64,000 nucleotides of DNA, taken from the NCBI RefSeq assembly GCF_024679095.1, contig NC_066509.1, positions 21,655,924 to 21,719,923 of the forward strand, given 5' to 3'. The notes beneath the pieces are model-generated. The model saw nothing but the letters and a program-made list of their open reading frames with translations, was not told where the DNA came from and made no database searches. Shown piece after piece: positions 1 through 64,000 of this stretch. Both the position numbers and the translations under genes were made by a program. The stretch is from Eriocheir sinensis (taxonomy: Eukaryota > Arthropoda > Malacostraca > Decapoda > Varunidae). The number at the start of each line of letters is the position of its first letter. The stretch's first letter is position 1.

Positions 1-786
1 GACCATTTCTTGAAACCTTCCATCAATTTAACGCACTTCTAAGAAAGATAACAAACAAGAAAAAAAAGTAAAGAAAACACGAATAGTAAAATTATGTATT
101 AAAGCAAAGAACAGGTAACATGGGGTGGACAAAACTTAATGATCATTTGTATCACCTGTTCATCACCTTAACACACTTCAGAACAAAACCAAACAAGACA
201 GTAAACATAACACAACTCAAACCAACAAACAAGTAAAAACAGAAAAACGGTGAAGGGGAAGGTAATGTTCAAAAGGAGAGAAGGGGTTAAAAAGGGGAAG
301 GGTCACTTGTCCACTGTCCAGCTCAGTACCTCTTATTAAAAACAATAATCTTGACGCCGCATGATTACGAGTCTTACAGTGAAAAAAAAAAAGGTTACAG
401 TGCCGGTATATCCACTGGAGGCACTGTCCGTGGCACGCACGACCCGGCACTCCGAGGGGCGGCGCGACACTGTGGGGCGCGAGGGTTGGCACTAAGGGCG
501 CCGAAGGGCGGGCCGCTAGAGGCTGAGGCGAGGCGGGAGAGCCGAGGTGAACACCCTCTCTGCACCCCGTCCAGCCAGACACTGACTGAGTCTGAGACTG
601 CCTGGCCCACTGAGCTCACACACACTCCACATCATTTTCCTCCTCCACCATCCACTCCTCCCCCTCCAGTTCCTCTTCCTCCTCTTCCAGCACAGTTGTG
701 TGTGTGGGGGGGGGGGCAGCTGGACATGTGGACGAGGGCATGTGTTTGTTTGTATGTGCGTGTGCATAGGGGTTACCTGCCTTTAG

Positions 787-838
<52 letters not shown>
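1..838. repeat. Long direct repeat, copy 1 (~830 bp)
   Basis: This segment recurs at 1573-2395 with only scattered substitutions and small indels. Both copies run from a motif tgaccatttcttgaaacc through a GC-rich stretch (about 420-600 here) to a (CA)n tract, and similarity stops inside that tract. The first base of the window already lies in the repeat, so its true left end may be outside. I see no credible protein: the open frames in the GC-rich part have no family motif and run into microsatellite sequence. The GC-rich block could be a CpG-rich promoter-like sequence, but nothing proves that. Confidence 0.9.
790..836. repeat. (CA)n microsatellite
   Basis: Near-perfect CA dinucleotide tract that marks the right end of direct-repeat copy 1. 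Confidence 0.95.
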
Positions 839-839
<1 letters not shown>

Positions 840-1165
840 GCGAGTTCTCTGTATCCGTGTATCTCTCCTCACTAGCCTTCCCAACTTCGCGGAAAAGTGT
901 GACGAGAAGCAAAGGTTCACTCGTGTTATTTACCTTCTGTGCGCCCATCGACTCGTATTGACATTGAATCAAGAACAACAAGAACAACAGAAACAATAAC
1001 AGCAGCAATAACAGAAACAACATAATCCAACAAACATAACTATAAGTGATATGAAGGAGGAGGTGTTTTAATAAGTAACGTAAAGTATAATATGATAAAT
1101 TGTATAGGTAACGTTTCGGTGGTACTTATAGTTTCCTTTTGCGTGTTTGTTATGTATGTTTGTGT

Positions 1166-1167
<2 letters not shown>
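839..1167. other. Spacer without recognisable gene
   Basis: AT-rich single-copy-looking sequence between the two long direct repeats, including an AAC-rich patch near 975-1025. No motif, RNA gene or element end was recognised. Confidence 0.5.
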
Positions 1168-1218
<51 letters not shown>

Positions 1219-1279
1219 GGAAACATTGAGACACACACACACACACACACACACGCGCGCGCGCGCACAAACACACACA

Positions 1280-1336
<57 letters not shown>
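1168..1336. repeat. Compound (TG)n-(CA)n-(CG)n microsatellite
   Basis: A (TG)n tract (about 1170-1215) is followed after 16 bases by a long (CA)n tract that contains a (CG) run near 1254-1266. TG followed by CA is self-complementary, so the locus can fold into a large hairpin; the alternating purine-pyrimidine runs also favour Z-DNA. Confidence 0.95.
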
Positions 1337-1572
1337 TTCCTCAGGCACCGTCATGTTGTTTTCCTAACGTAGTACAGACATAAAATATTTCCATACCTTT
1401 AATATAAAACTTATGAGGAACGAAAAGTTAAATAAAACGAATAATATAAACGGAATTGCGAAAGAGAGTAAACACTTGATAAATACTGAAGAAAGATAAA
1501 ATATTTCATCTTTTTCACGCCAAATGTGCTTGATTAAATTAAAGGACCGGTAAAGGCAGGTGGAGAACTGAA

Positions 1573-2347
1573 TGACCATTTCTTGAAACCTTCCATCAAC
1601 TTAACGCACTTCTAAGAAAGATAACAAACAAGAAAAAAAAAGTAAAGAAAACACGAATAGTAAAATTATGTATTAAAGCAAAGAACAGGTAACATGGGGT
1701 GGACAAAACTTAATGATCATTTGTATTACCTGTTCATCACCTTAACACACTTCAGAACAAAACCAAACAAGACAGTAAACATAACACAACTCAAACCAAC
1801 AAACAAGTAAAAACAGAAATACGGTGAAGGGGAAGGTAAGGGTCAAAAGGAGAGAAGGGGTTAAAAAGGGGAAGGGTCACTTGTCCACTGTCCAGCTCAG
1901 TACCTCTTATTAAAAACAATAATCTTGACGCCGCATGATTACGAGTCTTACAGTGAAAAAAAAAAAGGTTACAGTGCCGGTATATCCACTGGAGGCACTG
2001 TCCGTGGCACGCACGACCCGGCACTCCGAGGGGCGGCGCGACACTGTGGGGCGCGAGGGTTGGCACTAAGGGCGCCGAAGGCCGGGCTGCTAGAGGCTGA
2101 GGCGAGGCGGGAGAGCCGAGGTGAACACCCTAGCTGCACCCCTTCCAGCAAGACCCTGACTGAGACTGCCTGGCCCACTAGGCTCACACTCTCCACATCC
2201 TTTTCCTCCTCCACCCTCCACTCCTCCCCCTCCAGTTCCTCTTCCTCCTCTTCCAGCACAGTTGTGTGTGTGTGTGGGGGCTGGACATGTGGACGAGGGC
2301 ATGTGTTTGTTTGTATGTGCGAGTGCATAGGGGTTACTTGCCTTTAG

Positions 2348-2392
<45 letters not shown>

Positions 2393-2395
2393 ATG
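1573..2395. repeat. Long direct repeat, copy 2
   Basis: Second copy of the 1-838 segment, same orientation, start-to-start distance 1572 bp. Differences seen include caattt versus caactt near the start and a short indel in the ctgactgag region. It also ends in a (CA)n tract (2349-2396), after which the two flanks are unrelated. Confidence 0.9.
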
Positions 2396-2399
2396 CACA

Positions 2400-2765
2400 C
2401 ACGGGCCACTTTCCTTCATAACCTCACCTCCCCTTTCCCCCCTCACACCCATCATCACCATTACGTCTCCTCTTCTTCCCCTTTCTTCCTCCCCTCTTTC
2501 TCCCCTCGACTTCCTATTTTTCCTGTTTCCCATCCTGTTTCACCCTGTTTCCACGCTTTCTTTTATTATTTTCCTCTTTTTCCCCTCGTTCTTTCTTCCA
2601 CCCTCTTTTTCCCCTCAATACCCCATTCTTCCCCTTTCTCATCCTGCTTCAGCCCCGTTTCCACACTTCCTCTTTTTTATTTTTCCCTTTTCCCTCTCTC
2701 TTCCACTCTCCCCCCCCTCCCCTCTTTAGTTTTATCTTCCCTCTCGATTCTTCTTTTATCTCTTT
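2400..2765. repeat. Pyrimidine-rich low-complexity tract
   Basis: Strongly C/T-biased sequence with repeats of TTCCCC and CTCTTTTTCCC type. An open frame crosses it but encodes only Ser/Pro/Phe-rich low complexity, so I do not call a gene. Confidence 0.8.
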
Positions 2766-3697
2766 AATCCCTGTATGCGGGTGAAGTGTTTTCACCTCAG
2801 GGAACTAGACGTCCCTGCCCTGCATAGTATTAGGTCACCCTTGGACAAGGTGTAATACCTGATCTGTCTCCCGTGCCAGGGTCACGGTGAAGCCTCTGAA
2901 CAGCAGCAGTGGTGGATTGGACTGCAGGCAGAGGATCTCTTTATGAGACAATAGCTGGAGTTCCAGGGTCCTAGTCAGCTGGACCGTGCCTAATTATTTA
3001 GGCCTGCGGTGTAGAGGAGTGTGGCGACCTCTACACTAAAAAGCCTCCCTGATAACCAGTTATCGGTGTGAGCTCCCCGTCCCTCCCCTCTATCGACGGT
3101 ACTCCCATCCCTATTCTGCATAACAGCTGGTTCTTGTTTTCTCCTGAAAGAGATGTCTTCCGTGGGCCATTTGAGGTTGTACCTCCCGGCTTCTAGGTGC
3201 AGTTTCTGAGGGTTTTTCTTATACTCAAGGAATATTTCAGCTTTTTGATCTCTCAGGAAGGGCGTCTGATACTCTCTAGAGTTGGTGGAGAACACCTGGT
3301 GACAGGTGCCACTGGCCAGGCCTCGAAAGGGTCGCAAAGTTGGGTTAAACGTTTTGGAAAGTGGGAACGAATTGCTGGTTCATCTCCTCTCTTGCCAGCT
3401 CTGCTCTGAGTGACTACGCCGGCCCAGTTCTATGGGACAAGACTTCGAGGATAATTGCTGAAAAGTGCCGGGTTGTGAAAGTTTATCTCGTGACCGAGGC
3501 TCAGGACAAGCGATTGGTCTTTGAGGCGTTTTCAAGACCCTGTGGGAGCGAACTCCCAGTGTTGGAGGCATCTAACACAGCAGTATCTAATTTCCATGCA
3601 CAATTTTTATCCAATTCAATTTATGGTCACACTTTAAGTTATTTCGAAAGCGCTTTTAATATTTGCCCAAAATGTTAACTCGCTTAAATTTCTAACA
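2766..3697. other. Unassigned; possible 5' region of LINE A
   Basis: About 930 bp of ordinary composition directly upstream of the ORF1-like sequence of LINE A and downstream of a pyrimidine tract. It could be the LINE 5' untranslated region or older host sequence. No coding motif or RNA gene was recognised. Confidence 0.4.
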
Positions 3698-4793
3698 GTG
3701 CCTTGGAGCCTTAAGTGTGACGTCAGTCCCAGACGATTTGCAGCTCAGTACTCCCAGCTGAGTAGAACTTGCCGCCTCTGCGTTCAAAGATTACAACTTC
3801 AGAAGGCTGTGACTGAATGGAAAGTCAAACATGATGATCTTGAAAAGAAATTCGAAGCCCTTCAGGAATTTGTTTCAATTAATGTGGCAGTGACTCCACC
3901 ATCGATGGTGGAGAGGCCCTCCACCGAGACTGTGCCCTCTCCAGACGACCCTCCTGCTTCACGGGAGGACGTGTTACCTGCCTCACAGATTGACTCCTAG
4001 CCTGCCTCACAGGCTGACCCCCAGCCTGCCTCACAGGCTAACCCTCAGCTTGCCTCACAGGCTAACTCCCAGCCTGCCTCACAGGACAACTTCCAGCCTG
4101 CCCCACTTAACGCTTCTCTTCCTGCTTCACAGGATGTCGGGTTCCAACCTGCAAGGAATGGAGCCACACCGAAGCAGGGACCAACCAAGGGAACCAAGGA
4201 TTTACTGACCCCCAATACCTTCAATAGGTTCCAGGTGTTGGCAGACACCATGGAGGATGAGTTTGAGACTCGCCTAGTTGGGGACTCCATGGTGCGTGGC
4301 CAGCTGGCTGAGTTCTGTGGTCGTCCATCAAACGGCCGCATAAAACGTTACTGCTATCCAGGTGCCAGACTGGACGACATCACCGCAGCGTGCGATGATG
4401 TCACGAGAAATACCGTCCGAAACACCCTCTTTGTCATTCACGCGGGGACAAATGACGTAAAGACAACACGTTCTGAGGAACTGCTTGAGAAATACCGCCG
4501 CATGATCAAGCAGTATAAACGTAAAACGGATGCCAGTAACATCATAATCTCAGGAATCCTCCCGAGGGTCGGTGCCGAATCTTACTTTTACAGTAAGGCC
4601 TTCAGCACAAACATCAGACTTCAGTCCCTTTGCTCACAAGAAAACGTCCAGTTCGCTAATTTGTGGAACAATTTTTACTACGATTCAGACTTGTTCCTTG
4701 CTGATGGCATCCACTTAAACCCTGTTGGAGCAGCCCGTTTCGGGAGGCTGCTCTGTGACCAAGTGGCTCTTCAAAAAGCCAAAAAACGCGGAG
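3698..4793 (+). pseudogene. LINE A ORF1: zinc motif, coiled coil, PASQ repeats, SGNH hydrolase
   Basis: The frame opens at 3698 and is interrupted once, by TAG at 3998-4000; the frame is unchanged on either side. The N-terminus has a degenerate first zinc pair and an intact CRLC pair, then a charged heptad-like helix (KVKHDDLEKKFEALQEF). About 4000-4130 encodes five or six imperfect PASQA(D/N)PQ repeats. From about 4265 the SGNH/GDSL esterase fold is clear: GDSMV holds the catalytic serine, HAGTND gives the block III Gly-Asn, and DGIHLN gives the catalytic Asp-His. CR1-type ORF1 proteins are known to carry such esterase domains, thought to act in lipid or RNP handling. The same frame then runs into the endonuclease without a stop. 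Confidence 0.85.
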
Positions 4794-7332
4794 GCGAGAA
4801 CACCAGCAGCTCCACCGTAAGGGAGCACTCAACCGACGAAACCCCCGACTCGAATCACATTAAAGCTTGCTATATAAACGCTCGTAGCCTACGTAACAAA
4901 TTTGAAGACTTAGAAGTCTTCGCAGCTACAAATCATTATCACATCATCGGAGTCACAGAATCTTGGATAGACACTTCATATAGAGATTTCATTGCGGAAT
5001 TTACATTACCGGGTTATACCATCTTTAGTCATGAAAGAGAGAACAGACGGTGGAGGCGTTATCTTTTATATCCACAACTCTCTCCATCCAGTATCCGTGA
5101 AAACAGATATTATGACCAAGGTAGACACGGTCTTCATCGAAATTAAAAATAAATCTCACAAAATAGTAATTGGACTTATCTTCAGACCGCCAGGGCAGAC
5201 TCTTGATATCGACCATGCATTAAGTGAATTATTATTAGAAACAAGTAGCAGTTGCGAGGCAGTAATTGTTGGGGACTTTAACTTGCCAGTGAAAAGATGG
5301 GATGAACCGTTGAACTGTCATACAGGGCTCGACCTGTACACAAATATACTAGAAAGTGATTTACATCAACACGTTCAAGAACCGACTCGGGAAAATAATA
5401 TACTTGATCTTACCTTTTCAACGACAGCTGATCTAGTTAACGAAGTAAATGTTGGTCCAATTTTTTGTTCTAGCGATCACCGAACAATCACATTCAGTAT
5501 CAATATGAAAGAAAGTAAAGTAACTCCTAGTAAATAAAAGGTGCCTGAATATCAGAGAGCGAATATCGTAATACTCCGATCAATTCTAAATAATTCTGAC
5601 TGGACTAAAATCTCTGCGGAAACAGATATTGATAAATCTTGGGGGGCCTTCACCACAATATTGAACAATGCCATAAGCATATACGTACCCTATCGTAACA
5701 GACGTTCAGCTTTTAAGAAGAAACCCAAATGGTGGAATAACGAAATTCAAAATAGCCTATCTCTTAAAAAACGCGTATACAGCTGATACATATCAACTCA
5801 GAGTGAGGCTGACAAACTAGAGTTGGAAAGAATTCGCCGCGAAACCAAGAAATTAATAAAAAGAAGCAAGAAAAATCTTGAAGAATATATAGCGGAAACG
5901 AGTAAATCTAATCCTAAATATCTTTTTTAGCTATGTAAATAATAAAAAAAGTCACTCACTTGTGGTATCGGACCACTTGCTAATGATAATGGTAACCACA
6001 CGAACGATGAAAATGAAATGGCTACAATCCTAAATAACTTTTTCGCATCCGTATTTACCGACGAAGATTGTTTATCACCTCAACCGCCGGAGGTTAGAAG
6101 GACCGAAAAGATGTTAAGTGGCGTGCTCATCGTAGAAAGTGACATTTTACGCACAATTGAAAAGATTAAAGTAAGCAAAGCTCCTGGTCAAGACAAAATT
6201 ATCCCTAGGGTCTTAAAAGAAATCAAACATCATATTCGTAAACCGCTCTCCATCATATTCAATAAATCTTTAACAGCTAGAAAAGCTCCGTCGGATTGGA
6301 AACTAGCAAATGTCACACCAATTTTCAAGAAGGGGACAAGTCTCATCCAGGAAACTATCGACCAATTAGCCTGACATCGATTGTTTGTAAGTTAATGGAG
6401 ACTATCATTCGCGACAATATGGTAAAATTCTTCGAAGAAAATAATATAATAAACAATTCGCAACATGGCTTCCGTAGTAAACGTTCGTGTTTAACTAACT
6501 TACTTGATTTTTTTCATTATATTTTTTAGGTGTTCGATGAAAGCAGATCAGTAGATATCATATATCTGGATTTTCAAAAGGCATTTGATAAGGTCCCCCA
6601 CCAACGATTGCTCAGCAAACTATTGGCGCGCGGTATTTCGGGTAACATTCACAATTGGCTTGTGGACTGGCTCTCTGAGCGGAAACAGAGAGTAGTTATA
6701 AACGGTGTTACATCTAACTGGCTCGATGTCAGAAGCGGCGTACCTCAAGGATCAGTGTTTGGCCCCATGCTCTTCTTGATTTATGTTAATGATATCGATG
6801 ATGGGCTCACTTGCAAAGTATCAAAATTTACTGATGACACAAAAATTGTTAGTAAAGTAACTGCGACACTCGACGAAGAAGCCTTACAATCAGATCTAGA
6901 TCGACTCCCTATTACAGAAAAGACATAGAAAACTTGGAACGGGTTCAACAAAGAGTAACAAAGATGATTCCTAGGTTGATAAATTTATCATATGAACAAA
7001 GGCTTAAAGAAGTAAATTTATTCAGCCTATCAAAACGAAGAATGCGAGGCGATCTAATAGAAGTGTTTAAAATGTTTAAAGGATTCAGTGATATTAATGC
7101 GGAAGATTAGTTTACAATTGATCGATCAAATAGAAGAAGAAATTACAATTTGAAGATAAGTGGTAAAAGATTCTCGTCGCACGAAGCTAAACACTTCTTC
7201 AATCGAGTTGTTAATATTTGGAACTCGCTACCCTGTGATGTCGTTGATAGTACAACAGTTACGGCCTTCAAGAATATATTAGACAAGTATTTTGAATCCA
7301 ACCAGCAACTAAAATATTACTCATTGTCGTAA
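4794..7332 (+). pseudogene. LINE A endonuclease-reverse transcriptase, multiply broken
   Basis: The endonuclease starts in the ORF1 frame (INARSLRNKFEDLEVF, then VTESWID). It shifts frame near 5040 and continues through VGDFNLP and SSDHRTI, the two C-terminal catalytic motifs of APE-type endonucleases. Stops occur at about 5535 and 5784. The RT follows in several frames: PGQDKIIPRVLK, IYLDFQKAFDKVPH, SGVPQGSVFGPMLF, then FTDDTK, where the usual FADD has Ala changed to Thr. An internal deletion at about 6905 joins the palm to the region before the C-terminal helices. The last piece (7150-7332) ends with the typical NIWNSLPCDVV motif. A dead copy. Confidence 0.85.
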
Positions 7333-7632
7333 TAACGTTAAGTTCTTTCGAATGCTGGTGTCCTTGTCCGCTTTTATCGCCCGGTTAATGGTAGCAGTAA
7401 TGGTAGTTTTTCCTCTTTCCTACATAATTTCCATGCAGTTTTTCCATGTTGCATGGTTCTTTTTTCTTTCCTGCCAGCTTTGTCTGGAGGGATGGGGGTG
7501 TGGGGAGGAGCCTTCGCCTTTGCTGTCCTTCATCTTCCACCTTTGATTAGCTAGTTAGTGTAGCTTGTCACAAACAGCCTCGTAAGGACCATCAGGTCTG
7601 CTGTTGTTTGTTCTTTCTTTGTGTTCCTTTGT

Positions 7633-13209
<5,577 letters not shown>

Positions 13210-13295
13210 TGTAGTTGTTGTTATATTTGTTGTTGGTGGTGGTGGTGATGGTGGTGGTGGTGGTGGTAGTGGTAGTGGTGGTAGTAGTAGTAGCA

Positions 13296-13337
<42 letters not shown>

Positions 13338-13381
13338 ATAGTGGCAATGGTAGTAGTAGTAGCAGTAGTACCAGTAGTAGC

Positions 13382-13418
<37 letters not shown>

Positions 13419-13420
13419 TA
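13210..13420. repeat. (GTA)n/(GTG)n trinucleotide microsatellite
   Basis: Imperfect GTA tract with GTG and GCA interruptions, directly followed by the 3' end of a family H LINE. Confidence 0.95.
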
Positions 13421-13573
13421 TGTTTAGTAAATATGTTTAGTAAGGTTTGTAATACTAAATACAGATGGTTGTCGGCCACAGTCATTGGCGGGGTGCGGCC
13501 AATGAATTGTTTTGTGAAAGGATATGAGAAATTATACGTCTCACAACGCAACTCTAATATATGGAGGCCTGTA
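13421..13573 (+). mobile_element. LINE H copy 3: 3' UTR fragment
   Basis: About 150 bp that match the 3' end of LINE H copy 2 at 21118-21265: ATGTTTAGTAA(A/G)GTTTGTAATA, the GCCACAGTCATTGGCGGGGT block and CACAACGCAACTCTAATA. It ends in a short A-run and then (GTA)n at 13583-13608. Severely 5'-truncated, with (GTA)n on both sides. Confidence 0.85.
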
Positions 13574-13608
13574 AAAAAAAAAGTAGTAGTAGTAGTAGTA
13601 GTAGTAGT

Positions 13609-14530
13609 TCCGACCACTGGAAAATGCCGTCAAGAATGTATTCTTGCCGGCGCTGGTGAAATCTTATCCTTTGGGGGAGGAGGAGAGGGATATGCTAGCA
13701 CTTCCCCCAAGACTGGGTGGGATGGGGATCACCAACCCTGAGAAGCTGGCAGATAAGGAGAACCAAAATTCCATCAGCCTTACCAGGTCACTCATCAACA
13801 GGATCATCGCTCAGGAGGCAGAGGGCGAGAAAGGCAACAGGCCCAAAAAGACGAGCTGGACCGTCCTACACACCACCTGTCCACAGAAATGGGTAGAAAA
13901 ATACACACAGCACAGGAGGCAGGCGCCTCTAGCTGGCTAACGTCATTACCAATCAGAGCAAAGGGCTTCAGCCTCAACAAACAAGAATTTGTCGACGCCA
14001 TTGCTCTGAGATATGGCTGGCCGATTGAGGGACTGCCTGATCTCTGTGCATGTGGATCACCAAATGATGTCACCCACACCATGACATATAAAAAAGGAGG
14101 CTTCGTCTGTATTCGACACGATGACGTGAGGGATCTGACAGCCAGTATGCTCAGGGAGGTATGCCAAGACGTCACTACCGAGCCGGCACTGCTTCCCCTG
14201 GACGGCGAACACCTTCGGTACAGGACAGCCAATACCTCACAGGAGGCACGGGTTGATGTAAGTGCCCGCGGATTCTGGGTGCACGGACAGCGGGCGTTCA
14301 TGGACATCCGCATATTCGACCCGATGACTGGCTGTCACCGTGAGCTACCCCTGCAAGCCGCCCACCACAGGAACGAGCAGGAGAAGACAAGGGCATACGG
14401 TGAAAGAATCCAACATGTGGATCAGGGCAGCTTCACCCCCTTCGTCTTCACCACATCCAGCGGGATGGGTCCCAGAGCCCAATGCTTCTACGCACGCCTC
14501 GCGGAACTAATCTCAGAAAAGAAGCATTAG
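13609..14530 (+). pseudogene. LINE H copy 1 C-terminal domain: zinc motif plus restriction-like endonuclease
   Basis: Open from about 13636 (PALVKSYPLGEEE, LALPPRLGGMGI) with one frameshift near 13920, then open from 13889 to TAG at 14528. The piece LCACGSPNDVTHTM followed by YKKGGF looks like a CCHC knuckle whose last Cys is now Tyr. Downstream, ARVDVSARGFW and AFMDIRIFDP have the spacing and acidic residues of a PD-(D/E)XK-type nuclease, as in R2-like LINEs. A conserved tail follows (FTTSSGMGPRAQCFYARLAE). Function by analogy is target cleavage; I see no reverse transcriptase. The protein family is familiar from many invertebrate genomes, but I cannot name its clade with certainty. Confidence 0.7.
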
Positions 14531-14889
14531 CCAAGGAGTCACGTTGTCGCCTGGATGAGGTGTCGCCTCTCGTTCTCCCTGCTCAGGTCGGCCATCCTAT
14601 GTCTCAGGGGCACCAGACACTCTGGCCCAAAAGCCACCAACATCTCCAATAGGGACTATGAAGCCACAGTGGTGGAGAGTGACATTAGGGTGGGTCGGGA
14701 GTGACTTGAGTAGGGAAGGAAAGGGGGATCTAGACGTAATAGATGATAGGTGATTTAGTGTTAGGTAGTATTAGTGATATGGTTGGATGCCACAGTCATT
14801 AGCGAACAGAGTTGGGGTAATGACCTCCAAGCTATGGAGCCCTCCATGATTATGTGTCGAGAAAATAAACATGGGTGGAGGTATCATTT
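13609..14889 (+). mobile_element. LINE H copy 1: C-terminal and 3' part, between (GTA)n tracts
   Basis: Begins directly after (GTA)n (13583-13608) and ends at (GTA)n (14890-15062). It holds the C-terminal coding region of a retroelement and a 3' UTR of about 360 bp containing the GCCACAGTCATT motif shared with copies 2 and 3. The restriction-like nuclease layout suggests an early-branching LINE of the R2/R4/NeSL type. Dong (R4 clade) is known to insert in (TAA)n, which fits the trinucleotide context, but the RT domain is absent here, so clade placement is tentative. Confidence 0.75.
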
Positions 14890-14912
14890 ATGTAGTCGTA
14901 GTGGTGGTGGTG

Positions 14913-14976
<64 letters not shown>

Positions 14977-14985
14977 CGGTAGTGA

Positions 14986-15028
<43 letters not shown>

Positions 15029-15060
15029 CGTAGTAGAGGTGGTATTAGTAGTAGCAGTAG
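14890..15060. repeat. (GTA)n trinucleotide microsatellite
   Basis: GTA/GTG tract separating LINE H copy 1 (left) from the 3' end of LINE K (right). Confidence 0.95.
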
Positions 15061-15146
15061 TACATAAGAACATAAGAACGCAGGAGTCTACAAGAGGCCG
15101 GTAGGCCTGTACGAGGCAGCTCCTTTGACCCTAAGCTCCCGTGTAT

Positions 15147-17990
15147 CTAACCCCACCTAATATCGCTGTCCATGAATTTATCTAGTCTATTTTTGAATGT
15201 GACAATCGTATTGGCAATCACCACATGACTGCTAAGCCTATTCCACTCATCCACCACCCTGTTAGTAAACCAATTTTTGCCTATGTCCCTGTTGAATCTG
15301 AATTTATCCAGTTTAAACCCGTTACTTCGTGTCCTACCCGGTTCTCTTACCAACAAAACCTTATGAATGTCTCCCTTATTAAAGCCCTTCATCCATTTAT
15401 AAACCTCGATCATGTCTCCACGCACCCTTCGCCTTTCTAGAGAATGCAAGTTTGACTGTTTGAGTCTTCCCTCGTATGGCAAGTTTCTCAACCCCTGAAT
15501 CATCTTAGTCATTCTCCTCTGCACCGATTCTAACATTTTGATATCCATTCTATAGTAAGGTGACCAGAACTGAACCGCATAGTCAAGATGAGGTCTAACT
15601 AATGCTAAATATAGTTTGAGGAAGACTTCGGCGCTTCTGTTGCTTACGCTCCTTGAAATAAATCCCAGTACCCTATTAGCTCGATTTCTAGCTTGAATGC
15701 ATTGTGCCCTTGGACGGAGATCAGAGCTCACTAAGACCCCTAAATCCCTCTCGCACCCAGACCTACTTATGAGAGTGTCATTTAAGCAATAGTTATGTGA
15801 GGGGTTGTTCCTACCTACACTCAGAATACTGCACTTCCCTACATTGAACTCCATCTGCCATTTATCCGCCCAGTCATATAATCTGTTGAGTTCACCTTGG
15901 AGAATACTAGCGTCCTGATCCGACTCAATTACTCTACCGATCTTGGTATCATCTGCAAACTTACTGACATCACTACTAATTCCTGTATCTAAGTCATTGA
16001 TATAAATAATAAACAAAAGTGGACCTAATACCGAACCTTGCGGGACCCCACTCGTAACACATCCCCAGTCAGATCGTTTACCATTGATTTGCACTCTTTG
16101 CTTCCTATTGCTAAGCCACGCCTTGACCCAGTTCAAAACTTTACCCTCTACTCCGTGAGCCTGTAATTTAAGCAACAGTCGTTGGTGAGGAACTTTGGCA
16201 AACGCTTTACTAAAATCAAGATGGATTACATCATAATTTTCATCTCTGTCAACCGCCTCAAATACTTTATTGTAGAAGGACAAGAGATTGGTGAGGCATG
16301 ACCTACCTTTTGTGAACCCATGCTGCGGGTCGTGAATTAAGCTGTGTTTCTCTAAATGCTCCCGAATGTTCCTGGCTATTATGGACTCCAGCATCTTCCC
16401 TATAACCGATGTTAAGCTAATTGGGCGATAGTTTGAAGCAACTGACCTGTCCCCCTTTTTAAAAATCGGCGTCACATTAGCTACTTTCCATAGGCTCGGC
16501 ACATAGCCAGTATTTACCGACATCTTAAAGATGTCGGTTAGTGGGTCACTGATTACATCACCTAACTCTTTTAATACCCTCGGAAATATCCCGTCAGGAC
16601 CTGGCGACTTGTTCTTCTTAAGCTTATCTATCTCATCCTGAACTACTTGCCTGGTAATGATTATATCCCTCAATTTATCGCCATCCCCGCCCTCGTACAC
16701 CTGAACTCTTTCCGGTATAGTCGTTCGATCCTCCTGTGTGAATACTGAAAGGAAGTAGTCGTTCAACAATGTGCTCATATTTTCGTAATTTTCTACTAGC
16801 TCCCCTGTGTTTGTTTTCAGCGGTCCAATTTTCTCCCGTGTTTTTCTATACATCTGAAAGAAGCCCTTAGGATTACTTTTCGCCTCATTTGCTACTTTGA
16901 TCTCATAGTTCTTTTTTGCTATCCTGGTGTTTTTCTTAACTAATCTAGATAGTTCGACGTACCGGCCCTTGAGATGTGTTTCCCCATTCTTTATTTTCTG
17001 ATAAATTCCCTTCTTTAACCCAATCTCGTGTTTTAGTCCACGAGTCATCCACTTAGGATCATTGTTTTCTTTTCTAAGTGTTCGCTGTGGTATATGCTGT
17101 TCTTGCCACTCTACTATTACTCTAACTAAATTATTGTAAGACATTTCTACCTGGTTCTCCTGGCTCTCCAATCCGCAGTTCTGGCCCTCATGAATCCCTA
17201 AATTATCCCAGTTTACCCCTTCAAGATGTCTTCGAAGCCCCTCGTAGTTTGCTCTTCTAAAATCTGGCACTAACACTGGGTTTGGTTCGCGGGTTACCGC
17301 CCAGTCTAAGCTAAAACGAACCGTTCTGTGATCACTATTTCCTAACTCTCCGCCCACCTCCAACTCACGTAGCAAGTTCCCATTATTGGTTAGGACTAAG
17401 TCTAATATGTTATCTCCTCTGGTAGGCTCAGTAACTACCTGCTTAAGGAAATTATCTTGTATAACTTCAAGAAAGTCCTCGGCTTCCAGGTCACCCACTA
17501 GGTCTTCCCAGTCTATATTCCTATAATTAAAGTCCCACAGTACGCAGACATTTCTACTCCTACTCGCCCTGCCAATCTCCTGTAGTAATATACTCGTGTC
17601 CTGCCTGTTAAGGTTGGGTGGCCTGTATATAACTCCTAGAGTTAGTTTTTCTTTCCCTTTGTAAACGTCCACCCAAACTGATTCTGAATCCATGTTAGTT
17701 TTGACTGAGTTGTTAACTAAACATTTAAGTGAGTCTTTAACATATAGCGCAACTCCACCTCCCTTTCTGCCCCTTCTGTCTTTGTGAAACATCTGATAAC
17801 CCGTTATTTCAAATTCTGATCTAAAATTTCTATTAGCAGTGTCTATCCATGTCTCAGTGATCGCTATTATGTCAAAATTTTCTGAACAAGCTTCACCCCT
17901 TAGTAAGTCTATCTTGTTTCTGAGGCTCCTGCTGTTAGTATAGAAGATTCTTAGCCCGTCCTCTGTTACTCCCCTAGAATTACTGAGTCG
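15147..17990 (-). CDS. LINE K ORF2: endonuclease-reverse transcriptase, open
   Basis: The frame is open for 948 codons from a TGA at 17993-17991 to the stop at 15147; the first ATG (17792) lies inside the endonuclease, so the native start lies further upstream, near where the SINE inserted. Endonuclease: TNSRSLRNKIDLL, ITETWID, RKGGGVALYVK, a block reading WDFNYRNIDW where GDFN is usual, and NSDHRTV. RT: SPGPDGIFPRVLKEL, NYRPISLTSVIGK, HLDFSKAFAKVPH (usually AFDKV), SGVPQGSVLGPLLFIIYIND and KFADDTKI. The C-terminus has RRMTKMIQGLRNLPYEGRL. The Gly-to-Trp and Asp-to-Ala changes hint that this copy, though open, may be impaired. It performs target nicking and target-primed reverse transcription in the family. 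Confidence 0.93.
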   Translation of the reverse strand, partial: RLSNSRGVTEDGLRIFYTNSRSLRNKIDLLRGEACSENFDIIAITETWIDTANRNFRSEFEITGYQMFHKDRRGRKGGGVALYVKDSLKCLVNNSVKTNMDSESVWVDVYKGKEKLTLGVIYRPPNLNRQDTSILLQEIGRASRSRNVCVLWDFNYRNIDWEDLVGDLEAEDFLEVIQDNFLKQVVTEPTRGDNILDLVLTNNGNLLRELEVGGELGNSDHRTVRFSLDWAVTREPNPVLVPDFRRANYEGLRRHLEGVNWDNLGIHEGQNCGLESQENQVEMSYNNLVRVIVEWQEQHIPQRTLRKENNDPKWMTRGLKHEIGLKKGIYQKIKNGETHLKGRYVELSRLVKKNTRIAKKNYEIKVANEAKSNPKGFFQMYRKTREKIGPLKTNTGELVENYENMSTLLNDYFLSVFTQEDRTTIPERVQVYEGGDGDKLRDIIITRQVVQDEIDKLKKNKSPGPDGIFPRVLKELGDVISDPLTDIFKMSVNTGYVPSLWKVANVTPIFKKGDRSVASNYRPISLTSVIGKMLESIIARNIREHLEKHSLIHDPQHGFTKGRSCLTNLLSFYNKVFEAVDRDENYDVIHLDFSKAFAKVPHQRLLLKLQAHGVEGKVLNWVKAWLSNRKQRVQINGKRSDWGCVTSGVPQGSVLGPLLFIIYINDLDTGISSDVSKFADDTKIGRVIESDQDASILQGELNRLYDWADKWQMEFNVGKCSILSVGRNNPSHNYCLNDTLISRSGCERDLGVLVSSDLRPRAQCIQARNRANRVLGFISRSVSNRSAEVFLKLYLALVRPHLDYAVQFWSPYYRMDIKMLESVQRRMTKMIQGLRNLPYEGRLKQSNLHSLERRRVRGDMIEVYKWMKGFNKGDIHKVLLVREPGRTRSNGFKLDKFRFNRDIGKNWFTNRVVDEWNRLSSHVVIANTIVTFKNRLDKFMDSDIRWG

Positions 17991-18333
17991 TCAAAGTAAC
18001 GGCCTCGTGTTCAGGAGGACGCGAGTTCAATCCCCGCCCGGTGCCACCAAGCTGGGATTTTTCAGCCGCCGCCGAGTGGCTTAAAAAACTACCCACATGC
18101 TGTCCAGAAGACCACCTATCAACCCGGACTCTAGATTCTAGGATCAAAGATGAGCTCTGGGAGGGCAGCATGAGCCAATGCAAGATGGCGCCACTATAAA
18201 CACTCGCCTGCGCCAGAACGGGCTGGGCCGACCATCAGGACCTACCGGAAAGAAGCCTTGGACCGACAAACAGGATCCACCGGGAAGAAGCCTACCGGCG
18301 CAATAGGCTGCAATGTAAAAAAAAAAAAAAAAA
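17976..18333 (+). mobile_element. SINE S copy 1, tRNA-headed, in the LINE K spacer
   Basis: The left end carries a tRNA-like head with a box B at 18023-18033 (GAGTTCAATCC), followed by GGTGCCACCA, reminiscent of a tRNA 3' end. A shared body follows (CTGGGATTTTTCAG, CCCACATGCTGTCC, CAACCCGGACTCTAGA), and an A-run at 18317-18333 ends it. The same body recurs at 41019-41372. It sits between ORF1 and ORF2 of LINE K in opposite orientation and destroys neither frame. Target duplications are not obvious. The extreme left end is blurred, so the exact start is uncertain. Confidence 0.85.
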
Positions 18334-18411
18334 GCTGCCTGGTTATATTATGAGCTAGATGTCCCCTCCCATTACTCCTCCCATTGCTCCCATTACTCCT
18401 CCCCCCCTCGC

Positions 18412-19902
18412 CTATACTAAAAAATCCCTCAGGGTACCAAGTGCTCGCTCAAGGGAGTCTGAGAAAGCCTCAACACCCTTGAACGTCAAGTGTATCCCGT
18501 CACGGGCGTAGAGGGCGTCGTTGCCAAGGAAGAGGTCCCAGTTGTCGACGAACAGCCACCCATTGCGCCCGCAGTGCTCAGCAAGTCTACTGTTCACTGC
18601 TATCGCCCTGGACAGCCATCCATCGCCAACGCCCCTCCTTGGCAGGACGCCACACACTACTGGCGACCCACCAGCGTCACGTATCCTGCCTAACAATTCT
18701 CTAAAACGCCTGAGAAGGTCCTCGCTTGGCACACGAGAAACGTCGTTTCCGCCACAGCTGAGAAAGACAATGGGGTTCGATCCCTCGCTTGCCATACACG
18801 CCTCAATCCTGTCTGATATATGGCCCACCCCTGCCCCTGGGAAACACACCCTCGTCCTGTTCTTATCCTTGGAGCAAAAATACCTGTCAACATAACGAAC
18901 CTGACTATCACCAACAACAAGAACCCGACGGTCGGAAGGGGGCCAGGAGGGTGGGTGAAGGGGAGGGAGAGCAGGAAGGGAGGGAGGGACCTGCTGTGAA
19001 GAACGAGGAGAAATTGTGGAAGAGGTGGAAGGTGGACAGGAGGAGGAGGAGGAGGAAGAGGAAGAAGGAGAAAGGTAGGGTGAGGGGGTGGAGGGAGGAA
19101 CGGACGAGGAGAGGGAGGAGGAAGAGGGGGAAAGGGAAGGTAAGGGACAGGTGTTAGAGGGAGGGACGAGCGATCAGGCGGAGGACAAGGACGAGAAAGA
19201 GGGAGGAGGAGGAGGAGGAGAGTGGGCAGGAAGAGGGAGAGGGGGACGGAAGAGGAAGGCGAGGTGGAGGAGGAGGAGGGGGAGGGAGGAGGAGGAGGAG
19301 GAGGAGGAGGAGGAGGAAGGAGGAGTAGGTGAAAGGGAGAGTGAGGTGGGGGAGGGAGGTACGGACGAGGAGAGGGAGGAGGAAGAGGGGGAAGGGGAAG
19401 GTGAAGGACAGGTGTGGGAGGGAGGGACGAGCGAACAGGCGGAGGACAAGGACGAGAAAGAGGGAGAGGAGGAGGAGGAGGAGGGTGGGCGGGGAGAGGG
19501 GAGAGGGGGGACGGAAGAGGAAGGCGAGGAGGAGGAGGAGGAGGAGGAGGAAGAGGAGGAAGAAGAGGAGAAGAAGGGGTGGGAAGCGGGGAGATCGGAG
19601 ATGGTCGAGGAGGAGGAGGAGGAGGATGGGAGGGGCTGCTGTGTGGGTGAACACAATACTGGAGGGGAGGAGGACGAGGAAGAAGAGGAAGAGGAAGGGG
19701 AGGAGGAGGAGGCGGGGCTTGTTGCTGCTACACTAACCAGTAAGTGTACCTGGGCGGCGAGAGTCGTAACCCTATTCTCTAACTCTATGATCCTCTGATC
19801 ATCCTTCTGAGTCTTAACGCAGAACCTACAAACGTCCTTGGAAAGAAAGTACTGCTTGGCCATACGAAGGCCACACCCAGAACAACGCTTGAGGGACGTC
19901 AT
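18412..19902 (-). pseudogene. LINE K ORF1: zinc motif, coiled coil, Ser/Pro-rich region, SGNH esterase
   Basis: From ATG at 19902 to TAG at 18412 the frame has a single stop, TGA at 19176-19174. The N-terminus reads CSGC, then CRFC, a four-cysteine zinc motif, followed by a coiled-coil stretch (IIELENRVTTLAAQVHLLV). About residues 60-330 are Ser/Pro-rich low complexity, including a 261-bp in-frame tandem duplication. The C-terminus is an SGNH hydrolase: VVGDSQV (catalytic Ser), SCGGNDVS (Gly-Asn) and ARDGIHL (Asp-His). The stop is a TGT-to-TGA change, because the second duplicate unit keeps Cys at the matching codon. Otherwise about 496 residues. Architecture matches LINE A ORF1. Confidence 0.87.
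19025..19720. repeat. Purine-rich low-complexity region with 261-bp tandem duplication
   Basis: G/A-rich plus strand made mainly of GGA and GAG. A block containing cggacgagga starts at 19101 and again at 19362, a period of 261 bp or 87 codons. Units are about 19060-19320 and 19321-19581. On the minus strand this encodes the Ser/Pro-rich part of LINE K ORF1. Confidence 0.85.
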
Positions 19903-20580
19903 GGTGAAGATATGGGCGAGGCAAGACGGAAACAATTAGGCGCGTTAAGACGTTAACAAAGTACGCAGCTGCGGTGAGGTCGTCAGGTCAAAAATGTGTA
20001 TCTAGGAAAACAAACCAACAGCTGCTGTGAGGTCGCAGTCAGGTCAATTCCCCGGGGAAAAGGGTGTGTCTCGGGTAAAAAGGCGCGGTTATTTCTATCC
20101 ACCAAGACACAACATAGGCCAATATTAATATACTGAGAAATCACTTATGTAAAGAAGATAATAACTGTGTTCACTAGGTTTGCGCGGAAAGTGGATTATC
20201 TAGTGTTTTGTGTGGACTTAGAAATTAACGTAGCTTGGCGCGCCTGATTCACGTAGTCCTATTATCACAGCACAGTAAAGTATCCTAATAATAGAAGGAG
20301 AAGAAAACACAAAAGCAATATAAAAAACACAAAAGCAATATAAAACCGTGTAACACTGGGTTGGCGTGAAAGAATGTTGAATTTAGTGTAGATGTGGGAA
20401 GCTTAATACACTTGTCCTAGGAGTAACTGTGGATCACTATCTAACTAAGTAAACACTAAATCAGAACACTTAGCGGTCTGTAGTAGAGGGCAGGGTAATC
20501 CTCCTGGTTTTGAATTCCTCCAGTACAGCAGCAGTTCACAGAAGCACAGAACGCCTCACACCGCGAAAGCAGAGGAAAAC

Positions 20581-20582
<2 letters not shown>
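19903..20582 (-). other. Upstream leader of LINE K, unassigned limit
   Basis: No coding motif. It contains a short tandem repeat aaacacaaaagcaatata near 20306-20343. It presumably includes the LINE K 5' UTR, where an internal Pol II promoter would lie in this type of element, but I see no diagnostic promoter motif. Confidence 0.45.
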
Positions 20583-20644
<62 letters not shown>

Positions 20645-20664
20645 CAGTTGTGGTGGTAGTAGTA

Positions 20665-20725
<61 letters not shown>

Positions 20726-20780
20726 TAGTAGTGGTGGTGGTAGTAGTAGCGGTGGTAGTAGTAGCGGTGGTAGTAGTAGT
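20583..20780. repeat. (GTA)n microsatellite
   Basis: GTA tract with GTG interruptions, directly abutting the truncated 5' end of LINE H copy 2. Confidence 0.95.
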
Positions 20781-21285
20781 TGTAGTGGAACAGAGCATAT
20801 GAAGAAAGAATACAGAATGTGGACCAGGGCTCCTTCACCCCGGTAGTATTCACGACGGCAGGAGGGATGGGACCAAGGGCGCAGAGCTTCTACGCAAGAC
20901 TCGCCGAAACACTGGCGGATAAGAAACAACAGCCAAGAAGCAGTGTGGTCGCCTGGATGAGATGCAGGCTGTCCTTCTCCCTCCTGAGGTCAGCCTTGGT
21001 CTGCCTGAGAGGAACCAGGTCACCTGCACCCAAAACCACCCGCATTGCTGACCTGGACTTTGAGGCGACGGTGGTTGATAGTCGTATCAACCACAAGCTC
21101 TGTTAGCTTAAAAATAAAATGTTTAGTAAAGTTTGTAATATTAAATAAAGATGGTTGCCGGCCACAGTCATTGGCGGGGTGGGGCCAATGAATTGCTCTG
21201 TGAAAGGATATGAGAGAATATACCGCTCACAACGCAACTCTAATAGATGGAAACCCGTAGTAGCAAAAAAAAAAGAAAAAAAAAG
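20781..21285 (+). mobile_element. LINE H copy 2: 5'-truncated, in (GTA)n
   Basis: Begins at the (GTA)n edge inside the coding C-terminus (VDQGSFTPVVFTTAGGMGPR) and stays open through a tail not intact in copy 1 (WMRCRLSFSLLRSALVCLRG) to TAG at 21104. The 3' UTR matches 13421-13573 and ends in an A-rich run followed by (GTA)n at 21286-21334. It therefore repeats the pattern of family H ends joined to (GTA)n. Confidence 0.82.
20790..21106 (+). pseudogene. LINE H copy 2 C-terminal coding remnant
   Basis: About 105 open codons of the family H C-terminus, lacking the zinc and nuclease motifs because of 5' truncation. Reads through FYARLAETLADKK and the Arg-rich helix to a TAG stop. Confidence 0.75.
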
Positions 21286-21299
21286 TAGTAGTAGTAGTG

Positions 21300-21334
<35 letters not shown>
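21286..21334. repeat. (GTA)n microsatellite
   Basis: Short GTA tract after the A-rich 3' end of LINE H copy 2. Confidence 0.9.
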
Positions 21335-21335
<1 letters not shown>

Positions 21336-21785
21336 TGTGGGGGGGTTTAAGTGGCAGTATATTCACTCATATTTTTTGTATTTCTATTTCAGAATGTTTT
21401 TTTTCTTGTTTTCTTCCTCTCTTTTTCCTTTTTGTTTGTTTTTCTTTTACTTTTAACTATATTTTGTCTGCTGAGTACATTTTTCTTTACATTTCAGTCT
21501 TCGTCATTTTTCCCTATTCATAAACTTCTTTTTTCGTATTTTCATTGTTCCTTTCTTCCTTTCATTCTTCCTTTTTATTTCTTTCCCTTGTACCTTCTTT
21601 CTTTCTAATCTTTTTAATGCCTTTATGGAAACATATTTCAAGTTTCTTTTGTTCCTTCTTTCTCTACAGTGACCCGGATTCGTTCAAATTGAGATGATTC
21701 TGATATACTTGCCTTGTGTCCATCTCATCACATTCTTGTCCTCCTTGCTCCTCTTCCATTTTTTTTCCATAGCTCCTCCTCCTCC
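21335..21785. other. T-rich spacer without gene
   Basis: T-rich sequence with many TTTCTT words, ending in a short CTCCTCCTCCT run that abuts a LINE A fragment. No coding motif. Confidence 0.6.
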
Positions 21786-22670
21786 TTTGTAAGTTAATGG
21801 AGACTATCATTCGCAACAATATGGTGAAATTCTTCGATGAAAATAATATAATGAATAGTTCGCAACATGGCTTCCGTAGTAAACGTTCGTGTTTAACTAA
21901 CTTACTTGATTATTTTTCATTATATTTTTGAGGTGATCAATGGAAGCAGATCAGCAGATATCATATATCTGGATTTTCAAAAGGCATTTGATAAGGTCCC
22001 CCACAAACGATTTCTCAGCAGACTATTGGCGCACGGTATCTCAGGTAACATTCACAATTGGCTTGTGGACTGGCTCTCTGAGCAGAAACAGAGAGTAGTT
22101 CTAAACGGTGTTACATCTAACTGGCTCGATGTAAGAAGCAGCGTACCTCAAGGATCATTGCTTGGTCCCATGCTCTTCTTAATTTATGTTAATGATATCG
22201 ATGATGGGCTCACTTGCAAAGTATCAAAATTTGCTGACGACACAATTTTTTTTTTTTTAATTTGAGGGTGAAAAGGTATAGATCGACTTGCACGTTGGAC
22301 CGATCAATGGCAAATTAAATTTAACGTTGACAAATGTAAGGTGTTACACATCGGAAACAATAACAATCGCGTTCAGTACGTAATGGATGGCCAACAACTT
22401 TCTGCAGTAAGTAAAGAAAAGGATCTTGGAATTACTATATCAAGCGATTTAAAGCCCGGTCAGCATCGTTCAGAGGTAGTGAAAATAGCAAACAAATTGA
22501 TTCCCTTCATCGGACAAGTATTTAATAATAAATCGGAAAATATTAAAGCTTTATAATTCGCTGGAGTACTGTGTCAGTTTTTGTCTCCCTATTACAGAAC
22601 AGATGTAGAACAGTTAAAAAGGGTTCAACGGAGAGTAACAATAATAATTCCTAGGTTGAGAAATATAGAT
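21786..22670 (+). pseudogene. LINE A copy 2: RT fragment
   Basis: Closely matches LINE A from about 6386 onward. It contains QHGFRSKRSCLTNLLD across a frameshift, IYLDFQKAFDKVPH, a SSVPQGSLLGPMLF block (usually SGVPQGS) and KFADDT, then a T-run insertion at about 22245. It keeps the segment that LINE A lost (WQIKFNVDKCKVLHIG, EKDLGITISSDL), which shows that LINE A suffered a deletion. Both ends are truncated; the left end abuts a short (CTC) run. Confidence 0.88.
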
Positions 22671-22684
22671 AGAAAAAGATAGAA

Positions 22685-23815
22685 CAAGAGTCAACATGGC
22701 AGCGGAATTAAAGAGGTAGAAGACTATCAGTAAGAGAAGAGCTGATGAGACGAAGAGCCTTAGACTCTACTCTGTCCAAGAGAGCTGTGTGAGTGGAGCC
22801 TTTCCCACACGTGAGATACATACTCCATACGAGGGCGGACAAGACCCCTGCATATGGATAGCAATTTTGCATGGGCGAGAAACTGGCGGAGACGATACAG
22901 AACGCCCAACCTCGAGGAAGCTGATTTAGTGAGAGAGATGTGATGTTTCTAGTTAAGGTTTTGAATTAAAGACCGAAGATGTTTAATGTAGAGGGTGACA
23001 GCTGAGTGTTGTCGAAGAATAGGGGATAGGTGTTTGAAAGATTGTGTCAAGTTGATAGGTGAAGAAATTGAGTTTTTGAGTTATTGAAGGACACAAGGTT
23101 CCTTCTACCCCAATCGGAAATAATAGCAAGGTCAGCGGTTAAGTGTTCTGCAGCCTCCCGTCTTGAGTCTTGTAATTCCTGTTGTGGGGGTCTTCTGTTG
23201 AAAGAAGTTGAATAATGCAGAGTACTGTAGAGTCGTCGGCGTATGAGTGGATAGAACAGTTTGTTGCGGAAGGAAGATCATTGAAGAATATCAGAAAGAA
23301 AGTGGGAGACAGGACAGAGCCCTGCGGGACACCACTGCTGGTGTCCGTCTACCTCAGCAGAGATAGAACGGCCGGAAAGGAAACTGGAGATGAAAGCACA
23401 AAGAGAGGGATAGAATCCGTAGTGGGGTAGTTTAGAAGGCAAAGATTTGTGCCAGACTCTATCGAAAGCTTTTGATATGTATAGCGCAACTGAGAAAATT
23501 TCACCGAAACGGCTTGCGGAACGGCTTGCGGAACCCATACTGGCGATCGGATAGAAGGTTAGAAGTGGATAGATGCTTATGAATCTTTCGGTTAAGGATT
23601 GATTCAAAAGATTTAGAAAGCGGGAAAGTAAAGCAACAGGACGGTATTTTGAGGGATTGGAACGGTCACTCTTCTTAGGCACAGGCTGTATGTAGGCGTA
23701 CTTCCAGCAGAAAGAAAAGGTAGATGTTGACAGGTAGAGGAGAAAGAGTTTGACCAGGCAGGGTGTCAGCAAGGAGGCACAGTTTTTAAGGTTCGCCCCA
23801 GTACACAGGGGAAGC
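22685..23815 (-). pseudogene. LINE J fragment 1: RT of a second Jockey-like family
   Basis: On the minus strand from about 23772: KYAYIQPVPKKSDRSNPSKY, ALYISKAFDRVWHKSL (catalytic Asp replaced: usually LDISKAFD), FISSFLSGRSIS. The GVPQGS block is degraded and the frame then breaks; a YTDDST-like remnant near 23215 and late motifs (RPRMEYVSHVWEGS, RVESKALRLI) continue to about 22700. Typical of a LINE family common in crustaceans. It shares the family of the pieces at 50613-50850 and 51197-51450. Dead. Confidence 0.82.
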
Positions 23816-23909
23816 GTTTCGAGTGGGTGGCAGGAGACTGTGAAGGAGAGAGGCTGGAACTATAAGGGACGGAGAGCTTGGGACTGTAAGGGAGGCACAT
23901 AAAGAAATA

Positions 23910-24119
<210 letters not shown>

Positions 24120-24216
24120 ACTCAGATTGATATAGACTAAAAAATTACTGAATATTTTTATCTCTGTTTTTTGAATGACTATATATTTTTATGAAACTCT
24201 TTGAAGGCACGAAGCA

Positions 24217-24221
<5 letters not shown>

Positions 24222-24300
<79 letters not shown>
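24222..24300. repeat. (GT)n microsatellite
   Basis: Perfect GT tract of about 80 bp. Confidence 0.95.
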
Positions 24301-24305
<5 letters not shown>

Positions 24306-25075
24306 TTTTTAATAAGAAAAGTGAGGGTAGGGACGAAGGCGAGAAGGTGAAGGCATAGGCCCTGTCGTCATTTTTCTCTGAGGGGACGATTTTCACGCAA
24401 GAGGAAGGAAGGAGGAGGAAAGGATGGAAATAATGGAGAGAAAGGAGGACGAGGAGGAGAAGGAGGAGGAGGAGGAGGAGGGGAAGGAGGAGAAGGAAGA
24501 GGAGGAGGAGGTGAAATAGGACTGGTTTATAGTGACATGTATTCGTGTTAGGTGTGTGTGTGTGTGTGTGTGGGTGGGTGTGCGTGAAAGACCGACAGAG
24601 ACCAAGAACGATCGACTAACTGAATCCTCGTGTGTGGGTGGCACTGAGTGTGTGTGTGACTGGAGACAGAATGGATTTGCAAGAGTGGGAGTGTGGGTGG
24701 GTGAGTGGGGACTATACATGGGTAGAGGAAGGTGGGTGGTGACTAGATGCTGTGACAGGGGAGATCAGTGGGATGATGGGAGTGAGTAGGTGGGCGGGGT
24801 GGTTGGATGGGTCAGAGGAAGGTGGTTGGATGCCGTGACAGGGGAGATCAGTGGAAGGGTGGGAGAGAGTGGGTGGGTGTAGGCTGTGGAGAGAGGTCGG
24901 TAGTGGCTCCTCCCTCCCCAAAAGGTTTGAGAGTACTATTTTTTTTTAGTATCGCTGGTAATCTACTCGTAAAGGGAAGGATTGGACATACACTCTCTCT
25001 CCCTCTCTTTCCTTTTTCCTCCTCCTCTCGTTCTCGCTATTCCTCCTTCACATCCTACTCTTGCTAGTGTTGCTG
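24301..25075. other. Low-complexity spacer, GGA-rich then GT-rich
   Basis: Contains (GGA)n near 24440-24512, a short (GT)n near 24551-24570 and a diverged direct repeat of about 90 bp near 24735-24880 (ctgtgacaggggagatcagtg twice, as tgctgtgac and tgccgtgac). No gene. Confidence 0.6.
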
Positions 25076-25133
25076 CCACTACTACTACTCCTGGTATTGC
25101 TGCTACAATTACTACTACTGCTGCTGCTGCTAT

Positions 25134-25174
<41 letters not shown>

Positions 25175-25175
25175 T
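25076..25175. repeat. (ACT)n microsatellite
   Basis: Trinucleotide ACT tract with GCT interruptions. Confidence 0.92.
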
Positions 25176-25766
25176 ACTACTTCTCATTACTGTCTTATTC
25201 TCCTCATTCTTCTCTCTCTTCCACTACTTCATATTATTCTCTCTCTTTCTCATATTGTTTCTCCTCTCTTTTTTTTCTTTGCCTCATCTCATTAATTCTT
25301 ATTTCATCTGGTCTTGTTCTTCATGTCTGCCTGTTATTTTTCCGGTTATTTTTATTTCTACTTTTTTTTAACCCTAGGCACAACCCTTCACCCTGCACAT
25401 AACACTTTCTTCCCCATCGCCTCGTGATTGGCCTGCTCTTAGCTACTCAAGGGTCGTGAGGGCGAGAGTCATGCGTTGAGTGGTGCTGGTTTTCAACTCT
25501 CCTGGTGATGGGTTGGTCTGTATGTGACTGTCTTGCCGCCGATCACCGGGATTATGGAGGGAACGAAAGTGAGGGGAAGAGGAGGAGGAGGAGGAGTAGG
25601 AGGATTGAAGACAAAAAAGATTGGGATTGCTGGAGTTGGAAAAAGGAAGGAGCAGGAGGAGGAGAAGGGAGAAAAAATTTGATACTATCGGAGGAGGAAA
25701 AGGTAACGAACAAGGAGGAGGCGGAAGAGAAAGGAAAAGAAAAAGTAGCAGGGGTCAGTTAGGGAA
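25176..25766. other. Spacer left of the nested transposon stack
   Basis: Pyrimidine-rich then purine-rich sequence. No gene or element recognised up to the piggyBac-like terminal repeat at 25767. Confidence 0.5.
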
Positions 25767-25975
25767 CCCATTTATGCCTGGCGTCCTATATATAGTCCAC
25801 CCTTCTATTGAATCATAGAAAATTGGGATATTATAGAAAACGGAATTTGGTGATCTCACATTCCTTACTGAAGTATGGGCTCTAGAACAGGCAGCACCCC
25901 TTGAAATCTGGTGTCAGGATCTCTGTTGCACAGCATCTTAAAGTTAAGGATTTTTGACATTTCGTTTTTTCGTCA

Positions 25976-26555
25976 TGGCATCCACAAGTAGGTGAGTGTT
26001 GTCTCTACGTACTTTTGTGTAATATTATTTACTTGATGTTAAGTAACAGCTAAAGAGTGTATCTTACTTCCATTACATTTTGAAAGTTGTAACTTAAAAA
26101 GAACATGTAAAACAGCAGGTCCAAATTATAGTGTACTACATGTAGGTCTCTAAGAACATATGGTATGTAAGATGATATATATTCCTTTGTAATCTACGTC
26201 TCATATATTTGCTGTAATTGTTAACCAGTGATTAATTAGGCTATAATATAGCCTATTATTTGGCATAACAATACATTTTATATTACATCAGATTTTCAGT
26301 GGATTCAAATCGAGCTGATTCTACAAGTCTACCAACCCAGTCAGGCTAACTGACCTCTTAAGTATAGCTGACTCAAGTAATTCAGGAGAAGAGATTGTTA
26401 TCCCCATTTTACCCCCTGATAATGCTGCTGGTTCAATTACTGATGAGGATTCTGGTGACGAGGATGGAGGAGGAACTATGAACAACTTGCCCGGAAGTAG
26501 GATTCGAGCACCTGCTGCTTTGGATGATGAAAACCCTAGTGAGGATGAAGAATAT
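25976..26555 (+). pseudogene. piggyBac-like transposase, N-terminal part
   Basis: A candidate first exon begins ATGGCATCCACAAG at 25976, followed by GTGAGT and an AT-rich intron to an acceptor CAG near 26300. The second exon has a frame break and then reads EEIVIPILPPDNAAGSITDE, DSGDEDGG, NNLPGSRIRAP and the acidic ENPSEDEEY. LPP, DEDSGDED and NNLPGS are characteristic of the acidic N-terminus of piggyBac-derived transposases. The frame is cut by the Gypsy insertion after Tyr; rejoined across it, a few basic codons follow and then the frame is lost. No DDD catalytic domain is present. Confidence 0.78.
26551..26555. other. Target site duplication AATAT of the Gypsy element (left)
   Basis: AATAT directly precedes the LTR start TGTGGGG; the same five bases follow the other LTR at 39256-39260. 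Confidence 0.9.
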
Positions 26556-27100
26556 TGTGGGGTTCTTGAAAGATCTGGACTACCGAAAATCCCGTAAATT
26601 CTCAGCAATGAAAAAATATAAGATAAAATATCTGAAAATTGAGTGTTTCAGAGTCACAGCCCCTCCTAGTCACTTATTATATTTAATTCTGACCAGTCAC
26701 ATCTCTCATAGGACAAGCAAAGACAGATGAACCAGTTCTTAAGTTTATTTAAGCAACAAAGAAACTCGCTGGAAATTAAGAATAATTAATTAATACCAAG
26801 CACACAGCAACCTAGCTGTCTATCTTAAAACATTCTAGCAAAATAGATTACTTAGCTGTAGGTGGGAGAAAGCCAAGCCACACCTTGTCTTCCTCGTGGT
26901 CTGGAACCCTGGAGTCCTTCTTCAATCCTCTCTGCAACACGCCGTGCCCTCCTTACCTCCCACGTCTATCCTCACCTGAGTATACAGTCACTCTGGACTT
27001 GTGGATACTACAAGGCTGGAAAGACCACCACGATGAGCAACGTGGAGCGGGAGGACGTGAGGGACGTCTGCTCGTGATGAAGTCTGGGTGGGAGAAGATG

Positions 27101-27469
27101 TAGGCGGTGGGCTACATAGGCCCATCGTGCACCCCCCCCACAGCATAACGAAAGTGCATTTTTCTGAAGCTTTGGGATGTCCCCAATACCAAATGGAACT
27201 TTAACAGGAAAAATCTAGGGATGCAATAGGGGTAACTCTCATATGTTTTGAAGGTACCGTAAAAATACCACATCGGTGAGCGTAAAACAGTTCTTATTCA
27301 AAGCTGCCTCCTGAACTTACTTTTTTACACAATTAAGCATGTGACGTGTCATTTTAAAGGATTTTCATCAGTCTTCACTTTAGTATATAACAAAATACAA
27401 TATCTTAATTATATTTACGAATAATGTCACTAACACACATACCACCACAGTTTCCTTCGCAAAATCATA
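27101..27469 (+). repeat. Left terminal inverted repeat of the Academ-like element
   Basis: Reverse complement of 33036-33404 with only a handful of differences, for example cctcctgaactta here against cctcctgacctta. Includes a C-run (8 C) near 27130. Confidence 0.95.
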
Positions 27470-27809
27470 GCAAAATATATATGATAATGTTGGATAACAT
27501 TTCCTTCCATTCAGTGGGCAATATGAAAGTTATAAACTTCTTAAACTCATACATCTCTTCCAGTGACTCTCTTGAACAATAAATGTTATATCACAGATCT
27601 CAAAATTATGAAAATAATATGGTTCCTCACAGACATGCACAAGCCAACATAAATGTGTAGCTGTAGGTTATAATAAATGCGGTCCCACTATAGTATTTAA
27701 GGCAGAGCTAAATACAGTATATCAAACATAAATGTACTACATCTGCTAAAAAATGTTTTTCTTATATTATTAATAGTTTCTAGAATAGTTGACTACTTTT
27801 AATTCATTG
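27470..27809. other. AT-rich noncoding DNA inside the Academ-like element
   Basis: Lies between the left inverted repeat and the gene's stop codon; probably 3' UTR. No other feature seen. Confidence 0.6.
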
Positions 27810-30800
27810 TCACTCATCATCACTTTCTGATTCTATTATATTATTCCTGTGCTCACTTATGTAACCTATGTCAAAGTCACTATCTTCAGATTCACTTGCA
27901 TCTTCTTTTTCATTGATATTTCTCTTTGTAGTAACATCTACTAGCTCCTGGGGAAGCATTTTATTGTTGTACCACATTGGTTCCAGTCTGTTATCCACAC
28001 GTATCCATCCATGATCTTCAGGGTCTGGTATTTGTGGGTGCTGTATGTGGGACCGTTTCCAGATACCAACCTGATAATTCACGCGCTTGATGTGTTGCAA
28101 TAGAGATTCACGACACGGAGGAAGTGCACTCATGTCGATATTTGTTGTGGGAACAATACCATATGAGCAGAGATCAATGATCTTGGCATGGCGAACTGAA
28201 TCCACACTGGTAAGGCGATTCTTCCCATACATAGCACATGTGAATGCATCCAGCTCTTTGACCACATCTCTAGACACCATCCAAGTATCTCCCAACTTGG
28301 AGAGAGGGCCAGAGAAATTCAGTGCTTTATGCATAACTTTGATTGGCTTGACTTTTCCAATCCTTAAAACAACTGGTCGAATCGCATCCTGAATATGCAT
28401 GCAGTGCCAACAGTGCTGTACAATGCTCTGAACCTAATTCTGCAGCAAGTTCTCCAATGTTTATCAGTCTTTGCTTATTGCCTGTCCCTGTTTCGAACAA
28501 AATTTTGATGCCCTTCAACTGAGATGCATAGTGCAACAAAATGAAGAATATGTCTGTGTCAGGGCTCTTCACTCGGCAATTATGATATCCTTTGGTCTTT
28601 GCATAGTTACAATAGAGTATTACACGTGTATCTGTTTCTTCTTGTGAGGAGTGGAGTATGTCTATTGTTTTCCTTTCAGTGGTGATTCCATCTACTGATG
28701 TCAAGAGATAAGCAGAACCTTCAGATATGATTGTGACCTCTCGACCTTTTAATTTTGGCGCATATTCATCCTTGGTCCATTCTTTGACAAGAAGATCAAT
28801 GAGTTGTTTTTTTATTGTCATCGTTGGCAAGAAACATTTTCCAGTCTGGCGGCTTTCTGGTGCTAGCACCCTTTACAATGAGCTTCTCAGTAGTTCCCCT
28901 ACGCTGCCTCTCCATTGTCTTGATGGAACTTGGGTGGTAGGAATCAGTGCTGAAAATTACATCGCCTTTTCCCATCATATTGAATATCTTCCCTGATATG
29001 AGCCTGAAGTTGGTAGGAATTTCTTTCATACAGTAGAAGACAGCATTTCCATCATGGATTACCAGGGTGTCTTTGATTGGTGGGGGTTCATCGTTGGGAA
29101 CATCCTTCGCTACATGATGGAAAGCCTTTGATTTGTCAGTTTTGGCAAAGAAACCATCTGCAGTTGCCAAACTATATGGCACAGGAGTCAAGGGATATTT
29201 CATCAACATTGGTAGGTCCAATTTGATATTTTGTTCCTGGCATTTCACGAATAACTGGAATACAAAGTTGGATTGTTGTTTGTATTGAACCACCTTGTTT
29301 TGGCTGTTGGTAACTTTGGCTGTTTTTTCATAGCTTCAAGTGTCTTTAGTTTCAGTCGCTGGACAGGTTGAAAGAAATCTATTCCTTGTTGAAGGCGGCT
29401 GGAGATAAATTCTGCCTTGGCTTCAGCACCAACTGATTCTGCCTTCAGCACATCTCTAGTTATGTCTGTTGATGCAGTAGCACCAGAGGACAGAATTACT
29501 AGATCGTTGGTCTCCATGTTGAAAGGGTTCAGGAAGCTCTGGATCGAGAGTTTTACTTTCTCTACGGCCTTCTCACTCCTCTCTTGATTCCAGCAAGCTT
29601 GATGTCTCGGTGTTGGTTTTCTGCACTACCACAAACCATTCCAGCAACCTGCAAAGTGGCATTGACATACTGGGATCGTGCATGTGTTGACCGGACCCAT
29701 CTTTGATATGTACTGAAGTTGGTGAGAAGGCCAGACACACCTACAGCACCACCACCTCGAGACTTGGCATGTCTCATGAAAGTCTCCTCCATAGTTTTGT
29801 CGACATCACACCGATTTCCAGGTATCATGGAGCGGCTACACTGAATGCTCCTAGTCTCAGAAGATCCACAGCACCTGGATGTGAAGCATCCAAGTTGGCA
29901 AGGAACACGCCAAAGTAAGTGAGATATCTTGCATAGTTCTGTCCACCAAAACTGAAGAACAGGTCTGCCATTTTGTACATGGACTGTGCATAGAGGTAGA
30001 AGTTATTATCCTTCACGGATTCTTGCAGAGATAATACAAGCCAAATGTGATCCATATAGGATATCCACAACTGTGCAGTTTTGCCTATCACTCCTTCCAA
30101 TACATTCTGACGAAATTCCATGTATCCATCTATATATTTCTTCAGCCCTTCATCTCTGAGAGCTTTGCTGTGAGAGTGCAAGGATGATACACAAGATCGT
30201 TGAGTATTCTGTGAGAATCTTCTGGTAGAGAGTTACATTCCGTTGGAGATATTTCTTGATATTTCTCAAGCAATAGCTGTTCAAGACCTTCAAGTACGGC
30301 CTTGTGGCAGAACATGGCCCTGTCATAGTTTTTGCCTTTAAGAACCCCATCTAATGATCCGGAGACAATCAAACCTGCTTCGAATAGAACATCAGACAGA
30401 CCTGAACCTGCCATCTTTTTCTCCACCATCTTCAGGTAAGCACACGTAACATGGAATGTACCAATCATCACAATGTGTCTCTCGTACTCTGTCGGGTTAT
30501 TCCAAACTAATGGGTAAGCCTTCATGCATACCCCTAGATCAAATGTTGTCACTACGTACTTTTGTCCAACCTCATCTGTTGCCTGTTCTGCACATTTCAA
30601 GCACTCTTTGACAGTCTTGTATTCTGTTATGGGTTTCGGAATCACTGGATAGTAGTCAATGACTGTTATCTGTTGAGGTTTCTTTCCTGTCTGAGACAGG
30701 AAACCCGACCAGGCAGGAACTATATGTCCACTTTTGTACACAGTTCTGGCAATGACCCAAAGCATTTGTCTTCGGGTAGAGTTCATTAGTGCAGTAGCCC

Positions 30801-32952
30801 CTTCTGGATAATGCAGCTGGTTTATGTGCAGCCGTGGATCTTTTCTCATTGTCACATAGCAGTCCGGTAATTCAGGTTCCTTGAGTTCCAGGGACCTACG
30901 ACCAGTCTTTGGGACACACGGTAATTCCCTGTGAGTCCCTTCTGCACCAGATACTTCCTGTAGCATTATGCCATGTGCTGTGTGAACTGAACCACCGCCA
31001 GTCATATCGTTGATTAACATGTCAAAATTATCAAACTCTGAATGGAACAGGGACAGTGGACCAGGATTCCGGACAATCTGGTTAGTCAGCAACGTAGAGG
31101 AATCTTCAACACACTGTGCTATAGCAGTTTCCAGCTCCAGTGAGAAGGCATAATTCTCTGAGTGACCAAACCTGCCGAAATACAAAGTAAAACAAATGTA
31201 TGAATTTGGTAGAATGGAACTAGTTTAAGAGAATAAATTGTCAGTTACTATAGGTCATTCAAAGTACACAGGGTTGCTGAGTAAATAGTACGTTGAATTT
31301 CTACACTATCTCCTTGGGCAATATATAAGCAACAATACCAATGTTAAAATGTCAAATTCTACATAGTATTGATGCGAACCTGTTCAGCATGGTGACGAGA
31401 CGCTCACTTCTGAACATATGTCGCAGAGTCAAACACATCAAAACATGCTTAGGGAGCTTCCATTCACTGTTGGTGGCTGCTCTACAGATATCCTGAGCAA
31501 TGGATGACACTAATCGCTTGGATTTTTCAGTTCTTGGGGACGATGCACCATATAGCATGTTAGACAATAATTTTTCTAAAGATGAAGGCAAACCAATGTC
31601 TGAGTTGATTAGAGATTGGGCAGTTGGTGGCCACATCAACTCTGCAGAATTCTTGAAAGCGTTCAGGATGTCCTGCAAAATATTTCCATCGTATGTGAAA
31701 TCTACATGTTTTTGTTTTCAAAATACTGTGATTCTACCTGTTATTTTAAGTATTTAGTCACTCATTTTCTCAAACCTCAAAATTTAAAACATTCAGTATA
31801 TGTGATATTTATAATATGTATTTTTCTATTCAAATTATTGTTGATGTAATACATATTTGCAGCATTACATGTTTAATATATGTAATAATCATACATCTTA
31901 GATAATCAATATAACACGGAAAAATTTTTTTTTTTTTTTGTCAATATACCTGATGTAGACGAGCTCCAGCTGTTTCAATCACGTCTTTGCTGCCCAGTTC
32001 ATATGCATATTTCATGACTTGGTTGATTTGAACATTGCTGTTGTACAGGATATATGAATGAAATTGTCCCAAGGGGCAGAATGATAAGTGACTTCCATAA
32101 TGCTTCTCCAGTTTTGTTTTCAAGTTTTCACTACGGAAGTTAGGATTTTTATGATCTGAGTTCTCCAGAGTATGTCTATGTGTCACATAAATTTTTTAAC
32201 ATCAAAATGTTCCGTTGCTTCAGCACCACATCATCAACAATTTTACAAACACTCGCAAATGCATTAGCATGAGCTTCAACCATCGATTCTTGCTTCTCTT
32301 TCTTTTCTTTGTCAGGATTTCTCCATTTTATGGGATCTTGGCAATACTTGGCATGGCATGACCTGTGATATTTGGCTCCGCAAGCATACATGTCAACTCC
32401 TCTTATTCTGGTTAGTAGCTTTTGGTCGTTTCTCTTCTCTGCTAAATCCTTTATAAACTTGCCGCCGTCCCGATCGAAGACTGACATCCCTTCGGTGGTC
32501 CAGGTTCCTCCACTCTTAATCTTTCTGCGACCTTCATTGTTACAGAAGATACAATCTGGTTTGAATTGAGTGCTGTCTCTTGAAGATTTCTTGCGACTAG
32601 ACCTGGAAGTTGAAGACACTTCAGTGTCAACTACTTGAATGTCCAGACGATGTAGATTGGCGCAGAATCTCTGATAACAGATTTGATGGTATCCATGTTT
32701 ATCATTTAATATATCAGGAATTAGTTCACATGTTGACTCCATACGATATGGGGAATCTATAGGCTGTGCAAGGCGTCTCCTTTTGATATCCTGTAGTCTT
32801 AGCAATCTAGATTGAGGATCTGATACAGTGGAGAATGGCTTTATCGCTCCATATTTTTGTCCCTCCATATGAAGCACACAGACAATCTCAGCATCATCAG
32901 CATTTGATATATTCCTCTTGGAGTGAGGGTGTTCATTCTTCAGTGCCATCAT
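27810..32952 (-). pseudogene. Academ-like transposase/XPG nuclease gene, two introns, several frameshifts
   Basis: Candidate start ATG at 32952, although an acceptor-like CAG just upstream leaves room for an earlier exon. N-terminus: two Cys/His units (CELIPD...HQICYQRFC and CIFC...YACGAKYHRSCHAKYC). Intron 1 is 31949-31673 and intron 2 is 31379-31172; both are GT-AG and restore the frame (HQ/DILNAF and MLNRF/GHSENY). A candidate DDE triad is EFDNFD, VTTFDLG and LFEAGLI. The middle contains KYPLTPVPYSLATADG. The C-terminus has KSPDTDIFFILLHYA and YSGCDSTSCF, recalling the acidic and GCD motifs of XPG/FEN1 nucleases, then GKVKPIKV, LPPCRESLLQHIKRVNYQ and an acidic tail. Frame breaks lie near 32185, 30180, 29830, 29570, 29285, 28810 and 28375, some in homopolymers, so decay and sequencing error are both possible. 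Confidence 0.8.
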
Positions 32953-33035
32953 GTAACTAGCTCTCTCTATCAAACTGAAAATATAGTAAAAAGTTTACAA
33001 GAATTGTGTATGTAAAATATTATTCAATATTTTTT

Positions 33036-33404
33036 TATGATTGTGCTAAGGAAACTGTGGTGGTACGTGTGTTAGTGATATTATTCGTAAATATAATTAA
33101 GATATTGTATTTTGTTATATACTAAAGTGAAGACTGATGAAAATCCTTTAAAATGACACGTCACATGCTTAATTGTGTAAAAAAGTAAGGTCAGGAGGCA
33201 GCTTTGAATAAGAACTGTTTTACGCTCACCGATGTGGTATTTTTACGGTACCTTCAAAACATATGAGAGTTACCCCTATTGCATCCCTAGATTTTTCCTG
33301 TTAAAGTTCCATTTGGTATTGGGGACATCCCAAAGCTTCAGAAAAATGCACTTTCGTTATGCTGTGGGGGGGGTGCACGATGGGCCTATGTAGCCCACCG
33401 CCTA
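33036..33404 (-). repeat. Right terminal inverted repeat of the Academ-like element
   Basis: Mirror of 27101-27469, including the G-run (8 G) near 33366. Confidence 0.95.
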
Positions 33405-33684
33405 ATGGAAGATGGCGGCGGGGCCGACAATGCTCCGCTCCCCGGCCGGGGTTAAGATGCCAGATCTCGCCATACTGACATCTCGTTTTCTGTGTAACAC
33501 TTACACTAAACGCCCTACGGCTATGGATGTATTATTTATTAATAACCTAACACATGCACTAGGTAAATAGTGGGTCATGCATCCCACATATAGCTCAGCT
33601 TTGGCAGTAATAACCAAATGATTTGAATAAGGTCCTGTTTCCCGCCTGCCTGGTTTTACTTCCTGAATAATGAAATCATGACTT

Positions 33685-33701
33685 TTCGTTCCCCCTTTAA
33701 G
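33685..33701 (-). promoter_or_regulatory. Polypurine tract of the Gypsy element
   Basis: On the minus strand AAAGGGGGAACGAAAAG lies directly before the 3' LTR, the expected site and composition for the plus-strand DNA primer. Confidence 0.75.
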
Positions 33702-34314
33702 AAAACTTTTGTCTTCAGAGAAAAGTTTTTTGACTGTGATAAGCTGCCAACACTGGTAACAAGCCCTACACCTGCACCTACAGAGTAGCATGTTCCTGAC
33801 AGTACTTTCTCACACTTTTTCACACAATCTCTCATACTGTGGTGTATGTCAGTTAACCTCTGCTCAGGTAATTGACGGTTCGCCTGTGAGTGAAAAACCT
33901 CAACATTTACGTTACTACTCAAACTAGAGGGAACACTCCATAGCGAGACGCCAGTATCTTTTAGAGCGGACTTGGCGAACTTTGCCACATTTATTCATAA
34001 AATGTAAATGGTGTTATGTAAGTATACATAGTGTAGGTGGGACAGATGTGAAATAGCTGTAGGTAGGTGTAAATATGGTGTAACTTATTGTATACATTCC
34101 TGGCTATATGCCTAATTGTTCCTACATTATCATACCATGCACCATATCATGCAACTTAAATTTTAAGCATGCCGCAAAACTCTCCGCCAACCATCCTCGA
34201 ACCCACCTAATCTGAACACTTTCGTCACTTGGTTCCTCGACTCAGCTGAATCTTAAGGTCCCAAGATCCGTATATAAATTCTCCGAGCCACCTAACCTGT
34301 CAACTTTGATCATC
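33702..34314 (-). other. Gypsy 3' untranslated region
   Basis: About 600 bp between the RNase H stop and the polypurine tract. Short open frames exist but no env-like protein, signal peptide or membrane segment was recognised. Confidence 0.6.
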
Positions 34315-37300
34315 TTAATCTGCTACCAGACGCGACAAGAAGTCAGCCCCAACGTTGACTTGTCCTTTTATGTAGTTTACAGTGAAATGAAACTGCTGGA
34401 GATACAACGCCCCGCGCATCAGACGTGCATTTGCGTTCTTAGAAGTTTTCAAACTGGCTAGAGGCATATGATCAGTTTCGAGAACGAATTGGTCGCCATA
34501 TAGGTAAACGTAATATTTCTTGATTCCCTCTACTACTGCAATGAGCTCCTTTTCTACCGCAGATTAGTTTCTCTCAGCTGGACGCAACTTCCTGCTGTAA
34601 TAACTTACAGGAAACACCTGATTATTACTCTCTTGCATCAACACGGCACCAATGCCCTCCTGTGATGCATCGGTACGCAGAATGAACTGCTTATTGAAAT
34701 CAGGCAACTGCAAAATGGGCTCTTTGCATAACATGCTCTTAAGTGTCGCGAAGGCCTCTTGAGCGCCTGTCCATAGTACCTTATTGGGTGCATGTTTTCT
34801 CAACAATTCATGCAGAGGGGCAGCAATGACAGCGCAATTGGGGATATAATCCCGGGAATATCCAGCTAAGCCCAAGAATGACTTTACCTGAGTTTTGGTC
34901 TGAGGACGTGGAGCATTTCTAACTTTTTCTTTTTTATCCATCTGGCACCCATACTGTCCTTCACCAATGACATGTCCTAAGAATGGCACCTCTTCGTGCC
35001 CAATCAAGCACTTACTGGGCTTAATGGTCAGGTTGTAGCGCTCAAGCCGCTCCAACACCAACCTGAGGGTCTCTAGATGCTGCCTGAATGTGGGTGAGTG
35101 AATTAATACGTCATCCATGAAAAGCTCCACTCCTTCCATACCTCTCATGACCTCGGGCATGACTTTGTTAAAAGCTGCTGGTGAGTTGGTCATCCCGAAG
35201 GATAAGGCTTTGTACTGACACAGGCCCCCAGGTGTACTAAAAGCTGTCACCTTACAACTTTTCTTACTCAGAGGAATCTGGAAAAATCTTTTCGTCAGGT
35301 CTATCTTAGAAAAAATTCTAGATTCAGCCTAAGTAGCAAATATGGCTTGCGGATCAGACATTGGTTCAGTGTCTACGCGCGTCACTGCGTTTACTTTTCG
35401 ATAATCTACGCAAATCCTAATTCCTCCTTCTTTCTTCCTTATGACTATCATGGGCATGCAGTAGGGGGAATTTGATCTCTATGATACCCGCGGCCTCCAT
35501 TTCATTGATTTTGCTTTTTACGGCGTCTATCAGTCTTTGTCTTTGTCTTTGTCAACTCAATTCAATGCTCTGGTACCCGAGCAATCTTGGGTTTGCCCGA
35601 AAAAAAACTCTGCATAACCCTCTAGCAACGATGCTAATTGTTCCCTCTCCTCTGGGGCTAACTTTTCTCCCAACGTCACGTCATGCACTGACTCTGTCTG
35701 TCTAGAAGATACAGTGAGAGGAGTCTCGCCGTCCCCATCATCCTGTATTACTACTGCCGTTCCTACATCTACGGTCTGAGGTTGAGAATAGTGAGCTTTA
35801 ACTAACTCTAGACACCTCACCTTCTCTTCATCATTCTCACTTTCTCGCAAGCAACCTGCGGCTGCATCTGGCCGGTAGTATTGTTTCAACATGTTGATAT
35901 GGAGCCGTTTTGGGTGTCCATCAACCAGGAGAATATAATTAAGGTCATTAACCTTCTCCTGAACCTCGTAAGGTCCCTTCCACTGAGCTAACAGCTTGTT
36001 GCTCGCTGTGGGAAGCAAAACTAGGCACTGTTCTCCTACACTGAGCTTACGCAACTTTGCCTTCCTGTCGTAGTAACTTTTCAGTACTTGTTTTGCTTTG
36101 AGTAACTCATCCTTAGCAATGTTACAGGTCTCTCTTAGCCTGTCACCTAAATCTAAGACGTACTGGTATGTGGTCTTGACCTCCGGGTCCGGTATATTGT
36201 CATCCCACAGCTCTCTCAGTAACTGAAGCGGACCTCTAACCGACCTACCATACATTAGCTCAAACGGGGAGAACCTGGTGGAGCTCTGTGGCGCTTCTCT
36301 GTACGCGAACAACAAAGGAGCCAGGTACCTAGGCCATTCCTTGGGTTGTTCGGCAGCCATGCGTTTAAGCATTTTCTTAAGTGTGCCGTTAAAACGTTCA
36401 CACAGTCCATTCCCCATGGGATGGTAGGGCGTGGTATGTAACCCTTTGCACGCTAGCAGACGTAATACTTCTTCCATCATCCCTGAGGTGAACTGAGTAC
36501 CCCGATCACTCAGTATTTGTCTGGGTATACCTACTCGGCAAAATATAGTCATGAGAGCTTCAGCCACAGTTTGCGTCTCTATATTCTTTAGCGGTACTGC
36601 TTCTGCCCAACGCGTGGCAAAATCTACAAGGGTAAGCATATACCGAGAGCCATCGCTGGCTCGGGGCTCGATCGGCCCAACCAAATATACCGCTACTCTT
36701 TCAAAGGGAGAGTCAATAATGGGCAGTGGCTGTAAGGGAACTAGCTTTACCCTACCCCTATCTATAGTCTTTTGACAAACATCGCACGACCTCACGAATC
36801 TAGCTACCTCCTGGCCTATCCCTGGCCAATAAAAATATGCTTGTACGCGAGCGAGTGTCTTGGTTCTCCCCATGTGACCGCCTAGAGTAGTACTGTGACC
36901 TAACTTGAGAACAGCCATGATGCGGTTGTCGTTCAGCTGAATGACACTGTTTTCCTGCAAACGTTTGCGTAAGCCGTGCAGGGTGTCGTCTCTCTCCACC
37001 TCCTTCCTTACGTCCTCGCTGTTAGTTAGATCTCCAAGAGGGCTAACAGTACTCTTACGCTTAGCAGCTGCTCGGGTCACTACTGCTGCACCAAACTGAG
37101 GCTCACCTTCTCCTTGTACCCTTTCACTTTCTCCAAAATCCTCTGGATCCAACACCGCGTTAGGTGTTTGAGTGACGGCATTTTTACTCACCCCGTTAGT
37201 AGCTCCGGGAATGTTGCCAATCACTAAATCACAGAGCGGTGTTTCGAGTGTCACCGCCATGATCCAGCCTGTGTAATAGGGTGACTTGACTTTTATCTTC

Positions 37301-37506
37301 ACTTCAGGAGTTATCACTGGCGCGCTATTCAACAGACATATTTTTCTACGTTTGCCTGTGAATTCATGGCTCCAAGCTAAGCTGTGCTTCAGTGTACAAA
37401 TGGTAGAACCACTATCCCTCATCACCGTAACCTCTCGGTCTCCTACCCAACCTTTACTCAAATTCAACCAATCATCGTACTGATTTGTTGCAGTTCCGGC
37501 CACTAG
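34315..37506 (-). pseudogene. Gypsy pol: protease, integrase, reverse transcriptase, RNase H
   Basis: The frame follows the gag stop directly. Protease: MRDSGSTICTL. Integrase: zinc domain HSTTLGGHMGR...CDVCQ, then a core whose first catalytic position reads VAVYLVGPI (Tyr for Asp), with LSDRGTQFTSG and NGLCERFNGTLKK retaining the second Asp and Glu, and a C-terminal LLAQWKGPYEVQEKV. This frame is open from 37506 to 35557. RT follows: ICVDYRKVNAV, KIDLTKRFFQIPL, FGMTNSPAAFNKVM and FMDDVLIHS (active site). RNase H: RTDASQEGIGAVL, then TAA at about 34564 where Tyr is usual, AVEKELIAVVEG and ETDHMPL, ending at 34315. Further breaks lie at about 35330-35560. Inactive. Confidence 0.92.
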
Positions 37507-38567
37507 TTATGGATTCTGCGCCTCATCGCGAGACTGGCCGCTCACGGAAGGCACAGGTGGTGGCAAACCCTGATTTCTACTATAATTACCATGCTGAGTT
37601 GCACTTTCTTGTCTTACTGCAGCATTTTTGTGCCACTTATTACCCTGATACGGTCGCGACCCATAACTTTCAGTCTTCGGACGCGGTGCATAATGTTGGT
37701 TACTTTTGGCTGAAGGCCACGGGCGGCTGATCGCACCATGGGGGGTGGCGACGCCTGAAACAATCTTTCTAGGGACTTCACTCGGCATGTTATTGCTTTT
37801 AACTACAGGCCTTTTCGTCCTACCACAGGCCTCAAAATAAGAATTAGCCATTTCCTTCATAACTTCCAATTTTCTCACCTTGTCAATTTTGAGCCTCGTG
37901 ACTAATTCATCTGGGCAGGATTTTACGTACTGCGCACGGAAGATTAGGTCCTTCACACCTTCAACTGTCTCCTCAGCACCGTTTTTCTTGAGCCATTGAT
38001 CTAAGTACCCCTTAAGGAGAGCAGCAAATTGAATTGCTGTCTCATCGTCATTTATGGAGGTAGAGGAGAACTGATTCTTTAAATCATCAACAGACATTCC
38101 ATAAGCTGCCAATAATGCCTCCTTCATATTTTTATACTCACGAGAGTTATCATCCAATTTATGAATCACCTCCAAAGCCTTACCTACAAAAAGACTCATG
38201 AATTGCACACACTTGGTGACCTCATCATACTGCATTAAGTTAGCGGCTTCCTCAAAACGCGCTATAAATATTTATATCTTGTCACCATCTTTGAAATGAT
38301 TAAGCTTTAGCTTTGGAGAAACTACTTTATTATTCTGAGAGTTGCTACCATTCCCATTATTTGCGGCTAGCTCCGCCATTTTTACTGCATGGGCCTCCTT
38401 TTCTCGCTCTCTCTCTCTCTCTCAGCTTCTAGTTTCCGTAATTCTAGCTGGTATTGATCCTTTTCTCTTTCTCTCGCTTTCTCTTGCTCTTTGAGTATGT
38501 ACTCTCTGGCTTCCTTAGCATTGTATCCTAACTCTTCCGCTTCCATTTTCCAGTGTGATACAGACAT
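37507..38567 (-). pseudogene. Gypsy gag
   Basis: Likely start at ATG 38567 (MSVSHWKMEAEELGY), followed by a charged Glu/Arg helix that runs into a (GA) stretch near 38410 where the frame shifts. The second part contains HFKDGDKI, an in-frame TAA near 38275, ARFEEAANLMQYDEV, then an open stretch of about 240 codons with capsid-like helices (WLKKNGAEETVEGVKDLIF, CPDELVTRLKIDKV). The C-terminus is basic and rich in Gly, Gln, Arg and Pro; I see no CCHC zinc knuckle. It ends at TAA (37509-37507) in the same frame as pol, with no ATG near the pol start. Confidence 0.82.
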
Positions 38568-38626
38568 CTTGCGATATAATACTTCGAGCCTAACAGCCAA
38601 TACTTTCCTATGGAGTGTGACGTCAG

Positions 38627-38644
38627 TTTACTGTCCGGGCGCCA
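38627..38644 (-). promoter_or_regulatory. Primer binding site, tRNA-Lys type
   Basis: On the minus strand TGGCGCCCGGACAG lies 5 bases after the 5' LTR end and resembles the lysine tRNA primer site TGGCGCCCGAACAG. Confidence 0.85.
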
Positions 38645-38649
38645 TTTTA

Positions 38650-39255
38650 TGTGTGGTTCTTGAAAGGTCTGGACTTCCGAAAATCCCGTAAATTCAAAGC
38701 AATAAAAAAATATAAAATAAAATATCTGAAAATTGAGTTTTTCAGACTCACAACCCCTCCTAGTCACTTATTATATTTAATTCTGACCAGTCACATCTCT
38801 CATAGGACAAGCAAAGACAGATGAACCAGCTCTTAAGTTTATTTAAGCAACAAAGAAACTCGCTGGAAATTAAGAATAACTAATTAATACCAAGCACACA
38901 GCAACCTAGCTATCTATCTTAAAACATCCTAGCAAATAGATTACTTAGCTGTAGGTGGGAGAAAGTCAAGCCACACCTTGTCTCGCCTACTGACATCTCG
39001 TTTTCTGAGTAACACTTACACTAAACGCCCTACGGCTATGGATTTATTATTTATTAATAACCTAACACATGCACTAGGTAAATAGTGGGTCATGAATCCC
39101 ACACATAGCTCAGCTTTGGCAATAACAACGAAATTATTTGAATAAGGTCCTGTTTCCCGCCTGCCTGGTTTTACTTCCCGCTCTCTCAATCAAAATGGCG
39201 GGGACTCCCGCTGTATTTTTCCACGGACCACTCCCTGAATAATGAAATCATGACA
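38650..39255 (-). repeat. 5' LTR of the Gypsy element
   Basis: 606 bp, TGTGTGG on the plus-strand left and TGACA on the right. Matches both flanks of the split 3' LTR but carries an internal deletion of about 260 bp relative to it, and has about 48 bp near 39180-39230 absent from the other LTR. Confidence 0.9.
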
Positions 39256-39640
39256 AATATGAACCAAAGAAAAATAAAAGAAAAGCTTGTGACATATTGT
39301 ATTGATGTAGCAATAAATAATCCTTGGCAACTGCACAAATTATGTGAGGGTAAGGATGCCATGGACTTCCTTTCTTTTAGGCGCAGCATTGCACGCTTCT
39401 ACCTGGAGCGCTATGCAAATCCTCCAGGCCCTGACAAACGGGGAAAACCTAGGGCTAGAGCAGATGAGGCTAGATATGACATGCATGCACACTGGGTTGT
39501 TCCACAAAGTTGTCAGACACGTTGTGCTCACTACCATATGAAGACAACATCCACATGTGAGTGGATTTGCCTAGTGACCTACATATAGGATGCCCTATAT
39601 TTTCACAATGAAGATATTTTTTGGGCAACAAAGGAACATC
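39256..39640 (+). pseudogene. piggyBac-like transposase, C-terminal part
   Basis: Begins at the AATAT duplication. Reads KLVTYCIDVAINNPWQLHKL, LSFRRSIARFYLERY, then a Cys/His-rich end (QTRCAHYHMKTTSTCEW, FHNED), which matches the pattern of the zinc-binding C-terminus of piggyBac transposases, with stops and lost Cys residues. An old remnant. Confidence 0.75.
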
Positions 39641-39723
39641 TATGCAATAAGTGAGTCTAATTAACCTTACAGGGAATAATTTACATCAATATCTTGACAA
39701 TGCTGAGCTTAGGCATAAATGGG

Positions 39724-41018
39724 TTAGGGAGAGAGAGGAAAACCAAAATAAAAGACGAAGTGAAGAATACATATATTAGGAAAAGTTGAAAGGGAAGAAG
39801 AATGAAAAAAACTAAAAATTGGGAAGTAGATGAGATAAAGAGGATGAAGTGGGGATGAAGTTGAGAGACGAACAGAAGAAAGAAAAGAGAATGGTGAAAC
39901 ATGAGGAAAAATTTAAGCAAATAAGACTAAGATGGGGAAGAAGCAAGGAAAAGAAAGGGAAAGAAGAAAAGGGGGAGTGGTAGTCACACGAGGGGGACAA
40001 CGAGGCGGATGGGGAGGCTGCAAGGAGAGGAGAGGAGAGGGGAAGAAGAGGGGAGAGAGAGGCATTAAGGTAAGTGGAGTTGGACGGTGCTGGGGCTGCA
40101 ATGAGAGGAAGAAGGGATGCGATGGGGATTGTCTGGGCAGTTTTGCAATAAGTGAGGGTAAGGGAGGGGAGGCGAGGAGGAAAGATGAGAGGAGGGAATT
40201 TGTAAGGGAAGGAAGCAGAGGAAGAGTAGAATATGTAGGAAAGAAGGGAGGAAAATGAGAACAGGAAGAGCAGAACAAACAGGAAAGAAGGGAGAAGGAA
40301 AGCCAGGGAGGAAAGATAAAAGGAGAGAGTTAACAGATGGAAGGAGGTAAAGTAGAACAAGTATGAAAAAAGGAGAGGCTCAGCCATACAGGAAAAATGA
40401 GAAGAGGGAGATATAAGAGAAAGAAGGAAGAAACTAGAGGATAAAGAAGGGATGTAGAGGGAAACGGAGGGTGACGAAGAAGAAGCAAAAAGGAGAAGAA
40501 AATAAGCTGGGCGGGAGAGTGACAGTGAAAGGGAAACGAAAATGACGAAGGAAAATAATGTGAGAAAAGTAAATAAAACTGAACGGATCAGGAGAGCAAA
40601 ATAAAAGACTAGCCTGATATAGAAAAAAAATTGGTACAAAAAGTGGGGCACGAGAAAAGAGAACCACGAAAAGCAACTAAGGAAGTGGACAAAATAGGAA
40701 ATGGGAAGGAAGAGAGAACGTAAGAAACAGTATCAATTAGGGGCGAAGGGAAGCAAGGAGAAACACTGATAGGAAAATCGAATAACAAAAAGAAAGATAA
40801 TAAGAGTACTGAAGAGATAAAGAGAACAAAGGGGAGGAAATAATGAAGAAAAATAAACAAACTGGGCATGATTTGAGATTAGTAGAAGGAAGAGGAGGAG
40901 GAGGAGGGGAAGAAGAAGAATGACTCGAATTAAAGGAATGGAGGAAAGAACTGAGGGAAGAAAAGGAAGCGGAAGTTGGAGAAGAGATTTGTTGAAATAT
41001 TAGTAAGAGATTTAGGAT
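39724..41018. other. Purine-rich low-complexity region
   Basis: About 1.3 kb with a strong G/A bias on the plus strand. Long minus-strand frames here encode only Phe/Ser/Leu-rich composition artefacts. No gene. Confidence 0.7.
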
Positions 41019-41372
41019 AGGCGGTCGCTGAGTGATTAGCGTGCGGGCACGGCATTCATCACGCCATGGACAACGTCGATTCGAATCCCCACGCTACCAC
41101 CTGGGATTTTTCAGTCGCCGCTGAGTGGCTTACGACTACCCACATGCTGTCCTGAAGACCACCCATCAACCCGGACTCTAGAGAAAACCGTCCAAGTGAA
41201 CCAAAAAATGAGGTCCGAGAGGCAGCATGAGCCAAAAATAACTGGTGCCACAATAAAAAGAAAAAAAAAATAGCCTGCGCCTTGACAGGCTTGGGCCGAC
41301 CACCAGGCCCCTGAAGAAAGCCTACCGGCGCTATAGGTAGAGATGTAAGAAAAATTAAAAAAATAAAAGATA
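41019..41372 (+). mobile_element. SINE S copy 2, tRNA-headed
   Basis: The head has box A-like GCTGAGTGATTAGCG and box B GATTCGAATCC (41079-41089), the internal Pol III promoter pattern of a tRNA. The body is shared with 17976-18333 (CTGGGATTTTTCAG, CCCACATGCTGTCC, CATCAACCCGGACTCTAGA, GCCTACCGGCGC) and an A-rich tail follows. It depends on a LINE for mobility. Confidence 0.9.
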
Positions 41373-41519
41373 CGAGGGAAAATTATCATGAGGGGAAAGG
41401 ACAGGTGATGGTAGTATTTGTTGCTGTAATATTAATTATCCATAGTTCCAGAAGCAATAGTAGTAGTAGTAATAATAGTAGTAGTAGTTGTGGAAATACT
41501 AAAAATGCTAAAGAGGAAG

Positions 41520-41524
<5 letters not shown>

Positions 41525-41603
<79 letters not shown>
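41525..41603. repeat. (GA)n microsatellite
   Basis: Perfect GA tract of about 79 bp. Confidence 0.95.
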
Positions 41604-41604
<1 letters not shown>

Positions 41605-42416
41605 ACAATCAACAAAGAAAAAAGGACGTTAAAGTAATAAAGACAAACCTAACAAACAAAAAAAAAAAAAAAATGAAGGAAAGAAAAAGTGGAAGAGGAA
41701 AGAAAATAAAACAAAAGGTCACGTCAAGTGGGGTATGATATTTTCACATTTTTCTGTCGCATTCTGATGAAAATAGAGAAAAATTATACGAGAAAGAAAA
41801 GTCCTCATATCTCCACGTGTTACGCACACAGGAATATATCCGGCTTATGTATGTGTGTTGGCACGCGTATGTTACGATCATTGGCATCTTATTACATGTA
41901 TTTTCCGCTGTTTTGTGTGTGTTAGAGATTCTTATCACAATACTTTTTTTTTTTTCTATTATTCTCTTTTATATAATTTCTGAAGTGTTTTATTCACTAT
42001 TATATATTTTTTCAAAGTTTTCAAGGCAACTGTTTCCAATGTATGTATGTTTTCATGCATATATTATTATGTATATGCTTTATTATTAAGTATAATTCTT
42101 GAAAATGTTTCTCGTATTTTTTTTATTTTTATATTCACTCACCACTATATGTTGTTTACACAAGTTTTCAGCGTAAAAAGCGTGTTAGATTATTTGGTTC
42201 TCATGGCGTCCTGTTTATTCCTACGCTTTCATCATGACTCCCACCCTCTCCCTCTTTCCCTTTTCCTCCTCATCTATTTATGCTTCTTATCTCCATACCC
42301 CCGCTCTCATTCCTCTCATCCTCCTCCTTATTCTCTTACTCCTCTCTCTCTCCTTCTGCTACCTCAGCTTCTTCGTTTTCTGAATTTTCTTCCTCTTCTC
42401 TTTTCTCTATATTCTC
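41604..42416. other. AT-rich spacer without gene
   Basis: AT-rich, then pyrimidine-rich DNA. No motif recognised. Confidence 0.6.
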
Positions 42417-42476
42417 TCCTCCTCCTCCTCCTCCTCCTCCTCCTTCTCTTCCTCCTCCTCCTGCTCCTCCTCCAAC
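42417..42476. repeat. (CTC)n at the 5' end of LINE C
   Basis: Imperfect CTC trinucleotide tract that directly abuts the truncated 5' end of LINE C. A second CTC run lies just beyond its 3' end at 47641-47665. Confidence 0.85.
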
Positions 42477-42489
42477 AAACACTCAGTCA

Positions 42490-44590
42490 TTATCCGGGAC
42501 TTAACTGTTCCAACATTGACTGGAGCACGATGATTAGAGATCGGGAGGGTAACAGATTGCTCGAAATTTTAGAGGACACTTTTCTAACTCAGATTGTTAT
42601 CCAACCGACAAGGGAAAATAACTTACTAGACCTGGTACTCTTGAGTGATTCCGATCTCACACGTGAATGTCAGGTCGGCGAAAAATAAATGGTTGCGACC
42701 ATCACCTAATTCGCCTAAAGATCAGAACAGACCATGAACTCACCGAAAACACGTCCAGGATTCCAGACTACAAAAGAGCCATTTTTAATATTGCTCGTGA
42801 GCTGCTAATCCAGGCAACTTGGGAACCCATGAACCTCACTCCTGTGGGCGGCGCGTGGAACGGTTTCAAGAACAAACGCCTAAAGGTAGAGATAACAACT
42901 GTTCCCATGAAAACTAGGAGAACAAATAATGCCATAAGCCCACCATGGATGACTACCCAAGTTCGACGGGCGATTAATTTAAAGAAGAGAAAATACAATT
43001 TGCTAAAGGGCAACAACACTGACGATGCACGCGAACAGTTCCATCAAAGCCTTAGAGCTGGCAGAGCTCTCATTCGCCAGCATAAACGCGACTATGAAAA
43101 GCAAATTGCACGCGTAGCCAAGTCCAACCCGAAAAAAGTTATTCACGTATATAAGAACCAAAAAGAAGACAAAATGCAATATCGGTCCCCTAAAAGATGA
43201 AAGTGACATACTAACACAGGACAGCAGACGGTCGAAATCCTAAACAAAAACTTCGCGTCTGTGTTCACGGTCGAGAACACCCAGTCCGTACCCGAGAACC
43301 CTACCCCACCGATGGGAATCACTCTCCTAGGAATTGGCACAATCGACGACTGGGATGTGAAAAAGTACCTAGATAAACCCGAGACAAATAAGTCCACCGG
43401 ACCCGACAACTTGTCACCCAGGCTGCTCAAGGAACTCAAGCAGCAAATCCTCAAGCCACTCACCGCCATCTACAATCTGTCACTACAACAAAACAAAGTT
43501 CCGAAAGACTGGAAACTAGCGAACGTAACACCGATCTACAAAAAGGGAGACAAAAGCGTGGCCCTAAATTACAGACCAATCAGCTTGACCTCAGTGGCGG
43601 GAAAAATACTCGAGAAGATCATCAGGGACAAACTCGTTAGGTTCCTTGAAGACAACAACATCATTTCCGATGATCAGCACGGTTTCAGGAATAAGCGCTC
43701 ATGCTTAACCAATTTATTGGACTTCCCCCAAGGTATCTATGAAAACTGGGATAATCGTATCCCCAGTGATATTATATATCTAGACTTTCAAAAAGCCTTT
43801 GACAAAGTGCCACACGAAAGACTCCTCAAGAAACTCAAGTCGGCGGGGTTAGGCGACAATCTGACAGCGTAGATCAAAGACTGGCTCACTGGAAGAAAAC
43901 AACGAGTTGTACTCAACGGACAGGCCTCCGAGTGGCTCCCGGTCACAGGTGGAGTGCCACAGGGGTCAGTGCTGGGACCCATACTCCTCATCATATATAT
44001 TAACGACCTAGAACTAGGATTAAAATCCAATCTTTCAAAATTTGCCGACGACACAAAGATGGGTGGGAAGGCCCTCACGACGGCAGACTGCGAAATTATC
44101 CAGAGAGACCTGGACCAGATTACTCGGTGGTCAGAAAAATGGCAGATGTCCTTCAACACTACCAAATGTAAAGTAATGCATATCGGATCCAGAAACAGCA
44201 ACCACACATACCAAATGGGTGGCGAACCACTACATGTAGTGCAAGAGGAAAGAGACCTCGGGGTCATCATCAGCAGTGACTTGAAACAAACAAAACACTG
44301 CAAGTCCGCCTGTAAGAAAGCCAATACAATGCTTGGGTTCACAGCGAGGAACTTCGAATACAAGACGCCGGGAGTTATGTTATCCTTGTATAATTCGCTG
44401 CTAAGGCCCCACCTGGAATACGCCGCGCAGTTCTGGTCTCCAAACTACAGGAAAGACATTGAATTAATTGAGAGAGTACAGCGCCGCGCCACGAAGATGA
44501 TACCATCACTGAGGACGAAGCCCTATGGAGAGGAACTCGAGCGACTCAACCTCTTCACGCTGGAAAAGAGACGACTGCCGGGAAACATGA
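42490..44590 (+). pseudogene. LINE C endonuclease-RT, first part
   Basis: Starts at a decayed GDFN block, then QPTRENNLLDLVLLSDSDL, CDHHLIRLKI across a frameshift and PPWMTTQVRRAINLKKRKY. The RT is well preserved from 43261: STGPDNLSPRLLKELKQQIL, NYRPISLTSVAGKILEKII, IYLDFQKAFDKVPH, TAG at 43870, GGVPQGSVLGPILLIIYIND and KFADDTKM. The late part HIGSRNSNHTYQMGGEP and RRATKMIPSLRTKPYGEEL ends at LEKRRLPGNMI, where the LINE B copy begins. Breaks: near 42690, 43200 and 43870. Confidence 0.87.
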
Positions 44591-47236
44591 TTTACATAGA
44601 TTTACACAGAAAATTAGGCCACACAGACCCCATGGTCCAGACTAGGTGGCCTGTCCTTAAACCTAAGTGATTTTACATTAATCAGATGGCTCCAAAACGT
44701 TCGTTTTCTACTCTAGTTAATATTAAGTTCAAGGAAGTGACGGTCGAGCTTGTTTTTAAAGGAGTCAATCGTGTTACACTGGACCACTGATGGTGGGAGC
44801 TTATTCCATTCTCGCACTACAATGTTGGTGAAGAAAAATTTGGTGCAGTCTGAATTTACTTGTCTACATTTGAGTTTTGTGCCATTGTTCCTCGTTCGCA
44901 AAGTGTCATCGATCATAAACAATTTTGATCTGTCTACATTCGTGAAACCATTAAGTATTTTAAAACATTCGATCAGTTTTCCTCGGAGGCGACGTTTCTC
45001 AAGAGAGAACATGTTAAGGGTGGAAAGCCTTTCTTCGTAGGATTTGTTGCGCAAGGAAGGGATCATTTTTGTGGCTCGACGCTGAACACTTTCTAGTTTA
45101 GCAATGTCCTTTGCATGGTGGGGAGACCAAAACTGTACCGCATATTCCAAGTGGGGTCTGACTAAACTATTGTAGAGCGGAAGTATTACATTTTTATTTT
45201 TTAATAAAAAGTTTATTTTAATGAAGCCCAACATTCTGTTCGCTTTATTTGCTGCATCGATGCATTGATGTGAGAATTTGAGGTTTGATGCGATTTTAAT
45301 CCCCAGATCCTTAACGCATTGAACACTTGTGAGTTTAACGCCGCGTATTTCGTAATCGAACTTCTTATTTTTTGTTCCAACTTGAAGGACCTGGCACTTG
45401 TCTAGGTTAAAGGGCATCTCCCATTTATCCGACCAAGCTGAAATTTTGTGCAAATCCTCTTGGAGGCTTTGCCTGTCTTCGTCAGTGAGAACCGAGTTAC
45501 CAATCTTTGTGTCGTCTGCAAATTTACTAATGCGATTATTGAGTCCAACATCCACGTCGTTGATGTAAATAATGAAGAGCACTGGGCCAAGAACCGAGCC
45601 CTGAGGGACGCCACTAGTGACCGGCGCCCACTCTAAGTTAAATCCGTCAATCACTACACTTTGTTGTCTGTTGCTCAACCAATTCGCAATCCATTGGTTT
45701 ACTTGACCGTCAATGCCTATTTGATTTAATTTATAAAGTAATTTATGATGTGGGACTTTATCAAACGCTTTATGGAAATCAAGATAGACTACGTCCACTG
45801 ATTTGGTTACGTCATAAATTGAGAAGAGATCGTTATAAAGGGTCAGTAGGTTTGACAGGCAGGATCTTTTGTTACGGAAGCCATGTTGTGAATCCCCAAT
45901 TAATGAGTGGCTTTCGAGGTAACTCACAATTTTGTCTCTAATTATACTCTCGAGTAGCTTACCTACAATTGAAGTTAGACTAATGGGTCGGTAGTTACCT
46001 GGTATTTTTTTGTCTCCTTTCTTAAAAATCGGTGTCACGTTAGCCTTTTTCCAATCTGAAGGGACGATGCCTTTTCGCAAGGACATATTGAATACGGTAG
46101 TAAGGGAGGAGAGTATTTCGCTCTTTGTTTTTTTAAGCAGTATAGGATACACTTTGTCGGGTCCGGGACTTTTATTTGTTTTAAGTGAATGGAGAGCTTT
46201 AAGGACTTCATCGGTTGTTATTTCAAAATTAGGCAGTGCATGCTCGAGATTTACAATAGTACTGGTGTTGGTGGTAGCGAGAGGAAGACTGTTAGTATTA
46301 AACACCGAGGAAAAGTAATTGTTTAAGAGGTTTGCAATGTGTTGGCTGTCAGTCACTAGTGCACCGTCGCTGTTTGTTAAAGGTCCAATACCACTTTTGA
46401 TCGCCTTTCTGTTGTTTATGTAACTGAAGAAGGATTTCGGATTATTTTTACAGTTGGCTGCAATATTTTCTTCATATCTACGCTTTGCCTGACCTACTAG
46501 TCTTTTTACTCGTCGCCTGGCATCATTATAAAGTCTAATGTTTTCGGGCGTGCTTTGTTCTTTCTTTAACCTGTAAAACAATTTTCTCTCATTGACTGAT
46601 TGTTTAATTTCGCTATTAAACCACGGTGGGCTTTTATTAGTGTTAATTCGCTTCTCGCACAAGGGGACGAATGTGTTCTGCTGAGTGAGTAAGTGATTTT
46701 TAAGGCTTAGCCAGGCTTCATCTACCTTGCCGTCATCTGATAGTTGTATTTCTGTTAGTTTTTCTCGGCTTTCTACGAAGTTAGCTCTTTTGAAATTGAG
46801 CACATTTACTTTATTTTCAGTCACTGATGATTGAGCTCTAATGTCAACGCGCACTAATTTATGATCGGAAGAACCGAGGTGTTCTCCTACCGTGACACTA
46901 CTGACTAGGTTATCTTGGGTCGTTATAACAAGGTCGAGTATATGATTTTGTCGAGTTGGCTCAGAAACCATTTGGTTTAGATAATTTTCTTCTAGAAAAT
47001 CGATCATTCTATGTGACTCGCCTTCTGTACCTGACAGTGTCGCCCAGTCGATAAGGGGGAGGTTAAAGTCTCCTAATATCAGTGAGTCGTTGTTATTAAG
47101 TGACTGCCTTAAGACGCTGTACATTTCAAGGTCGTCATCGAGTGATTGCCTGGGAGGTCTGTAGGTGATAGATATATTTAAATTGACGCTTGCAATGTTT
47201 ACTCGCACGCACAAATGTTCAACGTTACTGTTACAA
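44591..47236 (-). mobile_element. LINE B copy 2, inserted in LINE C
   Basis: The 3' tail (TTTACATAGATTTACA on the plus strand) lies directly against the LINE C codons GNMI. The 5' end lies against LINE C codons beginning VFKYLN. Both joins cut a single LINE C reading region, so this copy came later. It is 5'-truncated inside the endonuclease and, unlike copies 1 and 3, is not in (CT)n. Target duplication is short or absent (TTACA occurs at both joins). Confidence 0.88.
44713..47236 (-). CDS. LINE B copy 2 ORF2: open, endonuclease N-terminus missing
   Basis: Open without a stop for over 840 codons; the ATG at 47265 lies in antisense LINE C sequence, so the first dozen residues are not native. 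Endonuclease blocks kept: LGDFNLPLIDW, QPTRQN-type stretch and SSDHKLV; the N-terminal Asn and Glu catalytic blocks are lost by truncation. RT: SPGPDKVYPILLKK, NYRPISLTSIVGKLLESII, VYLDFHKAFDKVPHH, SGVPQGSVLGPVLFIIYIND and KFADDTKIG, all intact. C-terminus: RRATKMIPSLRNKSYEERL, VVREWNKLPPSVV. It is the reference for decoding copies 1 and 3. Confidence 0.9.
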
Positions 47237-47491
47237 GTCTTTAAGTACCTGAACAAGCTCAGCAACGGTGATCACTCCAAACTCTTCACGCTACAAACTA
47301 CCCTGAGAACAAGAAACAACGGAAAAACAGTTCAAGCAAAGCGATGCAATACCGACATCGGCTGGAGTTATTTCTCAAATAGAGTTGTTCGCCACTGGAA
47401 CAGCCTTCCTGCAGAAGTGGTTAGCGCAGAGAGCATCAACTCCTTCAAGAAACGCATTGATCGCCACTTTGCTGCATCGGGAGTGAACTGA
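47237..47491 (+). pseudogene. LINE C C-terminal coding part, after the insertion
   Basis: Continues LINE C with VFKYLNKLSNGDHSKLFTLQ, RTRNNGKTVQAKRCNTDIGW and RHWNSLPAEVVSAESINSFK to a TGA at 47489-47491. Matches the C-terminal pattern of the other CR1-like ORFs here. Confidence 0.87.
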
Positions 47492-47641
47492 ACGTACCCA
47501 AGAGTAGGTGCACAAGTGCTTTAATCCTTCCCTGCATGCCACTCCTATGGCAAACAAATTGATTAAATCATTGAAAACAGGCAGTCTAGTCATGAGCCAA
47601 CAGGCTTTCTGTTGCCTGCTAGTCCATGTTTCCATGTTTCA

Positions 47642-48020
47642 TCCTCCTTCTCCTCCTCCTCCTTGTAACACGCCTTTATTGTTTTACCTTTACGTTCCTT
47701 TCGGTCTGATGGTCTGCCGGTTTTTCTCTCTCTCGTTAATGATATGTCTCTGTTTTTGCCTTTGTTTTCCTCTGATTGTCTGTGTCTCTCTGTTACTCGG
47801 TTTATTCCCTAACTTTTTACTCTCGTTGCCTGTCTGTCTCTCTGTCTATCTGTTTATCATCTATTCGTAGCTACCTATCTATCTACCTATTTATATCCGT
47901 CTATCTATATATCTATCTATCTTGCTGAGGAGAAAATTGGTTGGAGGATGGAATGAGAGGAACAAAGGGAAGAAATGACATTTAAGAGAAGAGAGAAAAA
48001 GAAAAAAAGATCAATGTGTG

Positions 48021-48023
<3 letters not shown>
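47642..48023. other. Pyrimidine-rich spacer
   Basis: Contains CTC, TCTG and (CTAT)n words near 47870-47925. No gene. Confidence 0.6.

Positions 48024-48113
<90 letters not shown>
48024..48113. repeat. (GA)n microsatellite
   Basis: Perfect GA tract, followed 71 bp later by an inverted counterpart, (CT)n at 48184-48228. Confidence 0.95.
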
Positions 48114-48115
<2 letters not shown>

Positions 48116-48181
48116 GTTCCGTCACTCCGACAGCCATCATTACACGCTGATGGAGAAGGTATAATGAGAACATAGGTGAAG

Positions 48182-48183
<2 letters not shown>

Positions 48184-48228
<45 letters not shown>
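48184..48228. repeat. (CT)n microsatellite
   Basis: Perfect CT tract. Confidence 0.95.
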
Positions 48229-48232
<4 letters not shown>

Positions 48233-48289
48233 ATATAATGACGTATGTTCTTTGTCTTTCTATGTGCGTTTGTGTCTGTCGATGTATGT

Positions 48290-50195
<1,906 letters not shown>

Positions 50196-50387
50196 TGTAT
50201 TATTTCCCCCTTTCTCTCCTTTCCATTCATTAATTCCAGCCCCTCCCTCTCTTCCTACTCCCCTTTCTCCCTCCACTCCTTCTTCCCCCTCCTCCATCTT
50301 CCTCTCCTTCGTCGCTTAATCCCTGCCATCATCACTATCTCACTCTACCGCCGCCGTGCAATCCGTCAGGATGGATAAATGGCTTAC
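50196..50387 (+). other. Spacer and possible second tRNA-derived SINE head
   Basis: From about 50360 a tRNA-like pattern appears: TGGATAAATGGCTTACGG as a weak box A and, at about 50417-50427, GGTTCGACTCC as a good box B. The remainder is pyrimidine-rich. The SINE call is tentative. Confidence 0.5.
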
Positions 50388-50612
50388 GGTCTCGACGGCG
50401 ATGCATCAGTACCGTGGTTCGACTCCCATCGCGGCCGTGTGAGCTGAGCCATCACTCACTCACACCTCTGAATGGCTGAGGAGTAGGAGGAGGAGGCAGT
50501 CGTGGTGGTGGTAGTAGAGTGTAACATCAGATAAAGGAGGAAAACAAAGTGACGAATGGGAGTGCAAAAGAGGAGAGAAGAAAGATAAAAGAGGAGGAGG
50601 ACAGCGATGAAG
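50388..50612 (+). repeat. Perfect inverted repeat, left arm
   Basis: About 224 bp whose reverse complement is 50973-51196 with no mismatch that I can find. It contains the box B-like GGTTCGACTCC and a GGA-rich stretch. Confidence 0.95.
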
Positions 50613-50850
50613 ACTTCAGCCTTAGAGATAGATGAGACGGCAGTGTTGCCGTCAGGACTGAGGAGTGGAGGGAAAGATGAAGAAGTGAAGTTGGAGGAGA
50701 TGTTTTTGGCTAGATGCCAGAAGTCACGGGAAGAGTTAGAGAAAGCAAGGCTATGACATTTTCTATTAATGAAAGAATTTTTGGTTAGTCGGAGAATAGA
50801 TTTGGCACGATTTCGGGGATTTGTTTTCCTTTCCATCCACAGACCAAATT
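50613..50850 (-). pseudogene. LINE J fragment 2 (linker before RT) in the hairpin loop
   Basis: On the minus strand: SFINRKCHSLAFSNSSRDFW, HLAKNISSNFTSSSFPPL, LSPDGNTAVSSISKAEVF. This is the connector between endonuclease and RT of the Jockey-like family also found at 22685-23815. It is cut at the arm boundary. The rest of the loop (50851-50972) is pyrimidine-rich. Confidence 0.75.
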
Positions 50851-50972
50851 GTTATCTTTCTCACCTGTCTCATTCCCTCCTTCCTCCTCCCTCTCTTTTT
50901 CCTCCTCTCTTCTCGATTCCAGAGACTTCTCCGTCCCGTTTTCTTCTGCGCCTCATCTCACTCCTGTTTGTT

Positions 50973-51196
50973 TTCATCGCTGTCCTCCTCCTCTTTTATC
51001 TTTCTTCTCTCCTCTTTTGCACTCCCATTCGTCACTTTGTTTTCCTCCTTTATCTGATGTTACACTCTACTACCACCACCACGACTGCCTCCTCCTCCTA
51101 CTCCTCAGCCATTCAGAGGTGTGAGTGAGTGATGGCTCAGCTCACACGGCCGCGATGGGAGTCGAACCACGGTACTGATGCATCGCCGTCGAGACC
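50973..51196 (-). repeat. Perfect inverted repeat, right arm
   Basis: Reverse complement of 50388-50612; the loop between arms is 360 bp. Confidence 0.95.
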
Positions 51197-51450
51197 GTCG
51201 AGACGGTTCATCCCTCACGCTGGTAAACTCTGGAACAATCTTCCTTCATCTGTATTTCCTCCTGCCTACGAATTGAACTCTTTCAAGAGGAGGGTATCAG
51301 GACACCTCTCCTCCCGTATTTGATCTTCCTTTCGGCCACCTCTTGTGTTTCTTTTTTAGGAGCAGCGAGTAGCGGGTTTTTTTTTATTATTGTTTTCTTT
51401 TTTTGTGTGCCCTTGAGCTGCCTTCTTTGTTGTAAAAAAAAAAAAAAAAG
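51197..51450 (+). mobile_element. LINE J fragment 3: C-terminal codons, 3' UTR and poly(A)
   Basis: Reads RFIPHAGKLWNNLPSSVFPP, YELNSFKRRVSGHLSSRI and TGA (about 51321-51323), followed by about 110 bp and an A-run at 51434-51449. A 3'-end fragment of the Jockey-like J family, which ends in poly(A), unlike the CR1-like LINEs here. Confidence 0.82.
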
Positions 51451-52275
<825 letters not shown>

Positions 52276-52774
52276 ATTGGACACTGTGTGGAAGCAGAAC
52301 GATATTTCTTCTTATCCTCCACACGTTGGGATTACCATCGCTTCCTGGGTGCTGTGCAGTGGACAAGTAGCGCACAGGAAGTACTGTGTGTGTGTGTGTG
52401 TGTGCCCTTGCACAACTTTGGAAACTCGCCCCTATATGCTCCATTGCCCTCACGCGGGACGGACCCTGTGGACAGTGTAGTGTTTAGTGGGGCAGGAACG
52501 ACCATGAACGAACTAAAAAAATAGCTTCCGAGATCTGTGAAACATTCTTTCTATCAAAGTGTTCAAGCGTGTGTGGAAAAAACTACAAAATAGTGAACAG
52601 TGAGAGCAACTCCACGAAACACGCTGACCTTACCTCGCCTAGAGCTGTAAATCCCCTGGGACAGGGCCCCTCGGAAACAGGCTGCGCCCGCCCCTCGCAT
52701 TCCAAGGTGAGATTAGAGACACCCTCATCCCACCCTGACCTGACCTCTCGTGCGCATCGACCCACACCACCATC

Positions 52775-54045
52775 ATGGCCTCCCCCACTCTCACTGAGGC
52801 CCCCCAACAGCGTCAGCAAATTGCCTGAGCAGGACAGTCAGGCTATCCTGGGGCAGAATATTGCTGTGTGTGCAGCTACTCTGTCCGGGTGAAGCCCTCC
52901 ACGGCCTGCAGCCAACCAGACTGTCCAAACCTGGCCTGCGCAGACTGCTTCAATGATGGCCCTTTCTGCTGCTCCACGACTGAGGAACTGAGGCGAGCAG
53001 CCGGCGTTCCTCACCCCGTCACCTACGCGGCCGCTGATGACACACCGCCCAGCATCCCAGCAGCCCCCCAGCCCGACCCGCTCGCCCCAAAACCACCAAT
53101 TGAAACGGAGGACAGCGCCGTCAGGGAGGATCTTCCCTCCAACCCGCCTGAAGGCCTTGTTGACATCATTCTCCGACTAAGGAATGAGTTACACGGCCTT
53201 AAGTGCATTGTGGAGACATATCGGGAGCGGAGTGAAAGAACGAGGAAGCAAAGTGAAGCCTTGGTTGAAACCGTCAGCTCCATGGACTCCCTGGCACAAG
53301 TTGAACAGGAAACCCCCATCCCCCCCCCCCACCACACAAGCCACAAGTGCCCTGCCAAATAAAATTGACCAGGACTTGCAGGAGGTGTGCTCCTCCCACC
53401 CCAGCTGGCGCGGCTGGTGGGAATCAGGGAAGCCCAGAGCACTGAGGAAGGTGACTCACGACCCCCCAGAAGACGCCGAGACAGCCCCACCCCCTCGCCG
53501 CCGGGAGGGCAAACCCACCCAGGCCACACAACCCCCCCCCGCCCTCTGTCAGAAACAGAAACCCCCCCTCTCCTGGCCGATCCACTCCTCCTACCCCCTC
53601 CCGTCCTCCCCGCCACCATCACCACTACAACCGCGGGCGCGGAGACACACCACGGTACACACACCATCGCCCACAACCGCTCTGGACTCAGGCCCCACCA
53701 CACTTCTGTGGCAGGTGCCGTCAGCGTGGCCACATAGTCAATCACTGCACTGAGACCATCTGCGACTTCTGTGACCGACGTGGGCACCTCGCTGACCAGT
53801 GTCGCAAGAGGCAGGCAGAGGCAAAGCGAAGTCTTGAGTGTGCGTACTGCCAACGGCGAGGACACACCGATGACGAGTGTTACGCTCGAGCCGCCGACAT
53901 CAGACAGGAACGACTGCTTCGAGCAATCCTGTCTGAACACCAGCCACCTATCACCCAGCCTGCTCCCTACCAGCAAGCGGTGCACGCCCCGCCCTACCCA
54001 TCCTGGCCTCATCCCCCGCACACTCCCCTTCCGCTGATCCGATAA
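52775..54045 (+). pseudogene. LINE F ORF1: Cys-rich N-terminus and three CCHC knuckles
   Basis: The start ATG at 52775 has a good context (ACCATCATGG); TGA at 52826 probably replaces an Arg codon. Next comes a Cys-rich block (CCVCSYSV, CSQPDCPNLACADC, FCCSTTEEL), a Pro-rich linker and a coiled-coil-like helix (GLVDIILRLRNELHGLKCIV). The frame then shifts around the C-runs near 53315-53335 and a Pro-rich stretch follows. In the last frame, from 53704, come three perfect C-x2-C-x4-H-x4-C knuckles: CGRCRQRGHIVNHC, CDFCDRRGHLADQC and CAYCQRRGHTDDEC. These bind nucleic acid in Gag-like ORF1 proteins. TAA at 54043-54045 ends it, in the same frame as the endonuclease. Confidence 0.87.
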
Positions 54046-56953
54046 GGCGATACAGACACCAGTGGCCTCAAGATTCTGTCCGCCAACGTACGAGGCTTTA
54101 GGACCAACATCGGGAAGCTGACACACGCCTTCGTCTTCAGGCACCACATCGACATAGTGGTGACAGTGAAGACCTTCCTGGACGACACATGCGCCACCAC
54201 CCGTGATAAGATCCCCGGGTACTCGCACTGGGCCAGACGAGACCGCCACACAGGACAGGGGGGAGGCATTGCTGTTTGCCTCCGAAACGGCCTGCAGATG
54301 GACACCCTCACCACAGACACTCCCCTGGAAATGGAGATGATGCTCCTCCGCATCATTCTCGAGGACAGAAGCGCTCTGCTACTCTGTGCCATGTACCGGC
54401 CACAGTGACAAGGCAGCGCCCCCCTCATCTACCTCATAGAGCACCTGGACGACCTTATGGCTGACCACAGCTGTCAGTACGCGATGGTTGTGGGCGACCT
54501 AAATCAACACCTGGTGACGATGGCCTTCACCGAGCTCACAGCGGTGCATGGATTGCACAACCATGTTGAGTTCCCGACACATCAGCGTCGAGGCTCCCTG
54601 GACCCTGTGCTCACAGACCTGCCGAGTGACTGCGTGCTGTGCTACCCACTAACTAGACCGTGTGGGCAGTTCCGTTCACAACGCCGTACTCACCACCATC
54701 ACCCTGGCCCCAGCGCGTGAAGAGGAACACCAGCGAGTCATCTGGCTGTGGGACCGCGCGGACTGGACGGCTGCAAGGCAGGCCCTGGCAGCGACTGCAT
54801 GGGGCACAGTCCTTAACGGTGACCCACAACATGACGCCTCCGCCCTCACCACTGTCCTCAATACCGTCCAGCAACAACACGTCCCCCACCGCACCTACTT
54901 AACCAGCCCAAAAGACCAGCCTTGGTTCTGGTACAGGTGCCGTATTGCAGCCGAAAGGAAACATAAGGCTTGGACACGATATAAAAGACATCCCACGCAG
55001 GAAAATAAAGCCCAACACAGACGAGTCTGCAAAAATATGACGAGGACAGCAAAGTGGGCAAAAGAAAGGTAGGATGCCGACAGGAGGAGAAAGCTGTCCT
55101 CTAACCAAACCGACCCGAAACAGTGGTGGGGGCTGGTGAAGGAACAGCAAGGCCTTACCCCCCAGGAACGTATCCCGCTCCTGAGGAAACCTGACGGAGA
55201 CCTGGCCATCACCAGCCGGGAAAAGGCTGACCTGCTGGCCTGTCACTTCAGTCAAAAGATGACAACCCAGGAACCAGACAGGCAGCCGCCCATCCTCCCC
55301 CAACTCATCGCCTCAAGACTAGAGAGTGTGCTAATCTCTGAGGACGCTGTCAGGAGACATCTGAGGGGCGTCAACACCAGGAAGGCGCCAGGCCCTGACA
55401 GCGTGAGTCCATACTTACTGAGGCGATGCTCCGATGAGCTCACCACCCCCCTCGCCCAGATCTTCCGGCGATGCCTGCAGAGCTGGCTGTGGCCTGCGCA
55501 GTGGGAGGAGGCCAGAGTCACACCCGTGCACAAGAAAAAATCCAGGTCTGAGCCAGGCAATTACAGGCCAATATCACTCCTCCCAATCATCAGCAAGATA
55601 TTTGAGAGGATCATCGGGGAGCAATTGACATCCTTCCTCGACGAAAACCACCTGCAGTCACCGAAGCAGTTTGGTTTTCGGAAGGGCCGCTCTACCTCAG
55701 ACCTCCTCCGTCTCCTCTCAATGTCCTGGCATGACGCCCTTGATGACGGCCACCCCTCTCTCGTGATTGCCCTGGATATAGCTGGCGCGTTCGACTTCGT
55801 TTGGCACCGCGGTCTGACGGCGACGCTACAGCAACTAGGCATCACGGGGGACCTGCTGCGCCTGCTCTCAAACTACCTGTTAGGCAGGAGCCTCCGCGTA
55901 GCAGTCAACGGAAGCACCTCGACCACCTTCCCGGTGGAGGCCTCCGTTCCACAAGTGTCCGTCCTTGGACCTATTCTGTGGAACATATACTTTAACTACC
56001 TCCTGCAAACCATCCCGGCACCAAGCGCCTACGCCGACGACTGCACCCTCTCCAGAACATACAAGAGGGAGGAAGCCCAGGACGTGATAGAGTCCGTCAA
56101 CAGACAGTTGGCAGACATAATGGCCTGGGGAAAGAGGTGGCAAGTTAGGTTTGCCCCTGACAAAACCCAGGCCATGGTAATATCACGTTCTCGGGAGGAC
56201 GCGAGGCAACTCCACGGCAGGCTGAGATTCGGGAAGGACACCATCCCTCTGCAGGCCAGCGTCGACATCCTGGGCGTGGAGGTGGACTCCCAGCTGCTGT
56301 TCGACCGTCACCTTGAAAGGGTGGTGCACAAAGCCTCCCAGAAGTTGAACCTCCTGCGCCGCATGAAGAACCTCCTCGATGCTGAAGGACTGAACACCCT
56401 CTATAAGGCACAAGTCCGTCCAGTGATGGAGTATGCACCGCTCACCTGGATGGCCAGCGCCCGCTGCCACCTCAACCGGCTAGACAAGGTGCAGATGAGG
56501 GCTGAACGCCTCATCAACGGCACCCAGCACCACCGACCGAGCCAATGGGAGACACAGCGACAACAACATCGACAACAACAACAACAACAACTACACGAGG
56601 GACGGGCAACAGCAGCCACGAACCAGCTGAACAGCCTGGAGCACCGTCGCCGCGTCGCTGCCCTGACGGTGCTACACAAGGCACAAGTGGGCCTAGTGCT
56701 CCACCTGACGGACCTGTGGGCTACCTGGAGGAGGTTTGAGCGCAGCACGAGAACGATGCTGAGCAACGCCTCCCTCCTGGAAGTGTCAATGGCCCGCTCC
56801 AGCACCCACCAACGTGCCTTCTCCATCGCAGCGGTGGTGTGGTGGAACAACCTCACTGCTGATGTGGACGTGACACAACTGTCCACTCAGCAGATGAAGG
56901 TTGCGTCCCACCGTAAACATGTATATAATTGTAACCTCGGCAGAAACTTTTAA
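54046..56953 (+). pseudogene. LINE F ORF2: endonuclease-reverse transcriptase
   Basis: Endonuclease: LKILSANVRGFRTNIGKL, a VVTVKTFLDD block (usually TETxLD), GQGGGIAVCLR, TGA at 54406, VVGDLNQH (usually GDFN) and RRGSLDPVLTDL, then a frameshift near 54655. Frame then stays constant, with one TAG at 55070-55072. RT from 55136: APGPDSVSPYLLRRC, NYRPISLLPIISKIFERII, QFGFRKGRSTSDLL, VIALDIAGAFDFVWH, ASVPQVSVLGPILWNIYFN (usually PQGS) and YADDCTL. The 605-codon RT frame ends at 56953. The broken endonuclease and altered PQGS suggest an inactive copy. Confidence 0.9.
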
Positions 56954-57031
56954 ATAGCTCCCCAACGGTCGGGGGAGCTTTAGCATAGAAAAATAATACT
57001 GCCATGTACTAATGTACTGAACATGTTTAAA

Positions 57032-57035
<4 letters not shown>

Positions 57036-57076
<41 letters not shown>
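57036..57076. repeat. (GA)n between LINE F and LINE B 3' ends
   Basis: Short perfect GA tract. The LINE F tail (plus strand) lies on its left and the LINE B tail (minus strand) on its right, the mirror image of 10916-11028. Confidence 0.95.
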
Positions 57077-57080
<4 letters not shown>

Positions 57081-59879
57081 CATAGATTTACATAGAAAAT
57101 CAGACCACACAGACCCCATGGTCCAGACTAGGTCGTCTGTCCTTAAACCTAAGGGATTCTACATTAATCAGATGGCTCCAAAACATTGCATTTCAACTCT
57201 AGTTAATATTAAGTTGAAGGAAGTGACGGTCGAGCTTGTTTTTAAAGGAGTCAATCGTGTTACACTGGACCACTGAAGGTAGGAGATTATTCCATTCTCG
57301 CACTACAACGTTGGTGAAGAAAAATTTGGTGCAGTCTGAATTTACTTGTCTACATTTGAGTTTTATGCCATTGTTCCTCGTTCGCAAAGTGTCATCCATC
57401 ATAAATAATTTTGATATGTCTATATTCGTGAAACCATTAAGTATTTTGAAACATTCGATCAGTTTTCCTCGGAGGCGACGTTTCTCAAGAGAGAACATGT
57501 TATGGGTGGAAAACCTTTCTTCGTAGGATTTATTGCGCAAGGAAGGGATCATTTTTGTTGTCCGACGCTGAATACCTTCTAATTTAGCAATGTCCTTTGC
57601 ATGGTGGGGAGACCAAAACTGTACCGCAAATTACAAGTGGGGTTTGACTAAACTATTGTAGAGCGGAAGTATTACATCTTTATTCTTGAATGAAAAGTTT
57701 CTTTTAATGAGGCCCAACATTCCGTTCGGTTTATTTGCTGCATCGATGCATTGCTGTGAGCATTTGAGGTTTGACGCGATTTTCACCCCCAAGTCCTTAA
57801 CGCATTGAACGCTTGTGAGTTTAACGTCGCGCAATTCGTAATCGAATTTCTTATTTCTTGTTCCAACTTGAAGGACCTGGCACTTGTCTACGCTAAAGAG
57901 CTTCTCCCATATATCCGACCAAGCCGAAATTTTGTGCAAATCCTCTTGGAGGCTTTGCCTGTCTTTGTCATTGAGAACCGAGCTACCAATCTTTGTGTCG
58001 TCTACAAATTCAATAATGCGATTATTGAGTCCAACATCCACATCGTTGTTGTAAATAATGAAGAGCACTGGGCCAAGAACCGAGCCCTGAGGGACGCCAC
58101 TAGTGACCGGCGCCCACTCTAAGTTAAATCCGTCAATCACTACTCTTTGTTGTCTGTTGCTCAACCAATTCGCGATCCATTGGTTTACTTGACCGTCAAT
58201 ACCTATTTGCTTTAATTTATAAAGTAATTTATGATGTGGGACTTTATCAGACTTTTTCTGGAAATCAAGATAGACTATGTCCAATGATTTGGTTACGTCA
58301 TAAACTGAGAAGAGGTCGTTATAGAAGGTCAATAGGTTTGATAAGCAGGATCTTTTGTTACGGAAGCCATGTTGTGAATCCCCAATTAATGAGTGGATTT
58401 CAAGGTAACTCACAATTTTGTCTCTAATTATGCCCTCAAGTAGCTTACCTACAACTGGAGTTAGACTAATGGGTCTGTAATTACCTGGTATTTTTTGTCT
58501 CCTTTTTAAAAATCGGTGTCACGTTAGCCTTTTTCCAACCCGAAGGGACGATGCCTTGTTGCAAGAACATATTTAATACGGTTTTGAGGGAGGAGAGTAT
58601 TTCGCTCTTTGTTTCTTTAAGCAGTATAGGATATACTTTGTCGGGTTCGGGACTTTTATTTGTTTTAAGTGAATGGAGAACTTTAAAAACTTCATCAGTT
58701 GTTATCTCAAAATTAGGCAATGCATGCTCGAGATTTACATTAATACTGGTATTGGTGGTAGTGGGAGGAAGACTGTTAGTATTAAACACCGAGGAAAAGT
58801 AATTGTTTAAGAGGTTTGCAATGTCTTGGCTGTCAGTCACTAGTGCACCATCGCTGTTTGTTAAAGGTCCAATTCCACTTCTGATCGCCTTTCTGTTGTT
58901 TATATAACTGAAGAAGGATTTCGGATTATTTTTACAGTCGGTTGCAATATAGTCTTCATATCTACGCTTTGCCTGACATACTAATCTTTTTACTCGTCGC
59001 CTGGCATCAAAATAAAGTCTAATGTTTTCGGGCGTGCTTTGTTCATTCTTTAACCTGTAAAACAATTTTCTCTCCTTGACTGAGTGTTTAATTTCGCTAT
59101 TAAACCAAGGTGGGCTTTTATTAGTGTTAATTCGCTTCTCGCACAAGGGGACGAATGTGTTCTGCTAAGTGAGTAAATGATTTTTAAAGCTTAGCCAGGC
59201 TTCCTCTACATTGCTGTCATCTGATAGTTGTATTTCTGTTAGTTTTTGTAGGATTCCTACGAAGTTAGCTCTTTTGAAATTGGGCAGCTTTACTTTATTT
59301 TCAGTCACTGATGTTTGAGCTCTAATGTCGATGCGCACTAATTTATGATCGCAGGAACCGAGGTTTTCTCCTACCATGACATTACTGACTAGGTTATCTT
59401 GGGTCGTTATAACAAGGTCTAGTGTGCTATTTTGTCGGGATGGTTCAGAAACCGTTTGGCTGAGATAATTTTCTTCTAACAATTCGATCATTCTATGTGA
59501 CTCGCCTCTGTACCTGCCAGTGTCGCCCAGTCGATATGGGGGAGGTTAAAGTCTCTTAATATAAGTGAGCCATTGTTATTAAGTGACTGCCTTAAAACGC
59601 TGTATATTTCAAGATCGTCATCGAGTGATTGCCCGGGAGGCCTGTAGGTGACAAATATATTTAAATTGACTTTTGCAATGTTTACTCGCACGCACAAATG
59701 TTCAACATAACTGTCTCTTCGTGTTTTGTCAGTGGGTTGCAAATAGCTTTTGACAAAAAGGGCGACGCCACCACCTCTACGGTTTATACGATCTTTGTTG
59801 AAGAGTATGTATCCATCTATGTTGTATTCGGAACTTAAATCAATATTTGTGGTTTCGATAAATGTTTCGGATATAATAA

Positions 59880-59912
<33 letters not shown>

Positions 59913-60016
59913 GTTAGAGCAAGACATGTCAGTTCATGAAACTTTTTTCTTAGGCTACGCGCATTGATACTAAGGATTTTTAAGTTATCTAGAGGCTTGG
60001 TAATAGAGGTGGTGGT

Positions 60017-60017
<1 letters not shown>
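57077..60017 (-). mobile_element. LINE B copy 3: CR1-like, 5'-truncated
   Basis: Minus strand from (CT)n (read in its own direction) at 60018-60084 through endonuclease and RT to the ATGTAAATCT-type tail at 57077, followed again by (CT)n. The 5' end lies at nearly the same place as in copy 1 (at CCTCTATTACCAAG). A T-run at 59884-59911 interrupts the endonuclease. Confidence 0.9.
57199..59980 (-). pseudogene. LINE B copy 3 endonuclease-reverse transcriptase
   Basis: Compared with copy 2, this ORF is broken near 59500, 59165, 58500, 57640 and elsewhere. Motifs seen: TYRPPGQSLDDDLEIY, LRDFNLPHIDW (usually GDFN), SCDHKLV, VYLDFQKKSDKVPHH (usually KAFDKV), SGVPQGSVLGPVLFIIYNND and EFVDDTKIG (usually FADD). 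The C-terminal part (IPSLRNKSYEERF, VVREWNNLLPSVV) is open from 57552 to 57199. More diverged at catalytic positions than copies 1 and 2. Confidence 0.88.

Positions 60018-60084
<67 letters not shown>
60018..60084. repeat. (GA)n microsatellite
   Basis: Perfect GA tract abutting LINE B copy 3. Confidence 0.95.
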
Positions 60085-60086
<2 letters not shown>

Positions 60087-60105
60087 CCTGACTTATATGA
60101 AAATA

Positions 60106-60110
<5 letters not shown>

Positions 60111-60158
<48 letters not shown>
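60111..60158. repeat. (GT)n microsatellite
   Basis: Perfect GT tract. Confidence 0.95.
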
Positions 60159-60160
<2 letters not shown>

Positions 60161-60172
60161 ATTTCGACGCCC

Positions 60173-60175
<3 letters not shown>

Positions 60176-60265
<90 letters not shown>
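60176..60265. repeat. (CT)n microsatellite
   Basis: Perfect CT tract, inverted relative to the GA tract at 60018. Confidence 0.95.
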
Positions 60266-60268
<3 letters not shown>

Positions 60269-60327
60269 AAAATCAATGAAATGTATGATCTTCCCATGTC
60301 CATGTATCTTTTTTTTCTTCCTCCTTT

Positions 60328-60367
60328 TCCTCCTCCTCCTCCTCCTCCTCCTCCTCCTCCTCCTCCT
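60328..60367. repeat. (CCT)n microsatellite
   Basis: Perfect CCT trinucleotide run; the following 130 bp are pyrimidine-rich without a gene. Confidence 0.9.
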
Positions 60368-60499
60368 ATTTTTCAGTCACCACCCTCTCGTTCTTCCTGT
60401 CTTGACCTCCCCGTCATCCCTTTCTTTTTCTTCTTCATGTATTCCTTCTTTTTGTATCATTTTCTCCTTGTACACTCTCCACACAAAGTTATCGAACGC

Positions 60500-60776
60500 T
60501 TTAAGCGCCATGCATTCTGAGGTACACGGACGAAAAAATTTGAGCCACCTCTCCCTGTGTAGAACGGGTGGTAGCCTTGTGTACAAATGCTCTGTGTGAA
60601 AGAGTGAGATGCCAATGGCTCAGTATTACATGCGCACCGATAAGTCTTGTCGCTTGATCTCGGCGGTGACTGAAAAATCCCAAGTAATAGCGGCGTATTC
60701 GAACCAGGGTCGTCCATCACGCAGTGAATGCGAGACTCGCACGCTAACCACTCAGCCACCGCCTACCCATATGTTA
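60500..60776 (-). mobile_element. tRNA-headed SINE, related head, different tail
   Basis: On the minus strand the head reads GGCGGTGGCTGAGTGGTTAGCG (box A region) with box B GGTTCGAATAC at 60705-60695, then TTGGGATTTTTCAGTCACCG, as in SINE S. After that the sequence departs from SINE S copies, so this is a related subfamily or a truncated or recombined copy. The far end is uncertain. Confidence 0.75.
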
Positions 60777-60885
60777 AGTTACCGTAGTATAGGCAGTGGT
60801 TGCGACCAGGGCCGAGAGAATACAGGGTCCACGCACGCGCACCTTAAGCCGATGAGGGCGGGGCTAGAGCTGTGACGTCACAGAG

Positions 60886-60926
60886 TGCGGGTTGCTCTCT
60901 CCCCTACCCCCTCCCCCTCTCTCAGG

Positions 60927-60998
<72 letters not shown>

Positions 60999-61297
60999 GC
61001 GGCCCACAGGGTGCGGGTTGCTCTCTCCCCTACCCCTCTCTCAGGCTTCTCTCTCTCACCTGCAGCATATTACCACACTAATATTGTATGTAATCCAATT
61101 CTGACTGATTTTGAGGCTTATGTATTGCGGGTGGCTCTCTCCCCCACCCCCTTCCCCTCCCTCAGGCTGGTATCTCTCTCTCTCTCACCTGCAGCATAAT
61201 ACCACACTAATATTGTATGTAATCCAGTTCTTGCTAACGACTTTGAGGCTTATGTGTTGCGGGTGGCTCTTTCCCCACCCCCTTCCCCTCTCTCTGG

Positions 61298-61387
<90 letters not shown>

Positions 61388-61440
61388 AACAGCAGCATAT
61401 TACCACACTAATATTGTAAGTAATAAAATTCTTATTGATG
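60886..61440. repeat. Four-unit tandem array with internal (CT)n
   Basis: Units start at tgcggg near 60886, 61012, 61126 and 61258. They share GCGGGTTGCTCTCTCCCC or GCGGGTGGCTCT, a C-rich stretch and CAGCATATTACCACACTA. (CT)n inside units 1 and 4 expanded to about 70-90 bp, and unit 1 lacks the CAGCAT half. Confidence 0.85.
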
Positions 61441-61717
61441 ACCTTGATACTTTTTTACAGTATATATTATGAGAATATGCTGTCAGTTGACATTCTCACT
61501 GCACAAAGGATATGAAAGTGGTAGGGGACTAGGGGTCACATTTAATGATACCACTATCAAAAGTAACAAAACACTGGTGCATACTTCGGAAAAGTCATAA
61601 TAATATGTTATGAGGCATCACTAAACGATGCGGGCGGCCTGAACCGGCAGCTGACCATGCAGTAGCGCACACCCCGCCACGGTTGAACCCAGACTGGCCG
61701 CGGCAGCCACCTCGGAC

Positions 61718-62458
61718 CAGTGCTGCCACTCTTGATTTTATAAAAAAACAAGAATCATCGGTAAAATACTCCAAGATGAACTAAAAAAAACCAAGATGGC
61801 CGTTTATATATTAAAACTCAAAATACAAACTCTTTCTTACCTTAATATGCATACACCTGAAGTGGGGGTTCCTCATCACTGTCGTCATCATCAGGGTCAG
61901 GTGAATGCAGAGTTGCCATTTCCACTTTTGAGCACATATCCTTGTAGCGCTGATGGCATTTTCCAGTTTTCAAGTCGCTAAGCAGTACTTTTGATGGCTT
62001 CCAGTCATAACAAGATACCCCCTGTCTAGCGATGGCCTGTTTCGCAAGCATTCTGTTTGCCACAGTGTTGGATAAGAGGCTATTTGACTGCTTCGTCTTT
62101 ATTAAGTTGATTTTAGAAAACATTCGTTCGACTGAAGCAGATGAATGTGGTAGCGCCAAGAGATCTCTCATGAATACAGCAAGATTAGGAAATATAGTAC
62201 ATTTATAATTTACACTGACGAAAATATGTAATGTTATTTACATAAATATTGTTTTTTTTTCCTATTATTATCACTATGTATACGTATTTTATTTCATTAA
62301 ATATCTGATACTGGAGGAAATGGGGAAAAATACATGAATTTCATTGCCATGACCAAAAAACCAAGATTTCCTGAATTTAACTGAAAAAAATCCAAGACTC
62401 CAAGCTTGGAGCAGAAAAACCAAGATCTAGTAGAAAAATCCAAGGAGTGGCAGCACTG
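61718..62458 (-). mobile_element. hAT element remnant nested in the outer hAT-like element
   Basis: 14-bp perfect inverted repeats CAGTGCTGCCACTC (61718-61731, 62445-62458), continued imperfectly inward, with a perfect 8-bp duplication CCTCGGAC at 61710-61717 and 62459-62466. It retains the C-terminal end of a hAT transposase; most of the gene is deleted (741 bp total). Confidence 0.92.
61842..62171 (-). pseudogene. hAT transposase C-terminal dimerisation domain
   Basis: About 109 codons reading LLALPHSSASVERMFSKINL, IKTKQSNSLLSNTVANRML and an acidic end (PDPDDDDSDEEP). The (P/H)SSAxVERxFS signature is diagnostic of the hAT C-terminal (hATC) domain. The ATG at 62171 is internal; BED finger and catalytic parts are absent. 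Confidence 0.9.
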
Positions 62459-62568
62459 CCTCGGACTCTTCCCTGCACGCACCCTGTGACGTCACGACCT
62501 GCGCGGCCCGGTGGAGTTTTTGGTGGCTCCTTGCGTGGACCCTGTATTCTCTCGGCCCTGGTTGCGAC

Positions 62569-63480
62569 GATAATTCCTCGTCGTAAGGGTGTTTTTTCGT
62601 CTGTAAATTTACATCATTCTGGTGCTAATTTAGTACCACCGAGTGAATAAAATCATTTTGTAACCCATTCTGCTCGAGGACTATCAGTCAGTTCAAATGA
62701 TGTGACTGACGTCATTCCTATTCAAATGAGGGAATAATAATTCCAGGTGGTAGTTTGAGTATAATTGCCAGTAAAAGTATGTATAAATAAAATATCTGCC
62801 AAAATGAATACATAAACCACATACTGCGAGAGCTTGGTTAGGTATAACATATATAAGGCTGGGAGGTGTTTATATAATAATGGGTGTATGCACTGCCTGC
62901 GCCGATTTTACTGTTAAGTCTGCTTCGAGGCTTCGAGGCGTGTCACAAGTGGAGCCTGTTTCCACATATCGGCTGGCCCATAGTGATACAGTAGAGATGG
63001 ACACGTCAATCCGCCGTGCTGTTTGGCGATAACTGAGGCCTTCAGTATGAAGGATAATAATGACTGCGCCTGTCTTGTGGTGTCTCCGCGGAGACTAAGG
63101 TGAGTACGTATGACTTACTGCGACCATCAAATCAACACAGGATTGAAACGTATCATATACAGTAATGGATTCAGATGCGCCATCACAATTAGGGGTACCA
63201 ACTATCGATTCATTTTCACATCCTTCGTGCCCTGGTGTTCGAGAACTTTTTTTTGTGGAGAGTGTACCTTCCTCCGGTCTTCCTTCTCATCCATACTTTC
63301 ATTCCTTGCTCTCTTCCTCTCCATTGTTCATTCATTAATCCAGTCAGTCAGTCAGTCAATCGTTCATTATGGAGTTAGTTTATTTCCTAGCCTTGCTACA
63401 TTTTGTGCATCAGTTGAGTTAGTTTCTCGTAATGTTCTTTATTTTATTTGTTAGTAGTTATTTATAATCCATATTACCTT
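62569..63480. other. Sequence without recognised gene
   Basis: Mixed composition flank of the hAT insertions. A few open frames lack motifs. It may be the oldest, host-like DNA in the window. Confidence 0.5.
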
Positions 63481-63481
63481 C

Positions 63482-63556
63482 TTACTACTACTACTACTAC
63501 TACTACTAATAATAATAATAATAATATTACTACTACTACTACTACTACTACTACTA
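63482..63556. repeat. (ACT)n-(AAT)n-(ACT)n microsatellite
   Basis: Compound trinucleotide tract. Confidence 0.92.
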
Positions 63557-64000
63557 TTATAACTATTTATAATTATTTGTATTCATCTTGGTTTCTTTTT
63601 TGTCTTCCCTTTTCAACATCCATTTCCTCACATGCTGCCTCGTGTCCTTCCTTCCGTGTCATCCTACTTCCTACTTCCTTACCACCATCGCGCACTCTCT
63701 TCCTTCCTCCGTTATATTTTAGGATTTTCATTCTTTCCTTTTTTAAATTATTTCCTTACTTTTTTATATCCTTTATTTTGTTTCCTCATTCCTCCCTCCA
63801 TCTTTTTTGTCTTTGTCTTTCTTCATACTTTCTTGTTTCTCTTCCTTCCCTCCATTCTTTCCTCCACTCTTAGTTTCTTTCCAATTCCTTTCTTCTCTTC
63901 TTCAGTCCCTTTCTACTTTTACTGATCCTGTGTTACTTTCTGAAGCTAATTCTTCTCACCCTTCATTCTCAGGTCTTCTCCCTATATTACTTCACACTTT
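63557..64000. other. Pyrimidine-rich terminal region
   Basis: T/C-rich sequence to the window end, with TTCCTTCC and TTTCTT words. No gene. Confidence 0.6.

What the first reader, a model, noticed from the sequence alone, without database searches (positions are those of the whole stretch)
27101..33404. Large DNA transposon with 369-bp inverted repeats, Cys/His N-terminus, candidate DDE core and XPG/FEN1-like nuclease region
The inverted repeats and minus-strand gene are plain. The C-terminal motifs (PDTDIFFILLHYA, SGCDSTSCF) recall XPG nucleases, and the N-terminus has two Cys/His units. This fits the poorly characterised Academ superfamily, AcademX lineage as I recall it. A nuclease joined to a transposase raises the question whether the element processes its own flaps or branched ends. 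Two GT-AG introns restore the frame exactly, so it was an expressed eukaryotic gene.
Basis: partly seen in the sequence, partly recalled or inferred. Interest (0 to 1): 0.85.

Follow-up and report, generated by a model that had tools for sequence, protein, structure and literature searches.

The report
Transposon fusing transposase and flap-type nuclease
This is a young cut-and-paste DNA transposon of an animal genome whose single large protein joins a transposase core to a complete-looking FEN1/EXO1-type DNA nuclease; the kind (AcademX) is already known, but why such an element carries its own flap-cutting type of enzyme is an open question that this family makes testable.

The parts
27098..27100 (.). 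left copy of the 3-bp target duplication, ATG
   Evidence: 3-bp match in 9 of 10 copies, 5 of 90 mispaired
27101..27478 (+). left terminal inverted repeat, starts TAGGCGGTGGGC
   Evidence: found at 9 other loci at about 98-100% and in a second family at about 75% over 125 bp
33027..33404 (-). right terminal inverted repeat (371 of 378 identical to the left)
33405..33407 (.). right copy of the 3-bp target duplication, ATG
31950..32953 (-). exon 1 from the first ATG of its frame; N-terminal Cys/His region (one frame break in this copy)
   Evidence: one open frame of 351 codons in L009
32356..32883 (-). two Cys/His units: C-x2-H ... H-x2-C and C-x2-C ... H-x2-C
   Evidence: positions; each C and H of these four motifs conserved in 32-34 of the 33-34 rows with letters, 34 long homologues examined
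31673..31949 (-). intron 1, GT-AG, 277 bp
31380..31672 (-). exon 2
31172..31379 (-). intron 2, GT-AG, 208 bp
27810..31171 (-). exon 3 with stop codon (7 overlapping open frames, 6 frame breaks, in this copy)
   Evidence: L014 has one frame of 954 codons over most of it
29600..31168 (-). DDE transposase region (approximate limits): RNase H-like core with a long all-helical insertion; D codons 31030-31032 and 30538-30540, GTFH within 30448-30465, E codon 29787-29789
28000..29150 (-). XPG/FEN1/EXO1-like nuclease region (approximate limits); acidic codons 29051-29053, 28943-28945, 28636-28638, 28630-28632, 28558-28560, 28552-28554, 28381-28383
27025..27100 (.). left flank missing, together with the element and right flank 33405-33420, from the second haplotype (contig C1326)

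Best explanation
A recently active cut-and-paste DNA transposon of the AcademX kind. Its roughly 1,550-residue protein has an N-terminal pair of Cys/His units (inferred: binding of the ends), a DDE/RNase H-like transposase core interrupted by an all-helical insertion as in P element and hAT transposases, and a C-terminal XPG/FEN1/EXO1-like nuclease. Shown: ends, 3-bp duplication, family of near-identical copies, gene structure, predicted folds, conserved acidic sets. Inferred: the DDE part cuts the 3' strands at the TIR ends and joins them 3 bp apart in the target, while the nuclease cuts the other (5') strand or trims the 5' flaps of donor and strand-transfer intermediates, a division of labour like TnsB/TnsA in Tn7 (recalled). 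The donor break is then mended by end joining after resection. I put about 0.4 on this nuclease step taken alone.
Confidence: 0.83

Rival explanations
1. The transposase belongs to a P-element- or hAT-related lineage that took up an XPG domain on its own, outside Academ.
For: The DDE model fits P element and Hermes best, and no Academ reference sequence could be compared.
Against: Duplications are 3 bp, while P and hAT make 8 bp (recalled). Nuclease plus 3-4 bp duplications is how AcademX is described.
Confidence: 0.1
2. The XPG-like part is no longer a working nuclease and serves as a DNA-binding or structural module.
For: The domain is too diverged to be found by sequence; no activity data.
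Against: All seven putative metal ligands are kept in 46 of 46 homologues with letters there, while mean pairwise identity of the region is 49%. Acidic motifs also persist in more distant lineages of the same genome (L057, L058).
Confidence: 0.08
3. The nuclease acts after excision, as an EXO1-like 5' resection enzyme on the donor break (favouring gap repair or flank loss), rather than in cutting or joining the ends.
For: EXO1 is the best fold match. The haplotype without the element has lost flank on both sides, and L016 is a rearranged copy with two right ends that nevertheless has a clean 3-bp duplication.
Against: One deletion allele only; EXO1, FEN1 and XPG differ by about 2 in Z, which does not separate their activities.
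Confidence: 0.3
4. The haplotype C1326 never held the element and carries an unrelated 92-bp deletion.
For: Deletions occur; a more distant repeat (L060) shows the site uninterrupted, so element-free sites exist.
Against: The deletion spans the insertion point. In the 3.4 kb aligned around the site it is the only gap over 4 bp, so random placement would cover that point in about 92/3424 = 2.7% of cases. Gap sizes in the two further 2.5-kb stretches (20 and 2 gap openings) were not listed.
Confidence: 0.25

Closest known systems
AcademX lineage of the Academ superfamily (Repbase; Kojima 2023 passages)
   Same: Nuclease-bearing DDE transposon, 3-bp duplications, inverted repeats; length 6,304 bp, near the mean of 5,565 bp given for curated bivalve Academ elements (PMC10294476, passages)
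   Different: Not compared by sequence; whether the 378-bp repeats and the exon structure are usual for AcademX could not be checked
AcademH lineage
   Same: Same superfamily if the call is right
   Different: Helicase in place of nuclease and 9-10 bp duplications; here no helicase family was found and duplications are 3 bp
P element and hAT (Hermes) transposases
   Same: RNase H-like core with a helical insertion before the last acidic residue (insertion position for P and hAT recalled)
   Different: 8-bp duplications (recalled), no XPG domain (recalled)
FEN1/EXO1/XPG/GEN1 nucleases
   Same: Fold, and the order and close spacing of seven acidic residues (FEN1 residue numbers recalled)
   Different: 8-17% identity in the structural alignments listed, joined to a transposase, not found by sequence
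KolobokE, KolobokD, KolobokP (PMC9587614, passages)
   Same: DDE transposons with an accessory nuclease
   Different: Lambda-exonuclease-like, DnaQ-like or His-Me nucleases rather than XPG

Membership tests
AcademX | 3 or 4 bp target duplications | tested here: met
   9 of 10 own end pairs match at 3 bp, 0 of 10 at 4 bp, mispaired 5 of 90; empty sites. Three second-family copies with eroded ends (L021, L022, L023; L021 and L023 share a flank) show none
AcademX | XPG-type nuclease in the transposase protein | tested here: met
   (fold of homologue P0002, acidic set); that the AcademX nuclease is XPG-type is recalled, the passage read says nuclease
AcademX | DDE transposase with RNase H-like fold | tested here: met
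AcademX | Terminal inverted repeats | tested here: met
AcademX | Sequence clustering with reference Academ transposases | not testable with these tools
   No Repbase or Dfam here; Kojima 2020 not held
AcademH | 9 or 10 bp duplications | tested here: not met
   0 of 10 own end pairs match at 4 to 10 bp
AcademH | Helicase domain | tested here: not met
   no helicase family in 10 window pieces, 3 L014 pieces and 5 homologues
hAT or P superfamily | 8-bp duplications (recalled) | tested here: not met
hAT or P superfamily | RNase H-like core with large insertion before the last acidic residue | tested here: met
   (moderate, see above)
Kolobok | TTAA duplications (recalled) | tested here: not met
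   duplications ATG, ATA, ATT, TTT, AAT, TTA, ATA, CAA, ATC
XPG/FEN1 nuclease family | PIN-like fold with the FEN1-type set of acidic residues | tested here: met
XPG/FEN1 nuclease family | Structure-specific cleavage | not testable with these tools
   needs purified protein

The most novel reading that the evidence does not exclude
The element is self-sufficient in flap processing: its fused FEN1/EXO1-type nuclease makes the second-strand cut or removes the 5' flaps that other cut-and-paste transposons leave to hairpin chemistry or to host enzymes. Its action on the donor break produces flank-losing excision alleles such as the one on the second haplotype.
Probability: 0.3. Interest if true: 0.75.

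Novelty: new member of a known kind. Interest (0 to 1): 0.5.

Why it matters
How Academ elements use their accessory enzyme is, as far as my searches show, untested: the titles listed include no study of the Academ nuclease's role (lists 14 and 115 were capped at 20 of 695 and 10 of 151, and most subscription journals are not held). Kojima 2023 suggests only that duplication length seems related to the accessory enzyme. This family offers nine sister loci about 99% identical, exact ends, empty sites, a proposed list of ten catalytic residues, and an occupied/empty haplotype pair, so the question whether a transposase brings its own flap or second-strand nuclease becomes directly testable. If true, it adds a further solution to the second-strand problem besides hairpins and TnsA (both recalled).

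Tried and rejected
Sequence-only detection of the domains: no PDB match for L014 or for the profile of 60 homologues (E up to 10); no Pfam family above cut-off. Weak DUF6589 matches in 2 of 5 homologues (P0006 E 0.0018, P0004 E 0.022, both under the cut-off); no paper in the library names DUF6589, and a genome search for the family did not complete, so it was dropped as a link. Plasmid records: no match for the 360-residue piece.

A frame of 4,485 codons reported at C9:5986521 looked like a giant fusion; it is a run of N (L058). The other very long frames were not checked and may be the same.

dN/dS between this family and its relatives L022 and L057: synonymous sites are saturated (NG86 gave no dS in 5 of 6 region comparisons, YN00 failed in 6 of 6). 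Only the excess of third-position differences (0.59-0.64 per codon against 0.22-0.43 at positions 1 and 2) speaks for protein-level constraint in the DDE, linker and XPG parts alike.

TSD exceptions: L015 has a damaged end and no 3-bp match; L021, L022 and L023 (second family, eroded ends) have none; L017, L024, L025 and L026 were not scored as end pairs; L019 and L020 share the insertion site of L018 and were left out; L010 and L017 share a right flank.

I considered that the frame breaks are assembly errors: each copy has its own small indels, but L010 and L017 share one break, so errors and real decay cannot be told apart here.

Flank searches for L011, L013, L016 and the window's right flank, and a collinearity search of the window, did not complete, so only the window and L009 sites have empty-site evidence.

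Full report
WHAT IS THERE. The stretch 27101-33404 (6,304 bp) is bounded by inverted repeats of 378 bp with 7 mismatches, beginning TAGGCGGTGGGC, and flanked on both sides by ATG. The minus strand carries one gene: exon 1 (31950-32953), a 277-bp GT-AG intron, exon 2 (31380-31672), a 208-bp GT-AG intron and exon 3 (27810-31171); both junctions are in frame. It omits that this copy is broken: exon 1 lies in two and exon 3 in seven overlapping open frames.

COPIES AND TARGET SITES. The window lies in an assembly of 1.77 Gb. The 369-bp repeat has 35 matches, which resolve into nine further loci of this family at about 99% identity over the element and a second family alike at about 75% over the outer 125 bp. 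Two of the nine (L010, L017) share a right flank and are probably one site. Of the nine family members with both ends (window included), eight have an exact 3-bp duplication: ATG, ATA, ATT, TTT, AAT, TTA, ATA, CAA. With one second-family site the count is 9 of 10 at 3 bp and 0 of 10 at 4 bp, against 5 of 90 when ends of different copies are paired. The middle base is A or T in all nine duplications. Three second-family copies with eroded ends show no duplication. The L009 insertion sits in a high-copy repeat; its joined flanks less one ATA align without a gap over 300 of 300 columns to three of three element-free repeats compared, at 98.7-99.3%. This fixes the ends and the duplication length.

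None of the ten same-family copies read has an unbroken gene; the longest frame is 954 codons of exon 3 in L014. The breaks are largely small indels private to a copy, so assembly error and decay cannot be told apart. The second family has an open frame of 1,167 codons reaching the C-terminus (L022). A search with the 360-residue piece gave 123 matches in the assembly (a copy can give several; a lower bound), many at 22-60% identity, so several lineages coexist there.

THE PROTEIN. A search with residues 180-520 of the L014 frame found 138 relatives among 5,231 candidates; 120 were listed. Named hosts among them are Solemya, Haliotis (two species), Patella, Littorina, Pinctada, Palaemon, Coilia and Myxine; one is filed under a bacterial symbiont MAG, probably host DNA (inference). 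I aligned 60 of the 120 listed, chosen mainly for length. AlphaFold2 of P0002 (1,126 aa, the exon-3 part) gave mean pLDDT 81.7 and pTM 0.83.

A SECOND HAPLOTYPE. Contig C1326 is collinear with the window at four sampled stretches: 18510-21030 at 96.9%, 25102-27024 at 98.3%, 33421-34915 at 99.6%, 38927-41427 at 99.6%. It lacks the element and also 76 bp of left flank (27025-27100) and about 16 bp of right flank, with about two bases at the junction. A more distant repeat, L060, runs through the site with a one-base gap at the junction (93% over 808 columns), so the loss is derived. In the 3.4 kb aligned around the site no other gap exceeds 4 bp; by random placement a 92-bp loss would cover the insertion point in about 2.7% of cases. 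The stretch 18510-21030 has 20 gap openings whose sizes I did not list. Imprecise excision is my preferred reading, from a single case. A recent segmental duplicate instead of an allele is not excluded.

HOW IT PROBABLY WORKS. Shown: ends, duplication, copies, predicted folds, residues. Inferred: Cys/His units bind the TIRs; the DDE part cuts and joins 3' ends across 3 bp; the XPG part cuts the 5' strand or trims 5' flaps; the donor break is resected and joined. L016, with two right ends (arms 910 bp, 99.5%) and a clean CAA duplication, indicates that two right ends suffice for transposition (inference).

WHAT IT IS CALLED. Kojima 2023 (passages read): AcademX makes 3 or 4 bp duplications and AcademH 9 or 10, and the difference seems related to nuclease versus helicase. 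The element meets what could be tested. Sequence clustering with Academ references was not testable, and Kojima 2020 was not held. It is a new member of a known kind. The host is probably a malacostracan crustacean: among relatives of a LINE in the window, the closest rows named after animals are Oratosquilla and Cherax (a cyanobacterial MAG, probably contaminated, ranks above them), and this is inference.

Noticed in passing
L061 (C1326), against window 27025-27100 and 33405-33420: Element-free haplotype that has lost flank on both sides of the insertion point, as an imprecise excision would leave
   Followed up: yes
L016 (C6:26931434-26935431): Deletion derivative with two right ends (910-bp arms, 99.5%) and a clean 3-bp duplication: a rearranged copy that apparently still transposed
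   Followed up: partly
L018-L026: A second, related family with about 400-bp inverted repeats at 93-98% where both arms were held and an open frame of 1,167 codons in L022
   Followed up: partly
G000: 123 matches of the transposase piece in one genome (lower bound), many at 22-60% identity; acidic motifs persist in L057 and L058
   Followed up: partly
homologues: Relatives in gastropods (Haliotis, Patella, Littorina), whereas a mollusc survey found Academ almost only in bivalves (PMC10294476, passages)
   Followed up: no
window 34564-37506, minus strand: LTR-retroelement-like pieces (reverse transcriptase, RNase H, integrase) next to the element; I take them for Gypsy-like (recalled)
   Followed up: no
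window 15147-17990, 11137-12744, 44713-47271, 55073-56953: Several frames with reverse transcriptase, probably non-LTR retrotransposons
   Followed up: no
window 4001-5146: Frame with a GDSL lipase-like match
   Followed up: no
window 51613-52524: Long GA/CT simple repeat
   Followed up: no
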